NCBI RefSeq assembly: GCF_013402795.1
Contig: NZ_CP058595.1
Location: 1,027,501 to 1,091,500 of the forward strand
Direction of reading: 5' to 3'
DNA: 64,000 nucleotides
Origin: Costertonia aggregata
Lineage (GTDB): Bacteria; Bacteroidota; Bacteroidia; Flavobacteriales; Flavobacteriaceae
Shown here piece by piece: positions 1-64,000 of the stretch; position 1 is the first letter of the stretch; every line of letters begins with the position of its first letter. The notes below the pieces were generated by a model, which ran no database searches, had not been told where the DNA came from, and saw only the letters and a list, made by a program, of their open reading frames with translations. Position numbers and translations under genes: made by a program.

Positions 1-1
1 G

Positions 2-394
2 GCTTGGATGTTGACCGCGACAAGTATATACACTGCTTTTATGATTATTGCCCATATGAAAGTATTGATTCAAAAGCCGTCGGTACTTACCCCTAAAAAT
101 CTGTGTTTAAAAAATGGACTTTTGGCTAACATGAATATTGACTTGAAGGATATTGATAGGGTTGAAGCATGCTCTAAAGAATTGAAATCCGTGAAATTCA
201 AAATAGCCAATCTTGGCTTGTCCAAAGAAAGCCACAACCACAATATCGCCATTTATTTTAAGCAAAAACAAACCATTGACAAAGCATATGGCCTTAAAGA
301 ACATTGCGACGTTTTAGTATTACACTTGGATGACAAAAATAGGTTTATAAACGAACTTGGGGCCGCCTTGGAAACCATTGTGCCCTCTACTTGA
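2..394 (+). CDS. C-terminal part of a membrane-anchored protein (5' end outside window)
   Basis: The reading frame is open to the window edge, so the gene probably starts upstream; the first ATG at 8 need not be the true start. The visible part begins with a hydrophobic stretch (about residues 1-22) followed by a soluble domain of about 100 residues rich in short alternating hydrophobic segments. That layout resembles the PH-like domain of small membrane proteins, but I do not recognise a specific family. It ends convergently with the nitroreductase gene, overlapping it by 8 bases. Confidence 0.6.
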   Translation, partial: AWMLTATSIYTAFMIIAHMKVLIQKPSVLTPKNLCLKNGLLANMNIDLKDIDRVEACSKELKSVKFKIANLGLSKESHNHNIAIYFKQKQTIDKAYGLKEHCDVLVLHLDDKNRFINELGAALETIVPST

Positions 395-941
395 TCCAAA
401 CCGTTTTATCGGTAATCGGATTTCTGTTTGATTCAGGAAGTACCTCGTCAAAGTAGCCCATATAAAAAAAGCCCAAACATTTTTCACCCTCGTTCATGGG
501 GAGAAATTCATCCATATATTCAATAAGGGCCGGCGAACTCCAATAACTCCCTATTCCCATTGCCGTGCAACAAAGCCACATGTTCTGCACGGCCATTGCA
601 GTCGCAGCTATCTCTTCCCATTCGGGCACACTTTCATTTGGATCGCGCTGCATACATATGGCAATGATAGCAGCTGCTCTTTTAGGGTTTTCAATAAGCT
701 TTTTTGCTTTTATCTGCTTTGGTTTTACAGTTATATCTATATAGGTGTTGGACAAAAACTCACCCAATTCCGCTTTTTTATCGCCTTGAATTACCTTAAA
801 GCGCCATGGCTCGGTCTTCCTATGGGTAGGTGCCCGGTTGGCTGCTTCAAGAATTTTTTCAATATCCTTTTTAGCTATGGGCCTATCGTTGTATTGTGGT
901 GGGAAAACAGAACGCCTTTGTTGTATCAAATCAAAAATCAT
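387..941 (-). CDS. Nitroreductase family FMN-dependent oxidoreductase
   Basis: This 184-residue protein has the compact nitroreductase fold. It shows an N-terminal RRSVF segment where the FMN phosphate is normally bound, the APTHRKTEPWRF segment around residues 37-48, and a GIGSYWSSPA motif in the C-terminal half. Family members reduce nitro groups, quinones or similar acceptors with NAD(P)H; the substrate cannot be told from sequence. It lies 22 bases downstream of the LysR gene on the same strand, so the two are probably co-transcribed and the regulator may control it. Confidence 0.85.
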   Translation of the reverse strand: MIFDLIQQRRSVFPPQYNDRPIAKKDIEKILEAANRAPTHRKTEPWRFKVIQGDKKAELGEFLSNTYIDITVKPKQIKAKKLIENPKRAAAIIAICMQRDPNESVPEWEEIAATAMAVQNMWLCCTAMGIGSYWSSPALIEYMDEFLPMNEGEKCLGFFYMGYFDEVLPESNRNPITDKTVWIK

Positions 942-963
942 ACGCTTATTTTTTAAATTGATT

Positions 964-1854
964 TCAATTTCTATCTAAAAGTAAATCCACACAATTTTTT
1001 AACACAGGATTTGCATTTTCCCTTTTCCAAATTGCAGAGAGGGTAGCCTGTTGCTCAATATCACGAAGTTCAATAAACTTGATACGCATACGAAAGCCGC
1101 CCTGTAAAGCGGTTGGCACAATAGCGATTCCCATTTTATTCTCCACCAATTTAAAAATGGTATGCGCATGAACCGATTTATGTGAAACTTTAGGTTTGAA
1201 TCCTGCATCGGAGCAAATGCTCATAACCGTTTCGTAATAATATGGGCTATATTCTTGATTGAACAAAATAAAGTTATCCTGTGCAAATTGATACATTCCC
1301 TTATAATCACGTGTCAACATGGGGTAGCTTTCGGGTAAGACCAGCGAAAACGTGTCCTTGTAAACAGTTTCCATTTTCAATTCTGCCGGAACTTTAGCCA
1401 AGCGAACAAATCCCAAATCCAAATCGTTCTTGAGTACTGCCTCTACTTGATTTATGTTGGAACGCTCTTCAAGAGATGTCTTTATTTTAGGATATGTATC
1501 CCTCAGTTTCAATAGTAATGAGGGAATCACTTTCTGCATGGCAGAACCTAAAAAACCAATCCTTATTTCTCCCGTATCCCCTTCCCCTATGTGTTGTATA
1601 CGTCTTTTTGTATCCTGTAACTGCTTGAACAATATTTCAGTTTGCTGTTTCAAAAAATGGCCGGCCGGTGTGAGCGATACTTTTTTCTTATCGCGCAAGA
1701 ACAATTGGGCTTGCAAAAGTTCTTCCATCTGCTTTATTTGCCTACTTAATCCGGGTTGCGAAATGTATAATTTTTCCGCTGCCTTTCTAAAATGAAGCTC
1801 TTGGGCCACCGCCAAAAAATATCTAAAGTGCCTTAGTTCCAATTGATGCTCCAT
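964..1854 (-). CDS. LysR family transcriptional regulator
   Basis: At 296 residues it has the standard LysR length. The N-terminal winged helix-turn-helix (about residues 5-65) contains the typical FRKAAEKLYISQPGLSRQIKQ segment (slightly abbreviated here) and is followed by a periplasmic-binding-protein-like effector domain (about 90-294). It is transcribed away from hutH across only 72 bases, the classic arrangement for a LysR protein controlling the divergent operon, and in front of a nitroreductase gene. It may respond to a histidine or urocanate-type ligand, but that is inference from position only. Confidence 0.9.
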   Translation of the reverse strand: MEHQLELRHFRYFLAVAQELHFRKAAEKLYISQPGLSRQIKQMEELLQAQLFLRDKKKVSLTPAGHFLKQQTEILFKQLQDTKRRIQHIGEGDTGEIRIGFLGSAMQKVIPSLLLKLRDTYPKIKTSLEERSNINQVEAVLKNDLDLGFVRLAKVPAELKMETVYKDTFSLVLPESYPMLTRDYKGMYQFAQDNFILFNQEYSPYYYETVMSICSDAGFKPKVSHKSVHAHTIFKLVENKMGIAIVPTALQGGFRMRIKFIELRDIEQQATLSAIWKRENANPVLKNCVDLLLDRN

Positions 1855-1857
1855 AAG

Positions 1858-1907
1858 TATTGATTATTGAATTAAATGGTATTGGTGATTATCAAACCTA
1901 ATCAATA
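1858..1907. promoter_or_regulatory. Divergent operator candidate between lysR and hutH
   Basis: The intergenic region contains a perfect 9-bp inverted repeat, TATTGATTA at 1858-1866 and TAATCAATA at 1899-1907, with arms separated by 32 bp. LysR proteins bind dyads with T-N11-A cores as tetramers over 50-60 bp, so the arrangement fits. The right arm ends 19 bp before the hutH start codon. Confidence 0.45.
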
Positions 1908-1926
1908 ATTTTAGGAAATTAAAATA

Positions 1927-3513
1927 ATGCATATGGTTTCAACACCAAAATCCTTTCATTTGGGCGAGGGCCATCTTACGGTCGGCATGGCGATATGTAT
2001 TGCGAGAGGCCAGGCCCAAATGAGATTATCTGAAGAAACAGTGGCCAAAATCTCAAAAAGCTGGGAAATCGTTCAGAAAATTGTAAAGAAGGGCCATCCG
2101 GTTTATGGTATAAACACAGGGTTTGGTCCTTTATGTACCACTAAAATTTCGGAGTCACAGACTAGTATGTTACAATCCAACATTCTCAAAAGCCATAGTG
2201 TTGGCGTTGGAGAGCCTATTACTGCGGAAATAGCAAAGTTAATGTTGATTTTGAAGGCACATTCGCTGGCCAAGGGATATTCGGGCATAGCTAAGACCAC
2301 TTTAGACCGCATCATTTGGCATATTGAAAACAATGCCATCCCAATAGTACCTTCGCAAGGTTCGGTAGGTGCCTCGGGTGATCTGGCGCCGCTTTCCCAC
2401 TTATTTTTGCCACTCATCGGGTTGGGAAAGGTAAGTTTTAAGGGTAAAACCATAACAACTGCAGAGCTTTTTCAAGAAACAGGTCTACAGCCTATACATT
2501 TAGGCCCAAAAGAAGGGTTGGCATTGATCAACGGCACACAGTTTATCCTGGCACATGCCGTAAATGTGGTTGAAAAGCTACATTCCGTGCTGTCACAGGC
2601 AGATATTGTTGGGGCCATGATGATTGAAGGACTACAAGGCTCAGTAAAACCTTTTTACAATGAATTACATGCCCTAAGGCCCTTCAAAGGAAATATTCAT
2701 GTGGCCAAACGAGTAAAAAGACTACTCAAAGGGTCAGAAATCATGGAAGATCATATAGATTGCGAACGGGTGCAGGACCCCTACTCGTTACGGTGTATTC
2801 CACAGGTTCACGGTGCTTCCCGTAATGCTTGGCTTCATCTCAAAGAATTGGTTGAAACCGAACTGAATTCGGTTACCGACAACCCAGTCGTCATAAATGA
2901 GGCGTTGACCATCAGCGGTGGTAATTTTCATGGCCAACCCTTGGCCATGGCGTTGGATTATGCCTGTTTGGCAGCATCTGAGGTCGGTAATATTTCGGAT
3001 AGGCGTATTTATTTGGCGTTAGAGGGCAACAGTCCCGGAGTGCCTAAATTATTGATGAACGACACGGGCACAAACTCGGGCTACATGATTTTACAATACA
3101 CTACCGCTGCTTTGGCCAGTGAGAACAAGGGGTTATGTTTCCCGTCCAGTGCGGATAGCATCCCTACTTCCCTGGGCCAAGAAGACCATGTCAGCATGGG
3201 TTCCATTGGTGGAAGAAAGGCACTACAGGTCATCGAAAACGTAGAAAAAATCTTGGCCATTGAACTATTGACGGCCGCCCAAGCCTTTGAGTTTAGAAAA
3301 CCTATGAAGTCTGGTATTTTTTTGGAGGAAATTCATAAAGAAATAAGAAAAAAAGTGGCTTTTGCCGATAAGGATAGGGTATTTGCAGACGATATAGAAA
3401 AGGGCATTCAAATGATTCGGGAAAAAACAATTATGAACGTAATCAATGGTATTGGCAAAAAAGAAGGTATATCTTTAGAGACGAAGTATACCGAAGTGTT
3501 CGAAAACTATTAA
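1927..3513 (+). CDS. hutH: Histidine ammonia-lyase
   Basis: The enzyme deaminates L-histidine to urocanate, the first step of histidine degradation. The 528-residue protein carries the Ala-Ser-Gly triad that cyclises to the MIO cofactor in GSVGASGDLAPLSH (ASG at residues 149-151), an N-terminal YGINTGFG segment (60-67) and the conserved GNFHGQP motif. Two in-frame starts (ATG 1927 and ATG 1933) are possible and the longer is given. It opens the four-gene operon hutH-hutI-hutU-hutG, with 11 bases to hutI. Confidence 0.97.
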   Translation: MHMVSTPKSFHLGEGHLTVGMAICIARGQAQMRLSEETVAKISKSWEIVQKIVKKGHPVYGINTGFGPLCTTKISESQTSMLQSNILKSHSVGVGEPITAEIAKLMLILKAHSLAKGYSGIAKTTLDRIIWHIENNAIPIVPSQGSVGASGDLAPLSHLFLPLIGLGKVSFKGKTITTAELFQETGLQPIHLGPKEGLALINGTQFILAHAVNVVEKLHSVLSQADIVGAMMIEGLQGSVKPFYNELHALRPFKGNIHVAKRVKRLLKGSEIMEDHIDCERVQDPYSLRCIPQVHGASRNAWLHLKELVETELNSVTDNPVVINEALTISGGNFHGQPLAMALDYACLAASEVGNISDRRIYLALEGNSPGVPKLLMNDTGTNSGYMILQYTTAALASENKGLCFPSSADSIPTSLGQEDHVSMGSIGGRKALQVIENVEKILAIELLTAAQAFEFRKPMKSGIFLEEIHKEIRKKVAFADKDRVFADDIEKGIQMIREKTIMNVINGIGKKEGISLETKYTEVFENY

Positions 3514-3524
3514 AACAGTGTTTA

Positions 3525-4772
3525 ATGGATAAGAAAAGACTTATTGGCCCCTTTAAACAGTTGGTCCCCATGACCGGACTATCGCTCAAAGGTGCTATTG
3601 CCGATGATGCCCTAGCAATCATTCCAGATGGAGGTGTTCTCGTCAGCGAAGGAAAAATTGAGGCCATCGGAACTTTTGAAACCTTACGCACCAATTACAG
3701 TGAAGCTGAAACTCACCCACTACAAGGAAACCATACCTGCATCCCCGGATGTATTGATTCGCACACACATATTTGTTTTGGAGGCACACGCGCCAATGAT
3801 TATGCCTTGCGAAATTCAGGAAAAACCTATCTGGAAATTGCAAAATCAGGCGGTGGCATTTGGGATACCGTAACACAAACCAGAAAAGCCAGTAAGGCCG
3901 AGCTTGTTAAAAATACTGCAAAGCTTGCCAAACGTCACTTAAAAAACGGAGTAACTACGATTGAGGTAAAAAGTGGCTATGGGTTATCGGTAGATGAAGA
4001 ACTCAAAATGTTACATGCCATTAAGGAAACCAATGAGCTCGTTGGTCCAGATTTAATCCCAACCTGCCTAGCGGCCCATATGTTACCAAAGGATTATCCA
4101 GGAACCGCGGAAGAATACCTGGAAGAAATTAGTACGGTGCTTTTTCCTTTATTAAAAGAACAGCAACTTACCAATCGTATTGATGCGTTCATAGAAGAAA
4201 GTGCATTTTCCGCATTACAAATAATGCCCTATTTTCAAAAAGCAAGGGCAATGGGCTTTGATATTACAGTACATGCAGACCAGTTTTCAACTAAGGGCAG
4301 CAAGGTAGCCGTTGATTTTAAGGCTATAAGTGCCGACCATTTGGAGGCCAGTACAGAACTGGAAATTCAACGGTTGGCAAAAAGCGATGTTATCGCCATG
4401 GCATTGCCCGGTGCAACAATAGGATTGGGTTGTGCCTTTGCCCCCGCCCGAAAATTGTTGGATGCCGGCGGAGCCTTGGCAATAGCTAGCGACCATAATC
4501 CCGGTTCAGCTCCTATGGGCGATTTACTAACGCAGGCATCAATTTTAGGTGTTTTTGAAAAGCTCTCGAACGCAGAGGTTATGGCAGGTATTACATTTAG
4601 GGCCGCCGCTGCTCTAGGATTATATGACAGGGGAAGATTGGAAAAAGGGTACTTGGCGGACCTAAGTATTTTTCATACCGATAATTATCAAGAAATCCTA
4701 TACAATCAAGGTAACTTAAAACCTTGTATGGTATGGAAAAAAGGGGAATTGGTATATGACAAACATAAATAA
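3525..4772 (+). CDS. hutI: Imidazolonepropionase
   Basis: This is the third pathway step, hydrolysing 4-imidazolone-5-propionate to N-formimino-L-glutamate. It is a metal-dependent amidohydrolase of 415 residues. The first metal-binding pair is in DSHTHICFGG (H80 and H82), followed by HADQFSTKGS, SADHLE and ASDHNPGSAP, the metal- and substrate-binding segments of the family. It starts 11 bases after hutH and ends 21 bases before hutU, consistent with one transcript. Confidence 0.96.
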   Translation: MDKKRLIGPFKQLVPMTGLSLKGAIADDALAIIPDGGVLVSEGKIEAIGTFETLRTNYSEAETHPLQGNHTCIPGCIDSHTHICFGGTRANDYALRNSGKTYLEIAKSGGGIWDTVTQTRKASKAELVKNTAKLAKRHLKNGVTTIEVKSGYGLSVDEELKMLHAIKETNELVGPDLIPTCLAAHMLPKDYPGTAEEYLEEISTVLFPLLKEQQLTNRIDAFIEESAFSALQIMPYFQKARAMGFDITVHADQFSTKGSKVAVDFKAISADHLEASTELEIQRLAKSDVIAMALPGATIGLGCAFAPARKLLDAGGALAIASDHNPGSAPMGDLLTQASILGVFEKLSNAEVMAGITFRAAAALGLYDRGRLEKGYLADLSIFHTDNYQEILYNQGNLKPCMVWKKGELVYDKHK

Positions 4773-4793
4773 AGCAGTTGTTAAAAAATAAAA

Positions 4794-6836
4794 ATGGATT
4801 TTAAATCTGAAATACTCGCAGGAATACCAACTGTACTTCCAAAAAAAAAACAACGCTCCCTTAAGGTAAGCCATGCCCCAAACCGTAAAGAGATTTTGTC
4901 TTTGGATGAAAAAAAACTGGCCATTAAAAATGCATTGCGCTATTTCCCCAAAGATTGGCACAAAGAACTCTCCCATGAGTTTGCGGAAGAGTTAAACGAA
5001 TTCGGGCGTATATATATGTATCGGTTTATGCCCAATTATGATGTATATGCCAGGCCTATAGAGGAATATCCCGCTAAAACAGGTCAGGCAGCGGCTATTA
5101 TGCTAATGATTCAAAACAATTTGGATCCGGCCGTAGCACAACATCCTGAAGAGTTAATTACGTACGGTGGTAATGGTGCCGTTTTTCAAAATTGGGCGCA
5201 GTATGTTTTAACCATGCGCTATTTGGCGACTATGACGGTAGATCAGACGTTGCATATCTACTCCGGCCATCCCATGGGACTTTTCCCCTCTTCCAAAGAA
5301 GCCCCAAGGGTAGTGGTAACAAATGGCATGATGATTCCCAACTATTCCCAACCTGACGATTGGGAAAAATACAATGCCTTGGGCGTAACCCAGTATGGGC
5401 AAATGACGGCTGGATCTTACATGTACATTGGCCCTCAGGGCATCGTACACGGGACGGCCATAACAGTCATGAACGCGTTCAGAAAAGTGTTGAAAAAAGA
5501 TGGGTATCCAGCAGGTAAAGTTTTCTTGACAGCCGGGCTGGGCGGTATGAGCGGCGCCCAACCGAAAGCCGGCAATATAGCAGGTTGTATTACAATTTGT
5601 GCAGAGGTAAATCCGTCAGCGGCAAAAAAAAGATACGATCAAGGTTGGGTAGACGAATTGATTGATGACATTGGCCAGCTAGTACAGAGAACCAAAAAAG
5701 CTATCGAGATGAAAGAAGTAGTGTCCTTGGCCTTTATCGGGAACATCATACAAGTATGGGAGACGTTTTATGATGAAAAAATATTCGTTCATTTAGGTTC
5801 TGACCAAACCTCATTGCATAATCCTTGGGCGGGCGGTTATTACCCCATAGGACTTTCATATGACGAATGCAATACCTTGATGAGAGAAGACCCTGACGCC
5901 TTCAAAAAAGAGGTGCAACAATCGCTACGCAGGCATGTAACAGCTATCAATAAACACACTGTAAACGGCACCTACTTTTTTGATTACGGAAACGCATTTT
6001 TACTGGAAGCCTCAAGAGCAGGGGCAGCAGTATATAAAAATGAAAAAGGGGAATTTGTAACCTCTTCGTACTCAGGAAAAGAGAATCCAAGTTGGGCCTA
6101 CCCATCATATGTACAGGATATTTTAGGGCCTATGTGTTTTGATTATGGTTTTGGGCCTTTTCGTTGGGTGTGCACATCCGGAAATCCGGATGATTTACGA
6201 AAAACCGATGCTATTGCCCTAAAAATCATGCAAAAGATAAAGGGTGATGCTCCGAAAGAAATTCAACAACAAATGCAAGACAATATCAAATGGATTGAGG
6301 AAGCCGAGCAAAATAAATTAGTAGTGGGTTCCCAGGCCAGAATTTTATATGCCGATGCCGAAGGAAGGGCCAAAATTGCCGAGGCTTTCAATAAAGCCAT
6401 ACAATCTGGTGACATATCCGCTCCGGTCGTATTGGGAAGGGACCATCATGACGTCAGCGGTACAGATTCCCCTTTTCGGGAAACCAGCAATATTTATGAC
6501 GGCAGTAAATTTACGGCCGATATGGCCATTCATAATGTCATAGGCGGCAGTTTTCGCGGGGCTACCTGGGTATCTATCCATAATGGCGGCGGTGTTGGTT
6601 GGGGCGAAGTGATAAACGGTGGGTTCGGGATGGTACTGGATGGTTCAAAAGAAGCTTCTAACCGATTAAAGAACATGTTGTTTTATGATGTGAACAACGG
6701 TATTTCAAGAAGAAGTTGGGCAAGAAATGAGGAAGCCATATTCGCCATCAAAAGAGAGATGCAACGAACGCCCCAACTCAAAGTCACCCTACCTAATCTG
6801 GTAGAAGATGGGGTATTGAATGATTTGTTCAAATAA
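4794..6836 (+). CDS. hutU: Urocanate hydratase
   Basis: The enzyme converts urocanate to imidazolonepropionate using tightly bound NAD as an electrophile. Sequence marks are TYGGNGAVFQNW near the N terminus, the NAD-binding TAGLGGMSGAQPKAG segment and the active-site cysteine region RWVCTSGNPDD (Cys460). The protein is 680 residues, clearly longer than the roughly 555 of the enterobacterial or pseudomonad type. The whole frame is open with no sign of fusion or frameshift, so I take it as the long Bacteroidota form. Confidence 0.96.
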   Translation: MDFKSEILAGIPTVLPKKKQRSLKVSHAPNRKEILSLDEKKLAIKNALRYFPKDWHKELSHEFAEELNEFGRIYMYRFMPNYDVYARPIEEYPAKTGQAAAIMLMIQNNLDPAVAQHPEELITYGGNGAVFQNWAQYVLTMRYLATMTVDQTLHIYSGHPMGLFPSSKEAPRVVVTNGMMIPNYSQPDDWEKYNALGVTQYGQMTAGSYMYIGPQGIVHGTAITVMNAFRKVLKKDGYPAGKVFLTAGLGGMSGAQPKAGNIAGCITICAEVNPSAAKKRYDQGWVDELIDDIGQLVQRTKKAIEMKEVVSLAFIGNIIQVWETFYDEKIFVHLGSDQTSLHNPWAGGYYPIGLSYDECNTLMREDPDAFKKEVQQSLRRHVTAINKHTVNGTYFFDYGNAFLLEASRAGAAVYKNEKGEFVTSSYSGKENPSWAYPSYVQDILGPMCFDYGFGPFRWVCTSGNPDDLRKTDAIALKIMQKIKGDAPKEIQQQMQDNIKWIEEAEQNKLVVGSQARILYADAEGRAKIAEAFNKAIQSGDISAPVVLGRDHHDVSGTDSPFRETSNIYDGSKFTADMAIHNVIGGSFRGATWVSIHNGGGVGWGEVINGGFGMVLDGSKEASNRLKNMLFYDVNNGISRRSWARNEEAIFAIKREMQRTPQLKVTLPNLVEDGVLNDLFK

Positions 6837-6839
6837 ATA

Positions 6840-7802
6840 ATGGCAATATATCAAAAAACAAACACCAAAATCTGGACGGGACGAAAGTCTGGCAGCCAAC
6901 TATATCTTCATGAAAAAGTAGCGTGTATTGGTCTTGATGCTGTTAAAAAAGACAATTTTGAAAAGGGATATGCCATTTTGGGCTATGCCTGTGATGAAGG
7001 TGTAAAAAGAAACCAAGGTAGGGTCGGAGCTAAAGAGGGTCCGAAAGTCATCAGGGAACAATTGGCGAAACTACCCAATCATTTAGATAAGGATTCTAAA
7101 TTTCTTGATGTCGGCACAATAATCTGTACCGATGGTGCTATGGAAGATGCACAAAACATGCTCTCCGAGACAATATATCATTTATTGGCACACGATATGG
7201 TCCCGTTAGTATTTGGTGGCGGACATGATATGGCTTATGGCCATTATAATGGTATCAAAAAATACGTCTCGACCAAGAAAACTATAGGTATCGTTAATTT
7301 TGATGCCCATTTTGATTTACGTTCCAATGCAAATGGCAACAATTCGGGTACGCCCTTTTACCAAATCGCACAAGACTGTAGAGCCGATACAATCCCTTTT
7401 AGATATTTGTGTTTGGGCATACGAAAAGATGCCAATGACCAAAATCTCTTTAAAACTGCGGAGCAGCTGAATGTTCAATATTTGGAACGCCATCATTTTA
7501 ATTTATATAACCTAGAACATGTACGACTTAGAGTAATGCAGTTTATCGAAGATGTGGATTGTATTTATACGACCATTGATATGGATGGCTTCTCATCGGC
7601 CTATGCGCCCGGTGTTAGTGCAGCATCCCCAATGGGGTTTTCCCCTGACATTGTTTTGGAATGTCTCAGACTCATTATCGACTCTAAAAAAATGATAGGT
7701 TTGGATATCGCCGAACTCAACCCCAAATATGACATTGATAACCGAACAGCTAAACTAGCTGCTTCATTGGTTCATTATATTATTCATAACGAATTGCATT
7801 GA
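6840..7802 (+). CDS. hutG: Formimidoylglutamase (arginase/agmatinase superfamily)
   Basis: A 320-residue ureohydrolase-fold enzyme with the binuclear Mn signature: GGGHDMAYGHYNG, NFDAHFDLR and TTIDMDGFSSAYAPGVSA. As the last gene of the hut operon, 3 bases after hutU, it should hydrolyse formimino-glutamate to glutamate and formamide, completing the four-step route. The arginase family also includes agmatinases, but the operon position makes HutG by far the best call. Confidence 0.93.
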   Translation: MAIYQKTNTKIWTGRKSGSQLYLHEKVACIGLDAVKKDNFEKGYAILGYACDEGVKRNQGRVGAKEGPKVIREQLAKLPNHLDKDSKFLDVGTIICTDGAMEDAQNMLSETIYHLLAHDMVPLVFGGGHDMAYGHYNGIKKYVSTKKTIGIVNFDAHFDLRSNANGNNSGTPFYQIAQDCRADTIPFRYLCLGIRKDANDQNLFKTAEQLNVQYLERHHFNLYNLEHVRLRVMQFIEDVDCIYTTIDMDGFSSAYAPGVSAASPMGFSPDIVLECLRLIIDSKKMIGLDIAELNPKYDIDNRTAKLAASLVHYIIHNELH

Positions 7803-7874
7803 TTTTATCTCTAATTTGATTACGCATCTATTTTGGAAATCATATGTTCGATACAACCAATATATCCCTAACCA

Positions 7875-9032
7875 CTACTCCAACCAAGATTGGTAATACT
7901 TCCCATCATCAATATCCATAGCGGTCTGGGTCAACTGTAACGGTTTAAATGTATCTATCATAACGGCTAACTCTTCGGTACCTTTTTTACCGATACTGGC
8001 TTCGTAGGTTCCCGGATGCGGCCCATGCGGTATACCTGCAGGATGTAAGGAAATATATCCTTTATCAATACCCTTACGGCTCATGAAATCACCGTCTACA
8101 TAATACAGAACCTCATCGGAATCTATATTGGAATGATTGTAAGGCGCGGGAATCGCCTGGGGATGATAATCGTACAAACGTGGGCAAAAAGAACACACCA
8201 CAAAAGCTCCGGTCTCAAAAGTTTGGTGTACCGGTGGCGGTTGATGCACCCTACCTGTAATAGGCTCAAAATTATGAATGGAGAAAGCATAGGGGAAATT
8301 GTACCCATCCCAACCTACCACATCAAAAGGATGTGTGGCATATACCATATGGTGCAATTGCCCTTGTTTTTTGACCTTCATCACAAACTCACCTTTCTCA
8401 TCATGTGTTTGCAAATTCTGAGGTAATTTAAAATCGCGCTCGCAGAAAGGGGAATGTTCCAAATGCTGACCGAACCAGTTTCGATACCTTTTAGGAGTAT
8501 AAATGGGATGATAGCTCTCGGCTATCAACAATCGGTTGTCTTCGGCATCAAAATGTATTTGGTAAATCATACCTCGTGGAATCAATATATAATCCCCGTA
8601 TTCAAAAGGAATCTCGCCCAACAAGGTCTTTAAGACCCCAGAACCCTCATGAATGAAAATAAGCTCGTCGGCATCGGTATTTTTATAAAAATAATCGGTC
8701 ATGGATTGTTTTGGTGCGGCTAACCCAACATGAACATCGGTATTGAACAAAATGGTCTTTCTACTGCTCAGATAATCATTCTCCGGTTTTATCTGTAACC
8801 CTTTCAACAATCTGGATTTTATGTTGTACTCAACCGCTGCCTTTGGCGAAACATCCTCTGTTTTGCCTACTTCCTTGACCTGCGTTGGTCTATGCAAATG
8901 ATACATTAGGGAAGACATCCCGTCAAAACCTATCGTACCAAAAAGCTGTTCGTAGTGTAGAGTGCCATCGGCTTTTTTGAACTGAGTGTGTCTCTTTTGT
9001 GGAATTTTACCAAGTTTATGATATAACGGCAT
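7875..9032 (-). CDS. hmgA: Homogentisate 1,2-dioxygenase
   Basis: A cupin-fold Fe(II) dioxygenase of 385 residues that opens the ring of homogentisate in tyrosine and phenylalanine degradation. The central cupin segment has ELIFIHEGSG and YGDYILIPRGMIYQI. The C-terminal half contains the ligand-rich stretch PPPVHQTFETGAFVVCSF and HPAGIPHGPHPG, where metal and substrate histidines lie in this family. It is convergent with the hut operon and apparently transcribed alone. No other gene of the tyrosine pathway is in the window. Confidence 0.93.
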   Translation of the reverse strand: MPLYHKLGKIPQKRHTQFKKADGTLHYEQLFGTIGFDGMSSLMYHLHRPTQVKEVGKTEDVSPKAAVEYNIKSRLLKGLQIKPENDYLSSRKTILFNTDVHVGLAAPKQSMTDYFYKNTDADELIFIHEGSGVLKTLLGEIPFEYGDYILIPRGMIYQIHFDAEDNRLLIAESYHPIYTPKRYRNWFGQHLEHSPFCERDFKLPQNLQTHDEKGEFVMKVKKQGQLHHMVYATHPFDVVGWDGYNFPYAFSIHNFEPITGRVHQPPPVHQTFETGAFVVCSFCPRLYDYHPQAIPAPYNHSNIDSDEVLYYVDGDFMSRKGIDKGYISLHPAGIPHGPHPGTYEASIGKKGTEELAVMIDTFKPLQLTQTAMDIDDGKYYQSWLE

Positions 9033-9080
9033 AGATTTTCTTTAAATAATATTCATTAAAATTACGATAAAACAAGACAT

Positions 9081-9110
9081 AAAAAAAGCCTTCCAACTTG
9101 GAAAGCCTTT
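9081..9110 (-). terminator. Terminator downstream of the NADH dehydrogenase gene
   Basis: Read on the minus strand, GGCTTTCCAAGTTGGAAGGC forms a hairpin with one wobble and is followed by seven T residues (9087-9081). A second small hairpin, AACCTT-AAA-AAGGTT, lies at 9121-9135 just before it. Together they close the gene that ends at 9202 and insulate hmgA. Confidence 0.7.
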
Positions 9111-9201
9111 CATTGGCCCTAACCTTAAAAAGGTTTTGGGTCACAACACAACGATGCAAATATAGGAAAGGTTTTTTTAAGTATTCCCGAAATTGCGAAA
9201 A

Positions 9202-10479
9202 CTAAGTTTTGGGCGTAAAAGGTCTAACGATCAATCGAGCGGCCTTATCATAGTTTATATAATTATAGGCCCAATTAAAGAAAACCACCACCTTGTTCCG
9301 AAACCCTACCAGTGCCATTAAATGCACGAACATCCAAACAAACCATGCAAAGAACCCTCCAAAACGTAGTTTTTTGATATCAGCCACGGCCTTGTTACGG
9401 CCAATGGTCGCCAATGAACCTTTGTCATAATATACAAAGGGTCTCATGGTCTCGCCCTTGAACGATCGTTTCAGGTTTTGGGCCAACAGTTCCCCTTGTT
9501 GAATGGCCGGTTGCGCCACTTGCGGGTGGCCATCAGGAAATTCATCGGTCTGCATGTAGGCAATATCGCCAATGGCAAAGATAGATTCATAACCTTCTAC
9601 CTGATTGTACTTATTTACCTTGTACCTATTTAATCTGTCTTTCAAAACGGAATTTTCAAATCCTTCTACAATCGCTCCCGTAACCCCTGCGGCCCATATA
9701 AAGTTTTTGGTTCTTATGGTAGTGTTGTCTTTTAAAGTGAGCCGTTCACCGTCATACGTACTGACCATGGTATTCAAATGAATTTTCACCCCCAATTCTT
9801 GTAAGAACCGGGTAGCTTTTTTAGAAGCATGTTCGCTCATTGGAGGCAAAATTCGATCACTCCCCTCGAACAAATGAATTTGCATCTCATCTATATTTAG
9901 ATGTTTATAATCTTTAGGAAACACATTTCGTTTTAACTCTGCAAAGGCCCCTGCCAGCTCAACTCCAGTGGGGCCACCGCCCACAATGCTAAAATTGAGC
10001 AATGCCTTACGTTCTTCCAAATCATCACAATTGTCAGCATCCTCAAAATTTTGGAGCATTAAACTTCTTATGTTTAAGGCCTGCGGCACGCTTTTCATAG
10101 GCATCGCATATTTTTCAATATCCGTATTACCAAAAAAATTGGTTTTGGTACCGGTGGCCAAAACCAAGTAGTCATATGTAAGCTGGCCAATATCGGTATG
10201 GATTTCTTGTTTTACCGGATCTATTTCTTTTACCGTGGCCCATCTAAAATGAAAATTATCAAGGTTTTTGAGTACTTTACGAATAGGATAGGCAATGGAA
10301 TCGGGTTCTAGCCCACTCGTGGAAACCTGATATAACAAAGGTTGAAACGTGTGATAGTTGTGCTTATCTACCAGTACGATTTGGGCATCTAGACCCCTCA
10401 ACTTTTTTGCAAGGGAAATTCCACCGAATCCGCCTCCTATGATAACTATTCGCTTTTTATCCGTTTTGGGTAGATGCAT
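9202..10479 (-). CDS. ndh: Type II NADH:quinone oxidoreductase (NDH-2)
   Basis: A 425-residue FAD protein with two Rossmann motifs: GGGFGGISLAKKL near the N terminus for FAD and VGGGPTGVELAGAF in the middle for NADH. The third FAD segment is IFAIGDIAYM, followed by AQPAIQQGELLAQNL. The C-terminal 60 residues contain a hydrophobic stretch (FFAWFVWMFVHLMALVGF) that anchors NDH-2 to the membrane. It passes electrons from NADH to quinone without pumping protons. It is a single gene with its own terminator. Confidence 0.9.
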   Translation of the reverse strand: MHLPKTDKKRIVIIGGGFGGISLAKKLRGLDAQIVLVDKHNYHTFQPLLYQVSTSGLEPDSIAYPIRKVLKNLDNFHFRWATVKEIDPVKQEIHTDIGQLTYDYLVLATGTKTNFFGNTDIEKYAMPMKSVPQALNIRSLMLQNFEDADNCDDLEERKALLNFSIVGGGPTGVELAGAFAELKRNVFPKDYKHLNIDEMQIHLFEGSDRILPPMSEHASKKATRFLQELGVKIHLNTMVSTYDGERLTLKDNTTIRTKNFIWAAGVTGAIVEGFENSVLKDRLNRYKVNKYNQVEGYESIFAIGDIAYMQTDEFPDGHPQVAQPAIQQGELLAQNLKRSFKGETMRPFVYYDKGSLATIGRNKAVADIKKLRFGGFFAWFVWMFVHLMALVGFRNKVVVFFNWAYNYINYDKAARLIVRPFTPKT

Positions 10480-10574
10480 TCTTTATTTTTTACAAAATTA
10501 CGGATTATGACGCCAAAAAAGATGGTGTTTTTAGGCGTATAACACCTCCCAAAAGTGGTTTGTTCGGTTTGTTT

Positions 10575-10582
10575 TATATTTG
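10575..10582 (+). promoter_or_regulatory. Bacteroidota -7 box upstream of the FKBP gene
   Basis: TATATTTG matches the TAnnTTTG consensus and sits 20 bp before the ATG at 10603. A well-placed -33 TTTG box is not evident. Confidence 0.45.
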
Positions 10583-10602
10583 ACCCCTAAAAGAATCCCC
10601 TG

Positions 10603-11064
10603 ATGAAAAAAATAATCTTCGCCCTAATTTTTGTTATAGCCCTATCGTGTTCCACCGACAGCGAGACAGATAGTTTGGTAGATTTTACCGAACAAAACGA
10701 ACAGGAAATACAAGATTACATTCAAGACAATAATTTAAACGCCCAGAGAAGTGCTACAGGTCTCTATTATGTGATAGATGAGCCTGGCTCGGGTGAACGG
10801 CCCAATAGCAACTCAAACGTTACCGTAAGCTACAGAGGTTTTTTTACCGATGGTACCGTTTTTGATGAAAGTGATGCCAACGGTGTTTCCTTTGATTTGC
10901 AACAGGTAATTCCCGGGTGGACGGAAGGTATACAGTTATTTGGGGAAGGTGGCAGCGGAACCCTTTTAGTACCCTCGCGTTTGGGGTATGGCAATAGGGA
11001 CTTTAGGGGCATACCCGCCGGTTCGGTCCTTATTTTTGAGGTCATCCTGATTTCGGTAAATTAA
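10603..11064 (+). CDS. FKBP-type peptidyl-prolyl isomerase lipoprotein
   Basis: The 153-residue product has a lipoprotein signal peptide with lipobox cysteine (IALSCS, Cys16), a short acidic linker and one FKBP domain from about residue 50 to the end. Recognisable FKBP segments are GTVFDES, QVIPGWTEGIQL, GSGTLLVPSRLGYG and GSVLIFEVILI. It probably speeds proline isomerisation in exported proteins at the periplasmic face. It is convergent with the oxidoreductase gene at 11072, 7 bases away. Confidence 0.92.
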   Translation: MKKIIFALIFVIALSCSTDSETDSLVDFTEQNEQEIQDYIQDNNLNAQRSATGLYYVIDEPGSGERPNSNSNVTVSYRGFFTDGTVFDESDANGVSFDLQQVIPGWTEGIQLFGEGGSGTLLVPSRLGYGNRDFRGIPAGSVLIFEVILISVN

Positions 11065-11071
11065 TATGGCC

Positions 11072-12424
11072 TCAGTAGTTTTCCTTTAACCAATCGTACG
11101 GTTTTCTTTTCATCCAAAGCCCTCTCGTAAAATCAGGGAAGTCCTGCGGCTCCCCGTTATTAGCGATGGAAGCTTCGGATAAGGGTGTAACAGCACTCCA
11201 AGCTGCCGCATCGTAGACATCCATAGGTGGGGCGACATTAGCCTTGGCCGACTCCACAAAGGAATTGATTACGAAAAAATCCATCCCGCCATGTCCTGCA
11301 TCCAGAGCATATTCCCCATACTTTTTCCAGAGGGGATGGTCATATTTTTGTAACCATTCATCGGCCTTGTCCCATGTATGCTGTTCTGATTCTCCTTCGA
11401 TATAGATTCGGTTTCCGTCTACCTCCCATAATCCTTTTGCCCCTTGTACCCTAAAACCAAGGGAATAAGGTCTGGGCAAATTACAGTCATGTGTGATAAT
11501 GATAGTTTCGCCATATGCCGTGTTAATGGTAGAAGTAATGACATCACCTTGCTTGAACTTTATTTTGGCGTTGGGATGGTTTTCCCCACCGACATCTACA
11601 ATATAGTTGTGCAGACCAATGGCTTTTGTGGCATGAGAGGTCATCGAAACAAAACGATTTCCCCTATTGACATTGGCCATAACCGCCACGGGGCCTAACC
11701 CATGGGTAGGGTAAACATCCGCATTTCGTTTTACGGAATGTTCGGTTCGCCATTTGGATTCCGAGATTCCCTTTTCCCCAAACTCCGCTCCCTTGCCATA
11801 CGCTGTTTTACCATCATTGAACTTTACGAACCTCAAATCATGTTGATAACCACATCTAAAATGCACCAACTCGCCAAAAACGTTTTGTTCTACCATGTTC
11901 AAAACAGCCAAAATATCTCTACGGTAATTCACGTTTTCCAAAATCATCATATGGGTGCCGGTCTCTTCGTGGGTGTTGACCAAATCCCAACATTCTTCCA
12001 ATGTGTTGGATGCCGAAACTTCAACACCAGTATATTTCCCTGCTTTCATGGCATCTACGGCCATTCGAGTATGCCATAGCCAAGGGGTGGATATAATAAC
12101 GGCATCGACTTCTTTCAGTTCCAGTAAGTTTCGGTAATCATACTCGTTTTTTCCAAATATCTTAACGGATTTACCGCCGGCCTTATCTATTAAATCGGAT
12201 GCGATTTTTATTCTAGCCGCATCAATATCACATATGGCAGTGATAGTAACATCCTTACGTAATAAAAGGTTGTTCAAATGATTCGTACCCCGTAGCCCGA
12301 CACCGATTAGCCCTACTTTCAATTTTTCGTTGGTACCGAACATTCCATTAGTGAAACTTGGCGCCAAAAACAATCCAGCTCCCATGGCTGAGGTTTCTTT
12401 GATAAATTTTCTTCTAGAATTCAT
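11072..12424 (-). CDS. Gfo/Idh/MocA family oxidoreductase with Tat-type signal
   Basis: A 450-residue NAD(P)-dependent sugar dehydrogenase-like protein. The N terminus has a twin-arginine signal (NSRRKFIKETSAMGAGLFLA), then the Rossmann fold beginning KVGLIGVGLRGTNHL, and a long C-terminal alpha/beta domain. Members exported this way in Bacteroidota include glycosidases of the GH109 type, which use NAD in an oxidation-hydrolysis mechanism. Whether this one is a dehydrogenase or a glycosidase cannot be decided by eye. It is divergent from the nucleotidyltransferase gene. Confidence 0.88.
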   Translation of the reverse strand: MNSRRKFIKETSAMGAGLFLAPSFTNGMFGTNEKLKVGLIGVGLRGTNHLNNLLLRKDVTITAICDIDAARIKIASDLIDKAGGKSVKIFGKNEYDYRNLLELKEVDAVIISTPWLWHTRMAVDAMKAGKYTGVEVSASNTLEECWDLVNTHEETGTHMMILENVNYRRDILAVLNMVEQNVFGELVHFRCGYQHDLRFVKFNDGKTAYGKGAEFGEKGISESKWRTEHSVKRNADVYPTHGLGPVAVMANVNRGNRFVSMTSHATKAIGLHNYIVDVGGENHPNAKIKFKQGDVITSTINTAYGETIIITHDCNLPRPYSLGFRVQGAKGLWEVDGNRIYIEGESEQHTWDKADEWLQKYDHPLWKKYGEYALDAGHGGMDFFVINSFVESAKANVAPPMDVYDAAAWSAVTPLSEASIANNGEPQDFPDFTRGLWMKRKPYDWLKENY

Positions 12425-12500
12425 TTGATGAAATTTTAAGTAAGATATTCATTTTGGCACTTTTAAAACGCTGGCTGTCCCGTTTTTTAAACTAAACCGT

Positions 12501-12508
12501 TATTTTTG
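12501..12508 (+). promoter_or_regulatory. Bacteroidota -7 box upstream of the nucleotidyltransferase gene
   Basis: TATTTTTG fits TAnnTTTG and lies 22 bp before the start codon at 12531, in the 106-bp divergent region shared with the oxidoreductase gene. Confidence 0.45.
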
Positions 12509-12530
12509 TGGCTCACAATCAACATAAAAC

Positions 12531-13421
12531 ATGACACTACTTTTAATGGCCGCTGGTAGCGGTAGCCGATACGGAAAACTAAAACAATTTGATGATTTAG
12601 GCCCCAAAGGAGAATTTTTGATGGAATTTGCCATGTACGATGCCATTAAAAATGGTTTTGACCATATTGTGGTCATTACCAAAAAAGACAATGTTGCTTT
12701 TTTGAAGGAACATCTTTCCAAAAGATTAACTGAAAACGTACAATTGGATGTGCTGGCACAGGAAATCGCTGATTTGCCCACCGGGGCAACTTTCACAGGC
12801 GAGCGGCCTAAACCTTGGGGTACCGCCCATGCCGTTTGGACCGCAAGGAATGTCATAGACCAACCTTTTTGTGTCATCAATGCCGATGATTTTTACGGGC
12901 AATCCGCTTACGCAAACGCCGCCACGTTCATTAAAGAATACCCGCAAGAAGACCATTACGCCCTTGTGGGATATACCTTAAAAGACACACTTTCTGAACA
13001 CGGATCGGTATCTAGAGGTGTCTGTAAGACCAATGGCGACAACTTAATATCAGTTGATGAGCGCTTAAAATTGGCCCAGGAAGGCGAAAAGGTAGTCGAT
13101 GCCGACTCTGGAATGGAATATACAGGGAACGAACTGGCCAGTATGAATTTCTGGATATGTCGCCCCTCTATTTTTGAAGTTATAGAAAAAGAGTTCAGAG
13201 CGTTTTTGCAAGACGAACATATGATAAAAACCAGTGAACTTTATATCCCCAAGACCATACAAAACCTATTGCAAGAAGGCAAGGCAAAGGTAAAGGTCCT
13301 CCCTTCCAAAGACAATTGGTTTGGGGTAACTTATGCCAGTGATCGTGAAATGGCGGTGAAGAGCTTACAGCAAAAAACCAATGAAGGCCAATATATATCC
13401 CCTTTGTGGCAAAACCAATAA
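12531..13421 (+). CDS. Sugar-phosphate nucleotidyltransferase
   Basis: The 296-residue protein starts with the nucleotide-binding loop LLLMAAGSGSRYGKLKQF and has the metal-binding INADDFYG segment (about residues 121-128) of the GT-A-like NTP transferase fold. It would transfer a nucleotidyl group to a sugar 1-phosphate. The next gene, a sugar-kinase-like phosphotransferase, starts immediately after its stop codon, so the two probably form a kinase plus nucleotidyltransferase salvage pair. The sugar is not known. Confidence 0.85.
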   Translation: MTLLLMAAGSGSRYGKLKQFDDLGPKGEFLMEFAMYDAIKNGFDHIVVITKKDNVAFLKEHLSKRLTENVQLDVLAQEIADLPTGATFTGERPKPWGTAHAVWTARNVIDQPFCVINADDFYGQSAYANAATFIKEYPQEDHYALVGYTLKDTLSEHGSVSRGVCKTNGDNLISVDERLKLAQEGEKVVDADSGMEYTGNELASMNFWICRPSIFEVIEKEFRAFLQDEHMIKTSELYIPKTIQNLLQEGKAKVKVLPSKDNWFGVTYASDREMAVKSLQQKTNEGQYISPLWQNQ

Positions 13422-14480
13422 ATGAATCAGTTCAATGTGGAACGGTTACAATCCGTTTTGAATTTTTTTTCCGTTCCGAAAAAAAAGTATCGTTTTAAGC
13501 CCATTACCAATGGTTTGATAAACGATACTTTTTTTGTTTTGGAAGGCGATAAAACCTTGTACATACTTCAAAAAATAAACAACTCTGTATTTAACGATAT
13601 TGAAGGCATGATGAGCAATATGCAAAATGCCCTTGTTCATTTAAAAGATCAGGATTATAAAGCATTGGAACTTATACCGACCCTTGATAAAAAAAGCTAT
13701 CATTTCCAGAATGGTTTTTGGCGGTTGACGAGCTATATAGAACAGAGTGTTACTTACAATACTACGAGCAGGGTAGATGTTGCCTTCGAAGCAGGTAAAA
13801 TCATTGGGAAATTTCATTCGCTATTGGCCAAAGTGGATATGGAAAAATATGTGGACACCATTCCCCATTTTCACGACCTAGAGTTTCGGGAAGAACAGTT
13901 TAAAAAATCGATTTTAGGGGCAAAAAAACGAAAATTACAAACGGCCAAAACCGCTATTGCATTTGTAAATGAAACGTTTGAGTATATTGGGTTGGCCAAA
14001 ACCGAAGAACAACCCTTGCGGATATGCCATAACGACACCAAATTAAACAATATTCTTTTTTCAAAAGTGGATGATACGGCACTTTGCTTGATAGATTTGG
14101 ATACGTTGATGAAAGGATGTTTTTACTATGATTTTGGGGATGCGGTTCGCACCATTGTCAATACCGCACCCGAGGATGAAACAGATCATAGCAAAATTAT
14201 TTTTGAAACAGCGCTGTTCGAGGCTTTTTTAAAGGGACTTTCTGAAAATGCTTCATTTCTTACGAAAAATGAGATAGCCTCAATGCCTTTCGGCGTTATC
14301 GTGATGCCTTTTTTACATGGCCTACGTGCACTTACCGATTATTTAAACGAAAATATATATTATAAAGTCAGCTATGACAATCAAAATCTGGATAGGGCTT
14401 TAAGCCTTTTTGACTTTACCAAGAAAGCCATTGCAAATACGAAGTATATGAAGGCCACTATTACCAGAACATTTATATAA
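13422..14480 (+). CDS. Aminoglycoside phosphotransferase-fold kinase, probably a sugar 1-kinase
   Basis: A 352-residue APH/choline-kinase-fold protein. The catalytic loop is ICHNDTKLNNILF and the metal-binding loop is LIDLDTLMKG. Its order directly behind a nucleotidyltransferase recalls N-acetylhexosamine 1-kinase (NahK) loci, where a sugar is phosphorylated at C1 and then activated. It is translationally adjacent to the upstream gene, with no intergenic bases. The NahK-like role is an inference; an antibiotic resistance role is unlikely from context. Confidence 0.82.
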   Translation: MNQFNVERLQSVLNFFSVPKKKYRFKPITNGLINDTFFVLEGDKTLYILQKINNSVFNDIEGMMSNMQNALVHLKDQDYKALELIPTLDKKSYHFQNGFWRLTSYIEQSVTYNTTSRVDVAFEAGKIIGKFHSLLAKVDMEKYVDTIPHFHDLEFREEQFKKSILGAKKRKLQTAKTAIAFVNETFEYIGLAKTEEQPLRICHNDTKLNNILFSKVDDTALCLIDLDTLMKGCFYYDFGDAVRTIVNTAPEDETDHSKIIFETALFEAFLKGLSENASFLTKNEIASMPFGVIVMPFLHGLRALTDYLNENIYYKVSYDNQNLDRALSLFDFTKKAIANTKYMKATITRTFI

Positions 14481-14691
14481 TCAGATTTTAGCTAAAAAGT
14501 CCTTCTGACGCTTAAATCAAAATAGTTTTCGCAAAAGATGATGTTGAAAAGCATCCAATGAGCAGGTTACAATACATGTTCTCTCGATTCTTGTTTAAAG
14601 TATTGGTTTTTTGCTAGGAATAATTATTGAACTTGAGTTCCCCTACACAGATTATCATTATATTTAAGTAGTACTTACTAAGACTTTTAAT

Positions 14692-15582
14692 ATGATGAAC
14701 ACTCTAGATTTGGCCAATGAGCATAAGCTAATTTCCCAACTTTTTAAATGGCCCACTTCCTCCGAAGAATGGGAGGAATATAAACTGAGCGAGGAACAAG
14801 TCGCCCATTTTCGTGAATATGGTTACGTATCGGGTATTCGATTATTGAATGACGAACAAATTCAAGCATTAAGAGAAGAGCTTGAAGAAATAGTAAACCC
14901 CAATCACCCTGGACACCATTTGTTTTATGAGTTTCACAGCAATGAATCCAAGGATTCCAAATCAAGACTTTTTCACTCTTTGGGCCATTGGCGAATTACA
15001 AAAGGATTTCATGATGTTTTATGGAATCCGGCTTTTGTGATGGCCGCCCATCAGTTATTAGGGGAAAAATCCGTTCGTTTTTGGCATGACCAACTCTTTT
15101 ACAAACCGGCCCATCATGGGGGCGTTGTGGCCTGGCATCAAGACTATTCCTATTGGACCCGCACCATAGCCATGCAGCATCTTACATGCTGGACCGGTCT
15201 GGACGATGCCACTACCGAAAACGGTTGTCTTCACTATATACCCAAAAGCCATACGTGGGGATTATTGGAAGCGCCCGCCCTAGCGGGAAATATGGACAGT
15301 TTATTGGAGTATTTGACCGATGAGCAAAAAGAAGGTTTTAAACCTGTTCCCATTGAACTAAAGAAAGGACACGCTACTTTTCACCATCCCCTATTGGTAC
15401 ACGGTTCCTATGAAAATAATTCTGAAAGAAGTCGTAGGGCGTTTGTCCTCAATGTATTTGCCGATGGCACCTTGAGTAATACCGATGACGAACTTTTGGC
15501 GGGTGTACCCAAAATTGCCAAAGGCAGAAAAATGGAAGGTAAGTTTTTCCCCTTATTGTACAAGGCTGGATCAACAGTTTAA
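14692..15582 (+). CDS. Phytanoyl-CoA dioxygenase (PhyH) family protein
   Basis: A 296-residue Fe(II)/2-oxoglutarate dioxygenase-like protein. The HxD part of the iron-binding triad is in WHQDYSYW, the distal histidine is in FHHPLLVHGS, and the following RSRRAF provides the arginine that usually binds 2-oxoglutarate. Two consecutive ATG codons at 14692 and 14695 are both usable. It is the last chromosomal gene before the element boundary; the 210 bp upstream hold no other gene that I can see. Confidence 0.88.
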   Translation: MMNTLDLANEHKLISQLFKWPTSSEEWEEYKLSEEQVAHFREYGYVSGIRLLNDEQIQALREELEEIVNPNHPGHHLFYEFHSNESKDSKSRLFHSLGHWRITKGFHDVLWNPAFVMAAHQLLGEKSVRFWHDQLFYKPAHHGGVVAWHQDYSYWTRTIAMQHLTCWTGLDDATTENGCLHYIPKSHTWGLLEAPALAGNMDSLLEYLTDEQKEGFKPVPIELKKGHATFHHPLLVHGSYENNSERSRRAFVLNVFADGTLSNTDDELLAGVPKIAKGRKMEGKFFPLLYKAGSTV

Positions 15583-15610
15583 AACTATTTGTTCAAACTT
15601 GACCGAAAAC

Positions 15611-15636
15611 AAAAAAAACTCTCAATTAATTGAGAG
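15611..15636 (-). terminator. Terminator of the interrupted tRNA gene
   Basis: Bases 15619-15636 form a perfect 18-nt palindrome (CTCTCAATTAATTGAGAG). On the minus strand it is followed by eight T residues (15618-15611). It lies directly downstream of the tRNA 3' fragment, as expected for the original tRNA terminator left on the chromosomal side. Confidence 0.75.
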
Positions 15637-15642
15637 CTTTCG

Positions 15643-15664
15643 CGGTCTGGACGGGACTCGAACC
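15643..15664 (-). tRNA. Displaced tRNA 3' end: attachment site of the ICE (probably tRNA-Asp)
   Basis: On the minus strand the sequence reads GG-TTCGAGT-CCCGT-CCAGACC-G. That is the T-loop, the 3' side of the T-stem, a seven-base acceptor strand and the discriminator base. Upstream of the GG the sequence no longer pairs with CCCGT and no D-arm or anticodon arm follows, so this is a fragment and not a tRNA gene. Acceptor CCAGACC with discriminator G agrees with flavobacterial tRNA-Asp as I remember it. Integrases that use tRNA 3' ends leave exactly such a fragment at one junction and an intact tRNA at the other. Confidence 0.75.
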
Positions 15665-15867
15665 TTGCTTAGCGAGCCCAGTCGCTGTGGCGTTTGCGCC
15701 AAATATCTTCATTTATGTTGACGATTTGTGACCTATTTGCTAATGATTGATAGCTCAACTTGTTTTCGTCTGTGCAAATATAAAAATTCTTTTCAATTGA
15801 TACCATTTGGTATGAATTAATTTAAATAATAAGGGAGTTTATTTATCATACAATATACCCGCAATTT
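15665..15867. other. Non-coding end of the element with small inverted repeats
   Basis: There is no convincing gene here. Next to the att fragment are two small hairpins, AGCGA/TCGCT at 15671-15686 and GGCG/CGCC at 15689-15700. An imperfect 10-bp dyad, AATTGATACC with GGTATGAATT and one mismatch, lies at 15796-15819. Such repeats near a junction could be integrase or excisionase arm sites, but this is not shown. Confidence 0.4.
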
Positions 15868-16013
15868 AAACTCGTAAAATACTTCCATCAAAAGACTACG
15901 GCATAAAGCCAACGCTTCATCCCATACTTATTTATTCCGTTTCCTTTTGAGCCAAGATTTTATCTTCCGTTTGGTTCCTGCTTAAATATTGTTTAATCTA
16001 AAATTTGAGTATT
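15868..16013 (+). repeat. Leader repeat, copy 1 (upstream of the ParB-like gene)
   Basis: About 145 bp immediately before the parB-like ATG recur, diverged, at 17930-18064 before the next small gene. Shared blocks include AAACTCGTAAAATAC, CCATCAAAAGACTACGGC, TTTATTCCGTTTCCTTTTGA and AAATATTGTTTAA. In both copies the repeat ends exactly at an ATG (16014 and 18065), which argues that it is a 5' leader or promoter region used twice. Confidence 0.75.
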
Positions 16014-17798
16014 ATGACAACAAAAGCAAGTACCACAAAGAGAAGAAGTAGAGCGAAGACTGCTGTCACTTCTAAATTAAACGGAAATCCGGTAAAGCTG
16101 GAAATTCAGAACCTTCCCATCGGCAAAATTAAGGCTGACCCAGAACAGCCTCGAAAGACCTTTGACGAAAAACATTTGGAACAACTTTCCGAAAGTATCA
16201 AATGGCACGGTGTACTTCAACCGATAACGGTACGGAAATCTGGAAAGGATTTCATCATCGTGATGGGCGAAAGAAGATTTCGCGCAAGCAAAATGGCGAA
16301 TAAAACAACCATTCCGTGCATTGTCAGAGATTATGAGAACAATGAAATTTTGGAAGTTCAGATTATCGAAAACCTGCAACGACAGGATGTTGAGCCTACT
16401 GAGGAAGCTGAATCAATAGCTTACCTGAGCGAGAGGTATGCACCGACTGAAATTGCAAAACGACTGGGCAGAACGGACAACTTCATTCGACAAAGATTAA
16501 AATTGGCAGGTCTAATAGATGGCTTTAAGCACTTTGTTCGCAATGGTGAAATGACGATTTCGCTGGGTGTTGGTGTTGCACTCTTTGCACCGGAAGAACA
16601 GTTAATGATGTTGGAAACGATGGGCGATGATTTCAATGCCCATCAAGTCAACAGGATGATTAAAGACCAGACCTACGACTTGGAAAAGGCATCTTTTGAT
16701 GTAAGCGATAAGAAGTTGGTGCCGAAAGCCGGGTCTTGTGTAGAATGTCCGTTCAATGCGGCCAATCAAGGCAATCTGTTCGGTGAGGGTAAAATGGTCT
16801 GTACAAAATCAGCTTGTTTTGAAACGAAGAAAAGCAAGTCCTTCCTGAATCTAATTGAAAAATCCAAGAAAGAGAATGTACTACTGATTCCTGAAATACG
16901 ACAGTATTGGGCAGACGACGAAAACAATCAGCTCATTATTTCACAGTTGGAAAATAATGGCTTGAAGGTCTATCTACTTGATGATGTCGAAATCATCGAA
17001 AATCCGATTAAGCCGACAATTGAGGCCATTAAGAAAGAGTACCAACATTACGATTATTCCGAGGACGAACTGAATGGCGAACTTAAGGAAGCGATAGAGG
17101 ACTATAATAAAGAATTGGAAGCATATAATTCAGCCAAAGAAAATGGATTTGCGGATGGTATCGTTTTTCATCCTGAGACTTACCAAAACAAGGAAGTGTT
17201 TGTCAAGGTGATTGAGAAATCAAAAGATAAATCAACTGAGTATTCAGCACCATTGGCCAATAGGAAAATGGCGGATTGTACACCTGAAGAACAAATCATC
17301 AAAATCAATGAACGTGAAATCCGCAAAAAGCATATTGAAAACAATAGGCAGTTTGAGGAAGTGGTGCAGATGATTCGTGAGACCAAATACATCGATACGA
17401 AGAAGACACTTTCAACAGACGAAATGGTGGCATTCTCGATATCGCTCTTTGAAAATAATGTGGATTATATGAGCCAACAAAAGTATTTCTCAAAGTTCTT
17501 GGGCGACACGTCCAAAATGACCAAAGTTGAAATGGTCGAGAATTTCAAGAAGAAATTTAAAAAGGAAATCTTTCATAAATTAATTCGATATATGCTCACC
17601 AAGCAAGTGCATTTTGGCGAGAGCAATCACGTGAATAACCTGACGAACATTTCATTCTACAATTCGATGCAAGGATATTACAAATCCAAAATTGCAGACA
17701 TTGAGAAGAACTATGCTGAGAAAAGAAACAAGCGTGAAGCACGTTTGAAAGAGCGTATCGCAATTCTTGAAAAGAAAATTCAGGAACTCAACGATTAG
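16014..17798 (+). CDS. ParB/RepB/Spo0J family protein with Cys cluster
   Basis: A 594-residue ParB-like protein. The N-terminal ParB fold has DPEQPRKTF, the CTP-binding-type GERRFRAS (85-92) and ENLQRQDVEPTEEA (119-132). A helix-turn-helix follows at about 143-165. A four-cysteine cluster (C242, C245, C263, C268) could bind zinc, and the C terminus is a basic coiled coil. The ATG at 16014 is preferred over TTG at 16005 because the duplicated leader ends at an ATG in both copies. In ICEs such proteins are thought to help maintain the excised circle. A terminator follows. Confidence 0.9.
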   Translation: MTTKASTTKRRSRAKTAVTSKLNGNPVKLEIQNLPIGKIKADPEQPRKTFDEKHLEQLSESIKWHGVLQPITVRKSGKDFIIVMGERRFRASKMANKTTIPCIVRDYENNEILEVQIIENLQRQDVEPTEEAESIAYLSERYAPTEIAKRLGRTDNFIRQRLKLAGLIDGFKHFVRNGEMTISLGVGVALFAPEEQLMMLETMGDDFNAHQVNRMIKDQTYDLEKASFDVSDKKLVPKAGSCVECPFNAANQGNLFGEGKMVCTKSACFETKKSKSFLNLIEKSKKENVLLIPEIRQYWADDENNQLIISQLENNGLKVYLLDDVEIIENPIKPTIEAIKKEYQHYDYSEDELNGELKEAIEDYNKELEAYNSAKENGFADGIVFHPETYQNKEVFVKVIEKSKDKSTEYSAPLANRKMADCTPEEQIIKINEREIRKKHIENNRQFEEVVQMIRETKYIDTKKTLSTDEMVAFSISLFENNVDYMSQQKYFSKFLGDTSKMTKVEMVENFKKKFKKEIFHKLIRYMLTKQVHFGESNHVNNLTNISFYNSMQGYYKSKIADIEKNYAEKRNKREARLKERIAILEKKIQELND

Positions 17799-17811
17799 CT
17801 TTTGTTGTTCG

Positions 17812-17849
17812 AAGGAAGGGTCAGCATTCGTGCTGGCTCTTCTTTTTTT
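17812..17849 (+). terminator. Terminator after the ParB-like gene
   Basis: GGTCAGCA-TTCG-TGCTGGCT forms a stable hairpin (one G-T wobble plus one at the base) followed by a run of seven T residues. Confidence 0.8.
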
Positions 17850-17929
17850 AGATAATCCTTCAATAGGAAAAGGGTGTTCAGCGGGAAAATAATAATCAAT
17901 CAATAGTTAGCGCAAAGGTAAACTCGTAA

Positions 17930-18064
17930 AATACACCCATCAAAAGACTACGGCATAAAGCCACTTCTTCTTCCCTCGCTCATTTATTCCGTTTCCTTTT
18001 GAGCTGTGATTTTAACTTCCGTTTGGGTGCTGCTCAAATATTGTTTAACTAAAATTTCAGCATT
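17930..18064 (+). repeat. Leader repeat, copy 2 (upstream of a 57-residue gene)
   Basis: This is the second copy of the leader found at 15868-16013, with the same order of conserved blocks and ending at the ATG at 18065. The two TTCCGTTT elements about 35 bp apart are kept in both copies and could be binding sites for a shared regulator. Confidence 0.75.
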
Positions 18065-18238
18065 ATGGAAGACGTATCCAAAAACCCAGAGATTTCCGTT
18101 CAGGAAGCAGAAGAGCACTACCAAGCAAGCAAGAGCAACTATTGCATTGAAGGTGGCGAAAGCCATCTGACGTACTATCGCGACAAGTATCCTCAGCACT
18201 ATGCGATGTTACTAAATAATGTTTCACCTAAAACCTGA
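18065..18238 (+). CDS. Small hypothetical protein (57 residues)
   Basis: An uninterrupted frame of 57 codons starts exactly at the end of the duplicated leader. The product (begins MEDVSKNPEI, ends NNVSPKT) is acidic in its first half with a Tyr-rich centre and has no signal peptide or membrane segment. Its stop lies 4 bases before the ATG at 18243, so it is probably translated with the next gene. I do not recognise a family. Confidence 0.65.
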   Translation: MEDVSKNPEISVQEAEEHYQASKSNYCIEGGESHLTYYRDKYPQHYAMLLNNVSPKT

Positions 18239-18242
18239 GAAA

Positions 18243-18794
18243 ATGGAAAACTACACAACATCACAGCTCGATTTTGGGTTTGATTGCCCACCATTACCAG
18301 AAAAAGCAAAGGCGCAGAAATCCAGCAAAACGAAAAACAAAGATTTCGTTTTCGACCTTATGGATTTTATGACCAGTCCAATTATCGTTTATGAGTCTGC
18401 TTGGAAGGATAGCATCCCTGAGGATATGATGAAAAACGTTAAACTTTCCCGACTTCTTACTAATTTACAAATGGAAGAAATGGCATCCCATACCGAAGCC
18501 CTGGTGTATATGATGCCAAGGACATTCGAAGCGCCATTGCCTATGGAATGGGTGAATATCTACACTTGGCTGGGATTGCAATATGCTAAACAATTCAAAA
18601 GTAAAGAGCAATTGAAAGTTGTTTCAGATATTGCACCAAAGGAACTTTCTGATTACGAAAAAGGTCTTTTGGATAACCTGAGACGATGGATTTATGACCA
18701 AAGACGAAAAGCGTTGAAGGTAAGGTTGAAAGATACTAGGTTGATGGCTATTAAAGATTACAAAAATGAACAAAAACTCTTTTTTAAAGATTAG
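18243..18794 (+). CDS. Conserved ICE hypothetical protein
   Basis: I chose the ATG at 18243 (MENYTTSQLDF) rather than the in-frame ATG at 18219, because the latter overlaps the preceding small gene. The 183-residue product is soluble and mainly helical, rich in Lys and Met, with a basic C-terminal stretch. I do not recognise a known domain. Its place in the ParB-like operon region suggests a maintenance or mobilization accessory role, with no direct evidence. Confidence 0.75.
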   Translation: MENYTTSQLDFGFDCPPLPEKAKAQKSSKTKNKDFVFDLMDFMTSPIIVYESAWKDSIPEDMMKNVKLSRLLTNLQMEEMASHTEALVYMMPRTFEAPLPMEWVNIYTWLGLQYAKQFKSKEQLKVVSDIAPKELSDYEKGLLDNLRRWIYDQRRKALKVRLKDTRLMAIKDYKNEQKLFFKD

Positions 18795-18868
18795 ATTTTC
18801 CTAAATTCAAATTGAATTATACTTTTTGGATGGTTCATTTTAAATCAAAATCAGTTTTACTAATACCA

Positions 18869-19044
18869 CTCAGCACATTTCCCTGCATTCCGTTACTCTT
18901 CATTCCGGGAAAAGAGTTGCACTACAATCATCTTGGACATAATCCCCAATTTCAGCTTTCCATTCCGTTAACCCTTCCCGCTACGCTGGGAAGGTGAACC
19001 TGTCCTGAGCACAGTCGAAGGGCTACATTCCCGAGTCAAAATTG
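18869..19044. repeat. Repeat B, copy 1 (left flank of the hydrolase cargo)
   Basis: About 150 bp recur at 22394-22571 in direct orientation. Shared blocks include CTCAGCACATT, GGGAAAAGAG, CAATCCCCAATTTCAGCTTT (here as AATCCCCAATTTCAG) and CCATTCCGTTAACCCTTCCC. Copy 1 alone contains about 27 extra bases at 18995-19021 with the REP-like core CTGAGCACAGTCGAAGG. The two copies bracket the three cargo genes at 19207-22343. Confidence 0.75.
18999..19022. repeat. REP-like element inserted in repeat B copy 1
   Basis: The 24-base sequence CCTGTCCTGAGC-ACAGTCGAAGGG interrupts repeat B; copy 2 lacks it. A close relative (19 of 24 positions the same) is found inside the traN coding region at 42836-42859. 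Sequences of this type are scattered in flavobacterial genomes. Confidence 0.6.
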
Positions 19045-19111
19045 TGGATTAAGTCTGCTTTGCGTTGTACTAAAATGGAGGCTTCATTTCTGTGAGGCAA
19101 TGAGATAACAT

Positions 19112-19135
19112 TATATTTGTTACAGATATAACAAA
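19112..19135 (+). promoter_or_regulatory. Promoter with overlapping operator for the AraC-type regulator
   Basis: TATATTTG at 19112-19119 matches the Bacteroidota -7 box. Overlapping it is a perfect 7-bp inverted repeat, TTTGTTA (19116-19122) and TAACAAA (19129-19135), with a 6-bp spacer. That arrangement suits autorepression of the gene 72 bp downstream. Confidence 0.5.
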
Positions 19136-19206
19136 TTGTAAGCAGTTAAACTTGGTAATTTTAAAAGTAACTTCAAAATGACAGAATACTCAGTATCTCA
19201 AGGATT

Positions 19207-20337
19207 ATGGACACAGGAACTATTATAATCATAATTCTACTCGCTATTGGCTCAATTCAAGGATTGATTTATGGATTTATCCTAATTAAATCGACTGAAT
19301 ATAATAAGTTGGCCAATAGAATATTGGCAACAATTCTACTTTTACTCTCTTATCGTCTTTCTATCCAAATAATGCGGTTATTTGGTTTAGGATATTATGA
19401 TAGTTGGTATTACATAATGATAGACATAAGTTGGGTCTACGGTGCGCTTATCTACTTTTACACAAAAGCACAGACGCAGACTAATTTTAAGTTTAAAAGG
19501 AAAGATTGGATACATTTTCTTCCTGTTGTTGTTCAAATATGCTGTAGTGTTTTTGTGAGACTTCAGAATTTATATTGGGACGGTACAAAAGAAAGCTTGT
19601 CGTGGTTAGGCTATTATGGTTATGTAGTATGGATGAACAATTCGACTATCTACATAGTGGCAAGTATTTTAATTATCGTTTACGCCTACAAATCTCAAAA
19701 ACTGTTGAATTCAGTAAATGAAGAGATTAACATTAGTACTACTAAATTGACTTGGATTAAACGTATCGTAAAATCATTTTTGGTTTATTTTTCCTTGGTT
19801 TTAATTGTTCTTTTAATTGACTTACTTGTCTATAAATCTTTAAATAACGGTTCTTATTTTTACTTCACACGGTTTTATTATTATCCTTTTTTTGTTGGTA
19901 TAGCAGTTATGACTTACTGGATAGGATTAGAGGGGTTTGCCAGAAGAAACGACCCTGAGCTTACCATCAAGACTATGATGAATCCAGACGAATTAGAACG
20001 ACTCAAGTCCATTTCCAGAAAGCTTGAAAATGCAATGGAAAACGATAAGTTATTTAAAGACCAAGAGCTTTCACTCAATAGTATTTCAGAGCAGTTAAAT
20101 ATTAAACCGTACCTCATTTCAAAAAGCCTCAGTGAGGTTTACAATAAACGATTTAATGACTTTGTAAATGAATACAGAGTAAAAGAAGTGCAATCACTTT
20201 TGCTAAATTCCAATAATTCAAAATATACTTTACTCAGTATAGCTATGGATGCAGGTTTTAATTCAAAGTCTTCTTTTAACCGTGCTGTTAAAAAGCAACT
20301 CGGCATTTTACCAAGCGAATTAAAGGGTAAAAAATAA
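19207..20337 (+). CDS. Membrane-bound AraC family transcriptional regulator
   Basis: A 376-residue protein with about seven hydrophobic segments in the first 240 residues (the first beginning IIIIILLAIGSIQGLIYGF) and an AraC-type double helix-turn-helix in the last 90 (LSLNSISEQLNIKPYLISK, then LLSIAMDAGFNSKSSFNRA). This is the Bacteroidota pattern of a one-component sensor embedded in the inner membrane. It likely controls itself and the secreted protein and hydrolase genes downstream. A terminator hairpin separates it from them. Confidence 0.88.
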   Translation: MDTGTIIIIILLAIGSIQGLIYGFILIKSTEYNKLANRILATILLLLSYRLSIQIMRLFGLGYYDSWYYIMIDISWVYGALIYFYTKAQTQTNFKFKRKDWIHFLPVVVQICCSVFVRLQNLYWDGTKESLSWLGYYGYVVWMNNSTIYIVASILIIVYAYKSQKLLNSVNEEINISTTKLTWIKRIVKSFLVYFSLVLIVLLIDLLVYKSLNNGSYFYFTRFYYYPFFVGIAVMTYWIGLEGFARRNDPELTIKTMMNPDELERLKSISRKLENAMENDKLFKDQELSLNSISEQLNIKPYLISKSLSEVYNKRFNDFVNEYRVKEVQSLLLNSNNSKYTLLSIAMDAGFNSKSSFNRAVKKQLGILPSELKGKK

Positions 20338-20370
20338 GGTGTCAACTCTCATAATGACACTATTTTAATG

Positions 20371-20414
20371 CACCAAATAGGTTTCAATTCGCCATTTGAA
20401 CCTATTTTTTGGTG
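20371..20414 (+). terminator. Terminator after the AraC-type gene
   Basis: CACCAAATAGGTTT pairs with GAACCTATTTTTTGGTG across a short loop, with a small bulge in the T run. A GTGTCA/TGACAC inverted repeat lies just before it at 20339-20360, and the next gene has its own TAGGTTTG -7 box at 20424-20431. Confidence 0.65.
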
Positions 20415-20456
20415 TCAATAGTATAGGTTTGTATTAAATAAAAAAATCTATAAAAA

Positions 20457-20849
20457 ATGAAAATTATTTATGTGCTGCTATTTAGTTTGTTAGTGCCAAT
20501 ACCCGATAATATAAAAGCTCAATCCACAGATATTGACTTAAATGTATTAGTTGGTCAATGGAAAATCGATATGAGCCCACAGGATAAAACAGATGGAAAT
20601 TTCGCTATGATGAATATCACTAAAATTGAAGGCTACACTTTCAAAGGCGAATTTTATCGAGAAGGTGTAAAAATCAGAAATGCGCAAATCAATTCGCAAC
20701 TAGGTGTTATTTATGGTGCCTTAGTTTCAGGTGATAACTCAGGTATTTATAATACGAGTTTCTATTATAAAGATGGTATGTTGCACGGTACAACGCATTC
20801 TGTAAATAAGAATTTTTTAGCAGTTTGGACAGCAACAAAAAGTTATTAA
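20457..20849 (+). CDS. Secreted hypothetical protein
   Basis: A 130-residue protein with a clear signal peptide (IIYVLLFSLLVPI, cleavage likely after IKAQ at about residue 22). The mature part is a small beta-rich domain with WKIDMSPQD near its start and AVWTATKSY at the end. It resembles the small lipocalin-like secreted proteins often seen in Bacteroidota, but I cannot assign a family. It is followed by the hydrolase gene after 6 bases, so both probably act together outside the cytoplasm. Confidence 0.75.
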   Translation: MKIIYVLLFSLLVPIPDNIKAQSTDIDLNVLVGQWKIDMSPQDKTDGNFAMMNITKIEGYTFKGEFYREGVKIRNAQINSQLGVIYGALVSGDNSGIYNTSFYYKDGMLHGTTHSVNKNFLAVWTATKSY

Positions 20850-20855
20850 AAGCAT

Positions 20856-22343
20856 ATGAAATCTAATCTATACTTAATTGCCCTTGTTTTTATTTTAATG
20901 AGTTGCAAATCAACACAAAAGAGAGCAACAGAATTTGTTCCGACTTTTTCAGTTTCTACAAAAACCACACACAAAATACCGGAAGGACAAGACTATACTT
21001 TTGGGTATCTAGAAGTTCTTGAAAATAGAAATTACACGAATGGAAAAACGATAAAACTTCCCGTCTATATTTTTAAAAGTCGAAGCAAAAACCCAAAGAA
21101 AGACCCAATCATCTATACAGTGGGTGGACCAGGTTCTACAACGATGCCCACCGTACAGTATATGAACTACTATAAGTATCTTGACGACAGAGATTTTATC
21201 CTCGTAGAGCAACGGGGAAACTACTACGCACAACCTCATTTGGATTGTCCCGAATGGTCAAAAGCGATTTACAAATCCAATCTACCCAATTTTAACGCTG
21301 CCAACCACGATGCACTTTTCGAAAAAGCTGCAAAAGATTGCAGGGAAAGGCTAAATGCCGAGGGAATTGATTTAAATGGCTACAACACCAATGAAATTGC
21401 TGCTGATATCAATGACTTGGTAAATGTTTTGGAAATCGAGGAATATAATCTACTGACCATTTCATATAGCACGAAAATAGCCCAAGTCTTAATGCGGGAT
21501 TATCCAAATAAAATTAGAAGTGTTGTAATGGACTCACCACTTCCATTGGAAGTCAACTATGATGAAGAGAGCATCCAGAATCTTTTAGAATCAATTAACA
21601 CATTGTTTTCAGATTGCGAAAGCGATAATAATTGTAATACTGCATATCCGGACATAAAGAATAGGTTTAGCGAATATTTAAAGGAAAGAACAGAAAATCC
21701 GTTAGTGGTTGAAGTAGAAAATCCGAAAACTGGAAAGACCCAAACCTTTTATTTGAAAGGCAAAGATTTGATTACTGTTTTCACTTCTGCTTCAACTGGA
21801 AGTGTTCCAAACGTTCCATATGAGATTAACAAACTATTGGTCAATGATTTGACTTCCGTAAAAGAGAAACTAAAATATTTATTTCAGGAACCAGGAAGTG
21901 GTTCTGGATTAGGAATGCGCCTTTCTGTATGGTGCGCAGAAGAAAACCCATTTAATTCTATGGAAAAAATAGAAAGCGAAACAAAAAAATATCCAGAAGT
22001 AAAAGGATTGTCGCCTGCCGTTTTTGATAATGAGATTTGTCAAATATGGGGTGTTAGAAAAGTACCGGAAATTGAAAATCAAGCAGTCAAAAGTGATATA
22101 CCTGTTTTATTTATAAATGGCGAATATGATAACGAGACACCAATGAAATGGGCAGAATCAATGTCTAAAAACTTCAAGAATAGTTATCATTTAATTTTTA
22201 AAGGTTGGAAACATACACCAACAACAAATTGGGATAATAATTGCGCTATGGTAGCGGCAAACCACTTTTTCAACAATCTCAACGAAAAACCGATTCCTGA
22301 TTGTTTCTCTAAAATTGAAAGCCCAATATTCAAAACAGAATAG
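20856..22343 (+). CDS. Alpha/beta hydrolase lipoprotein (TAP-like) with altered nucleophile elbow
   Basis: A 495-residue protein with a lipoprotein signal (LMSCKS, Cys17). It carries the oxyanion-type TVGGPGST segment (88-95), the segment VEQRGNYYAQP and a C-terminal TAP-like domain with FINGEYDNETP and FKGWKHTPTTNW, which supply the acid and histidine. The nucleophile region reads LLTISYSTKIAQ around Ser203, where relatives usually have G-x-S-Y-G. The serine is present but both flanking glycines are replaced. It is probably a peptidase or esterase at the cell envelope. Confidence 0.82.
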   Translation: MKSNLYLIALVFILMSCKSTQKRATEFVPTFSVSTKTTHKIPEGQDYTFGYLEVLENRNYTNGKTIKLPVYIFKSRSKNPKKDPIIYTVGGPGSTTMPTVQYMNYYKYLDDRDFILVEQRGNYYAQPHLDCPEWSKAIYKSNLPNFNAANHDALFEKAAKDCRERLNAEGIDLNGYNTNEIAADINDLVNVLEIEEYNLLTISYSTKIAQVLMRDYPNKIRSVVMDSPLPLEVNYDEESIQNLLESINTLFSDCESDNNCNTAYPDIKNRFSEYLKERTENPLVVEVENPKTGKTQTFYLKGKDLITVFTSASTGSVPNVPYEINKLLVNDLTSVKEKLKYLFQEPGSGSGLGMRLSVWCAEENPFNSMEKIESETKKYPEVKGLSPAVFDNEICQIWGVRKVPEIENQAVKSDIPVLFINGEYDNETPMKWAESMSKNFKNSYHLIFKGWKHTPTTNWDNNCAMVAANHFFNNLNEKPIPDCFSKIESPIFKTE

Positions 22344-22393
22344 ATAATTGGTAAAAGGAACTGTATCAACAAGGTCAATTTCAGTCAAAACCC

Positions 22394-22571
22394 CTCAGCA
22401 CATTCCCCTTTCATTCCACGCTTACCTGCCACAAAAGGCAGGCAAACACTTCATTTCGGGAAAAGAGCTTCACTACATTAGTCTTGGACACAATCCCCAA
22501 TTTCAGCTTTCCATTCCGTTAACCCTTCCCGCTGCTCTGGGAAGGAACACTACATTCCCGAGCCAAAATTG
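22394..22571. repeat. Repeat B, copy 2 (right flank of the hydrolase cargo)
   Basis: This is a direct imperfect copy of 18869-19044. Copy 2 lacks the CTGAGCACAGTCGAAGG insertion but has its own extra palindromic insertion at about 22422-22448 (CCTGCC-ACAAAA-GGCAGG). The reading frame that crosses this copy is repeat-derived and not a gene. Confidence 0.75.
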
Positions 22572-23111
22572 GGAAAAGAGTCCGCTTTTTTCATCGGAAA
22601 GCCATCACTTCGGTTTTATTAACAGGATTTTCGGTGCGGTCTTCTTGAGCCCTCACTCGAAAATCCCTAGAAACCAAACCGCTGTCTTACACATTTTAAG
22701 GGGTTTATAATGGATAAAGCCTTTGTTGTTTTTCGGGTCGTCGAAAAACAGGCAGTGCATAACCAATTCTAGATTAAACCCAGCCACTCATTTCGCTTAA
22801 CTGTCGGTACGCTCAAATCGTAACCGGATTTAAAAGAATTGCTAATGCCCTTATGGAACTTGTCAAGACTGTACAAAGTTTTAGTGAAAAATAAGGCATC
22901 TACTTCCTTGAAATCTAATACCTGCTTTTAAGCAGGCAAGATTCACTACGTCGCAAACACACCTGATTTATTCCCTAAAAGTCTTGACAAAACCCACTCT
23001 ATCCATTGTGCGATGCACGAAAGAAAAGAACAAACACCCCTTAAAATTTAATCTGAATTGAAAAGGGAAATATTAATCAAGCCTGTAAAGGGCATTTAAA
23101 ACCATTTAGTT
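22572..23111. other. Long non-coding stretch upstream of ssb with inverted repeats
   Basis: I find no credible gene in 540 bp. It contains an 11-bp perfect inverted repeat, TTGTCAAGACT at 22860-22870 and AGTCTTGACAA at 22980-22990, enclosing a small palindrome CCTGCTT-TT-AAGCAGG at 22921-22936. The base composition is more balanced than a typical AT-rich promoter region. It may encode a structured RNA or be a recombination or replication site; nothing proves either. Confidence 0.4.
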
Positions 23112-23456
23112 ATGAGTACTATTAGAAATCACGTACAGTTGATTGGAAACGTTGGACAAGAGCCAACCATCACGAACCTTGAAAGCGGTAAGAAAGTAGC
23201 CCGCTTCTCACTCGCCACGAACGAGTATTACAAAGACAGTAAAGGCGAAAAGCAAACAGACACCAACTGGCATACCGTTGTGGCTTGGGGCAAGACCGCT
23301 GAAATCGTTGAGAAATATGTCGAAAAAGGCAAAGAAGTTGGGATTACGGGAAAACTAAAGACCCGAACCTACACCACGGACGATGGAAACCAACGCTATG
23401 TTACCGAAGTGGTAGCCGATGAAATCCTTTTACTTGGAAGTAAGAGCGATAAGTAA
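23112..23456 (+). CDS. ssb: Single-stranded DNA-binding protein
   Basis: A 114-residue OB-fold protein with typical SSB segments: NHVQLIGNVGQEP at the N terminus, ARFSLATNEYYKDS, TNWHTVVAWGKTAEIVEKYV and GKLKTRTYTTDDGNQRY. It ends at LLGSKSDK and lacks the acidic DDDIPF-type tail used by chromosomal SSB to recruit partners. Short SSBs are common in ICEs, where they coat transferred single strands. A strong terminator follows. Confidence 0.95.
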   Translation: MSTIRNHVQLIGNVGQEPTITNLESGKKVARFSLATNEYYKDSKGEKQTDTNWHTVVAWGKTAEIVEKYVEKGKEVGITGKLKTRTYTTDDGNQRYVTEVVADEILLLGSKSDK

Positions 23457-23467
23457 ACCTAGAGATT

Positions 23468-23506
23468 AAAGAGGGCGTAACCGTCGAAAGATGCGCCCTC
23501 TTTTTT
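23468..23506 (+). terminator. Terminator after ssb
   Basis: AAAGAGGGCG pairs with CGCCCTCTTT over a 16-base loop, followed by six T residues. Confidence 0.85.
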
Positions 23507-23534
23507 CATTATTCAAATCTTAAAAATTAAAACA

Positions 23535-23915
23535 ATGAAAGCACAAGTTAACGAAATAAAAGAAAATTTACAGACGTTTAGCGGTACTGATTTCTTCTAC
23601 CAAATTCCGCTTTTAAAAACTCGTTTTACGGATGGATTGAAATATCTATCGGAAGTAGCAGAATGTTTTTGGCTTATTACGGATGCTTCCGTAATTGCAA
23701 AAAGTCTGATGAACCGAAGCGAATTTATCACTATCGATTTTAAAAGGTTGCCCGAAGAAAGACAGGATTATTCGGGTTACGAAGCCGAAATAATTTACAG
23801 CGATGGGAACGATAACATTTTAAAAAAACACGGCTATCGTGCTACCGATTTTCCACTTGATGAACTGCGGTTGTTTTTTGTAAATGATACGCTGATGTTA
23901 CCAAGTGAATATTAA
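23535..23915 (+). CDS. DUF6876-like hypothetical protein
   Basis: A 126-residue soluble protein beginning with a helical NEIKENLQTFSGTDFFYQ segment and containing RFTDGLKYLSEVAECFWLI. This pattern matches what I remember of the DUF6876 family carried by Bacteroidota mobile elements; the function is unknown. It is followed after 11 bases by another small gene and a shared terminator, so the pair is one transcription unit. Confidence 0.75.
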   Translation: MKAQVNEIKENLQTFSGTDFFYQIPLLKTRFTDGLKYLSEVAECFWLITDASVIAKSLMNRSEFITIDFKRLPEERQDYSGYEAEIIYSDGNDNILKKHGYRATDFPLDELRLFFVNDTLMLPSEY

Positions 23916-23926
23916 AATCTATCGCT

Positions 23927-24124
23927 ATGGTATATCTCAATTTTACAGACTTGAGCGAGGAAGCTCAAAACCGACTTTTGGAAACGTCCAAAGAAGATGT
24001 GAAACGAAAATTTGGGGATAGCATTCGCAAATACGTAAAAGAAAATTATGGCTGTTTTGATACGTTGATAGAGGAAGAAGCACTTAGAAATTTATATTCC
24101 TATACCTACGTTTTCAATATATAG
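23927..24124 (+). CDS. Small hypothetical ICE protein
   Basis: A 65-residue, highly charged helical protein (begins MVYLNFTDLSEEAQNRLLE). It has no signal peptide, membrane segment or motif that I recognise. It shares a transcript with the preceding gene and ends just before a terminator hairpin. Confidence 0.65.
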   Translation: MVYLNFTDLSEEAQNRLLETSKEDVKRKFGDSIRKYVKENYGCFDTLIEEEALRNLYSYTYVFNI

Positions 24125-24146
24125 TTTTCAGCAAAAATGAATCAAG

Positions 24147-24173
24147 CACCTCTAAAATTTCAGAGGTGTTTTT
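24147..24173 (+). terminator. Terminator after the small ICE genes
   Basis: CACCTCT (24147-24153) pairs with AGAGGTG (24162-24168), followed by five T residues. Confidence 0.8.
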
Positions 24174-24210
24174 GTGTATAATTAAACCTACATCAAGAAA
24201 AAATTACTAT

Positions 24211-24422
24211 CTTTATTTCGCTGAAATTCAGCATTTAAAATAAAGTAAGGTTATCCACTTTTCGACTTTCGCCGATACCCTTACACATCGAAAAATAACA
24301 TATCGGAAAATCATTTTCCCTGAAAATGGCAATTGGCTTTTTAGCCGGATTGTATGGATTTTCGTCACGCTTGCGCGTGACGAAAAGGAATAGCAAGAGG
24401 GTAACGGGCTGCGCCGCGTTAC
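24211..24422. other. Candidate origin of transfer (oriT)
   Basis: This gene-free stretch lies directly upstream of the mobilization genes and is packed with dyads. There are nested repeats CTTTATTT/AAATAAAG around GCTGAA/TTCAGC (24211-24245), CATTTTC/GAAAATG (24312-24328), a perfect 12-bp stem TTTTCGTCACGC with loop TTGC (24359-24386) and GTAACG/CGTTAC (24401-24422). Relaxase nick regions in Bacteroidota elements usually lie upstream of the mob operon next to inverted repeats, so this is the best oriT candidate in the window. Confidence 0.5.
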
Positions 24423-24568
24423 ATATTCCATTTTCATTTTAATCCATTGATATTTAATTAGTTAATAACAATCAGGATTTAAAATTTCCAACAATTTGCG
24501 TCAAATAGTCTTGGAACACCAGTAAACAGGGATGGATTTACGTCAAATCTTTAAAAAAGCGAAAGGAA

Positions 24569-24949
24569 ATGGATTCATTCATCACTATCAGGTTCAAACG
24601 AAAAACTGCCAAGCGGTTTCAGGAATTTTCCAAAATGCATTTTAAAACGCACACCGAAGCGATGGAAAACATCCTTGATTTCTTTCTCTATAACGAAATT
24701 TCCCCAAGGGAAAAATTAGGACCAACCGGACGTACTATCGAGGCTAAATTGCTCAAAAGAATCAATGCGGTCATCGCCATAATGCGTGATGTAGAAAAAA
24801 CCCAAACCAAACCTACGGTCGCAATGTTGCAATCCCTTTTTGTGATGGAAGAACCTAACAAAAAGCCATTGATAGTTGAAAAGAAATATGCCGAAGAAAA
24901 GAAAGAAGTACGCTTTCGAGAAAGCGATAACCCGAACAATCAACTTTGA
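24569..24949 (+). CDS. BfmA/BtgA family mobilization protein
   Basis: A 126-residue basic protein. The N-terminal ITIRFKRKTAKRFQEFSK segment resembles ribbon-helix-helix DNA-binding accessory proteins, and the whole sequence fits the BfmA/BtgA relaxosome family of Bacteroides elements. It would bind oriT and help the relaxase, encoded immediately downstream. The start ATG lies 147 bp after the last dyad of the oriT candidate. Confidence 0.82.
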   Translation: MDSFITIRFKRKTAKRFQEFSKMHFKTHTEAMENILDFFLYNEISPREKLGPTGRTIEAKLLKRINAVIAIMRDVEKTQTKPTVAMLQSLFVMEEPNKKPLIVEKKYAEEKKEVRFRESDNPNNQL

Positions 24950-24960
24950 AATTTCCAGCG

Positions 24961-25992
24961 ATGTACATCACAATAACACCCCAAAAGATGGGCGGTAATT
25001 TTTCCAAAAGTTCGGCAGATTTTGTTGGGTATTTAGAGAAAGAAAATCAAGGTCTGGAACAACAGGATATGGAACATTTTTTCAATCAATATGGCGATGA
25101 GATTTCTGCTGAGGAAGTCATTAAGGAAATTGATGGGAATACCGCAAAACTGGAAAAACACGAACCAAGATTCTACTCAATTACCGTGAGTCCTTCAAAA
25201 TATGAATTGCAAAAACTTCAGAACAGTAGCGAAGATTTAAAAAAATATACTCGTGAACTGATGAAAGATTATGTGGCTTCATTCAATAGGGAAATCAAAG
25301 GGAGACCTGTTAATATCGATGACATAAAGTACTATGCAAAAATAGAGCATCAACGCACCTTCAAGGGAACAGATTTTCAGGTAAAAGAGAACCAACCGTA
25401 TGCCACCAAAATTCTTCAGCTCAAAACCGAAATCCGAAACGTTCAGGAAGGACGAGCTGAAGGGAATATTAAAAGGATGAAAAAGGAAATCGCCAAACTG
25501 GAATACCAAGCACCACATCATCAAAACGGAAAACGCATTGTCCAGGGAATGCGAAAAGATGGAAACCAGAGCCATATCCATATTATCGTGAGCCGTAAGG
25601 ATGCGTCCAACAGATTCAGCTTATCGCCAGGAAGCAAATACAAAGCATCCGACGTGAAGTTGAATGGGCAAACCGTAAAACGAGGATTTGACCGAGATGA
25701 ATTCTTTAATAATGCAGAAAAAACTTTTGATAAGACTTTTGGCTATAAACGAAACTTTGCCGAGACCTACAAAGCCCGAAAGGATTTTGTAAAAAATCCC
25801 AATCTCTATTTCGCTGCCTTGATGAAATTACCAGCTAACGAAAAGGCCTTGGCTTTCAAAATGATAGCAAAGACCGGATTGCCGATAGTGCCAAATATTC
25901 CAGTTAGTCAAACACAGATTGCACTTCGAGTTCTTAAGCGGTTGAGACGTGGTGCTGAAATAGCAATTAAATCGAGTTCCATAGGAATATAA
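24961..25992 (+). CDS. Relaxase/mobilization protein (MobB/BtgB type)
   Basis: The protein (343 residues from ATG 24961) has the HUH-type metal-binding motif in SHIHIIVSR (His205 and His207), an early YSITVSPSKYE segment with candidate tyrosines, and GYKRNFAETYKARKDF in the C-terminal third. It should nick oriT and stay bound to the transferred strand. A TTG at 24946 would add five residues and overlap bfmA by four bases; I prefer the ATG. The coupling-protein gene follows after 5 bases. Confidence 0.85.
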   Translation: MYITITPQKMGGNFSKSSADFVGYLEKENQGLEQQDMEHFFNQYGDEISAEEVIKEIDGNTAKLEKHEPRFYSITVSPSKYELQKLQNSSEDLKKYTRELMKDYVASFNREIKGRPVNIDDIKYYAKIEHQRTFKGTDFQVKENQPYATKILQLKTEIRNVQEGRAEGNIKRMKKEIAKLEYQAPHHQNGKRIVQGMRKDGNQSHIHIIVSRKDASNRFSLSPGSKYKASDVKLNGQTVKRGFDRDEFFNNAEKTFDKTFGYKRNFAETYKARKDFVKNPNLYFAALMKLPANEKALAFKMIAKTGLPIVPNIPVSQTQIALRVLKRLRRGAEIAIKSSSIGI

Positions 25993-25997
25993 AAGTT

Positions 25998-27578
25998 ATG
26001 CAGATAGATGACCTCATAACGACACTTTCAATTATTGGTCTGGCCAGTATTGTTTTCTATGCGATGTTTCGGGTAAGTAGGTACGCATTCATCGTTAATT
26101 TTCTGGTGCTTGGTGCGATGGTGTTTTACTTAAACAAGGAAAATGCATTGACTCTTATTGCCCTATATCTGGTTTGCCCTCTCATATTAATTAACATAGG
26201 AATGTACGTGTTCCTGCACAAAACGGATAAACCTAAAAATGGCGATAGCAAATATCAGGTCAGCTTTGCCACCACCAAAGGAAATTTCAAATTGGATAAC
26301 ATCAAACGAGGTGCATCCATAATCGGTTCCGCTGGAAGTGGTAAGACCGAAAGCGTTGTGTACGGATTTTTGAAACACTTCCAGAAAGAAGGGTTTTGCG
26401 GAATTATCCACGACTATAAGGATTTTGAACTGACCGAAATGGCGTATCCACTTTTCAAGGATAGCGATATTCCGTTTAAGGTCATTTCCTTTGATAAAAT
26501 CATCCATAGGGTAAATCCTATTGCCCCACGCTATTTAGAGAACGAGGAAAGCGTTAATGAGGTATCGCGGGTATTAATCGAGAACCTTTTAGAACAAAGA
26601 GAAAGCGGAACAACTGGCACAACAAAATTCTTTAATGATGCAGCTGAGGGATTGATTGGTGGTTTGATTTGGAAATTGAAAACTGACTATCCTAAGTATT
26701 GTACGCTACCTCATTTAATAGCCATTTATCAATTGTTGGACACCGATAGTCTTATACAGTTTTTGGAAACCAATACCACTTCACGAGCGATGGCAGATGC
26801 TTTTATTAGTGGTAAGGATTCGGATAGGCAGACCGCAGGTGTAAAAAGCACCCTGGCCAATGCGCTAAAGCGAATTAGCACACAACGCATTTTTATGGCA
26901 TTATCGGCAGATGAAGTGCCGTTAAATATAAATAGTGAAGATAATCCTGCAATCATTTCCGTAGTGAATAATCCAAAATATGAGACTTCTTATTCACCCG
27001 TAATTGCCACTATAATTCATACCATTACCAAACAAATGAGCGTACGAAATTCTAAATCATCATTCTTGCTAATGGAAGAAGCGCCTACCATTCGATTATT
27101 GAATATGCATCGCATTCCTGCAACTTTGAGAAGCTATGATATTGCCACTATCTACGTAATGCAAGATAAAATTCAGAATGATATGATGTATGGTGATAAG
27201 GCAAGTAAAGCTATTTTAAGCAATTTATCTTATCAGTTTTTCGGAAAGGTCAACGACCCAGACACAGCAAAATATTATGAGCGTTTTTTTGAAATAATCA
27301 AGGATCCAACTAAAAGTATTAGTCGTGGTCATAATCTAGATTTTGATACACGAATTACAACAGGCGAAAAGGAAATCCCCAAGATTAGAGCAAACATATT
27401 TTTTAGATTGAAACAGGGCGAGTTTATAACCTATGCCGATGGGAAAGATAAGAAGGTACAGTTTAAGTTACAATCTATCAAACGAGAACTTCCGACAGAA
27501 TCTAACCAGTTTTCTCAGGCAGATTTAGAGGCTAATTTTGAGAGGGTTTATGATGAAGTGCGGTCGATATTCAGATAA
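25998..27578 (+). CDS. Type IV coupling protein (VirD4/TraG-like ATPase)
   Basis: A 526-residue membrane ATPase. Two to three hydrophobic segments fill the first 75 residues, the Walker A motif is GSAGSGKT (110-117) and a Walker B-like segment is SFLLMEEAPTIRL. It links the relaxosome to the mating channel and pumps DNA. The gene ends the mob operon. Its last 28 bases before the stop region are duplicated 5 kb downstream, with a diverged remnant of the C terminus. Confidence 0.9.
   Translation: MQIDDLITTLSIIGLASIVFYAMFRVSRYAFIVNFLVLGAMVFYLNKENALTLIALYLVCPLILINIGMYVFLHKTDKPKNGDSKYQVSFATTKGNFKLDNIKRGASIIGSAGSGKTESVVYGFLKHFQKEGFCGIIHDYKDFELTEMAYPLFKDSDIPFKVISFDKIIHRVNPIAPRYLENEESVNEVSRVLIENLLEQRESGTTGTTKFFNDAAEGLIGGLIWKLKTDYPKYCTLPHLIAIYQLLDTDSLIQFLETNTTSRAMADAFISGKDSDRQTAGVKSTLANALKRISTQRIFMALSADEVPLNINSEDNPAIISVVNNPKYETSYSPVIATIIHTITKQMSVRNSKSSFLLMEEAPTIRLLNMHRIPATLRSYDIATIYVMQDKIQNDMMYGDKASKAILSNLSYQFFGKVNDPDTAKYYERFFEIIKDPTKSISRGHNLDFDTRITTGEKEIPKIRANIFFRLKQGEFITYADGKDKKVQFKLQSIKRELPTESNQFSQADLEANFERVYDEVRSIFR
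27545..27572 (+). repeat. Direct repeat at the end of the coupling-protein gene (copy 1)
   Basis: Twenty-eight bases starting GGGTTTATGATGAAGTGC are identical to 32519-32546. The two copies flank the cargo block that runs from the Crp-like gene to the DUF4386 gene. Confidence 0.85.
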
Positions 27579-27750
27579 GATACTACTAACAGTCAAAAGC
27601 GAAAAAGCAATTTTCTTCTTACATTTTTTAACGGATTATTTTAACTTTAGCGTCATTTATTAAGAGGTTTTTCAAGATATAAAGTTGGTTGAAAAGTATG
27701 TTTTGTTGTCATAATTAATTAACCAAAATTGAAAGTATTATTTTAAAGAT

Positions 27751-28311
27751 ATGGGCAACGCAGTAGTTAAATATTTGAACCAGAACGGCACCTATTCTAC
27801 AAACGAATTAGAGCTTTTAGAAGAAGCCCTTGAATACAAAACCTTAAACAAAAATGACTTCGTACTCAAAGCTGGCGAAATATGTGATAGTGTTGGCTTC
27901 GTTACCAATGGGTCTTTTTTCCAATACAAATATGATGATAATGGCAATACCATAGTTTCTGATTTTTACATTGAGAGTGATTGGGTCATCAATACAAAAA
28001 GTTTCACTTCACAAAAACCATCCGAGTACAATATTCAAGCTTTTAAGAAGTCTTCCATCTATTTCCTTTCCATCGAGTCCATCCACAGCTTAATTGCTAA
28101 ATCCCAGTCCTTTTTGCAAATGGGGAAAGTTTTGGAAGCGGGCAATTCGAGTAACACATTTTTTAAAGACCTTAAAGCACCTGATGATAAATATGCCTTG
28201 CTATTAAAGGAACGACCTGAAATCATCAAGAGATTTCCACAAAAGCTCATTGCATCGTATCTTAATATAACACCAGAAACCCTCAGTCGGGTTCGCAAAA
28301 GGTTAAAGTGA
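27751..28311 (+). CDS. Crp/Fnr family transcriptional regulator
   Basis: A 186-residue protein with a cyclic-nucleotide-binding-like beta barrel (about 30-115, with LKAGEICDSVGFVTNGSFF) and a degenerate C-terminal helix-turn-helix (KLIASYLNITPETLSRVRKRLK). Such short Crp-like proteins without clear cAMP-contacting residues are common in Bacteroidota. It precedes a membrane protein gene by 67 bases and may regulate the cargo block. Confidence 0.88.
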   Translation: MGNAVVKYLNQNGTYSTNELELLEEALEYKTLNKNDFVLKAGEICDSVGFVTNGSFFQYKYDDNGNTIVSDFYIESDWVINTKSFTSQKPSEYNIQAFKKSSIYFLSIESIHSLIAKSQSFLQMGKVLEAGNSSNTFFKDLKAPDDKYALLLKERPEIIKRFPQKLIASYLNITPETLSRVRKRLK

Positions 28312-28378
28312 TTTCTTGATTTCAATCAAGTGTCAGCAAGACTCATTCCATTGATATTTGTTTTTAAAAATAAATCCA

Positions 28379-29020
28379 ATGGAAAAACACTATTTCAAAA
28401 GTACAGGTATCTCACTTATTTCAGGTGCCTTGCTCATTATTCTAACAATGGTATTGCATCCTTCAGGTGGTAGCATTGAGCATATCATCAAAATTTCAAA
28501 GACCATCACCATCGCCCATTCCCTAGCCATTTTTAGTTTGCCCATATTGTTGTTTGGATTTTACGGACTTACATTAAGGTTGATGGACAAGTGGAAATTA
28601 TCCTTTCTCGGATTCATCATTATCGCTTTTGGGCTTATTGCTGCAATGTTCGCCGCATTATTTAATGGCTTGACCTTGCCGTATTTTCTAAACCGATATG
28701 CTGATAGGTTAGAACAGAATATCGAAACCTTAAAGCCTATTACAAACTTCAGCTTTGCTGTGAATGTTCCTTTGGACTACATTTTTATTATCGCCTGTTG
28801 TTTGTCTATTTTGATATATTCACTCATTATCTTATTCGAAGGCAAGATGCCAAAATGGATTGGTTACTTGGGTATTTTCATAACACTCTTCTCGATTGTT
28901 GGTGGCTTAACGGATTTTGTCTTTACCAGTTTAACAGGCTTTAGAATATTCACGTTTAGTATTGCAGCTTGGGTTTTATCGAATGGAATCTGCCTCATAA
29001 AATTTGGTAAGGAAAAATGA
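28379..29020 (+). CDS. Multi-pass membrane protein, unknown function
   Basis: From ATG 28379 (MEKHYFKSTG) the 213-residue protein has about six hydrophobic helices, the first in ISLISGALLIILTMVL and the last in FTFSIAAWVLSNGICLI. I do not recognise the family with certainty; it resembles the DUF4386-like small integral membrane proteins. It overlaps the next gene by four bases (ATGA), so translation is coupled. Confidence 0.78.
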   Translation: MEKHYFKSTGISLISGALLIILTMVLHPSGGSIEHIIKISKTITIAHSLAIFSLPILLFGFYGLTLRLMDKWKLSFLGFIIIAFGLIAAMFAALFNGLTLPYFLNRYADRLEQNIETLKPITNFSFAVNVPLDYIFIIACCLSILIYSLIILFEGKMPKWIGYLGIFITLFSIVGGLTDFVFTSLTGFRIFTFSIAAWVLSNGICLIKFGKEK

Positions 29021-29556
29021 AAATTCTAATATTCGGCGCATCTGGTTCCGGTACAACAACAATAGGAAAAGAATTCGCTAAAAGAACAGGCTATGCCCAT
29101 TTAGATGCCGATGATTACTACTGGAAGAAAACCGACCCGCCATTTCGAGTAAAAATTCCCTTAGCCGAGCGCAATACAAAACTAAAGGCGGATTTTAACA
29201 ATAATAAAAATGTAGTATTGAGCGGGTCAATGGTAAGCTGGGGAAAGGAATGGGAAACTTCTTTTGATTTGGTTGTTTTTATCGAATTGGATAGTGAAGA
29301 ACGAATACAAAGATTAAGACAACGAGAAAGGGAACGTTATGGTAGTCGGCTATTAAGTGATGAACAAATCAAGCGAAATTCTGAGGACTTTTTGAACTGG
29401 GCGAAACAATATGAAAATCCTGATTTTGAAGGAAGATCACTTAAGGTTCATAATAACTGGATAGGGCTACTAAATTGCCGAGTGATGAGAATTGATGGGT
29501 GTTTAGAGTTAAACGAAAAACTTGAAAAGATTCTGAGTAATCTCAATGCTATATGA
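29017..29556 (+). CDS. Adenylate-kinase-like P-loop ATPase
   Basis: A 179-residue P-loop protein. The Walker A motif is GASGSGTTTIGKEFA (8-22), then LDADDYYWKK and an ERIQRLRQRERERYG lid-like arginine cluster. This is the layout of small nucleoside or nucleotide kinases of the AAA_18/topology-modulation type. The phosphate acceptor is unknown. It is coupled to the upstream membrane protein gene by an ATGA overlap. Confidence 0.82.
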   Translation: MKILIFGASGSGTTTIGKEFAKRTGYAHLDADDYYWKKTDPPFRVKIPLAERNTKLKADFNNNKNVVLSGSMVSWGKEWETSFDLVVFIELDSEERIQRLRQRERERYGSRLLSDEQIKRNSEDFLNWAKQYENPDFEGRSLKVHNNWIGLLNCRVMRIDGCLELNEKLEKILSNLNAI

Positions 29557-29618
29557 TTACTTAGGAAAGCGATAGTGACTGATAGATTTTATAATTAAAT
29601 TATGACTGAATACGGACA

Positions 29619-30302
29619 TTACTTTAGTAGGACACCCAAGGAATTATATAGATTCTTGCTGCCTTTTGATGTAATAATGACCTCTCTTGAAAATTCAACC
29701 TTTTTTAGCCAGTTTTTCTGTAGCATTTTCTCTAAAAGAACTGCACCTAAATGTCCGGCGAGATGTACTCTACGTTCTGACCAATCGAGACATTGTCGTG
29801 TTAACGGTCGGCGACTTTCTACAAAACTTACTTTTGAAATATCTAGCAACGACAACCATTTCCATCCTGTTTCAGTGACAGAATATATGTTTTCAGAAGG
29901 GATTAAAAATCCTCTTTCAACCAAAGTGTCGGTCATTTTCACGCCAACATAACCTGCAAGATGGTCATAACAGGTACGGCAATACCTCACACCAATTTTA
30001 GGTGGCTCATCCAATGTGGTAGCTGACGATTTATTAGCTAAACTTGCCAATGATTCAACTACATAAGCAACTTCGGCATTTGCAAAAGAGAAGTATCTGT
30101 GTCTTCCCTGAACATCCACTTTTACAATATTACCCTTGAGTAATTTAGACAAATGGTTGCTAACAGAACTTGCAGATAAATCAGCGGTCAGTGCTAGTTC
30201 GCTTGCTGTGTATGCACGTCCGTCAAGCAAGTTCCACAGAATTTTAGCTCTTGAAGGTTCACAGAGTAATGAGGTGACTGAAATAAAATGGTTGCTTTCC
30301 AC
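29619..30302 (-). CDS. ArsR family winged-helix transcriptional regulator
   Basis: A 227-residue protein with an N-terminal ArsR helix-turn-helix (SEPSRAKILWNLLDGRAY is written here as CEPSRAKILWNLLDG, then TASELALTADLSASSVSNHL) and the wing sequence VDVQGRHRYFSFA. A C-terminal half of over 100 residues contains YCRTCYDHLAGYVGV, where two cysteines and a histidine could bind a metal or act as a redox switch. It is divergent from the ACT/OsmC genes, which it probably represses. Confidence 0.88.
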   Translation of the reverse strand: MESNHFISVTSLLCEPSRAKILWNLLDGRAYTASELALTADLSASSVSNHLSKLLKGNIVKVDVQGRHRYFSFANAEVAYVVESLASLANKSSATTLDEPPKIGVRYCRTCYDHLAGYVGVKMTDTLVERGFLIPSENIYSVTETGWKWLSLLDISKVSFVESRRPLTRQCLDWSERRVHLAGHLGAVLLEKMLQKNWLKKVEFSREVIITSKGSKNLYNSLGVLLK

Positions 30303-30331
30303 TATTCATTATAGAATGAAATATAAAGGTA

Positions 30332-30345
30332 GTAAATCTGTTTAC
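30332..30345. promoter_or_regulatory. Putative ArsR operator (GTAAA-N4-TTTAC)
   Basis: A perfect 5-bp dyad, GTAAA-TCTG-TTTAC, lies in the 67-bp region between the ArsR gene and the divergent ACT-domain gene. It directly precedes TTACTTTG, a near-match to the -7 box. The same GTAAA...TTTAC dyad (3-bp spacer) occurs before the genes at 33551 and 36332. Confidence 0.45.
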
Positions 30346-30369
30346 TTTGTGATAAATTAAAACTGGTAA

Positions 30370-30783
30370 ATGAAAGACATAGAAATTTTATTAGGGAATA
30401 AGCCCGGACAATTGGCCCTTATGGGCGAGACTTTAGGAAAAAACAAAATCAGTCTTGAAGGTGGTGGGGTTTTCAACAATGGAAAGAATAGCGTAGCCCA
30501 TTTTTTGGTGGAGGATGCCGAAAGGGCAAAAAAAGAACTAGAAAATGCTGGAATCAAAGTCATAAAAACAAGTGATGTAATCATCCAGAAACTTAGACAG
30601 GATGTACCTGGTCAGTTAGGTGCTTTTTGCAGAGAGCTCGCAGATGCCAATGTTAATATTCTGACACAGTACAGCGACCATTCCAATCAATTGATTGTAG
30701 TTGTTGATAAGTATGAGGAAGGAAAACGTATTTCTGAAGCGTGGATGAAAAAATGGTGGAACAACGATGATTACGTGATATGA
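30370..30783 (+). CDS. Tandem ACT-domain protein
   Basis: A 137-residue protein made of two ACT-like halves, each starting with a GQL segment (NKPGQLALMGETLGKNKIS at the N terminus and VPGQLGAFCRELADANVN from about residue 76). ACT domains bind amino acids or similar ligands and regulate enzymes. With no catalytic domain attached, this is probably a stand-alone ligand sensor. It overlaps the OsmC gene by four bases and is divergent from arsR. Confidence 0.82.
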   Translation: MKDIEILLGNKPGQLALMGETLGKNKISLEGGGVFNNGKNSVAHFLVEDAERAKKELENAGIKVIKTSDVIIQKLRQDVPGQLGAFCRELADANVNILTQYSDHSNQLIVVVDKYEEGKRISEAWMKKWWNNDDYVI

Positions 30784-31253
30784 AAAAACAACATAATTAT
30801 TCAGCTACCATTGAATGGACAGGAAATTTAGGCCGAGGTACTTTAAATTATCGGGCATTTGAAAGAAGCCATAGTGTTTCAGTAGAAGGCAAACCATATA
30901 TGTTGTGTTCCTCAGACCCAGCCTTTAGAGGCGATAATACAAAGTATAATCCTGAAGAACTTTTGCTGGCCTCTCTATCATCGTGCCATATGTTATGGTA
31001 TTTGCATCTGTGCGCTGAAAATGGTATTGTAGTAACCGATTATGTTGATAAAGCAAAAGGGACAATGCTTGAAAGTGTGGATGGAAGCGGTCGTTTTGAG
31101 ACAGTCAACTTATACCCGAAAGTAACTGTTCTCGAGAAGTCTATGATAAAAAAAGCAGAAATACTTCATAAGAAAGCGAATGAAATGTGTTTCATCGCTA
31201 ACTCAGTAAATTTTGAAGTGTTTCATCATCCCAAGATTTCGATAGAGGAATAA
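30780..31253 (+). CDS. OsmC family protein
   Basis: The 157-residue protein has the OsmC/Ohr fold with PEELLLASLSSCHMLWYLHLC (slightly over-long motif; the first cysteine is in SLSSCHM) and the second conserved cysteine in NEMCFIANSVNF. The two cysteines are the peroxide-reactive pair of the family, so it probably detoxifies organic hydroperoxides. It is translationally coupled to the ACT protein and under the likely control of the ArsR regulator. Confidence 0.9.
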   Translation: MKKQHNYSATIEWTGNLGRGTLNYRAFERSHSVSVEGKPYMLCSSDPAFRGDNTKYNPEELLLASLSSCHMLWYLHLCAENGIVVTDYVDKAKGTMLESVDGSGRFETVNLYPKVTVLEKSMIKKAEILHKKANEMCFIANSVNFEVFHHPKISIEE

Positions 31254-31295
31254 TAAAAAAAAATGAAATCAGGCAACCATTCTTAAATTTATTAC

Positions 31296-31313
31296 GTCTC
31301 TAATTGTAGAGAC
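31296..31313. promoter_or_regulatory. Perfect hairpin/operator upstream of the membrane protein pair
   Basis: GTCTCTA-ATTG-TAGAGAC is a perfect 7-bp dyad with a 4-bp centre, ending 23 bp before the ATG at 31337. There is no T run, so an operator or leader hairpin is likelier than a terminator. Confidence 0.45.
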
Positions 31314-31336
31314 AAACACTAAAACCAACCAAACCA

Positions 31337-31750
31337 ATGTTAGAAAACCCAAAAGTCAACATCAAAATCAAATTGGCAGCCCTTTGGGCATCTGTGACCT
31401 TTTGCTATCTCTATGGCGACTACTTTGAACTTTATACACCTGAAAAGGTGGATAGTCTTATTACTGGACAGAATATATTAGACAGTCCAACAAAACTATT
31501 GGTAGCTTCCATTATTCTGGCCATCTCTTCTGTAATGGTGGCGGCATCTGTTCTTTTAAAACCTAAAATCAACCGAATCTTGAACATCGTTTTCGGAAGT
31601 TTCTTTACGCTGATGATGCTCTTTATTGGATTCAACTCAATGACCGAATGGTATAGTTTCTATGTGTTTCTGGCCTTTGTGGAAAGCATCCTTACCTTTT
31701 TGATTGTTTGGTATGCCATTAAATGGCCAAAACAGCACGACAATGGATAA
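31337..31750 (+). CDS. Four-helix membrane protein, unknown function
   Basis: The 137-residue product has four predicted membrane helices (around residues 15-30, 55-75, 85-105 and 110-130). It may belong to the small DUF6326-like membrane proteins, but I am not sure. It overlaps the next gene by eight bases, suggesting joint translation. Confidence 0.72.
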   Translation: MLENPKVNIKIKLAALWASVTFCYLYGDYFELYTPEKVDSLITGQNILDSPTKLLVASIILAISSVMVAASVLLKPKINRILNIVFGSFFTLMMLFIGFNSMTEWYSFYVFLAFVESILTFLIVWYAIKWPKQHDNG

Positions 31751-32450
31751 AGAAAAAGCAGCAAGAAACAAAACAGCACGTCTGGGTGGATTGCTCTATT
31801 TGCTTCTCGTCATTTGTGGTTTGGTTTATCTGGTATATGTACCGTCACAATTGATTGTTTGGGATAATGCCGAAACTACATTGGTTAACATCCAGAAATC
31901 CGAGGGTTTATTCAAGATTGGAATCCTTGTGGCCATTTGTTCATTTATCATCTTTATGTTATTGCCATTGGCTTTGTATAGATTATTGAGTCAGGTAAAC
32001 AAAAAAGTCGCATTTTTAATGGTGCTGTTTGCGGTGGTCAGCGTGCCCATTTCTTTTGTAAATATTTTGAACAAATTCACGATATTGGACTTAGTTCAGA
32101 AATCTAAAGGTTCGGGTATTATTGACGTAATCCCGGCAGACCAGGTACTATTCCATCTTGAGCAGTACAGCAACGGACTTGAGGTGTTGCAGGTTTTCTG
32201 GGGACTTTGGCTTTTGCCTTTTGGATATTTGGTCTATAAATCGGGTTTTCTTCCAAAACTGCTCGGTGTATTGTTGATGGCAGGATGCTTTGGCTACTTG
32301 GTAACTTTTACTGGTGGATTTTTAGTTGAGGACTTCTCAAAAACAACTCTTTCGAGCATCATAGGTATTCCCGCTGCTCTTGGGGAAATTGGGATTGCGT
32401 TATGGCTTCTTATTTTCGGGACGAATAATATAGGGTATAAGAAAAATTAG
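31743..32450 (+). CDS. DUF4386 domain membrane protein
   Basis: From ATG 31743 (MDKEKAARNKTARLGGLLY) the protein has 235 residues and about six membrane helices. The N-terminal basic KTARLGGLLYLLLVICGL and the central PLALYRLL match the DUF4386 family, whose function is unknown. The upstream in-frame ATG at 31704 lies inside the preceding gene and is not used here. A remnant of the coupling-protein gene follows immediately. Confidence 0.85.
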   Translation: MDKEKAARNKTARLGGLLYLLLVICGLVYLVYVPSQLIVWDNAETTLVNIQKSEGLFKIGILVAICSFIIFMLLPLALYRLLSQVNKKVAFLMVLFAVVSVPISFVNILNKFTILDLVQKSKGSGIIDVIPADQVLFHLEQYSNGLEVLQVFWGLWLLPFGYLVYKSGFLPKLLGVLLMAGCFGYLVTFTGGFLVEDFSKTTLSSIIGIPAALGEIGIALWLLIFGTNNIGYKKN

Positions 32451-32463
32451 TTGATTCTACAGA

Positions 32464-32553
32464 ATTGAAAGGCAACTTCCCGATGATACCAAGCAGTTAT
32501 CTCAAGCTAATTTTGAACGGGTTTATGATGAAGTGCGGTCGATATTTAATTAG
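32464..32553 (+). pseudogene. C-terminal remnant of a coupling-protein gene
   Basis: Translated in frame, the segment reads IERQLPDDTKQLSQ-ANFERVYDEVRSIFN-stop. That matches the end of the intact coupling protein (KRELPTESNQFSQ then ANFERVYDEVRSIF) at 27578. It has no upstream partner sequence and no start. It shows that the cargo block 27579-32463 was inserted by recombination at the end of this gene, or that two related elements recombined. Confidence 0.85.
32519..32546 (+). repeat. Direct repeat at the coupling-protein remnant (copy 2)
   Basis: Identical over 28 bases to 27545-27572. It lies within the remnant and marks the right edge of the inserted cargo block. Confidence 0.85.
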
Positions 32554-32641
32554 CTTTTTATTTGACCCATAAGTTAAAAAATGGAGCAGAAGTTTTGGAT
32601 AGTTATTGCATTTAATTATTTTTCGGTCTAATTAACTATTA

Positions 32642-33457
32642 TTGATATTCAAATCCCATATTATACCTTCTCATTTATCGAAATACTTAGTCGATATAAT
32701 ATATCATAGGGATTTCCAACCAGCTCACAATAAAGATAGATACCTGCCTGACGGTACTATTAATATAGTATTTGAATTTACAGGCACACCTAAATACATC
32801 TACAAAAAAGGCACAGACGAGAAAATTCAAGAATGTAGAGACGTATGGTTCTCAGGGGTTCAAAAGAATTTTTTAACTATAAGCTCAGAAAGTGAAGAAA
32901 TGATGGTGATTGTGTTTAAACCAGGTGCTGGTTTTCCATTAATTCACAAATCAGTTTCCGAATATACAGATAAGGTGATACAGGCGGAAGGAGTTTTTGG
33001 ACCCAATATTAAGCAACTCTTTGAAACTTTAAAGGAATCCGAAAAAACTGAAGAGAAGTTTAAAATTGCAGAAAATTGGTTGGAAGAACAGTTGAGCGAA
33101 GATGATTTTTACACCAATATAATTCAATATGCCATAGACGCAATTGAAAATTCACCAACTCAAATTAATCTTAGCGAACTTTCAGATAAGTTGGGATATT
33201 CCCAAAAGCAATTTATCCAATTATTCAAAAAGTACGTAGGTATAACACCAAAACAGTTCCACAGAATAGTTCGCTTTAATGAAATTCTTACCGCAGTAGA
33301 GAATAAAGAAGAAATATCCTGGACCATAATAGCGGCAGATTGCGGATATTTTGACCAAGCACATTTTATCAAAGATTTCCAGTCTTTTTCGGGCATTAAC
33401 CCTAAAAAGTATATTAAGGATATCGAGGACTTCCCCAATTTTTTACCAGTCAAATAG
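32642..33457 (+). CDS. AraC family transcriptional regulator (TTG start likely)
   Basis: A 271-residue soluble AraC-type protein. The N-terminal domain (about 1-150) has the LPDGTINIVFEFTG segment typical of the DUF6597-type sensor. The C-terminal double helix-turn-helix shows INLSELSDKLGYSQKQFIQLF and IIAADCGYFDQAHFIKDF. The frame opens with TTG at 32642 and has no better ATG near the domain start. It lies just after the recombination scar and before a DUF1761 gene. Confidence 0.85.
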   Translation: MIFKSHIIPSHLSKYLVDIIYHRDFQPAHNKDRYLPDGTINIVFEFTGTPKYIYKKGTDEKIQECRDVWFSGVQKNFLTISSESEEMMVIVFKPGAGFPLIHKSVSEYTDKVIQAEGVFGPNIKQLFETLKESEKTEEKFKIAENWLEEQLSEDDFYTNIIQYAIDAIENSPTQINLSELSDKLGYSQKQFIQLFKKYVGITPKQFHRIVRFNEILTAVENKEEISWTIIAADCGYFDQAHFIKDFQSFSGINPKKYIKDIEDFPNFLPVK

Positions 33458-33477
33458 AACGTACTTCAAGCAGTAGG

Positions 33478-33524
33478 GTAAATTTTTTACAATTATTAAA
33501 GAGACGCTTCCCATTTCTTTGCGG
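33478..33524 (+). promoter_or_regulatory. Cargo promoter motif, copy 1
   Basis: The 20-mer GTAAATTTTTTACAATTATT (33478-33497) recurs exactly at 36264-36283. In both places it is followed after 19 bases by CTTTG, part of a -7-like box (here TTTCTTTG). The start codon at 33551 is 53 bases after the motif. The first 13 bases form the dyad GTAAA-TTT-TTTAC. Confidence 0.55.
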
Positions 33525-33550
33525 TGTATTAATCATTAAATCAAATTTTT

Positions 33551-33958
33551 ATGGAAACAATGTACATTAATCATATCGCAGTAGTAGTATGTGCGATATC
33601 AAACCTAGTAGTAGGTGCCCTATGGTATAGTCCGGCACTTTTCTATAAAGCGTGGAAAAAGGAAAATGGACTAACCGACGAGGATTTCAAAAACATCAAT
33701 ATGGGAAAGATGTATGGCATAAGTTTTATACTGGCTCTTATTATGTCTTACAATATGGCGTTTTTTCTTGGCGATTCAGAAACTGACTGGGTTTGGGGAA
33801 TTACCGCAGGGTTCTTAACTGGTTTTGGATGGTGTGCTATGATTTTCGCAGCTATTGGCTTGTTTGAAAAGAAATCGTGGAAATACATTCTAATCAATAG
33901 CGGATATATTATCGTTTACTTTACATTAATAGGTTTCATTCTTGGAATCTGGAGATAA
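33551..33958 (+). CDS. DUF1761 domain membrane protein
   Basis: A 135-residue protein with four membrane helices, starting with HIAVVVCAISNLVVGALWYSP and containing a central ISFILALIMSYNMAFFLG segment. This matches the DUF1761 family, of unknown function. The gene is preceded by the shared cargo promoter motif and followed by a TolB-like gene after 7 bases. Confidence 0.85.
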   Translation: METMYINHIAVVVCAISNLVVGALWYSPALFYKAWKKENGLTDEDFKNINMGKMYGISFILALIMSYNMAFFLGDSETDWVWGITAGFLTGFGWCAMIFAAIGLFEKKSWKYILINSGYIIVYFTLIGFILGIWR

Positions 33959-33965
33959 TACAATT

Positions 33966-34883
33966 ATGAAAAAGACACTTTATTTTATTCTAGCAACTAC
34001 ATTCAGTTTAGGGTGTAGTGCGCAACAGAAAATTGCATATAATGTTCTAGAGGATGCAGCAACTCAAGATTACGAAATCTACGTAATGGATACTGAAGGG
34101 AACAATAGTAAGAACATTTCCAATTCTAAATCTGTAGATTGGGTATATGATAGCTTTGGCGATAAAATTTACTTCCTTTCTGATAGAGGTGAATGCTTCC
34201 GGTGCTTCTATCTATATGAGATGGATTCTAATGGGAATAACCTCAGAAAAATTACAGATTTTAAATTGGGAGATAGCTGGTTAAGCACAAGAAACGAAGG
34301 AAAGGAATTTATAGTAAAACCTGCCGAAGCGGAAGATGCATCATTCTACATTATTGATTCTAAGGGAACAATAATAGAAAAAATAAAAGTTGATTTAACC
34401 TATGCAAATGACCCAACCTTTTCACCAAATGGAGAGAAGATAGTTTTTAGAGGTAGCGATAAAAAATCACCGAGAGAACTTGGTTTTACAGACGCATTGT
34501 ATGTAATGGATTTATCGTCAAAAAAGATGAAAAAAATCACTTCTCATCCTGATGAAAATGCTGGAAAGCAGTGGACAGGTTATTTGGCAGCAGCACCCAG
34601 ATGGAGAGCAGATGGCAAAATATCTTTTGCCTCAAAGAGAGACAACAATTATGATATTTATATCATTAATCCTGACGGTACTGAAATGACATCAGTAACA
34701 CCACTTGAGAATAACCAAGTTTATCATCATTGGAGTGCCGATGGAGAATTAATCTTTGAAGCTTCAATGAACAACCACAATGGCTATGAGCTATATAAGA
34801 GGACAAAAGATGGCAAAACTGTCCAACTAACGGAAGACAAAACAGAACAGTATGCACCGGTATTCGTTAACTCAAAGAAGTAA
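33966..34883 (+). CDS. TolB/PD40-type beta-propeller lipoprotein or periplasmic protein
   Basis: From ATG 33966 the product has 305 residues. The N terminus is a signal peptide with a possible lipobox (TFSLGCSAQ). The rest consists of PD40 beta-propeller blades, for example YEIYVMDTEGNN, LYEMDSNGNN, DPTFSPNGEKIVFRGSD and YDIYIINPDGTEM. Such proteins form protein-binding propellers in the periplasm; the partner is unknown. It overlaps the next gene by one base. Confidence 0.85.
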   Translation: MKKTLYFILATTFSLGCSAQQKIAYNVLEDAATQDYEIYVMDTEGNNSKNISNSKSVDWVYDSFGDKIYFLSDRGECFRCFYLYEMDSNGNNLRKITDFKLGDSWLSTRNEGKEFIVKPAEAEDASFYIIDSKGTIIEKIKVDLTYANDPTFSPNGEKIVFRGSDKKSPRELGFTDALYVMDLSSKKMKKITSHPDENAGKQWTGYLAAAPRWRADGKISFASKRDNNYDIYIINPDGTEMTSVTPLENNQVYHHWSADGELIFEASMNNHNGYELYKRTKDGKTVQLTEDKTEQYAPVFVNSKK

Positions 34884-35296
34884 TGGAAACTGTAGGATAT
34901 TCTAAAACACCTCTTTCAAAGAAGCTGGGGATAAAAGAAAAAATGAAGCTACTTACGGTTAACGAACCACGACCATATAAAGAATTCTTTTTTGAATTTC
35001 CGGATGCTGTTATCATAAATCCAAAACTTGAAAACCAAAGCCTTGACCTTATCCATATTTTCATAAAAACCAGAACAGAGCTTGCTGCCATTGTCAACAG
35101 AATAAAACCGCTATTAAAAAAAGAAGGAGTCCTTTGGGTAAGTTGGCCCAAAGGCTCTTCTACAATTAAGACAGAACTTAAAAGAGAACCTATTAGAGAT
35201 TATATCTTAAAAACTGGACTTGTTGACACTAAAGTGTGCGCAGTTGACTCGGATTGGTCTGGGCTAAAGTTTGTGTATCGTAAAGAAAATAGATGA
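34883..35296 (+). CDS. DUF3052 family protein
   Basis: A 137-residue protein with the GYSKTPLSKKLGIKEKMK signature at the N terminus, which is typical of DUF3052, and a C-terminal half with LKKEGVLWVSWPKGSS and DWSGLKFVYR. The function of the family is unknown; it is usually a small cytoplasmic protein next to regulators. The start codon overlaps the stop of the propeller gene. Confidence 0.85.
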   Translation: METVGYSKTPLSKKLGIKEKMKLLTVNEPRPYKEFFFEFPDAVIINPKLENQSLDLIHIFIKTRTELAAIVNRIKPLLKKEGVLWVSWPKGSSTIKTELKREPIRDYILKTGLVDTKVCAVDSDWSGLKFVYRKENR

Positions 35297-35299
35297 TTT

Positions 35300-35503
35300 A
35301 TGATAAAAAAGAAAAGCAAAACAAATCCACTAATTGCACCCATTCTTATGTGCGTTTTTACCGTTTTCGCATTTAAATTTGATAGTGAGGAAATTTATTG
35401 GCTTTGGGAACAAAAAACCGTTGTTCATATTCTACTTATCCAATCGGCAATATTCTTCGGATGTTTTGCTGTTTACATTAAGATTAAAGGAAAAAACAGA
35501 TAA
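35300..35503 (+). CDS. Small two-helix membrane protein
   Basis: The 67-residue product has a basic N terminus (MIKKKSKTNP), two hydrophobic helices (PILMCVFTVFAF and ILLIQSAIFFGCFAVYIKI) and a basic tail. No family is recognised. Spacing of 3 bases to the gene upstream and 27 to the racemase gene suggests an operon. Confidence 0.6.
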   Translation: MIKKKSKTNPLIAPILMCVFTVFAFKFDSEEIYWLWEQKTVVHILLIQSAIFFGCFAVYIKIKGKNR

Positions 35504-35530
35504 CAACTATAAACTTTCTTCAAAGCTCAT

Positions 35531-36226
35531 ATGAAAAAAATAGGATTAATAGGTGGTATGAGTTGGGAATCTACGCAAGTTTATTACCGAATAATAAATC
35601 AGTTGACCAGAGAGATTAAAGGGGGTCATCATTCTGCAAATTGTATTATCGACAGTTTGGATTTTGCAGAAGTAGAGAAATTTCAAAGTTCCAATAATTG
35701 GCAATCATTAAATGAAATGATGGCCAAATCGGCCAAAAATTTAGAACTTGCTGGCGCTGAATGCTTAGTTCTTTGTACTAACACAATGCACCTATGCAGT
35801 CCTTCGATAATCTCTCAAACTAACATTCCTTTTCTGCACATTGCAGAAGAGACTGGTAAAGCAATTTCTGAAAAAGGCTTAAAAAAAGTCCTTCTATTAG
35901 GAACCGATTTTACAATGAAAAGTCGGTTCTATTCAAAAATACTCAATGAAAATTTTGGAATAGAAGTGTGTATTCCAAACAATGAAGATAGAATAATAAT
36001 TCATCGTATAATTTATGAAGAGCTAGTGTTTGGAATCTTCACAATACAATCTAAGATTAAATACATCCGTATTATAGAAAAGGCAGTTGAGCTAGGCATA
36101 GAAGGTGTTATTCTTGGATGTACCGAAATCCCTCTTCTAATTAAGGATAGCGATATTAAGTTACCTGTTTTTGACACTACATATATCCACGCAGAAGCTG
36201 CCGTAAAGTTTTCAATCACTCAATAA
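35531..36226 (+). CDS. Aspartate/glutamate racemase family protein
   Basis: The 231-residue protein begins KIGLIGGMSWESTQVYY and has both catalytic cysteines of the cofactor-independent racemase fold, in LVLCTNTMH and ILGCTEIPLLI. It would interconvert L- and D-amino acids, most likely aspartate. It ends the cargo operon that begins with the DUF1761 gene. Confidence 0.92.
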   Translation: MKKIGLIGGMSWESTQVYYRIINQLTREIKGGHHSANCIIDSLDFAEVEKFQSSNNWQSLNEMMAKSAKNLELAGAECLVLCTNTMHLCSPSIISQTNIPFLHIAEETGKAISEKGLKKVLLLGTDFTMKSRFYSKILNENFGIEVCIPNNEDRIIIHRIIYEELVFGIFTIQSKIKYIRIIEKAVELGIEGVILGCTEIPLLIKDSDIKLPVFDTTYIHAEAAVKFSITQ

Positions 36227-36263
36227 TCACAGTCTGTCAAACCGGAATTTGCCATAGACTAAA

Positions 36264-36310
36264 GTAAATTTTTTACAATTATTTCTTTCCTGATAGCCAT
36301 TACTTTGTTG
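36264..36310 (+). promoter_or_regulatory. Cargo promoter motif, copy 2
   Basis: The exact 20-mer GTAAATTTTTTACAATTATT is followed after 19 bases by CTTTG, part of TTACTTTG, a near -7 box. The start codon at 36332 lies 48 bases after the motif. The same layout is seen at 33478. Confidence 0.55.
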
Positions 36311-36331
36311 TAAACAAAAACAAAAAGTACA

Positions 36332-36901
36332 ATGGCAAAAACATCTTATCAAATTGAACAAGAATTTATCAATGATATAAATTCAATAACAGGTAACGAC
36401 TTAAAATCCTGGTTAAAAATTATTGGGGAAACAAGCCTATCTAAACGCAATGAAATTTTGAACTGGTTAAAATCAGAGCATAATTTCAGACATCAAGATG
36501 CTTCACTACTTGCTGGAATCTATGTCAATGATGGCAAACCTGTCTATGCCGATTCAGGTGACCTATTAGAAAACCAGTTCAATAAGAAAGAACACCTAAG
36601 ACCGCTTTATGATACTTTGATGGAAGCGATACTCAAACGACTTCCCAATACCCGTATCGAAGCAAAGAAAACTTATGTCTCGCTCAATGCGAAGCGAGAA
36701 TATGCAGCTATCGGTATCAAGTCGAAGGAAATCCGCCTGGCAATGGATTTGGATGGTGAACCCAACGGTAGTGATTTTGTAAAACAAACCGGCATTGGTT
36801 GTATGCCACGGATTTCACATATGATAAAACTCAACCAGGCATCCCAGATTACGGACAACCTTTTGGATAAGATGGAAAAGGCGTATAAACGAATGGAATA
36901 A
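36332..36901 (+). CDS. DUF4287/DUF5655 protein
   Basis: A 189-residue protein with two parts: an N-terminal helical DUF4287-like region (LKSWLKIIGETSLSKRNEIL then WLKSEH) and a C-terminal DUF5655-like domain (LRPLYDTLMEAILKRLPNTRIEA as a shortened motif, then KTYVSLNAKREYAAI). Function unknown; the C-terminal domain is sometimes found in proteins that bind nucleic acid or small molecules. It is followed by a DinB gene after 11 bases. Confidence 0.82.
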   Translation: MAKTSYQIEQEFINDINSITGNDLKSWLKIIGETSLSKRNEILNWLKSEHNFRHQDASLLAGIYVNDGKPVYADSGDLLENQFNKKEHLRPLYDTLMEAILKRLPNTRIEAKKTYVSLNAKREYAAIGIKSKEIRLAMDLDGEPNGSDFVKQTGIGCMPRISHMIKLNQASQITDNLLDKMEKAYKRME

Positions 36902-36912
36902 TTCATCTGACT

Positions 36913-37377
36913 ATGGAAACACAACTATTAGAAACCTGGCAAATTCAAAACCAGCTTAACCTCTACTTGCTTGAGAGTATAGACGAAGCAGATTTAGATG
37001 CTGAAATGACGAGTAAAGGACGCTCAGTTTTTAAGCAATTCGCTCACATTAATAATGTCCGATTGATGTGGCTTAAAGAAGCTGCACCAGAAATTTACAG
37101 TAGTGCGCACAAAATTGAAATGGACAGCAATCCATCTAAGGAACTGCTTCAAGAGACACTGGCGACGACAGGTGAACTGATATTGATGTTATTATCCAAA
37201 GGCATAGCCGAAAACCGTATCAAAGGTTTTAAACCACATCCATTGGCCTTTTTGGGTTATTTAACGGCACACGAAGCGCATCATCGAAGTCAGATAATAA
37301 TAGCCCTTAAACAAATTGGAAAACCAGTTGGCAAAAAAATCGGTTTTGGATTATGGGAATGGGGCACTAAAATTTAA
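36913..37377 (+). CDS. DinB family protein
   Basis: A 154-residue four-helix protein. The histidine-rich metal-binding positions are in FAHINNVRLMWL and TAHEAHHRSQIIIALKQIG, the typical DinB/YfiT triad. Members act as metal-dependent thiol transferases or damage-inducible proteins. Its stop lies 4 bases before the sialidase-like gene. Confidence 0.88.
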   Translation: METQLLETWQIQNQLNLYLLESIDEADLDAEMTSKGRSVFKQFAHINNVRLMWLKEAAPEIYSSAHKIEMDSNPSKELLQETLATTGELILMLLSKGIAENRIKGFKPHPLAFLGYLTAHEAHHRSQIIIALKQIGKPVGKKIGFGLWEWGTKI

Positions 37378-37381
37378 GAGT

Positions 37382-38665
37382 ATGAGATATTTAATAATAG
37401 CCCTGAGTCTGCAAATTTTCATTTTCAGTTGCAACGCACAGATAAGACCCGAAAATGAAGTTTTAATCAGTGAAGGCATCAATTTCCCCATAACCGAACC
37501 TCATTTCGTGATTAACCCTAATAACGAACAACATTATCTCGTGGCTGCCATTGTCGCCACTGAACCCGAAGTGCTGGATTCCAATTTCCCAGCCAGCCAT
37601 ATCGTATTGTTTCAATCCTATGATGCGGGACTGACTTGGGTGGCAGAACATTTTGACGATAATGTTTCCCTGGGCGCAGACCCTTGGCTGGCATTAAACG
37701 ATATGGGAACGGTGATTCTCTCGGCGTTGACCAAATTCAAGGATAAAAAACCTGTCTATTTAGCGACCTATACTTCTACTGACGAGGGAAAAACTTGGGA
37801 ATATTCACAGAATTTTGGATTCGGGCACGACAGGCAATCTATGATTTTGAATCCCAAAACACAGGAATTTCTTATTGTTTCCAGTAAATATTTACAGGAT
37901 GATAGAAACCGTCGTCGTAGTGGTTTGATGGCCATTCAACTGAGCAGTAAAGGTACATTTATGCGAAGCAGCACCTATCTGCACGGCAATGTAGATATTC
38001 AGATGAATATGCCAGTGATGACCACGGAAGGTGAATTGCTTATTCCCTATATCGGGTATTTATCGAACAATAAAATGTTGAAACAGAAGAATACTTGGTT
38101 ATTACCTTCAGATAATTTTGGAAAGACTTTTCACGACCCTTTATTGATGTTCAATGCCACTACGGGTCACACTAATATCGTTATAGATACTACTTCAAAT
38201 TTTAAAAACAGGATATATAGCCTAAAAGCATTAGGTGCATTCAGGGAATTCAAGGGTTTTGAATTGCTCTATTCCGATAACGCTGGGGAATCTTGGTCAG
38301 ACCAAAAAAGAATCGGACAATCAACTGGTAAATCCGACTATATGCGCAATGCGAATATGGCTGTAAACAAGGATGGAACACTCGCTATTTTCTGGTATGA
38401 CCGTAGAAATCATCCCGATAAAAATGATATCTACTTTACGGCTTCGACCGATGGCGGAATTACCTTCCTTCCAGAAATACGGATAACCAAAGTATCTACC
38501 ATCCCAACAACAGATGCCAACGGTTGGACTGGAAAGCGCTGGGCTGTTGGCGGCGATTATTCAGGCATTCAGCCGTTATCGAACGGAAGTTTTCAAATTG
38601 TTTGGGCAGATAGCCGAAACGGATTCTATCAATTATTTACTAAAAATATAAAGATTGAAAAATGA
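37382..38665 (+). CDS. Sialidase-like beta-propeller lipoprotein with Asp boxes
   Basis: From ATG 37382 (MRYLIIALSLQIFIFSCNAQ) the 427-residue product is a predicted lipoprotein. It has four Asp boxes of the SxDxGxTW type: SYDAGLTW, STDEGKTW, SDNAGESW and STDGGITF. These define a six-bladed exo-alpha-sialidase-like propeller. The catalytic Arg triad is not obvious, so it may bind rather than cleave glycans. The start codon upstream in frame lies inside dinB and is rejected. Confidence 0.83.
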   Translation: MRYLIIALSLQIFIFSCNAQIRPENEVLISEGINFPITEPHFVINPNNEQHYLVAAIVATEPEVLDSNFPASHIVLFQSYDAGLTWVAEHFDDNVSLGADPWLALNDMGTVILSALTKFKDKKPVYLATYTSTDEGKTWEYSQNFGFGHDRQSMILNPKTQEFLIVSSKYLQDDRNRRRSGLMAIQLSSKGTFMRSSTYLHGNVDIQMNMPVMTTEGELLIPYIGYLSNNKMLKQKNTWLLPSDNFGKTFHDPLLMFNATTGHTNIVIDTTSNFKNRIYSLKALGAFREFKGFELLYSDNAGESWSDQKRIGQSTGKSDYMRNANMAVNKDGTLAIFWYDRRNHPDKNDIYFTASTDGGITFLPEIRITKVSTIPTTDANGWTGKRWAVGGDYSGIQPLSNGSFQIVWADSRNGFYQLFTKNIKIEK

Positions 38666-39084
38666 AAAAGATAATCATAATACTCGTATTTATTCTTGTA
38701 GCCTGTAAGAACGATGATGATAGCCAAGGGCAATGTTTGGAACCACCTTGTGGTACCATAAATCCATCTGCAATAAACTTGACCGTATTTACCGAGATAG
38801 ATGGACTGGAATCAATTACTGTTTTTTATGAAGGTGATTCGGAAGCTTTGGATTTAGATGGCCTCGATGTGGCCAACCAGGTTTTCTTTTCCTGCTGGCA
38901 GGAAGTTCAGACACTCGCTTTGAACAGCGCAACCATTGTTATCGCCGGTCAGGAAACAGATGTCGATAACATTGACAATAATGCAAATAGCAATTTGGTT
39001 TCGCTTAATGTAATTGAAATTGAAGGTGACATTGTACTATCGCTACAAGATTATACCGAATGTGAGGATGTCATTGACAACTAG
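38662..39084 (+). CDS. Small lipoprotein, unknown function
   Basis: The 140-residue product has a lipobox cysteine (ILVACKNDDD) followed by an acidic tether typical of Bacteroidota surface lipoproteins. The remainder is a short beta-rich domain with several cysteines. It overlaps the sialidase-like gene by four bases, so the two are probably made together and displayed at the envelope. Confidence 0.75.
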   Translation: MKKIIIILVFILVACKNDDDSQGQCLEPPCGTINPSAINLTVFTEIDGLESITVFYEGDSEALDLDGLDVANQVFFSCWQEVQTLALNSATIVIAGQETDVDNIDNNANSNLVSLNVIEIEGDIVLSLQDYTECEDVIDN

Positions 39085-39160
39085 TTTCCAACAGGTACTT
39101 TAATTCACCTTTTTGATTGGTCAAATAGTATTTCGACCTGACTTAAAAACATATTTTAAA

Positions 39161-40597
39161 ATGAAAAAAATCCTTTATATAGTAATTGTAAGTATTTTTT
39201 TATTTTCATTTAACGCAAACGCTCAATCACTTCCAGACCGAGAGTGCAACTGTAGTGAAGTATTTGAAGAGCTTACAGAAAAGCTTGAATCAAATTATCT
39301 CGCATATAAAAAGCTGGTCGAGGCTGACCAAGAAAAAAAGTACAAGAATTTAAAGCATAGTTACAACCGATTGCTTAAAAACCTAACCGCTGATAACTGC
39401 ACCCGTATGCTACAGTTGTTTCTTCAAGAGTTTGATGATGGACATCTCTTTGTATTCGAAGAGCCTGAATATACTTCTAAGGAAAAGGCAATTCTTCAGC
39501 GCGAAGCCAAGAAAAACCGTAAGAATGTTGATGCCGTTCTCAAAAAACTCGAAGAGCAAGGCCACGGAAAGGTCACTGGAATATGGTCGGACGGTAATTA
39601 TGAGATTGCCGTGATTCAGGAAGGGGAATACTTCAAAGGCTATACTATCACTTGGTCGGATACGCTACCAGCAGGAAGTCTGTTGGCATCTTTCAAAAAA
39701 GGAAATATGAATGGAAGAATGCACGGAACTTGGTACAACTATAACAATGAGCCCAAGTTTATTGAGGCCGACCTATCTAAGGAAAACACATTACTTAATT
39801 TCTCTAGTGAAAATAAATGGGGACGAATTGTAGGGAAACCGAAACGTGAGGTAGCAATAACCAACAAAGATGATATTACCCAGCCTTCCATTCAGTTTTT
39901 GGATGACGAAACCACATTGTTTACCATCCCTTCATTCAGTTCTGACCCAAGCTATTTACAACAATTACTTCTAAAGAACGCAGAATCTGTAGCGACCAGA
40001 ACAAAACTAATTATTGACGTCCGCGGAAATACTGGCGGGAATGCCGTTTACTTTGGTTTTATTCCTGTTTATGCTACGCAAGGCTTGTCTGCAAGTGTAC
40101 CGGGCGAAGTTCTGGCTTCTGAAGATACCAAGAACTATTTTGAACGACTGGTAAAGAGCAATCCGAATTTATACCAACCTGTAGTTAACCGAATAGAAAA
40201 AAATATGGGCGAAATTGTAGAAGGACCAGCTTATCCCGCGAGACCCTTCGAATCTTATCCCTCAAAAATTGAAAAGGTTGCTATCCTTGCCGATGGCGCT
40301 TGTGCGAGTGCGTGTGAATCTTTCATTTTGCACTCAAAGGCAATGAGTAACAAAGTGAAAGTGTACGGTAGCAATACCGCAGGGGTTATTGATTATACAA
40401 GTGTTACGATAGTAAAGTTATTTTCCTCTGGAAATCAAAATATCTATTTCGGCTTCCCAACAAGTTCCCTTAGCAAAAGTTATTTAACGGATGCATATCC
40501 AAATGGATATAATACAACAGGTATTAATCCTGATGTTACCATTCCATCTACGGTAGCTGATAAGGTTTTATACGTGATGGAAAAGATGGATGAATAG
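39161..40597 (+). CDS. S41 family (tail-specific) peptidase
   Basis: From ATG 39161 the 478-residue product has a signal peptide (ILYIVIVSIFLFSFNANAQ). The C-terminal S41 fold shows DVRGNTGGNAVYF and the nucleophile segment ADGACASACESFILHSK, where Ser and the following Lys form the catalytic dyad region. It would be a periplasmic or outer-surface serine protease. The ATG of the longer frame at 39113 is rejected because it removes the signal peptide from the N terminus. Confidence 0.87.
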   Translation: MKKILYIVIVSIFLFSFNANAQSLPDRECNCSEVFEELTEKLESNYLAYKKLVEADQEKKYKNLKHSYNRLLKNLTADNCTRMLQLFLQEFDDGHLFVFEEPEYTSKEKAILQREAKKNRKNVDAVLKKLEEQGHGKVTGIWSDGNYEIAVIQEGEYFKGYTITWSDTLPAGSLLASFKKGNMNGRMHGTWYNYNNEPKFIEADLSKENTLLNFSSENKWGRIVGKPKREVAITNKDDITQPSIQFLDDETTLFTIPSFSSDPSYLQQLLLKNAESVATRTKLIIDVRGNTGGNAVYFGFIPVYATQGLSASVPGEVLASEDTKNYFERLVKSNPNLYQPVVNRIEKNMGEIVEGPAYPARPFESYPSKIEKVAILADGACASACESFILHSKAMSNKVKVYGSNTAGVIDYTSVTIVKLFSSGNQNIYFGFPTSSLSKSYLTDAYPNGYNTTGINPDVTIPSTVADKVLYVMEKMDE

Positions 40598-40767
40598 ACA
40601 GCTTTGGGGTAAAAATAGGGAACAAAATAGGTTTTTATCAAACCACTAATCTCTCTAAAAATACTTGTCTCAGTAGAGCAGAAGAATAGTTCTGACAGAG
40701 ACAACAAGTGAAATATTAATGAATTTAAGTTGAAAACCGCTTTGGAAATCTTCAGTAGAAAAATTAT

Positions 40768-41625
40768 ATGCAAACTAGTATTAAAAACATACTTGATGAA
40801 TACAAAAATGAGATTGAAGATGTAGGTCTAGGGAACCTGGAAGATTTCTTGGTCGTGGAAAAAGGTATACAGATTTCTCGCAGATGCATCCAGAGTCTAA
40901 GGGTCTTACTAAGAAATAAAGAGTTTGATAGTCCAGAAGATGAGATTAGGTTCTTTAAAGAGCAAAAACCCTGTGTGTACACAAAAATAAAGTTCTATTC
41001 TAAGCTATATCAATTTCTATTGAGACGACCTCAAGGGAGTTTAAACAAACAACGCCGATTTATTGACCAAGAAATTGAAAAGTTGCAAGAAGACATTCGC
41101 GAGAATTTAGATTTTGTAAAATACTATCGAGAAGGTAGCACCTATCTCGACAAGTACTATTTCCTACGAGGAAAAGATGAAGTAAAATTGATTACCGATA
41201 CCTCATATTATCTTACTGACAACGAATTCTCAATAAGTCACGATAATCTAGTTGCAGAAATTCTGGCGTATGATTTGCTTATAAATCATTACCAAAAGCT
41301 TTTGAGCGATTTACGTTTTCTTAGAAAAAATGGTTTAAAGGCCCAAAAGGCTACTAGTTATCATCATAAAAGAAGCCTAAAATGGACGGCTACAAAAACT
41401 GACTTAATCGAATTGCTTTATGCACTACATACCTCAGGTGCAATCGAAGATGGTCAAATCTCAATCAAGCAATTGGCCGAGGCCTGTGAAGAGCTATTTG
41501 AACTGGAATTTGATAACGTTTATAGGACATATCTGGAAATAAAAGGACGCAAAAATGATAGAACCAAATTCTTGGATAGGCTTAAAACAAGTTTAATGGT
41601 AAAAATCGAAAAAGATGAACTTTAA
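40768..41625 (+). CDS. RteC domain protein
   Basis: A 285-residue helical protein with the RteC-type C terminus (WTATKTDLIELLYALHTSGAI, then VYRTYLEIKGRKNDRTKFLD). In CTnDOT, RteC binds upstream of the excision genes and starts excision. A paralogue is encoded at 61265-62107. It stands alone, convergent with the lipoprotein gene of the tra operon, and a weak AGAGA/TCTCT hairpin at 41648-41662 lies between them. Confidence 0.9.
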   Translation: MQTSIKNILDEYKNEIEDVGLGNLEDFLVVEKGIQISRRCIQSLRVLLRNKEFDSPEDEIRFFKEQKPCVYTKIKFYSKLYQFLLRRPQGSLNKQRRFIDQEIEKLQEDIRENLDFVKYYREGSTYLDKYYFLRGKDEVKLITDTSYYLTDNEFSISHDNLVAEILAYDLLINHYQKLLSDLRFLRKNGLKAQKATSYHHKRSLKWTATKTDLIELLYALHTSGAIEDGQISIKQLAEACEELFELEFDNVYRTYLEIKGRKNDRTKFLDRLKTSLMVKIEKDEL

Positions 41626-41665
41626 GTTTATTGTAATTAGAGCAGTTAGAGACTTAATCTCTCTC

Positions 41666-42037
41666 TTAAAATGGCGCTTTATCTTTTGAACCTCTCGCAT
41701 CTGCCAACCACTTTCCATCTTGCTTAACCAGTTTGAAAATACCAGGCGTTTTGTCATAAGCTGTGGTATATTTTACCCAAGCCACGTCGCCCATAATCGT
41801 GTCCTGCAAAACAGTAAAATTGGAATCATCTTTTGGCGTAGCGTTGAACATATTTATGGTATTCATATAGTTAGAATATGCCTGTGGTGTCGAGTTGGCT
41901 TTTAAGGTTTCTTCATCCTTTTCATAAAAGCTTTCGATAACAACTTGGGCTGTAGCACTTGGTCCTGAAACTTTAGTTGTGGAATCAGCACACGAAAGGA
42001 ACAGCAGTACGAGGAATAAAACAACAATATTTTTCAT
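41666..42037 (-). CDS. DUF4878-like lipoprotein of the tra operon
   Basis: A 123-residue protein with a lipoprotein signal (VLFLVLLFLSCADS) and a small NTF2-like domain with WVKYTTAYDKTPGIFKLVKQ and WLADA. DUF4878-type lipoproteins are frequent next to transfer genes and may stabilise the outer-membrane part of the channel. It is the last gene of the minus-strand tra operon, 7 bases after traN. Confidence 0.78.
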   Translation of the reverse strand: MKNIVVLFLVLLFLSCADSTTKVSGPSATAQVVIESFYEKDEETLKANSTPQAYSNYMNTINMFNATPKDDSNFTVLQDTIMGDVAWVKYTTAYDKTPGIFKLVKQDGKWLADARGSKDKAPF

Positions 42038-42044
42038 AATGACT

Positions 42045-42908
42045 TTAATTTGGGTTATTGATATATTTGTGCGATAGTTTCATTTCAATATTTCGTTCAC
42101 CATCCTTTTCATTCAGTTCTAAAATTGCCCTGCGGTCATTGGATAACGAGAACTTGGGCAACACATAAACGAACCGTACCGTTTCACTTTCTGCAATTTT
42201 CAAAGGCAGACTATGTTTGTGTATCGGCTCTTGATACAAACGTTGTAGCGATTTCTTTTTTCCTTTTTGTCGAGTTTCGATGGAAAGGTTCAAGAAATTA
42301 AGGTCGTAATCCAAGGTAGAATTGTTCTCAATCTGGATAACGAAGTAGAGCTCTTCTTTATCAAAAACGATATTCTCAACACTCAAAACAATACCTTCAT
42401 TCCGCTTTTTAATTCGACCAATACGCTGTTTTCTATTGAGCAGATACGAGCAGAATTTTTGGTAATGGTATGTTCTGTTATCTACCTGCTCTTCAGAAGA
42501 TTCAGCAAGAATTGAATCGGTTACAGTCGGTTTTTCATTCCCGATACTATTTGATTCTGGAATGAAATAATTGAGCTTAGAAAGCTGTTTTTTATACCTT
42601 ACAATATACGAAAAAATTGAACCATTTCGGTTGACTACCAGCAAATTACTTTCCTTTCCTGGCTTGGCTTGAAGAAGTCCGAAATATTGTTCTTTCTCAC
42701 GATTGTAGGTAAAGACAAAATTGTCTGAACCGGTTATGCCTTGCCTAATAGGTTCTGGAAAGAATAGCGCGACGTTTTTGGTTTCGTTCGCGTAAATGGT
42801 GTCGAGTATGTGCGTAGTTTGTGCGTGCGCTGTAGCCTGTGCCGAGCATAGTCGAGGTGTGAAAGCAAAAATAAAGAGCATTATGAATATATGATTATAT
42901 CGTCTCAT
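42045..42908 (-). CDS. traN: Conjugative transfer protein TraN (VirB9-like)
   Basis: A 287-residue exported protein with a signal peptide and beta-rich domains, including IFDKEELYFVIQIENNS-type segments (VFDKEELYFVIQIENN). TraN forms the outer part of the Bacteroidota transfer channel. The bases encoding residues 17-24 and beyond (42836-42859) match a REP-like element, so the signal-peptide cleavage region (FTPRLCSAQ) seems to have been built or altered by such an insertion. It overlaps traM by four bases. Confidence 0.87.
   Translation of the reverse strand: MRRYNHIFIMLFIFAFTPRLCSAQATAHAQTTHILDTIYANETKNVALFFPEPIRQGITGSDNFVFTYNREKEQYFGLLQAKPGKESNLLVVNRNGSIFSYIVRYKKQLSKLNYFIPESNSIGNEKPTVTDSILAESSEEQVDNRTYHYQKFCSYLLNRKQRIGRIKKRNEGIVLSVENIVFDKEELYFVIQIENNSTLDYDLNFLNLSIETRQKGKKKSLQRLYQEPIHKHSLPLKIAESETVRFVYVLPKFSLSNDRRAILELNEKDGERNIEMKLSHKYINNPN
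42836..42859. repeat. REP-like sequence inside traN
   Basis: On the plus strand CCTGTGCCGAGC-ATAGTCGAGGTG matches the element at 18999-19022 in 19 of 24 positions. Here it keeps the traN frame open and encodes part of the signal peptide. Confidence 0.55.
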
Positions 42909-43834
42909 AGCTTTGGTTTTAAAATTAATCTGTAATTGTTCAGTACGGTTACTTTTACCCTTCGGTTAGAACGCCTGAATACTTGTGTAAGTCCGCCAAC
43001 TTGTGGGACACTGGGGATATTTATATCACCAATAACATCATCGAGCACCTCTCTCGTAGCTTCTTCCCTAAAGTTGTTCTCAACATAGATGCCCTCGCTA
43101 CCGTCTTGCAAATCGAATGCTTTGAGTTTGGTGGGATGGTGCTTTATGTTTTCAATCTCAATCAATGCACGATTGGGCTGAAAGCTGATAAACCCAAATA
43201 TCGGTGTGTTCTTTGGCATCAGTTTGCCATTTATTGTAGCAGCTTTGGTAAGGCGCATCCGTAGTCGAGTATTTGCTTGAACAACTTGGTCACCATCTAC
43301 GACTACGTAAATCGTTTCATCAGTATTGCCGATAATTGAAACTTCATTGGGCTTGGGCGAAGCTGCAAAGAACAGTTGATGTTCCAGGCCCAATTCCTTA
43401 GCTTCAATTTTTTGTTCTCTTTTAACTTCGGCTGAATCCACTTTTGGTGTATTTTTTTGGGGTGCTCGCCTTTGCCCCAAATGTTGATACCGTTTTTCGG
43501 AATACTTAATCTTGCCAGCATCATAGATACTGTCAACAATGCGTTCCTTTTCACGTTCCGGTAAATCTGGGTCGTAAAAGCCCAAGGAATCAATCAGCTT
43601 TTCATCATAGATGCTGGGTGCATTGGTTTCACGTACTTCCTTGAGGTCGTTAATAGCATCGAGTTTGGACTCATATTCCTTTTGGCTTTCTTCCAAATCA
43701 GGAACTAAGGTCTGTTGCAGGCTTTCATTCTCGCTATCATCATCGCCCATTATCATTACAGAATAGGAAATGAGGAATATGAAAATTACGGCCAATACAG
43801 CTGCGAATACTATTTTGTTTTTTTCAACTTTCAT
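42905..43834 (-). CDS. traM: Conjugative transfer protein TraM (VirB10-like)
   Basis: A 309-residue protein with one N-terminal membrane helix (IVFAAVLAVIFIFLISYSVM), a charged, coiled and proline-containing middle region and a C-terminal beta domain (LRMRLTKAATINGKLMPKNT). This is the VirB10-like layout that spans inner membrane and periplasm. It overlaps traK by 11 bases and traN by four. The small traL gene that separates traK and traM in CTnDOT is missing here. Confidence 0.87.
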   Translation of the reverse strand: MKVEKNKIVFAAVLAVIFIFLISYSVMIMGDDDSENESLQQTLVPDLEESQKEYESKLDAINDLKEVRETNAPSIYDEKLIDSLGFYDPDLPEREKERIVDSIYDAGKIKYSEKRYQHLGQRRAPQKNTPKVDSAEVKREQKIEAKELGLEHQLFFAASPKPNEVSIIGNTDETIYVVVDGDQVVQANTRLRMRLTKAATINGKLMPKNTPIFGFISFQPNRALIEIENIKHHPTKLKAFDLQDGSEGIYVENNFREEATREVLDDVIGDINIPSVPQVGGLTQVFRRSNRRVKVTVLNNYRLILKPKL

Positions 43835-44438
43835 CGTTTAATTTTTTTAAGGTGTTTTCAAAGTAATTCGTAATCAAAAGTCCGTGCGGATTGTTGGGAA
43901 AGTTCCGGTCCACCATAATCAGGTTTCCGGTGGAAACCAATTCGTAAGTGTCGATAATTGAGCCTCTATTGATTTCAAAAATGGTCGTCGTAGTGAAACT
44001 GTACGTACCGTTGCTTTCTGAAATTTTTGAATCAATACTCAATACTTTTTGAACCAAGGAATACTGTAACAATCTGTTATAAACGCCATCCGCTTTTTTC
44101 TGACGGTACAGATTGTCCACGGAACTATTGCCTAACCAAAGCGCCTTTTTCAAATTCCTTTCATAATTGCTCGCATCGATGTTGTAGAAGTAGTTATGAA
44201 ACAATTCCAGATGTGCGAGAGCTTCCACCTTGAAATTTTCTTTTTGGGTAACGAGTTTTAAGGGAATAATACTGCCATTGGTATTGATGGCGAATGCACT
44301 ATTGAGCGCCTTTTGATTAGTGTTGAATACCACCCAAACTGAAAAGGTGCTGGACAGCAACGCACAGACAACGACTGCCAAAACAATAAACCGATTCAGT
44401 TTTAGGACGTTATAGATATTCTTGTAAGGTGTTTTCAT
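43824..44438 (-). CDS. traK: Conjugative transfer protein TraK (VirB8-like)
   Basis: A 204-residue protein with an N-terminal cytoplasmic tail, one membrane helix (FIVLAVVVCALLSSTFSVWVV) and a periplasmic NTF2-like domain of about 160 residues. The order traJ-traK-traM and the family pattern support the call. It acts as an assembly factor at the inner membrane. Confidence 0.88.
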   Translation of the reverse strand: MKTPYKNIYNVLKLNRFIVLAVVVCALLSSTFSVWVVFNTNQKALNSAFAINTNGSIIPLKLVTQKENFKVEALAHLELFHNYFYNIDASNYERNLKKALWLGNSSVDNLYRQKKADGVYNRLLQYSLVQKVLSIDSKISESNGTYSFTTTTIFEINRGSIIDTYELVSTGNLIMVDRNFPNNPHGLLITNYFENTLKKLNDES

Positions 44439-44449
44439 TTTGAACTGAA

Positions 44450-45292
44450 TTAGTTGGTAAAGAGTCTGAGCGTAAAGGATGTGGCACGTCTGTACAATTT
44501 GAATTTCAGGAAGACGATAAACCCAACAGAACCCAATTGAACGACAGGTGCAAAAAAGCCCTGACCTGTGTCAGTTCCGAATAGGTTGACCCAGAAATTG
44601 GTATTGATTTCAGTATAAATGGCATTGATAAATACATTGACCAGAAAGAACGCTGGCACGAGCATATATACGGCAGCATACAGTTTAAAGAAGGTATAGG
44701 CGAGCGAACGAAACTTTTCAAAAACCGCAAGGCTTATGACCAAAGGAAAGAATGCCTGCATTATTCCCAAAAGGAAAAAACGCTCTGCCAAGAATAGTGG
44801 ATAGATGAACAAATCCAATATCCAGAGTATGGTACTTAGGATGAAGGCCAATATCTTGAAACCGTAAAGTGGCGTTACCAACGCCTCATATAAAAGCGTC
44901 ATTGCCGAACTTGCAGCATCAAATAGGCTTACATCTTCCTCTAATGGAATATCCTGCATTTGCAATGGAAGTAACGCAGGTGCCGTGCCCCTATATTGTC
45001 CCTCGATGGCTACCAATATCCCATCAAAGAATCCTAACACCTGCGTTGAAAATATGACCAGTAGGACTATGGCAAAATTCTTGGCCAGTTCGCCCGGACT
45101 CAATCCCCAAGTGTAACCATCTTTGTCTGCAATACCTTCGTTGTATTTTTTAAGAATATTGACCAAGAAAAATAGGACAGCAAGCGTTTTCATTCCGGCA
45201 ATAGTATATTGCGAAAAGTCGCTGGCCTGTATGGTCTGGAAAACCGTATCAATATATTCCAACCCAATCCCTAAAATGATGGTCGCGGTCAT
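44450..45292 (-). CDS. traJ: Conjugative transfer protein TraJ (VirB6/TrbL-like)
   Basis: A 280-residue polytopic membrane protein with about seven hydrophobic helices, the central ones around FKILAFILSTILWILDLFI and FFPLVISLAVFEKF. It is the inner-membrane channel subunit of the transfer machine. The start lies 2 bases after traI, and traK begins 11 bases after its stop. Confidence 0.88.
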   Translation of the reverse strand: MTATIILGIGLEYIDTVFQTIQASDFSQYTIAGMKTLAVLFFLVNILKKYNEGIADKDGYTWGLSPGELAKNFAIVLLVIFSTQVLGFFDGILVAIEGQYRGTAPALLPLQMQDIPLEEDVSLFDAASSAMTLLYEALVTPLYGFKILAFILSTILWILDLFIYPLFLAERFFLLGIMQAFFPLVISLAVFEKFRSLAYTFFKLYAAVYMLVPAFFLVNVFINAIYTEINTNFWVNLFGTDTGQGFFAPVVQLGSVGFIVFLKFKLYRRATSFTLRLFTN

Positions 45293-45294
45293 TT

Positions 45295-45915
45295 TTAATA
45301 TTCTGTTTCGCGGTTATTGACTTTATCCTGCATTTTTCTGAAAGAAATAATATCACGATAGCGTTTCGTCTTCGTAGTGATGTTGGACACCATTTGTTTG
45401 GATTCCAGTTCCTTTGCCTTTAGGATTTCGGCACGTTCGGCATCACTCATTTTTAAGTAATCGCTGGATAGAACTTCGTCTATAAAATCCACCGTGTCCA
45501 ATGAATTTTGTACAATGGTCTCGAAAGAGCCCATAACCCTGTCAATTTCCTCGGGTTTGATGTAGGGCGAATTCAGAATATCCTGAAGGTCATTTTGCAT
45601 CACATTGATAAGGCGCTGATTGTTCTGTGCGATTTCCTCAACCGCTCTAAGCTGCTGGACAACGCTTGATACTTTTTCTATCGCTTCTTTGGCTTCCTTC
45701 AGAAATTTGACGGATTTAATCATTTCTGCCGTCTGTTTACCGGATTCCAATAGCTGTTTTACCAAACTGATAAAGTTGGTGTTGTCATAAACCGGCATTC
45801 CCTGGCACGCAGCGCGTGCAGGCAGTAAAAGGATGAATGCCATTGCGATAATTAAGATTTTTGTTTTACTCATCGCTAAAAATTTGTTTTGGTATTCGTG
45901 AATCTTCGATTTCAT
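45295..45915 (-). CDS. traI: Conjugative transfer protein TraI-like
   Basis: The 206-residue frame opens at 45915, but an internal ATG at 45873 gives MSKTKILIIAMAFILLLPARA, a clean signal peptide, and may be the true start. The mature protein is a long helical coiled region (KQLLESGKQTAEMIKSVKF, VVQQLRAVEEIAQNNQRL), as in the TraI or VirB5-like periplasmic subunits. It sits between traG and traJ. This is not the F-plasmid TraI relaxase. Confidence 0.8.
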   Translation of the reverse strand: MKSKIHEYQNKFLAMSKTKILIIAMAFILLLPARAACQGMPVYDNTNFISLVKQLLESGKQTAEMIKSVKFLKEAKEAIEKVSSVVQQLRAVEEIAQNNQRLINVMQNDLQDILNSPYIKPEEIDRVMGSFETIVQNSLDTVDFIDEVLSSDYLKMSDAERAEILKAKELESKQMVSNITTKTKRYRDIISFRKMQDKVNNRETEY

Positions 45916-45919
45916 AATA

Positions 45920-48328
45920 TTATATTTTAGATGTGAATTGAATGATTGCTTTTTGCATATCCCGATGCTCGTTGTAGAGCTTCATTATTTCCTCATTTTC
46001 TTTACCGTCGGTCAAGTAGGCGGCATAGACTTCCTTTGGGACTTCGAGCCGAAAGATGTTGCTTTCCCTACCTATTTTGATGAACATTTCGGTGTATTTC
46101 CGTAGTCCAGTAAGATTATTCTTGATAGATTTTAATTGGTTCAGGTCGTGGCTGGACAGATTGAGCCTTTTGACCAATTCGTCATAGCCTTTCTCATTGT
46201 TTAGGCTATAAATGACCTGTGTGTTTTCGAGTATACTTGCGGAAGTCGAATTATTTGGCAACTGGTTGATGGATTGTAAAATAATTCCGATTGCACCATT
46301 CTGCTTGCGGATGGCTTGGTAATAGAATTCGACACTTTCCAGTACGTTGTCAAACTTCAGTTGTTTGGCAAACTCATCAAAAAGGATAATGCCTTTTTCA
46401 GCACGATTCTTCCAAATTGTTCTTTGAATAGCGGACTTAATCAGCTTTAGCATTACGGACAGGATTTCCTTATTGTCCTTGACTTCATCCAGTTCAAAAA
46501 CAATCAATCTTTTATCCTCGATTTTATAGGTCTGGTCTTCGCTGATTTCAAAGAGGAAGCTATATAGACCATCGCCGACATACTCTGACATTACGTGCAA
46601 GAAGCTCGTGACATTGAAGTAGTCGGGATGGATTTTCAAGGTGTCCAGAAGGTCTTTCTGATGCCTTTCTATAAAGCCGTAGAAACCATCTAAAGAGTGG
46701 TTCTCTGAAGTGCTATCGTAATAGTAGCGCAATATCTTTTTAACCGAAACCGATTGTGCCTTCGTGACTTTTAAATCCGAAGCAAAAAGTTCAAAAAGAA
46801 ATACAGAAAGGTCTTCCAGTCGTTCGGGCGTAAGGTCATTTACATCACTTATATAAAATGGATTGATACCAAGATTTTTTCCGCTTTCATAGCGAAGTAC
46901 CGTGTACTTTTCTGGGTAGAGTTTGGCAAACTTGGTGTAGGATCCACCAAGGTCAATAATGACCAGACGAACGCCATTTTCAAAATATTGGCGCAGAATG
47001 TTATTGGCCAAAAACGATTTGCCTTCGCCAGTAGGCGCAAAAATGGCAAAGTTGCGTGCCTTGATGCGCTTCTTGCGGTCGTCCCAGACATCCTTTAGAA
47101 CGGGAATGTTGTGTTCGCGGTCATTGAAGATGATTCCAGTTTCGTCGGATTTGTAGTTGGTATTGTTGATGAACAGGCACAGGGCGTGCTTTAAATCCGT
47201 TACGTATAAGTCATTATTTGAGAAGTTGGATGAAAAACAGCAGTAACTGTTAAGTATATAGTTGTTCCGTTCTTCACCTCTTGGATAGTATGGTATGATA
47301 TCCAGTTCCTTAAACTCGGTCTTGATTTTTGAAGTAATTGCATCGAGGTTCTTTTTGTCTTTTGCCCAATAGACCACGTTCAAATGCCCACGAATGATTC
47401 TGGCATTTTCATCGGCATTGATTTGGTCCAAGATGTGCTGAATCTTCCCGAGCACGACCTTGTTCTGCGACCCGAAGTTTGAGCTTTTGTTAAGCTCTTC
47501 TACCTTCTTGTCAAGCAATTTGCGCCATTTCAGTTTGTCATCCAGATACAGAATCTGGTTGACGATATGGTTCTCGTTAAGCGTAAGCCCTAAGCCGTCT
47601 ATAAACCCTTGATGAAATACAAAATCGTCAGAAGTGAATTTCTCATTGGTCTTGCTACTTTGCACACTTTCGCCAAAGCACAGTTCGCTGTTAACGGCCA
47701 GGGCATCAAAATGGTTGTCGCCGATGGCGACGTTCTTTTTTTCCAGAAGGATGTCTGTATCAAATCCTTCGCTAAATCCGTTAAAATAGTTGGTAGTGAG
47801 TTGCTGTATTTCTTCCGTTTGAAGCGAAACAAAATGCATCTTTCTACTATTATTGATAAAGGAAACCGAATCGCTGACCGCATTGGCAAATACCTTGATA
47901 TTATCATCCATCTGCTGGACTATCCCTTTGGAAATCTTTTTAAAAGGATTGACATACTTGGAATTGTTGAGTGCCTTGTTCTTGGTCATTATGAAGAACA
48001 AGTAGCATTTATGCTCAATGTATTCACGGCCTTTAAAATGCTCGTGCGTTGCTTTTTCTAAAAAGGTAGAATTCGGAAGTTGTTTCGAGCTGTAGGATTT
48101 CTTCAGGTAAATATCCTGTTTATGAACCACAGTCCCGACAGGCAGCGATTTCAATGCCTGAAACCAGGCACCGTGGATATCCCCAAAGTCTTTTTCGGAA
48201 AGCGAATATATTTCAGGTAGATTCCCTTTATAACATAATATCACGTTGCCATTGTTGGCAAAGACGATATTATCCTGAATATCTGCGATAGGGTGATATG
48301 CTGAAAGGTTGATTTTATTCATACTCAA
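45920..48328 (-). CDS. traG: Conjugative transfer ATPase TraG (VirB4-like)
   Basis: The 802-residue ATPase has Walker A in APTGEGKSFLANN (PTGEGKS at 432-438), a Walker B in GIILFDEFAKQ and a large N-terminal domain of VirB4 type. It powers channel assembly and substrate transport. The gene overlaps traF by 14 bases, and another in-frame ATG lies two codons downstream. Note that TraG here is the VirB4 homologue, not the coupling protein. Confidence 0.93.
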   Translation of the reverse strand: MSMNKINLSAYHPIADIQDNIVFANNGNVILCYKGNLPEIYSLSEKDFGDIHGAWFQALKSLPVGTVVHKQDIYLKKSYSSKQLPNSTFLEKATHEHFKGREYIEHKCYLFFIMTKNKALNNSKYVNPFKKISKGIVQQMDDNIKVFANAVSDSVSFINNSRKMHFVSLQTEEIQQLTTNYFNGFSEGFDTDILLEKKNVAIGDNHFDALAVNSELCFGESVQSSKTNEKFTSDDFVFHQGFIDGLGLTLNENHIVNQILYLDDKLKWRKLLDKKVEELNKSSNFGSQNKVVLGKIQHILDQINADENARIIRGHLNVVYWAKDKKNLDAITSKIKTEFKELDIIPYYPRGEERNNYILNSYCCFSSNFSNNDLYVTDLKHALCLFINNTNYKSDETGIIFNDREHNIPVLKDVWDDRKKRIKARNFAIFAPTGEGKSFLANNILRQYFENGVRLVIIDLGGSYTKFAKLYPEKYTVLRYESGKNLGINPFYISDVNDLTPERLEDLSVFLFELFASDLKVTKAQSVSVKKILRYYYDSTSENHSLDGFYGFIERHQKDLLDTLKIHPDYFNVTSFLHVMSEYVGDGLYSFLFEISEDQTYKIEDKRLIVFELDEVKDNKEILSVMLKLIKSAIQRTIWKNRAEKGIILFDEFAKQLKFDNVLESVEFYYQAIRKQNGAIGIILQSINQLPNNSTSASILENTQVIYSLNNEKGYDELVKRLNLSSHDLNQLKSIKNNLTGLRKYTEMFIKIGRESNIFRLEVPKEVYAAYLTDGKENEEIMKLYNEHRDMQKAIIQFTSKI

Positions 48329-48593
48329 ATCCTGAATTTCTTTTGTTGCTGATGATTTTAGGGAACGGATTGCCCATTTGAAACAGCTGAGGATTGTTAG
48401 CTATTCGAGTCAAAGCGATGTAAAGCGATGCGTCAAAAACCATAAGTCCTACGATGATGCCGAAGCTGAACGAAAAGATGACGACTAATAACGAAACCAG
48501 TATGGCCACCATCATCAATGCAAACAACGAAAGGGGCAAGCCGAAGATTACTGCCCTTTTTCGCATATTTCTATAGACCTCGAACTTCTTCAT
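48315..48593 (-). CDS. traF: Conjugative transfer protein TraF (DUF4133, VirB3-like)
   Basis: A 92-residue protein with two close hydrophobic helices (LSLFALMMVAILVSLLVVIF and FGIIVGLMVFDASLYIAL) and a basic N terminus. This is the VirB3-like layout of DUF4133. It lies directly between traE and traG. Confidence 0.9.
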   Translation of the reverse strand: MKKFEVYRNMRKRAVIFGLPLSLFALMMVAILVSLLVVIFSFSFGIIVGLMVFDASLYIALTRIANNPQLFQMGNPFPKIISNKRNSGFEYE

Positions 48594-48595
48594 TC

Positions 48596-48883
48596 TTAGA
48601 CCACGATTCCTATGAGATAAGTGAAGATGCCTACGACAGCACCTGCGATAAGGACAAATACCAATACTCTGGTTATCCCTTTTTTGAGGTCCGCATTTTC
48701 ACCGAAGAAGTGTCCGGCATTGAATAGGAAGCCGATAAGGAAGATGACCCCTAAAATGATTGGGAAAATGGTTCGGATGGTGTTGGAAACATCATCTACG
48801 GAATCTTCAATGCCACCAATTTGAGCAAAAAGCGATGTGGATAACAGCGAAAGAAAGCCTGCCAAATAATATGATTTTTTCAT
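48596..48883 (-). CDS. traE: Conjugative transfer protein TraE (DUF4134, pilin-like)
   Basis: A 95-residue protein with a signal peptide (YYLAGFLSLLSTSLFA) and two further hydrophobic helices, the form of DUF4134 and VirB2-like pilin subunits. It is the first gene of the tra operon and follows a promoter region rich in TATTTG boxes. Confidence 0.9.
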   Translation of the reverse strand: MKKSYYLAGFLSLLSTSLFAQIGGIEDSVDDVSNTIRTIFPIILGVIFLIGFLFNAGHFFGENADLKKGITRVLVFVLIAGAVVGIFTYLIGIVV

Positions 48884-48917
48884 AACGGAAAGGATTAAAA
48901 TTTTAGTTCATTTTCAT

Positions 48918-48997
48918 TATTTGAAATTTACATATATTTGAATATAAATAACTGAAAATCAAATATTTGTGAATAAAATATTATTTGATTGTATTTG
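48918..48997. promoter_or_regulatory. TATTTG box array between tra operon and amidase gene
   Basis: Five copies of TATTTG lie on the plus strand in 80 bp, starting at 48918, 48935, 48964, 48982 and 48992. A perfect palindrome CAAATATTTG (48960-48969) contains the third. The copy at 48935 is part of TATATTTG, a full -7 box. The region is divergent between traE (start 48883) and the amidase (start 49073), so it probably holds both promoters and a regulator site. Confidence 0.5.
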
Positions 48998-49072
48998 AAT
49001 TCCGTTGCTATTATTTGGCATCAAATCCTATGGAATTTTGAAGCTCAGTTGTTGAAAACCCGAAAATTGAAA

Positions 49073-49717
49073 ATGAAAAAGTGGCTCAAAAACGTCAGTT
49101 TTGTGATTTTGCTTCTCAAAAGTTGCATCCTTTTGGGTCAGGATTTGAACGCAAAAAAAGTTATCGTAATTGACCCTGGCCACGGTGGAAAAGATTCGGG
49201 TGCGATAGGTGTAAATGGCATCCAAGAAAAGGATGTTGTACTCAATATTGCCAATGTAATTTTGAAGCTGAATGATGAGTTGGATACCCCTTTGGATATT
49301 TATCTAACTAGGTACACCGATACACTCATTTCTTTATCGGATAGGTCAAAGCTGGCCAAAACCCTTAAAGCTGATTTGTTTGTTTCGCTGCATTGCAATC
49401 ATTCAGATAATTCAAATGCAAGAGGGATTGAAGTTTATGTTTCAAAAAAGCAATCGGCATATTCTAGAACATCCGTTTGGTTTGCTTTTCAGTTACAAGC
49501 TGCCCTTAATTTAGAGCTGGGTTTTGAAAGTAGGGGTGCAAAGTTTGCGAATTTTCAGGTATTGCGTGAAACAATAGCTTATTGCTCTTCAGTATTAGTG
49601 GAATTGGGGTTTTTGAGTAATTGGGATGAGGGTGAGTATCTAGAAAATAAAGGCAATCATATAAAATTGTCTAAAAGCATATTGGAATTATTAGTTACCA
49701 AAATAAGAGGGTTATGA
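49073..49717 (+). CDS. N-acetylmuramoyl-L-alanine amidase (Amidase_3)
   Basis: From ATG 49073 the 214-residue product starts with a signal peptide (WLKNVSFVILLLKSCILLGQ). Zinc-ligand and catalytic segments are IDPGHGGKDSG, IQEKDVVLN, SLHCNHSDN and VLVELGFLSN. It cleaves the peptide from peptidoglycan and probably opens the wall for the transfer channel, taking the place of a lytic transglycosylase. The upstream start at 48989 would read through the promoter array and is rejected. Confidence 0.9.
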   Translation: MKKWLKNVSFVILLLKSCILLGQDLNAKKVIVIDPGHGGKDSGAIGVNGIQEKDVVLNIANVILKLNDELDTPLDIYLTRYTDTLISLSDRSKLAKTLKADLFVSLHCNHSDNSNARGIEVYVSKKQSAYSRTSVWFAFQLQAALNLELGFESRGAKFANFQVLRETIAYCSSVLVELGFLSNWDEGEYLENKGNHIKLSKSILELLVTKIRGL

Positions 49718-49812
49718 GTGAATTAGGAATTGAAGTAATCAAAAATATAAGAAGTTTATTGGTCTCTATTTACAAGCACATCTTTAAAAAGATACCTGAT
49801 AATAGACAGTAA
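49714..49812 (+). CDS. Putative 32-residue peptide coupled to the amidase
   Basis: An ATGA overlap with the amidase stop opens a 32-codon frame (MSELGIEVIKNIRSLLV...). It encodes a short amphipathic, basic helix. The four-base overlap is typical of coupled translation in this element, but the length is too short to be sure that it is expressed. Confidence 0.35.
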   Translation: MSELGIEVIKNIRSLLVSIYKHIFKKIPDNRQ

Positions 49813-49842
49813 TTTTATGTTCATTATTGCGACTGTGTACTT

Positions 49843-49986
49843 ATGAAAAGTGAATCAAAATATCTTACTAGCAAAGAAAAAAGAATGCAGTTGAAAGTTT
49901 CAGCTTGTGAACTTATGCATATGCGTGAAGCTGGCAAACTGAAGTATATCAAAAGTGGAAATGCCTTTTTATATGAGGAAAATTAG
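49843..49986 (+). CDS. Single-domain excisionase-like HTH protein (47 residues)
   Basis: The frame encodes 47 residues that match a MerR/excisionase-type HTH_17 domain from end to end: YLTSKEKRMQLKVSACELM, then MREAGKLKYIKSGNAFLYEE with the typical GKLKYIKSGNAFLY wing. There is nothing else in the protein. It ends convergently with the GHKL gene, overlapping it by four bases. It may be a recombination directionality factor or small regulator. Confidence 0.6.
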   Translation: MKSESKYLTSKEKRMQLKVSACELMHMREAGKLKYIKSGNAFLYEEN

Positions 49987-51581
49987 TCTCTGCTAAAATT
50001 AAGTTTGAACATTTTTTTCAATAAATATTCAACTAATTCTCTAAAATTCTCTAAATCATCATCAGAAATTGTGACTGCTATCCTTTTATGGACTAATTCA
50101 CATCGTAAATTATAGAAATAATTTACTTTTTGCCAAGTACCGTTCTTAACTCTTATATTTCTGGCTACCTCTGTATGAACATCAACTCTATTACTCATTA
50201 AAGCTGCAAGCCTACCAGTATTATATCTGTTTCCAGACTCATTTACTAGATAATCTTTAAATGCGATTTCCAATGTACTATCTAATAACAACATTGCAAT
50301 ACGATTACTTTGTTCTATTTTCAATTTAGAGATTTCTTCGACTGCAATAATTGATTCATAATGCCCTTTAGTCCAAGGTTTAGATTGGGCAATTTGTTTA
50401 TTGTTTTTCTTTATTAAATCTATATACTTGACTTTTTTTGGACCACGTCTAATAGTAGGCACGTGTATTCTGGCTGAGCTCGAAAAATCTGATAGTTGCT
50501 CTTTAACTACAGTTCCTGTCTTGTATTGAAAAACCTTGGCAGGCCACTCACCAGAATAATTTTTGGACATACTGGCATACGTTCTAAAGATTCTTTGAAT
50601 GTGTTCTGCAATTTCTAGAAAAGTTTTATGCTTAAAATCTATAGCAGATTTACTACTATTCCAAGGCATTAAATCTACTGCACCGTTCAGCTCAACTATT
50701 ACTCTGACCAAAGAATACGTTACGTGAGGTTTTCCAACTTTAAAAGGGGTGTTAAATCCTATTTCATCACCTTTGTAAGCTCTTGAGATAAGTCTATTAT
50801 TACAATAAAAATAAACACCATATTCACTTATGTTCGAGCCAATTTCCTTGTGGGATTTAGTCAATCCACCGGTTATCGATAACTGAATTTCATCTCTATC
50901 TTTAAACTTAATTGGTCCTGAGCTTTTAACTGGTTTATATTCCGGTGGATAAGACCAGTTATCAAATCTCTTAGGTTTTATTTCCTCATCATTTAAGCGA
51001 ATGACAATATTATCTTGATCCAAAAACATTGCATAAGTGGCAGATAAATGCTCATATAAATCTGAATGTTTTTTCTCTTGAATACTTTCACGAAGTTCTA
51101 TTAATTTAATTTCAGTTGTGTTTTCTTTTATTTCTGAAACTTCGTAAACTGGTAAATCCCAATTGTCTTCATCTTCTATCCAATCATCATTTATTTCAAC
51201 TAATAAAGTCTTTAGGTCATTGTAGCGAGTGTAAATTTTAATATTTTTTGATAGGGCAACAACAGCTCTTTTAGATCCTACACCAAAAACACCTATAATC
51301 TCTTCATCAATATTAGTTCTTGATTGACCAGGTCCAACTATTAAAGGGATATCTTCCTCTTTTATTCCACCACTATTATCCTTTACTGTAATAGACTGTT
51401 GTTCATAGTCCAAGTCTATATCTACACAAAGTGAATTTTCTTTCCCATTGTATATCCAATTATCAATTGCATTATCAATGAGTTCGCACAAAGCTAAGTT
51501 CAAATGATAATCTGCAATTATTGAGAGATAGATTCTTTTTGAAGGTATGGCGGATATTTCATCAGGTAATTTTTCTCTCAA
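49983..51581 (-). CDS. GHKL (Hsp90-like) ATPase of the Dnd island
   Basis: The 532-residue protein has all GHKL ATP-binding boxes: N box ELIDNAID (33-40), G1 DNSGGI (68-73) and G2 GVFGVGSKRA (97-106). A central domain of unknown family and a C-terminal helical part with KVNYFYNLRCELVHKRIA follow. It is not a histidine kinase: no phospho-acceptor domain or membrane segment is seen. It follows the nuclease-like gene after 19 bases and is the last gene of the dnd operon, so it may be an effector or regulator of the phosphorothioate system. Confidence 0.85.
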   Translation of the reverse strand: MREKLPDEISAIPSKRIYLSIIADYHLNLALCELIDNAIDNWIYNGKENSLCVDIDLDYEQQSITVKDNSGGIKEEDIPLIVGPGQSRTNIDEEIIGVFGVGSKRAVVALSKNIKIYTRYNDLKTLLVEINDDWIEDEDNWDLPVYEVSEIKENTTEIKLIELRESIQEKKHSDLYEHLSATYAMFLDQDNIVIRLNDEEIKPKRFDNWSYPPEYKPVKSSGPIKFKDRDEIQLSITGGLTKSHKEIGSNISEYGVYFYCNNRLISRAYKGDEIGFNTPFKVGKPHVTYSLVRVIVELNGAVDLMPWNSSKSAIDFKHKTFLEIAEHIQRIFRTYASMSKNYSGEWPAKVFQYKTGTVVKEQLSDFSSSARIHVPTIRRGPKKVKYIDLIKKNNKQIAQSKPWTKGHYESIIAVEEISKLKIEQSNRIAMLLLDSTLEIAFKDYLVNESGNRYNTGRLAALMSNRVDVHTEVARNIRVKNGTWQKVNYFYNLRCELVHKRIAVTISDDDLENFRELVEYLLKKMFKLNFSRD

Positions 51582-51600
51582 AATATAAATTGGATTTTAG

Positions 51601-52554
51601 TTAAACAATATCAGCCTGATGCTTAACACATCTGTCCACTATTTTATTCATCTGTAGTCCGAGAAACGTTTCTTCTTCTTCAAACAAGGCAAGAATTCTT
51701 TTCCTCTCGAAAATCAAAAAATCCTTTTCTATGAGGTCTGAATGGTAAAACTTATTCTTGAAGGTGTTAATTAACGAATAGGGAATGAACATAATGTGTT
51801 GTGGTTTGGTTTTATAGAACTTTAAGTAGTTCTCAAACCTACGTGTATCGTGATATTTAGATTCCGTATCCTTACCACACGCACACTGCGCTAAATAAAC
51901 CAGTTGATTCATACACTTATCACCAAAAGGCATCCAGCCGATAATATCTAAACCTCGTTCCTGGTTATTCCTTTCCGATATACCTTCTAGCTCATCTTCC
52001 TCAATTTTTAGTCCAAGGTCAGCTGCTAGTAGTCTTATTTTTTCCTTGGCATTTCCTGTATATGTGCTGTTTTTACCAAATTCTTTTACGATTGATTTTG
52101 AAGAAAGAAAATTTTTCAACACGTAATAAGATATAGTCTCAAATTCACTTGTGAGATCCGGTCTAAAACCTTTAAATATGTTTAGTTTGGATGATACAAG
52201 CATACCTAAGTACATTTTGTTCTTCCAATTTAAATCTGGCTTGATCGTTAATACTTCGTTATCATCCAAAGTAAAAGGATAGTCATCTGCGAACAACCTT
52301 ACCCGTTGTTCAATGATAGTAAATATCTCTATGAGCCAACTTTCATCTTTATCTCTTTGTTTACCGCTTGAATAGTCTTTTGTTCCAAAAAATCTATCTA
52401 AAACATCACCAAAGCTCGTTCCATCCGTATTTGAAAAAAGAGAGATAAGTTCAATGAAATCAGCGTGTAAATTCTTCTTGTTTTCAGTATAGTCAGGTTT
52501 ATCTAAATCAAAAAAACTCTCTATACTTTCAGAAAGTTTTTCTTCAAAAGTCAT
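51601..52554 (-). CDS. Putative PD-(D/E)xK-type nuclease of the Dnd island
   Basis: A 317-residue protein counted from the ATG at 52554; the frame is open further upstream, but only within the preceding gene. The centre reads RGLDIIGWMPFGDK, followed after a short loop by LVYLAQCACGKDTE. The order Asp, then hydrophobic strand ending Q-x-C-x-G-K, resembles the Asp...(E/Q)-x-K site of Mrr-like restriction nucleases. It overlaps the end of the ParB-like gene by 11 bases. The family is not recognised, and the nuclease call rests on this motif alone. Confidence 0.65.
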   Translation of the reverse strand: MTFEEKLSESIESFFDLDKPDYTENKKNLHADFIELISLFSNTDGTSFGDVLDRFFGTKDYSSGKQRDKDESWLIEIFTIIEQRVRLFADDYPFTLDDNEVLTIKPDLNWKNKMYLGMLVSSKLNIFKGFRPDLTSEFETISYYVLKNFLSSKSIVKEFGKNSTYTGNAKEKIRLLAADLGLKIEEDELEGISERNNQERGLDIIGWMPFGDKCMNQLVYLAQCACGKDTESKYHDTRRFENYLKFYKTKPQHIMFIPYSLINTFKNKFYHSDLIEKDFLIFERKRILALFEEEETFLGLQMNKIVDRCVKHQADIV

Positions 52555-53638
52555 CATCTTGATTTTCTCTTTGGCGTTGGTAATTTCTAATTTTAAGGGC
52601 AATTTCTCGCAGCGTCTTTAAGTCGTCATACATTCCTGTGTAAAAGTCTTTAACTTTAGTAGAATATATGTCTGCTCTGGTTAGGGCAGCTAGAGATTTA
52701 TCGATTTCCTTCCTGAATAGAACATCAATTTGTCCTGTTAAGTCAAATGCTTCGTCAATAGTAGCACCTTCCTCACTAAAAGCTTTTAAGGCAACTTCAT
52801 TACTAACAACTGCATCAAGCTTTTTTAAACCCTTACTATCACCTAAAACTCTAGGTTGACCCTCTGTTTTTTCAAACCACCAATGCGTTATTGCCTTTAA
52901 ATTTTTAGGGTTGAGTTTTTCTACAGGTTTATCTTCATTAAAATCAACACCAATAAAATTTCTCAGATGCTGTTTATTTAGCGCATCAACAAAATAATTG
53001 AGATGAAATTTCGTGTCATTAAGCCCATCGATTTGATAAAATCCTTCGTCTTCGACTTTTCTATAAAGCGTTAAACCAGTAAGTAGCCTTCTAATATAAC
53101 TTGAAGAACTACCAATCATCTTCGCTATATCTCTACAAGCCTGCCCAAAATTAACACCTTTAAATTCTTGTTCTTTTAAGTCATTTAGATATCTAGCTTT
53201 TTCCAAAAGACGCCAAGATTTTATTCCTGTTATGTGACGAAACCCTAGATACTTAAGAATACTTTCTTTTTCTTCAAATACCAAACAAGGAATATCTGTA
53301 GGCTTATAATCTGCCTCGGCATTGATTTTCTTGAGGCTCTCTTTCTTCACTTTTGCCAGGTCTGGATTAGACAACAATTTTACCGCTGTTAGACGTCTGT
53401 TGCCCTCTACTACTATAAACTTTCCATCCTCTTCTTTATCTGGCACTACAAGTAGTTGCTCGCCAGCAAAGTAGTCATTTTCACCAATTGCCATCATTAA
53501 CTCTAGTGTAGCTGCTTCTAGCAGCATATATTCAATTATGAGAGCTTCATCTTTGCCTTGTTTGGACTTAGGTAAACGTGGATTGAAAATATCCAGTTTT
53601 AAGTCCTTAATATTGATTTTTCTATATTCTTGACTCAT
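52544..53638 (-). CDS. ParB/sulfiredoxin-fold protein of the Dnd island
   Basis: A 364-residue protein whose N-terminal domain has ILDIFNPRLPK-like (LKLDIFNPRLPKSKQG) and FIVVEGNRRLTAVKLL segments (about 75-89), the ParB nucleotide-binding fold. A middle helical region with IAKMIGSSSSYIRRLL may be a helix-turn-helix. DndB, absent here, has a DGQHR motif at the place of EGNRR and is also considered ParB-like, so this could take over its role. It follows dndE after 16 bases. Confidence 0.8.
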   Translation of the reverse strand: MSQEYRKINIKDLKLDIFNPRLPKSKQGKDEALIIEYMLLEAATLELMMAIGENDYFAGEQLLVVPDKEEDGKFIVVEGNRRLTAVKLLSNPDLAKVKKESLKKINAEADYKPTDIPCLVFEEKESILKYLGFRHITGIKSWRLLEKARYLNDLKEQEFKGVNFGQACRDIAKMIGSSSSYIRRLLTGLTLYRKVEDEGFYQIDGLNDTKFHLNYFVDALNKQHLRNFIGVDFNEDKPVEKLNPKNLKAITHWWFEKTEGQPRVLGDSKGLKKLDAVVSNEVALKAFSEEGATIDEAFDLTGQIDVLFRKEIDKSLAALTRADIYSTKVKDFYTGMYDDLKTLREIALKIRNYQRQRENQDDDF

Positions 53639-53654
53639 ATCTTTTGGTTTGGGT

Positions 53655-54053
53655 TTATTTGCTAATATTCGTTAACCCATAGTTTATTTTATTTATTAAA
53701 AAATCAAACCCATCAAACTTAGGGTTCTCTTTTAATTCGCTATCGAGTAGCTCTAAACCATCATCGATATGCATTTTTATATATTTTGGTAATGCTTTAT
53801 CGGTCTTGTAAAGTCCGTAATAAGTACAGACAAGACCAACATAAATATGTTCATTAGAACCAAATAGTACAGACTTGGAATACTCTTTTCCGCCAGAATC
53901 TTTTATGTTTTCCAAGTTAAGTCTTTGCTCTTTGCTAAGTGAGTAAGTCAAGGCTATCCTTGCAATCACATTTTCTTTTCCTAGATTCAATCGTCTCGAT
54001 AGTTGTGCGACAACTTCTTTATTGTCCTTACTTGTCTTTATCTGTTTAAACAT
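53655..54053 (-). CDS. dndE: DNA phosphorothioation protein DndE
   Basis: A 132-residue helical protein with the characteristic GGKEYSKSVLFG motif (54-65) and the RIALTYSLS segment of DndE. DndE binds nicked double-stranded DNA and acts with DndC and DndD to insert sulfur in the DNA backbone. It overlaps dndD by eight bases. Confidence 0.9.
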   Translation of the reverse strand: MFKQIKTSKDNKEVVAQLSRRLNLGKENVIARIALTYSLSKEQRLNLENIKDSGGKEYSKSVLFGSNEHIYVGLVCTYYGLYKTDKALPKYIKMHIDDGLELLDSELKENPKFDGFDFLINKINYGLTNISK

Positions 54054-56115
54054 AGGATTCGGTTTCTAAAGTTTCAAAGTCCTTATTGAAATCAGCTTCC
54101 TTGATAAATGAGCTGTTACTATCTTCATTTACTATTTTGAATGTTTTATGCAAATTAGGCTTCAATAGTTCAAATTCTTCTTTGTTCAACTCTTTTTGAA
54201 GTAGAGGCAATAACACCACTTGGTCTGAAATTGAAGGGTAAAATTCTTTTATAACACTCTTAGAGTGGAATTTATCGAATTTCTGAAGCGGACTATCAAT
54301 GAATACCGGAAATGAAATACCTGACTCATCAACTAGAGCTTTTAATAACGCAGTTGCATATAATTGTTGCTCGCCTTTAGAAAGTGAATCTTTTCTTATC
54401 GTCTGCATACGCTCATCAAGCAACTCTATATCCATAATTTCATTATCTATATGTACTTTGACATCAGCAATGAAATTGCTTTTATGCATCAATTTATTTA
54501 GGCTAAGCTTTAAGGCTTTTTGAAGTGTGTATTTTTTATCTTCCTTTATTCTAGTAATTAAGGCATTGATTTTGTCCAGTAGCTTTTTGGTGGTTAGTAA
54601 TTTTTTATTGTCAGTATCAACTAGCCTAAATTTCTTGTCAAGTTCTGACACCTGTTTCTTATCTGAATTATTCTTTGCTTCAAGCTGCCCTTGTTCTATT
54701 AAAAGTGAGGTTTGTTTTTCTTTTAATTCAGCAATTTGATTTTCGATAAGACGCTTTTCATTGTGAAGGGTTTTCGCCAAATGATTATCTTTTCTGGCTT
54801 CCGATTGTTTAATTTCATTCTGTATTCGCGAAAGTAAAACACGGTTGTTTTTTTCTCTTTGGACGATAGACTTTACTTGATCCGCATAAGAGGTAGATAG
54901 ATTTTTGAACAATGACTGAAAATCGAGATATTGTTCTTCTGTAAATGCAACGAGAATATCTGTATTAGTCGCATCTTCTTTAAAACGTTCTGCGATTGAC
55001 TGTTTGAAAATTTTAGAAATAAGACTTTTTTCCTCAACTTTTGCTGTTTTGATTTTTTCTAAAATCGTCTTCGAAAAACTATTCAGCTCTTTTTTTAATA
55101 GTTCTGATGATACGTGTTCTTCCGTATGCTCTTTCTCAATTTGGTCTTTGAGTTTTTTTAGCTGATCGCCAGCAATTACCAATGGTGCTAATTCCAGTAC
55201 TTGATTTAGTTCGGATTTTATTATTGCAGATTCTTTTTTAAGCTGGTTACGTTCTTTCTTAAGAGCAGCAAGCTCTTCTACGGTTATTGAATTTCCTTCA
55301 CGAATTAATTTTTCTTGTAAAGCATTTCCTTTTACTTTAAGGTTAGCTAGCTCTTCTTTTGTTTCTTTTTGTCGTTCAATATTATATTCAAGAAGACTGG
55401 CAGAAGCTTTTTCTTTTTTTATAAGTTCTTCAAGCTGAATCCTTTCTTTGTCTGAAATGTCTTGCCTGCCAAGTTTGGTGATTAAGGATTCTAGGTTCTT
55501 TTTAAGTTCCTCGTATTTCTTTATTCCCAATACTTCGGAATAAGCCTTACTCAAACTGCGAAGTTCCTCTTTGGTTCTAGCTTCTGCAAGAGAAACAATT
55601 TTTTCGGCATCAAAAAAGAAGAATTTGGCGATTTCCCTGGGAAGTATAAAGTCATTGATGAATAGGTCATACCCAACCTCTTTAGTCAGTTCATTTTCTA
55701 TTCCATCAATTAAGATATCAAGTTTTTCTTGGTTATCATCAATATTATAGCTTCTCTTTATTTTTATGGTATTACAGGTTAATGCAGGAATTTTCAAATC
55801 CTGTAATTCCACTTCTATTGAAAAGGAATGTTTACTTTCTGCGGAAGAATTTGCGAAAGCCCCTCGATTGTACAATGATTTTAGAAAAGCATCGTAACCA
55901 CCAGCATTTCTTATGTCCAATCGATATTTGTCTTCTACCTGACCTATCAGTTTCCCGTAGAAAGTCCATAATAGACCAGTCAATAAAGTGGTCTTTCCAA
56001 AACCGTTTTTCCCAGAGATAATATTTATATTCTTATCTGAAAATGGACTAAAGGAAATCGTATTCTTGCCTTGGTAAATCCTGAAATTATTTATGATAAT
56101 TTTACTAATTCTCAT
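54046..56115 (-). CDS. dndD: DNA phosphorothioation protein DndD (SMC-like ATPase)
   Basis: A 689-residue ABC/SMC-type ATPase. Walker A is GKNGFGKT (35-42), long coiled coils fill the middle (about 200-520), the signature motif is LSKGEQQLYATALLKAL and the Walker B region is FPVFIDSPLQKFDKF. It is thought to open or position DNA for sulfur insertion. It overlaps dndC by 11 bases and dndE by eight. Confidence 0.93.
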   Translation of the reverse strand: MRISKIIINNFRIYQGKNTISFSPFSDKNINIISGKNGFGKTTLLTGLLWTFYGKLIGQVEDKYRLDIRNAGGYDAFLKSLYNRGAFANSSAESKHSFSIEVELQDLKIPALTCNTIKIKRSYNIDDNQEKLDILIDGIENELTKEVGYDLFINDFILPREIAKFFFFDAEKIVSLAEARTKEELRSLSKAYSEVLGIKKYEELKKNLESLITKLGRQDISDKERIQLEELIKKEKASASLLEYNIERQKETKEELANLKVKGNALQEKLIREGNSITVEELAALKKERNQLKKESAIIKSELNQVLELAPLVIAGDQLKKLKDQIEKEHTEEHVSSELLKKELNSFSKTILEKIKTAKVEEKSLISKIFKQSIAERFKEDATNTDILVAFTEEQYLDFQSLFKNLSTSYADQVKSIVQREKNNRVLLSRIQNEIKQSEARKDNHLAKTLHNEKRLIENQIAELKEKQTSLLIEQGQLEAKNNSDKKQVSELDKKFRLVDTDNKKLLTTKKLLDKINALITRIKEDKKYTLQKALKLSLNKLMHKSNFIADVKVHIDNEIMDIELLDERMQTIRKDSLSKGEQQLYATALLKALVDESGISFPVFIDSPLQKFDKFHSKSVIKEFYPSISDQVVLLPLLQKELNKEEFELLKPNLHKTFKIVNEDSNSSFIKEADFNKDFETLETESYV

Positions 56116-57460
56116 TGTTCTTCGGATTTACAAAACGTTCAATTCTACGCTCGATGTCATTGTGCAGTCCGTATTTTGAAACCAATAAAGTTTTGGTTTC
56201 CTGAAGTGCTATTAAATTATCTATTAAATGATAGAAGGATAAATCATCTTCACAAACTTCTTTTAGAATGCGTTTTTCGGTATTGTTGAGAATTTTAGCA
56301 TTTGCTGTACTAATGTCTTTGTCAAATATTTCGCGATACAAGTCACCCACATTATTATCAAAATAAAGGTCTCTATTCCAATTTACCTGTATGGCAATCA
56401 ATTCCTGATTGGTTATCAAATGTACGTGTGGTCTCTCTTCTTGAACTTCCTTTTGAATCAACAGAAGCTCTCTTAATTTCCTGTATCTATAACCTAGTCT
56501 ATAGGGTCCCCAATTAGTCCCATCCTCGTGAACCGCAGGTCTACCGTCACGACGCTCGGGCATCCGGTGTTCGTGAATATTTCTCTCTTCAACTAAACTG
56601 TTCCTGAAGTCCAGCAAGGGTTTCATCCAGTGCTTTCCACTATCAATTAAGGCCGACATCGATTTGTCCTTTTTAACAACAGTACAAGTCCAACAGCCAA
56701 AACGGGATTGCCCACAAGATGAGTGTTTCTTATTGACGACAACGGTGGGGCACTCATAGTCATCTGCACTTGCATCAGAATATATTTGAAACAAAATAGA
56801 ATTATCGAAACCCCAAGGTGAAGGAAAAGTATTTATGATGTACCAAATTTCTTCCAACATTAATTCTTTGATAGGCGCATAAACGTAGGTGTTTACGCCT
56901 GTCTGATGTTTTGAAAGTCGCTGACCATCAATTTCGTGTTTTCGCATTGATCGTTCGCGACTAGCACTTTCCTCATATCTTGTTCCAAGCAAAACAATGG
57001 CTTCACCTTTTTTGTCAATCTGTTCGGTCAAGAAATTTGAGGTAGGGCGTATTTTTAACTTATCGGTACACCATCTAAATGAATTATTAGGGACAGGGTA
57101 ACCCTTGCCCAAGACATTTACCCAAAACGTTTCCTCTAAAGAAGGTGCTGTTTTTTTTACCAGAATAGGCAGGTTCTGTTCTCTCGCTGCCACTTCTATT
57201 TTACTCAGAACATCGTCAACATAAGAAGATATGATTGGGTTCTCAACTAGGGTATCATTACAAACTACATATACTGGTCGCCTTAGTTGAAAATGATTTG
57301 GTAATTCTTTGACTTTTTCCAATGCTTTCCAAACCAGAGTAAGCAGTACAGTAGAATCTTTCCCGCCACTGAATCCAATTATCCAAGGTCGTTCAGAGGT
57401 GTCTGCAAACGCGTATTGGTCTACTATTTCATCAATTATGTTATCTATTCGTTTTGACAT
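56105..57460 (-). CDS. dndC: DNA phosphorothioation protein DndC (PP-loop sulfurtransferase)
   Basis: A 451-residue ATP pyrophosphatase of the PAPS-reductase type. The PP-loop is SGGKDS (31-36). Cysteines C131, C237, C249, C256 and C259 (the last three in SCGQSRFGCWTC) can hold the [4Fe-4S] cluster known in DndC. It activates the DNA phosphate and transfers sulfur. No cysteine desulfurase (DndA) gene is adjacent, so the chromosomal IscS probably supplies sulfur. Confidence 0.94.
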   Translation of the reverse strand: MSKRIDNIIDEIVDQYAFADTSERPWIIGFSGGKDSTVLLTLVWKALEKVKELPNHFQLRRPVYVVCNDTLVENPIISSYVDDVLSKIEVAAREQNLPILVKKTAPSLEETFWVNVLGKGYPVPNNSFRWCTDKLKIRPTSNFLTEQIDKKGEAIVLLGTRYEESASRERSMRKHEIDGQRLSKHQTGVNTYVYAPIKELMLEEIWYIINTFPSPWGFDNSILFQIYSDASADDYECPTVVVNKKHSSCGQSRFGCWTCTVVKKDKSMSALIDSGKHWMKPLLDFRNSLVEERNIHEHRMPERRDGRPAVHEDGTNWGPYRLGYRYRKLRELLLIQKEVQEERPHVHLITNQELIAIQVNWNRDLYFDNNVGDLYREIFDKDISTANAKILNNTEKRILKEVCEDDLSFYHLIDNLIALQETKTLLVSKYGLHNDIERRIERFVNPKNNEN

Positions 57461-57487
57461 TCTATTCTAACCCAAATTAAGGGTGAT

Positions 57488-57772
57488 TTAATTTCTATTT
57501 TTACATTTCGAAAGCGCCAATTCAAGCGCTTTTGACTGTAATTTTTCATTTTCCGTGGCTCTTAAAACCTTATCCGCCAACCATTGAGTGCGCAACGTCT
57601 CTATTTCCTCATTTAAAACCGAAGAAAGCTTTTTTAAATCTTCCTTTCTGAAAGGGCGAACACCTCTTTCCATTTTACTGAGCATAGCAGTATCAATATT
57701 TAGTTCAGCAGCTAACTCTCTCAACAACATCCCTTGGCGCTCTCTAGCATTCCTTATATACGTCCCAATCAT
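57488..57772 (-). CDS. XRE family regulator of the Dnd operon
   Basis: The 94-residue product is a single XRE helix-turn-helix (LRELAAELNIDTAMLSKMER) plus a charged helical tail. It resembles restriction-modification controller proteins, which set the order of expression when an element enters a new host. It is 27 bases before dndC on the same strand and is preceded by an inverted repeat that may be its operator. Confidence 0.9.
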   Translation of the reverse strand: MIGTYIRNARERQGMLLRELAAELNIDTAMLSKMERGVRPFRKEDLKKLSSVLNEEIETLRTQWLADKVLRATENEKLQSKALELALSKCKNRN

Positions 57773-57782
57773 TATTTCAATG

Positions 57783-57814
57783 TGTTCAATTTAAGGCTTG
57801 ACAAATTTTGAACA
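57783..57814 (-). promoter_or_regulatory. Putative operator of the XRE-dnd operon
   Basis: A perfect 7-bp inverted repeat, TGTTCAA at 57783-57789 and TTGAACA at 57808-57814, lies 10 bp before the regulator's start codon. TTTG sequences between the arms could be promoter elements. Confidence 0.4.
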
Positions 57815-57908
57815 AAGTAAAAAATTTAGTCTGTATTTAAGCATTTTTAAGACTCTTTTTTCGGTAAGTTGTTAAGATTTTTTTTAACATTTCATTTTGG
57901 CTTTTTCC

Positions 57909-58571
57909 TTACTTCCTCTTATCCCCAGCACCTTTATCGAATGCAATGAGATTAAACAATTCTCGCATTCTGCTACGAACTCGATTTCCGTAACGTTCTT
58001 CGAGTTCTTCAGCATTAAGGTTGGTTGTAGCGTGGGTTTTAATTTTACGTTTAGTATCGAGGTAGAGTTCATAACGTGATAAGAGTACTTCGCCCATCAC
58101 ATTCAGATCCTTTCCGTAGAACCTACCAGAAGGTTCAACACCTAAATCATCAAAACAATAAAATTTGGTGTTGCCATATTCCTCGACAGTTTTAAAGCCA
58201 AGGTGGTTAAAACCAAAAGTCACATTCCTACAAGGAATCATTTCGTAAGGACGTTGTAACGGAACTAAATGACGCAGTAATTTCATTAAGCTGGTCTTAC
58301 CGCAGCCAACTGGTCCGGAAAGCAAGATGCCCTTGTCAATGTCAATTCCATAGGTAGTGCAATTCTCTTTGTCCTTGATGAAATATGAACAGAGCTTAAG
58401 CAGTATACTTTTATCCTCTTCGTAAATCCTAAATTTTTTCCCAAAGAGTAATTTACCCTTGGCATTGAGATAAATCAAGATTTTCGGAAAGTCATAGACA
58501 ACGCTTTTGCCATCAAATTGTCCTAGCGAATATTCCACGCCACCTTCGGTAATTTTAGAGGGGTTGTCCAT
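57909..58571 (-). CDS. DnaC/IstB-like replication ATPase
   Basis: From ATG 58571 (MDNPSKITEGGVEYSLGQF) the product has 220 residues. It is an AAA+ ATPase with Walker A GPVGCGKTS, Walker B FYCFDDLGVE and sensor/arginine segment GNRVRSRMREL. DnaC-like loaders of this kind sit in the replication module of Bacteroidota ICEs. The start overlaps the initiator-like gene by 17 bases; the longer frame to 58649 is less likely. Confidence 0.87.
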   Translation of the reverse strand: MDNPSKITEGGVEYSLGQFDGKSVVYDFPKILIYLNAKGKLLFGKKFRIYEEDKSILLKLCSYFIKDKENCTTYGIDIDKGILLSGPVGCGKTSLMKLLRHLVPLQRPYEMIPCRNVTFGFNHLGFKTVEEYGNTKFYCFDDLGVEPSGRFYGKDLNVMGEVLLSRYELYLDTKRKIKTHATTNLNAEELEERYGNRVRSRMRELFNLIAFDKGAGDKRK

Positions 58572-59307
58572 AATCTTTGTTTTTAGTAGTTCGCAAGTTG
58601 TCCTTGATTTGGGACGGTTGCTTTCGGTTTGGTTTGTTTTCTTCTTCAAAAAGTTCAGTTCTATCCATCCAGTTTGTAGCCAATGAGCGCCAATCCCTTA
58701 TTGGTTTTCCATCGCTTGTTTTCCATTCTCGGTCTGCATAATGCTCATAGAATTTTTTTCCTTCATCAGCATCAAAACCTTTTTCTTCAAAAAATAAAAT
58801 AACGGCCTGCCTGCCCTTTGGCTGTTTTATATAGTTTTCTTGTTTGATATTGTTTGTAGTAGATACCAGTGCTTGTCCATCTATGGGACGGTGCTGATCT
58901 GTAACCTGTCCATTTTTGGGATGGTGGTGTCCCTCAAGCGGTACACCTCTGGGATAGTACTGTTTTGCGAGCTGTTCCAATGTGGGACTGTACTGTCCCG
59001 CAACTGGCTCATCACCTGTACCGATAATGGACATCTTGATTTTGCTGCCCTTATACGGATTGTTGGATGGAAAGTAGGATATATATAGCCAGGCATCCAA
59101 TTCGGTAATGCAACGGTGATAAGTAGATTTTGAACCGATTTTAGCAACGCGCATCAAATCCCTACGGTTCACGTAGAATTCATCCATAAACCGGCAACTG
59201 TTCCATTCTTGGAACAGCGCCATATACAAACTGATGTGGGTAGGGTTTAAGCGGTCATCAAAATAGAACTTTTCAAAAGCCGCATTGAGTAGCTTTATAT
59301 AGTTCAT
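58555..59307 (-). CDS. Initiator-like helix-turn-helix protein with an 11-residue tandem repeat
   Basis: The 250-residue protein has an N-terminal winged-helix-like domain (about 1-95, with NPTHISLYMALFQEWN and KIGSKSTYHRCITELD) and a C-terminal DnaD-like helical part (WKTSDGKPIRDWRSLATNW). Between them are four tandem repeats of 11 residues (105-148). It probably brings the DnaC-like ATPase to an origin. The C terminus overlaps that gene. Confidence 0.8.
   Translation of the reverse strand: MNYIKLLNAAFEKFYFDDRLNPTHISLYMALFQEWNSCRFMDEFYVNRRDLMRVAKIGSKSTYHRCITELDAWLYISYFPSNNPYKGSKIKMSIIGTGDEPVAGQYSPTLEQLAKQYYPRGVPLEGHHHPKNGQVTDQHRPIDGQALVSTTNNIKQENYIKQPKGRQAVILFFEEKGFDADEGKKFYEHYADREWKTSDGKPIRDWRSLATNWMDRTELFEEENKPNRKQPSQIKDNLRTTKNKDYGQPL
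58864..58995 (-). repeat. Four tandem 33-bp repeats within the initiator-like gene
   Basis: The repeats encode QYSPTLEQLAK, QYYPRGVPLEG, HHHPKNGQVTD and QHRPIDGQALV. At DNA level each unit carries a CAGTAC/CACC-type start and a TCCCA core at the same position, with a period of exactly 33 bases. The copies are diverged, so this is an old minisatellite. Confidence 0.75.
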
Positions 59308-59310
59308 CGC

Positions 59311-59595
59311 TTAAGAATTTAAACCGTGATGCACACGGTTGGCATCCATTACTTTCTGTATTTCCTCTGCATCGTAATAGATAATGCCACCAACCTTTGT
59401 GTATGGTAATGTGCCATTAATGCGAAGATTTTGCAAAGTGCCTGGACTTACTTGAAGTAAATCCATTACTTCGGAAGATTTAAGGTATTTCTTGATTTTT
59501 CCAGAAGCCTGTTTGGCCAATAGATTTTTGATATCATCGAGCAATTCCATCTTGAATTCCCGAAGGTCATCGGTAGTGATAATTGATGTTGGCAT
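59311..59595 (-). CDS. Excisionase-like helix-turn-helix protein
   Basis: A 94-residue protein with a C-terminal HTH_17 domain (YLKSSEVMDLLQVSPGTLQN, then NGTLPYTKVGGIIYY). Such proteins are usual next to the initiator gene in Bacteroidota ICEs, where they act as excisionase or regulator. It lies 3 bases before the initiator-like gene and is the first gene of this small operon. Confidence 0.88.
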   Translation of the reverse strand: MPTSIITTDDLREFKMELLDDIKNLLAKQASGKIKKYLKSSEVMDLLQVSPGTLQNLRINGTLPYTKVGGIIYYDAEEIQKVMDANRVHHGLNS

Positions 59596-59715
59596 AATAG
59601 AACGGTTTAAAAGAAAGGGACTATCGCATAGGCTGTCAACTCATTTGATAGCCCCTGACCTGATTTGACTTTCGTTCTACAAATTTGATGGGTTCTATTG
59701 GAATTTCTTCCCCAG

Positions 59716-59873
59716 TACAACCGTACTAAGGTCAAAATTTAACATCTTGAAATTTGGTGGTTTTCTTAAGGGTTTGAAGATTAAAAATCGAAATCCAATA
59801 CCCAAACGACAAGAAATTCTATGGAGATAGTACTTAAATTAACAAGACGGTAGGTCAACCGTAGTACGGTTGT
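59716..59873. promoter_or_regulatory. 12-bp inverted repeat in the intergenic region before the replication operon
   Basis: ACAACCGTACTA at 59716-59727 and its exact reverse complement TAGTACGGTTGT at 59862-59873 are 134 bp apart. The right arm overlaps a second dyad, CAACCG-TAGTA-CGGTTG (59856-59872). The 316-bp region between the HTH gene (59595) and the AraC-type gene has no other gene. The sites may be operators or origin elements. Confidence 0.5.
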
Positions 59874-59911
59874 TTTTATACCGGTATTAAAATTATAGAG
59901 AAAAGTTCAAA

Positions 59912-60763
59912 TTGGAATTTTGTATTTTTGAGAGTAAGGGTCATAGAAATATTGCATTAGCAAGTCGCCTATATTTTCCCAAGAATAGTTTGGGAGCGTT
60001 ATTCAATAAAAACATTTTGAGATATCAAGAAAAATATACTAATGGATTAATTGCCAATTTTATTAAAAGCTTTTGGGAGTTTGAGACTGCTGACAAGGAA
60101 TGCCACTATGAAATACTTCCCGACGGACTATTCGACTTGATTTTTGAAATTCGAAACGAGCAAATAAGTCGAATCTTTTTGACAGGAGTTTGGACAAAAC
60201 AAATCAAAATTTCAATCCCGAAAGACACGAGACTTATTGGAGTTCGATTTAAACTTATTGCAGCTGAGTATATTTTTAAGCAATCGATAAAAACCCTCAA
60301 AAATACTAAAACAGAACTTCCAAAAACCTTTCTTGGAGCGCAAAACCAACCGATTGGAGATTTTGAAAAATTCACTTCTTCACTATCGCAAAAAATTCAT
60401 TATAGTTTGAAAAAGATAAAAGAAATCGACAGCCGAAAATTTCATCTCTTTCAAATGCTGTACCAACTGAGAGGTGAAATTACCGTCAAAGAAATTTCGG
60501 AATCGATTTTTTGGAGCAGTAGGCAAATCAATAGATATTTCAACGACCGATTTGGGTTTTCGCTCAAAACCTTTTGCAATATCCTAAAATGTAATTCGTC
60601 ATTTTCGCAAATAGCGAACGGGCAATTATTTCCAGAACAGGAATACTATGACCAAGCACATTTTATCAAAGAAATCAAGCGGTACACAGGTGCCACGCCA
60701 AAGGACTTATACCAAAACAAAAACGACCGTTTTTTACAATTATTGACACTTAGAGAATTCTAA
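59912..60763 (+). CDS. AraC family transcriptional regulator (uncertain start)
   Basis: A 283-residue frame opened by TTG at 59912. The DUF6597-type sensor domain (FIKSFWEFETADKECHYE, ILPDGLFDLIFEI) is followed by a double helix-turn-helix (VKEISESIFWSSRQINRYF, YYDQAHFIKEIKRYTGATP). A -7 box TATTTTTG at 59923-59930 lies inside the first codons, so the real start is more likely the TTG at 60017 (248 residues). It is followed by a VOC gene that it may control. Confidence 0.82.
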   Translation: MEFCIFESKGHRNIALASRLYFPKNSLGALFNKNILRYQEKYTNGLIANFIKSFWEFETADKECHYEILPDGLFDLIFEIRNEQISRIFLTGVWTKQIKISIPKDTRLIGVRFKLIAAEYIFKQSIKTLKNTKTELPKTFLGAQNQPIGDFEKFTSSLSQKIHYSLKKIKEIDSRKFHLFQMLYQLRGEITVKEISESIFWSSRQINRYFNDRFGFSLKTFCNILKCNSSFSQIANGQLFPEQEYYDQAHFIKEIKRYTGATPKDLYQNKNDRFLQLLTLREF

Positions 60764-60793
60764 ATTTACGCTTTCAACATAAATTCAAAGAAA

Positions 60794-61216
60794 ATGAAAG
60801 CAAACAAGTTGACACCGAACTTTGAGGTAAAGAACATTCGGGAAACCATAGAATTCTATCAAAACGTTTTAGGCTTTTCCCTTGCAATGGCGGTTCCCGA
60901 AACTCAAGACGGTATTGAACAAACATTGGCGGAAGAAAGGGAATATGTTTATGCCTTGGTAAGTAAGGATAACGTGGAAATGATGTTTCAGCGAACCGAC
61001 AGTTTCAAAGAAGATGTGAGTCTTGCCAAAGACATCTCATTGGGAGCAAGCGTTTCCTTCTATATGGAAATTGATGGAATCGATAATTTTTACAGCCATA
61101 TCAAGAATAAGGGAATAAATCCGACCGAATTGAAAACAGCTTGGTACGGAATGCGAGAATTTTATATTACCGACAACAACGGTTACATTTTAGGTTTTGC
61201 TGAAAAGAATGACTGA
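60794..61216 (+). CDS. VOC (glyoxalase/bleomycin-resistance) family protein
   Basis: A 140-residue VOC-fold protein with two beta-alpha-beta-beta-beta units: TPNFEVKNIRETIEFYQNVL and DGIDNFYSHIKNKGINP, ending MREFYITDNNGYILGF. The terminal DNNGYIL segment is usual for the family. Members bind metals, drugs or small substrates; the substrate is unknown. A TTTTTTACAATTATT motif as in two other cargo promoters lies 49 bp before the start. Confidence 0.88.
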   Translation: MKANKLTPNFEVKNIRETIEFYQNVLGFSLAMAVPETQDGIEQTLAEEREYVYALVSKDNVEMMFQRTDSFKEDVSLAKDISLGASVSFYMEIDGIDNFYSHIKNKGINPTELKTAWYGMREFYITDNNGYILGFAEKND

Positions 61217-61264
61217 GAATGGGTTCTGTGCTTTTAGATAAAATATAAGAACTAGATAAGTCGA

Positions 61265-62107
61265 TTATTCCTCGCTTTTGTCCATTTCGGAAAGAAGAGA
61301 AGTAGCAAGGCCGTCAAGGAACAGGGTTCGACTTTTTTTCCTGTTTTTGATGTCCTGATAGGTTTTGTAGATATCCTTTGGTTCAAAGTCAAATATTTCT
61401 TGTAGCATCTTTGAAATTTTAACAATACTTGACTTATGTCCTTTAGATATTCCTGCAGCCTCTAGTGCGTAGACGAGCTCTACCCAATCTGTATTTGTGA
61501 ATGGCCAATCAATTTTTTCATAGTTTTTTGAGTCTATCTGTTTTCCGTTGACCTTGTACTTAATTGCGTTTTGTTTTTCTTCCATATAATCAACTAATGC
61601 ACTAAAAGCTCTATACTTGCCTAGTAACATATCTCTTGGAGTACAAAAATCAGGGTCTTGGAAATAAAATTTTGATGTGGTTATATGGTAGGTGGCTAGA
61701 TAGTTTCGCGTATAATATTCTTTATCAAAGTGAATTGAGCCTGATTTGACATACTGTCCGAAGTCAATATTGTATAAAAAGAACCGATTAAGCTTTTTGA
61801 TTTTTTTCTTTACAACTTTTAATTGAGCGACTTTGTCCGCTTTTGGAAATTGAATTTCGAAAGAACGAATCTCAGAATAGTAAATGAGTTCTTTAAGCGG
61901 CACCTGTTTGGTATGTTTGAAGAATAAAATTTCGTCTTTTATTGAATCAAAATCGTTCAACAGTACTTCTCGCTTAAATGTACTTAATAGATTTCTGCAT
62001 AATATTATCGAACGATTTGCTCGGTCTAAAATGGATAGTTTTTCGAGCTTTATCTCATTCAATTTAGTGAGAAGTTCTTTGGATAATTTTTGTAGGTTCA
62101 TTTGCAA
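61265..62107 (-). CDS. RteC domain protein, second copy
   Basis: A 280-residue paralogue of the protein at 40768-41625. It shares the RteC C-terminal pattern (WPFTNTDWVELVYALEAAGI, then IYKTYQDIKNRKKSRTLFLD). In known elements RteC governs excision. Two copies at different places in the element suggest separate control of excision and transfer, or a remnant of element fusion. Confidence 0.9.
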   Translation of the reverse strand: MQMNLQKLSKELLTKLNEIKLEKLSILDRANRSIILCRNLLSTFKREVLLNDFDSIKDEILFFKHTKQVPLKELIYYSEIRSFEIQFPKADKVAQLKVVKKKIKKLNRFFLYNIDFGQYVKSGSIHFDKEYYTRNYLATYHITTSKFYFQDPDFCTPRDMLLGKYRAFSALVDYMEEKQNAIKYKVNGKQIDSKNYEKIDWPFTNTDWVELVYALEAAGISKGHKSSIVKISKMLQEIFDFEPKDIYKTYQDIKNRKKSRTLFLDGLATSLLSEMDKSEE

Positions 62108-62294
62108 CCATTCATACAGTTCTGACCCTTTTTACAAAGGATAATCTTAAAATAGGTCGCTTAGTTGTGTTGTTAGAATTCTTTAATATTTACGCGCGTA
62201 GAACTAGTACTCTATAAGTATAAGTCTTCAGGCCAGCTGAAACCAAAGAACAGGTTGCAAAATACCAATTTGACCTGGAAATACTCGTGTTTAG

Positions 62295-62336
62295 TTCCGT
62301 AGATAAATACGTAACACACCGTATATTCCTACGGAA
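62295..62336. other. 8-bp inverted repeat in the rteC-luxR gap
   Basis: TTCCGTAG (62295-62302) and CTACGGAA (62329-62336) form a dyad with a 26-base centre near the end of the LuxR gene. No T run follows, so it is not a clear terminator. The remainder of the 253-bp gap (62108-62360) shows nothing else. Confidence 0.35.
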
Positions 62337-62360
62337 GCAATAGGAAGTTTAGTATACGGG

Positions 62361-63278
62361 CTATTTTGCTTTTTGTCGATAACGAATAATGAATTCTCGC
62401 CTATTTTTCACGCCTGTTTTCTTGTATATATTCGATGCGTGTTTAGAGACTGTGTTTTCGGCAATGAACAAGTCTTCTGCAATTTGCTTATAGCTCAGAT
62501 TACTGAGAATCGATAAAGTGATTTCAATTTCTCTACGAGTTAAATCTTCATAGATAATTTTGGTTTTGGTAAGATTGATAGCCTGCTCTTTACTCATTGC
62601 AAATACCTCGTACATCTTGGTTTTATTTTCTAAAAAGAACAAGTGCCTATCTATTTCAATGATAGTTATTGCGTAGAACGCCGCATTCATTACTGTAAAG
62701 GTCAACCATTGATAATCCCCTATAACTGTAAGGATTGGTAGAAGTGCAATACTGGTCACACTAATAATTGATAGCCTATTTCTTCTAAGAATGTATGCAT
62801 TAGGATTTTCTGGATGCGAAATTCTCTTATAGAATAACCAAAGAAATACAAATGCAATAACCGAAATTGGTATTGTAAATAACAATCTGGCGTAGTCCAA
62901 GGATTCTGTCAAAAAATATGGTACTAGATAGAGTACCACAAAACTGCAAGCGGATAGAATTGCTAGATTCCTAATGGAAGAGTTAAATCTGAGAACGATA
63001 ATATCATATTCTTTATACAGGTAGAATACAATATAAACACAGAGCACAATGGCTACACTGTAGGTAATAATGTATTGGAAAATTATTGGCCCAGGTAAAG
63101 TGTAAGTAGGCAAAAAGCCACCGGTAAAATTGTAGGTTATGAAAAGAATTCCAAGTGTTACAAATCGTTTATAACCACTGGAATATTTACGGGTAGAATA
63201 GTATAAAGTGAATAATACAATGACCGTATCCAATAACAGATAAAAAAAGGTCGTCCAATGTATTGATGTTCCAAACAT
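62361..63278 (-). CDS. Membrane-bound LuxR family transcriptional regulator
   Basis: The 305-residue protein has about seven hydrophobic helices in the first 225 residues and a LuxR-type helix-turn-helix at the end (LTRREIEITLSILSNLSYKQ, then IAEDLFIAENTVSKHASNIY). It is a one-component membrane sensor. It is 9 bases downstream of the asparaginase-fold gene on the same strand, so both form an operon. Confidence 0.85.
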   Translation of the reverse strand: MFGTSIHWTTFFYLLLDTVIVLFTLYYSTRKYSSGYKRFVTLGILFITYNFTGGFLPTYTLPGPIIFQYIITYSVAIVLCVYIVFYLYKEYDIIVLRFNSSIRNLAILSACSFVVLYLVPYFLTESLDYARLLFTIPISVIAFVFLWLFYKRISHPENPNAYILRRNRLSIISVTSIALLPILTVIGDYQWLTFTVMNAAFYAITIIEIDRHLFFLENKTKMYEVFAMSKEQAINLTKTKIIYEDLTRREIEITLSILSNLSYKQIAEDLFIAENTVSKHASNIYKKTGVKNRREFIIRYRQKAK

Positions 63279-63287
63279 TTGTCTTTC

Positions 63288-63764
63288 TCATAGTTGCTCA
63301 AATTTGTTGGTCACTAGATTTTTTGTAACGTTGTTCCAGTGAAATATGCATCCGTTCATTGCTACATAAACATCTGGTTTTAAAAATTGCAGTGAGCATA
63401 TTGCATAACCTAAATTAAAAGGTGCATCTGTATCTTTTGATGAGCCTAGAACGAATGAACCAACTATTACTATCGTTTTCTTCAGATTAAATTTTCCTAT
63501 GTATTTTGCGGTATCTACCATTGTTAGAGTACCGTGGGTTACAATTATCTTATTCTCGTCGGCCAAACCAATTCTATCAACTAATAAATCACGGTCAGCA
63601 TCAGAAATGAATCGACTGTCTTTTTCAAAAGCACTTTCTATTTTGTAGAAAAATGAAACATTTGCAGACCTAAAAAAATCTTCGATTGAAATTTGGGTCT
63701 TCTTTTTTAATTCATAATCCAAACCTGCAATTGTACCACCTGTTGTCAAAAACCTGATTTTCAT
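63288..63764 (-). CDS. Short asparaginase-fold protein
   Basis: The 158-residue protein has the N-terminal asparaginase motifs FLTTGGTIAG (residues 5-14) and VTHGTLTMVDTA, with the two catalytic threonines. It lacks the C-terminal domain of full-length L-asparaginases (about 330 residues). The final part has GSFVLGSSKDTDAPFN, as in stand-alone asparaginase-domain proteins of bacteria. Pairing with a LuxR sensor gene suggests a ligand-processing or sensing role. Confidence 0.8.
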   Translation of the reverse strand: MKIRFLTTGGTIAGLDYELKKKTQISIEDFFRSANVSFFYKIESAFEKDSRFISDADRDLLVDRIGLADENKIIVTHGTLTMVDTAKYIGKFNLKKTIVIVGSFVLGSSKDTDAPFNLGYAICSLQFLKPDVYVAMNGCIFHWNNVTKNLVTNKFEQL

Positions 63765-63899
63765 AAAATGTTACCGTTCTGTATAGTAATCTTTGGCCGA
63801 TTCTTGGGCAGCTATTTTAGGACATAATGTAAGACGAATATTTGCAGAGTAAATAGGATTATTATCTAGTTGTGTGGCACAAACACACAATCTCTTTAA

Positions 63900-63998
63900 T
63901 TAAGTGCAAGACAACTTCATTTTCGTCCTGTTGGCACCAACTCTGTTCTTGTATTTTGCCAAAATAGCTTCGATGTAAAAAGGGCTACTATAATTATC
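63900..63998 (-). CDS. Possible C-terminal end of a gene crossing the right window edge
   Basis: A frame open to the window edge encodes DNYSSPFYIEAILAKYKNR... (split here) followed by a basic tail and a stop at 63900. Its composition looks coding, but 32 residues are too few to name a family. The stretch 63765-63899 holds no gene that I can see. Confidence 0.3.
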   Translation of the reverse strand, partial: DNYSSPFYIEAILAKYKNRVGANRTKMKLSCT

Positions 63999-64000
63999 AT

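Follow-up and report, generated by a model that had tools for sequence, protein, structure and literature searches.

Roughly 5 kb past an intact coupling-protein (CP) gene, the 64,000-nt stretch of DNA analysed here (the window) holds what looks like the end of that gene a second time. How did a lone gene tail come to lie there, and what would it tell us about the way in which the surrounding element has gathered its genes? Judging from its gene content, the element is a Bacteroidetes-type ICE of about 58.7 kb at tRNA-Asp in a flavobacterium, with the tRNA-Asp and the integrase lying to the right of the window (locus L119). Its relevant features, by position in the window, are as follows.

15642-15664, no strand: left end of the ICE, a 23-nt repeat of the tRNA-Asp 3' end (repeat match)
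23112-25992, plus strand: rest of the mob module, namely SSB, two small genes, BfmA-type mobA and the MobB relaxase (open reading frames and family matches)
25998-27578, plus strand: intact VirD4/MobC-like CP gene, an open reading frame of 526 aa with TrwB_AAD_bind and T4SS-DNA_transf above Pfam cut-offs
27531-27571, plus strand: 41-nt core of the CP 3' end, common to the remnant and holding the 28-nt exact run (repeat comparison, shuffle control)
27751-32450, no strand: cargo stretch 1, which separates the intact CP from the remnant and holds Crp-like, a protein of 213-220 aa that matches nothing in Pfam, AAA_18, ArsR-like (minus strand), ACT, OsmC, DUF6326 and DUF4386
32458-32553, plus strand: remnant of the CP tail, made up of 31 sense codons plus the stop, without a start codon and with 12 nt deleted in frame
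32506-32546, plus strand: second copy of the 41-nt core (repeat comparison)
32642-40597, plus strand: cargo stretch 2, behind the remnant, starting with AraC, DUF1761 and PD40 (TolB-like) genes
41666-48883, minus strand: a lipoprotein-like gene together with the tra module, in which NCBIfam matches identify TraN, TraM, TraK and TraG, and traJ, I, F and E are assigned from their order only

CTnDOT-like conjugative transposons and ICEs are the Bacteroidetes systems with which we compare the element, and here, too, one finds a Bac_Flav TraG, a MobB relaxase, a BfmA-type mobA, RteC and a tyrosine integrase at a tRNA. In particular, the Bac_Flav TraG subfamily conjugation ATPase scores 314.7 bits with TIGR03783 (cut-off 261.55), the MobB relaxase 410.5 with NF041495 (cut-off 200) and the BfmA-type mobilisation protein 83.3 with NF041200 (cut-off 24), and the integrase beside the tRNA-Asp (L119:9035-10255) matches Phage_integrase, SAM_5 and Arm-DNA-bind_5 above cut-offs. 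Compared with the curated Bacteroidetes ICE families, however, TraN (117.8 vs 164.1), TraM (58.7 vs 172.45), TraK (90.9 vs 152.45) and MobC (165.8 vs 900) fall below their NCBIfam cut-offs, and for this reason the window ICE belongs to a diverged group.

The remnant and its surroundings

The remnant reads in frame YRIERQLPDDTKQLSQ, then four missing codons, then ANFERVYDEVRSIFN and the stop. As the earlier note had proposed, it is a C-terminal piece of the coupling protein, and its core forms with that of the intact gene a direct repeat of 41 nt (95% identical), the second copy lying 4,975 nt downstream. The 28 identical bases pointed out in that note are indeed the longest exact run common to gene and remnant, and the repeat is beyond chance: namely, when the 6 kb downstream were shuffled 200 times (first-order Markov), the longest runs were 8-15 nt. 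An in-frame stop stands immediately upstream, no ATG, GTG or TTG was found before the tail in its frame, and relative to intact genes 12 nt are deleted in frame; we take the remnant to be a dead gene piece without a start codon. Its recognisable CP codons begin 7 nt after the DUF4386 stop codon. Could it be part of some longer, unrelated gene instead? When the DNA at 32440-33470 was searched in 299 genomes, all 29 matches in other genomes that cover the remnant part lay at the 3' end of a listed CP gene, which rules this out and supports the reading of the remnant as the scar of a CP gene.

The divergence upstream of the shared run is also as described: only 27 of 42 nt agree with the local CP gene there, vs 39 of 41 within the core. 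This contrast is uncommon among intact tails. Namely, of the 1,897 pairings in which two intact tails diverge to a similar degree upstream (they come from 95 tails and are not independent, because some tails represent one ICE under two handles), 1.3% reach 39/41 and 1.3% reach a 28-nt run.

The remnant sits in a variable slot between the mob and tra modules, which the 3' end of traN faces; in the 52 of 80 named loci with traN visible, this CP-to-traN slot measures 1.8-9.8 kb (median 4.8). Eight open reading frames, one on the minus strand, do lie between the core copies, but the idea that they make up one discrete cargo block did not hold: among 249 genomes searched, the 4.9 kb of cargo stretch 1 occur whole in their own genome only, and pieces match separate places in other genomes. 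The same 249 genomes yielded neither a donor with cargo stretch 1 behind a G284-type CP nor an ancestor without that stretch. Nor did a search of genomes and 4-kb loci give any case of the expected arrangement, in which a CP whose end resembles the remnant is followed at once by the gene at 32642; the AraC-DUF1761-TolB-like trio does occur together in other genomes, with no CP in the 4-kb loci examined. A difference in G+C between the cargo stretches was looked for and not seen (36.9 and 37.0%). In Pfam, none of the eight cargo genes matched a transposase or integrase family. An integrase close behind the CP was looked for in the 80 named loci; two integrase queries matched in five of them, always upstream of the CP stop. 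As for a conserved sequence following CP stops, the stretches behind the stops of the intact gene and the remnant matched only briefly and weakly.

Coupling-protein tails in related elements

In six ICEs, including that of the window, an intact CP gene is followed by intervening DNA and then by a CP tail. When each CP was compared with its own flanks in 92 loci (without L001 and L002, which duplicate the window and sister genes, and with some of the rest possibly being one ICE under two handles), three strong repeats emerged, in the window, L057 and L075, all downstream, on the same strand and at the gene's 3' end. At least three further tandem tails (G030, G094 and G100) came from 299 family genomes. 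What is more, at least six CP tails have no intact CP nearby, including at least five in the 299 genomes (G013, G049, G140, G212 and G269); two CP tails of the window's own genome are absent among the matches listed for that set. It is tails, not heads, that recur behind the CP: among the matches listed for the 299 genomes there is one clear middle piece (G224) and no head-only piece. These counts are lower bounds, because few candidates were scored per genome (at most four for CP, seven for MobB, three for TraG and eight for traN) and the CP and traN figures refer to the matches listed. In L115 and L114, a search for tRNA- or tmRNA-end repeats that would mark an element enclosing the tails gave no convincing one. 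C-terminal pieces of TraN were also noted, among the matches listed, in G162, G199, G030, G013 and G173, a set biased by the fact that the C-terminal half is the conserved one.

Origin of the remnant

Where did the tail come from? The mob and tra modules give conflicting answers about the relatives of the window. In quick trees (LG+G4, no bootstrap) of 28 ICEs, picked by likeness to the window and not at random, the mob proteins (MobB and CP, 870 columns) place the window with G284/G101 and the tra proteins (TraG, J, K, M and I; 1,784 columns) place it with G189/G172/G201/G021, each with SH-aLRT 100. The AU test rejects the swapped groupings (p 0.0008 and 0.025), for groups that were taken from identity tables of the same data. 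G284/G101 lie near the window in the tra tree as well, and among the traN matches listed, G284/G101 and G093 rank ahead of G201.

Likeness of the remnant to CPs of the tra lineage had been predicted in advance, and the outcome bears this out weakly. Of the CP tails that could be scored (78 of 94 distinct CP proteins, 16 having been dropped by the motif rule), two have the remnant's IERQ motif, namely G201 and G172, both of the tra group. By overall likeness, this group does not stand out: over 29 comparable residues the best score, 23, is shared by L142 (G201) and by L009, which lies outside the G201 group, and the window's own CP reaches 21 and stands 20th among 86 match rows. In DNA, the closest upstream halves are those of L068, L045 and L032 (34 of 42 nt). 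Intact CP tails look mosaic among themselves, and therefore later exchange may have blurred the signal. The suggestion that the remnant came from a related but different element seems likely for the window, whose own CP is not the nearest; as a general rule it fails, and such an origin should not be assumed, because in four of the six tandem cases (L075, L109, L110 and L111) it is the neighbouring gene that the tail resembles most.

We lean, if only slightly, towards reading the remnant as the stub of a CP gene, left when a related mob module arriving with cargo displaced the old one. The ancestor would have been an ICE of the G201/G189/G172/G021 tra lineage with a mob module of its own, in which the CP had the same end as the remnant and was succeeded by cargo stretch 2 and then the tra genes. 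The related module that is now resident at 25998-27578 and upstream would then have entered together with cargo stretch 1 or its start. On the left, the exchange probably went by homology at some point within the mob region; on the right, the join probably fell inside the old CP, leaving its last ~31 codons in place, and was probably non-homologous, because the junction lies 7 nt behind the DUF4386 stop. That said, the conflict between the trees is explained just as well if the mob module was exchanged in the G201 group and the window kept its own.

Other histories may be imagined. If the CP end had been copied locally by segmental duplication, whether or not an insertion sequence took part, and if cargo had then been inserted or captured between the two copies and the second copy had decayed, this would explain why tails elsewhere are nearest to the adjacent intact gene (G100 94%, G030 93%, G094 87%, L075 82%), and in G100 an IS110 transposase, in G030 a fragment that by eye looks like TnpB, indeed lies between gene and tail. 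We nevertheless consider such a duplication rather unlikely for the window, where the remnant's changes match other lineages (IERQLP..TK) and so seem not to be random decay, and where none of the eight genes matched a transposase or integrase family. A different element is brought in if a circle with cargo stretch 1 and a truncated CP tail, from another ICE of the gene-cargo-tail kind, was inserted by a single homologous crossover in the 41-nt core, giving intact gene, cargo and partial tail. The 28-nt run fits such a crossover or a conversion tract: to its left the remnant reads GAACGG, as in L038, L100, L102 and L103, to its right it resembles the window, and the 20-mer GATGAAGTGCGGTCGATATT is otherwise found in L011 only, among the loci compared. 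However, informative sites are few, different intact tails have core variants in common (17 nt of the 20-mer occur in L010), and neither a circle nor a second ICE with the same cargo-tail junction appeared in genome searches (249 genomes for the cargo); this course of events is quite improbable in our view.

One could also suppose that a dying ICE lost its mob operon, with the CP tail left as the edge of selected cargo, and that a second ICE fused with it later. The third element of the same genome (L007) still has ssb, mobA and the beginning of mobB as well as a CP tail, with an integrase in between. In L114 a fragment of an ICE leader precedes a CP tail, and in the control the close MobB pieces come from heads or middles and not from tails. 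Yet the window would need two events, and the solitary tails L112-L116 have no other ICE gene in the stretch examined; we regard this explanation as very improbable.

Parallels and meaning

Displacement of a mob module by a related one would have parallels. In Vibrio cholerae, T6SS effector genes are sequentially displaced (PMC5361080): incoming DNA is anchored by homology in the upstream part, the old gene is pushed downstream, and its 3' end or partner gene remains and so documents the sequence of events. The mechanism proposed in that report is similar to homology-facilitated illegitimate recombination. The window resembles this in that the displaced gene's 3' end is kept downstream of the new gene. 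The leftovers described there are, however, immunity genes, which may be useful, whereas here a dead conjugation-gene tail is left, and it would be an ICE mob module together with its cargo that travels. Rhs loci have a constant 5' gene part, orphaned 3' regions and strings of displaced 3' ends (PMC5361080), but these are variable ends of toxin-type genes without an ICE module boundary. Homology-facilitated illegitimate recombination, with one homologous and one illegitimate end, is reported from E. coli conjugation (PMC3240628), in a laboratory assay of low efficiency and, unlike the window, without an ICE cargo slot. Among titles and the beginnings of abstracts we found no earlier report of ICE coupling-protein remnants, which does not prove their absence.

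In a bolder form, which we think doubtful, CP tails would be strata markers of one-way growth of the slot between the convergent CP and traN 3' ends in flavobacterial ICEs. Repeated mob-anchored module exchange would leave a short tail each round, so that the layers of cargo would be dated by the order of the tails, which may themselves offer short stretches of homology when cargo is exchanged later.

Gain and exchange of ICE cargo are often inferred from gene content alone. A recurrent scar at one place, in the seen cases the 3' end of the same backbone gene, is a direct mark of module exchange, and CP-tail scars offer a possible way to order cargo layers. For genome surveys there is also a warning, namely that short coupling-protein matches can be fossils and not ICEs. 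Finally, as similar stubs recur in related elements, they may mark how these elements exchange parts and collect genes.

A second tail of the coupling-protein gene

The gene for the VirD4/MobC-like coupling protein (CP) shares 41 nt, at 95% identity, with a site 4,975 nt further on, within a remnant which has no start codon, lacks 12 nt of the intact genes and begins 7 nt past the stop codon of a DUF4386 gene. The longest exact run is 28 nt, against a maximum of 15 when the 6 kb downstream were shuffled 200 times, confirming the repeated tail with 28 identical bases some 5 kb downstream that an earlier note had described; its upstream divergence is equally evident, with 27/42 positions identical left of the shared core.

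Features of the integrative and conjugative element (ICE), window coordinates
15642-15664, left end, 23-nt repeat of the tRNA-Asp 3' end
25998-27578, intact CP gene
32458-32553, remnant frame, up to its stop codon
32506-32546, shared 41 nt within the remnant
40768-41625 and 61265-62107, RteC genes
49983-57772, Dnd-like phosphorothioation cluster (PADLOC)
52544-53638, protein whose first part matches PD-Lambda-5_A (PADLOC)
53655-54053, DndE (PADLOC)
54046-56115, DndD/PbeC-like (PADLOC)
56105-57460, DndC (PADLOC)
about 10.4 kb beyond the window's right edge, tRNA-Asp and tyrosine integrase (locus L119)

An equally alike core occurs in 1.3% of 1,897 intact-tail pairs with similar upstream divergence, pairs that are not independent of one another. 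Since the intact tails at loci L011 and L010 likewise end in GAAGTGCGGTCGATATT, the 28-nt run could represent either a conversion tract or a common variant that these tails share, and is no proof of recent duplication.

Compared with 81 distinct CP genes, the remnant places the local gene only 20th of 86 match rows. The best protein scores are 23/29 (for L009, and for L142 from genome G201 of our Flavobacteriaceae set), the local gene reaching 21/29, and the closest upstream halves in DNA are those of L068, L045 and L032 (34/42). The G201 group had been named as the expected relatives, from TraG/traN versus MobB/CP affinities, ahead of a test of the remnant's motif IERQ, which is present in 2/78 scored CP tails, namely G201 and G172 (78/94 distinct CP proteins were scored; 16/94 were not scorable by the motif rule). 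The rank and score of the local gene thus favour the earlier proposal of a related but different source element here, but this does not extend to the tails in G030, G100, G094 and L075, which are nearest to their own neighbour genes (93%, 94%, 87% and 82%, respectively) and would fit exchange between close ICEs or local duplication alike.

The element, its cargo slot and its sisters

The window (G000:C1:1027501-1091500, in a one-contig genome of 3.91 Mb) contains most of one ICE, whose length is put at about 58.7 kb because its left repeat lies within the window and tRNA-Asp and integrase lie beyond it. Its order is ParB-like, SSB, BfmA-type mobA, MobB relaxase, CP, cargo, RteC and then the tra genes on the opposite strand, the cargo slot being flanked by the convergent 3' ends of CP and traN. 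TraG matches an NCBIfam model, TraN, TraM and TraK do so under cut-off, and traJ, I, F and E take their names from gene order alone. Both RteC genes score far over the Pfam cut-off, and the Dnd-like cluster includes two more genes with no PADLOC match.

Seven of the eight genes between the copies have Pfam matches (cNMP-binding/Crp-like, AAA_18, ArsR-type HTH, ACT, OsmC, DUF6326, DUF4386); one has no match, and none of the eight matches a transposase or integrase family. Among 249 genomes the stretch is whole in its own genome only, and its parts 392-1401, 1437-1920, 2075-3678 and 3691-4835 match separate places, so that the notion of a discrete cargo block had to be given up. AraC, DUF1761 and TolB-like genes, as found behind the remnant, are grouped in other genomes too, with no CP beside them in the loci examined; a remnant-like CP gene directly ahead of the gene at 32642, which the earlier note had suggested seeking, was accordingly not met there. 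Where traN can be seen, in 52 of the 80 named loci, the slot measures 1.8-9.8 kb; in the remaining 28 it extends past the stretch examined, or the contig ends.

The same genome holds a second, related ICE (L006 and L008, G000:C1:1180001-1215000), about 80-86% identical in its mob/tra DNA, whose slot encodes a 951-aa protein matching Ppl, with weak matches to other AAA defence models; comparing its CP gene with its own flanks revealed no second tail. A third, degenerate element (L007, G000:C1:2395000-2414000) is about 92% like the window from ssb to mobA, retains 36 nt of mobB and carries a decayed CP tail, a tyrosine integrase on the opposite strand and further genes. Window segments 18870-18994 and 15844-16006, close to the genes for SSB and ParB, have counterparts in L007 at 91-93%, and parts of the leader region occur in L057, L075 and L114 as well.

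Coupling-protein tails across the family

When each CP gene was compared with its own flanks at 92 loci (the 94 with a full gene minus L001 and L002), three strong repeats emerged, each lying downstream on the gene's own strand and each involving its 3' end: the window (41 nt), L057 of Galbibacter orientalis (76 nt, 89%) and L075 of Aequorivita sp. CIP111184 (352 nt, 82%). The remaining rows had E values of 0.005-0.008. C-terminal pieces, reaching or nearly reaching the end with the rest missing, occur in at least 8 of 299 family genomes: behind an intact CP in G030, G094 and G100 (at distances of about 0.4, 0.4 and 9.1 kb), and with none nearby in G013, G049, G140, G212 and G269, a full CP lying on another contig in G049 and 39 kb away in G212. 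Among the matches listed there was no head-only piece, and middle pieces came from G224 and, as short or distant matches, G024 and G003.

As controls in the 299 genomes, close MobB pieces among the candidates scored comprised two heads (G144, G173) and two middles (G173, G102) but no tail, distant fragmentary homologues aside; TraG yielded two heads (one in G256, the other in G202 where a contig begins), one tail (G088) and distant matches. The traN pieces among the matches listed are C-terminal too, this being the conserved half of traN; one (G199:C27:144177-144593), on the same strand 6.2 kb behind an intact traN, is possibly a mirror scar.

IS21 genes are found 150 nt ahead of the tail in L116 (G140); between gene and tail there is an IS110 transposase in G100 and, by eye, a putative TnpB-like fragment in G030. 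Around the solitary tails L112-L116 no other ICE gene was found (13-19 kb stretches, 24 query proteins); the L114 tail is preceded by a piece of ICE leader sequence, and in L115 (8777-9586) about 80 nt separate the start of the tail from a tmRNA gene's 3' end, a place where integration is common, with no second copy of this end within 18 kb. Such tails look like leftovers of decayed elements. CP fragments in L113 and L117, a tail and a middle piece from two genomes, both have the same chromosomal gene cluster close by, and the L117 tyrosine integrase is 53% identical to that of L007. Behind the L075 tail, by-eye reading suggests restriction-modification cargo (15581-21221), including a DNA-methylase-like 531-aa protein.

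Module exchange and the origin of the remnant

Among 299 genomes, window TraG is closest to G201, G021, G189 and G172. Window traN is closest, among the matches listed, to G172 and G189, with G284/G101 and G093 ranking above G201; for MobB and CP it is G284/G101 that come closest (CP among the matches listed). In quick LG+G4 trees of 28 ICEs picked for likeness to the window, the window groups with G284/G101 for mob and with the G201 group for tra (SH-aLRT 100 in both), and the opposite groupings fail the AU test (p 0.0008 and 0.025, respectively), the tested groups being derived from the same data. The conflict between the two trees shows that mob and tra modules have been recombined at some place between CP and the tra genes, the region in which the remnant lies. 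Either the window element or the G201 group could have made the swap, as the conflict fits both.

The general displacement process is already known. The nearest described case is sequential displacement, with a proposed mechanism similar to homology-facilitated illegitimate recombination (PMC5361080); the latter is also reported to occur in conjugation (PMC3240628). Among titles and abstract openings there was no report of a recurrent, readable displacement mark where ICE modules meet. The likeliest reading of the remnant is the stub of a CP gene that was displaced: a mob module carrying cargo would have replaced an older mob module, and this end of the old CP gene stayed behind.
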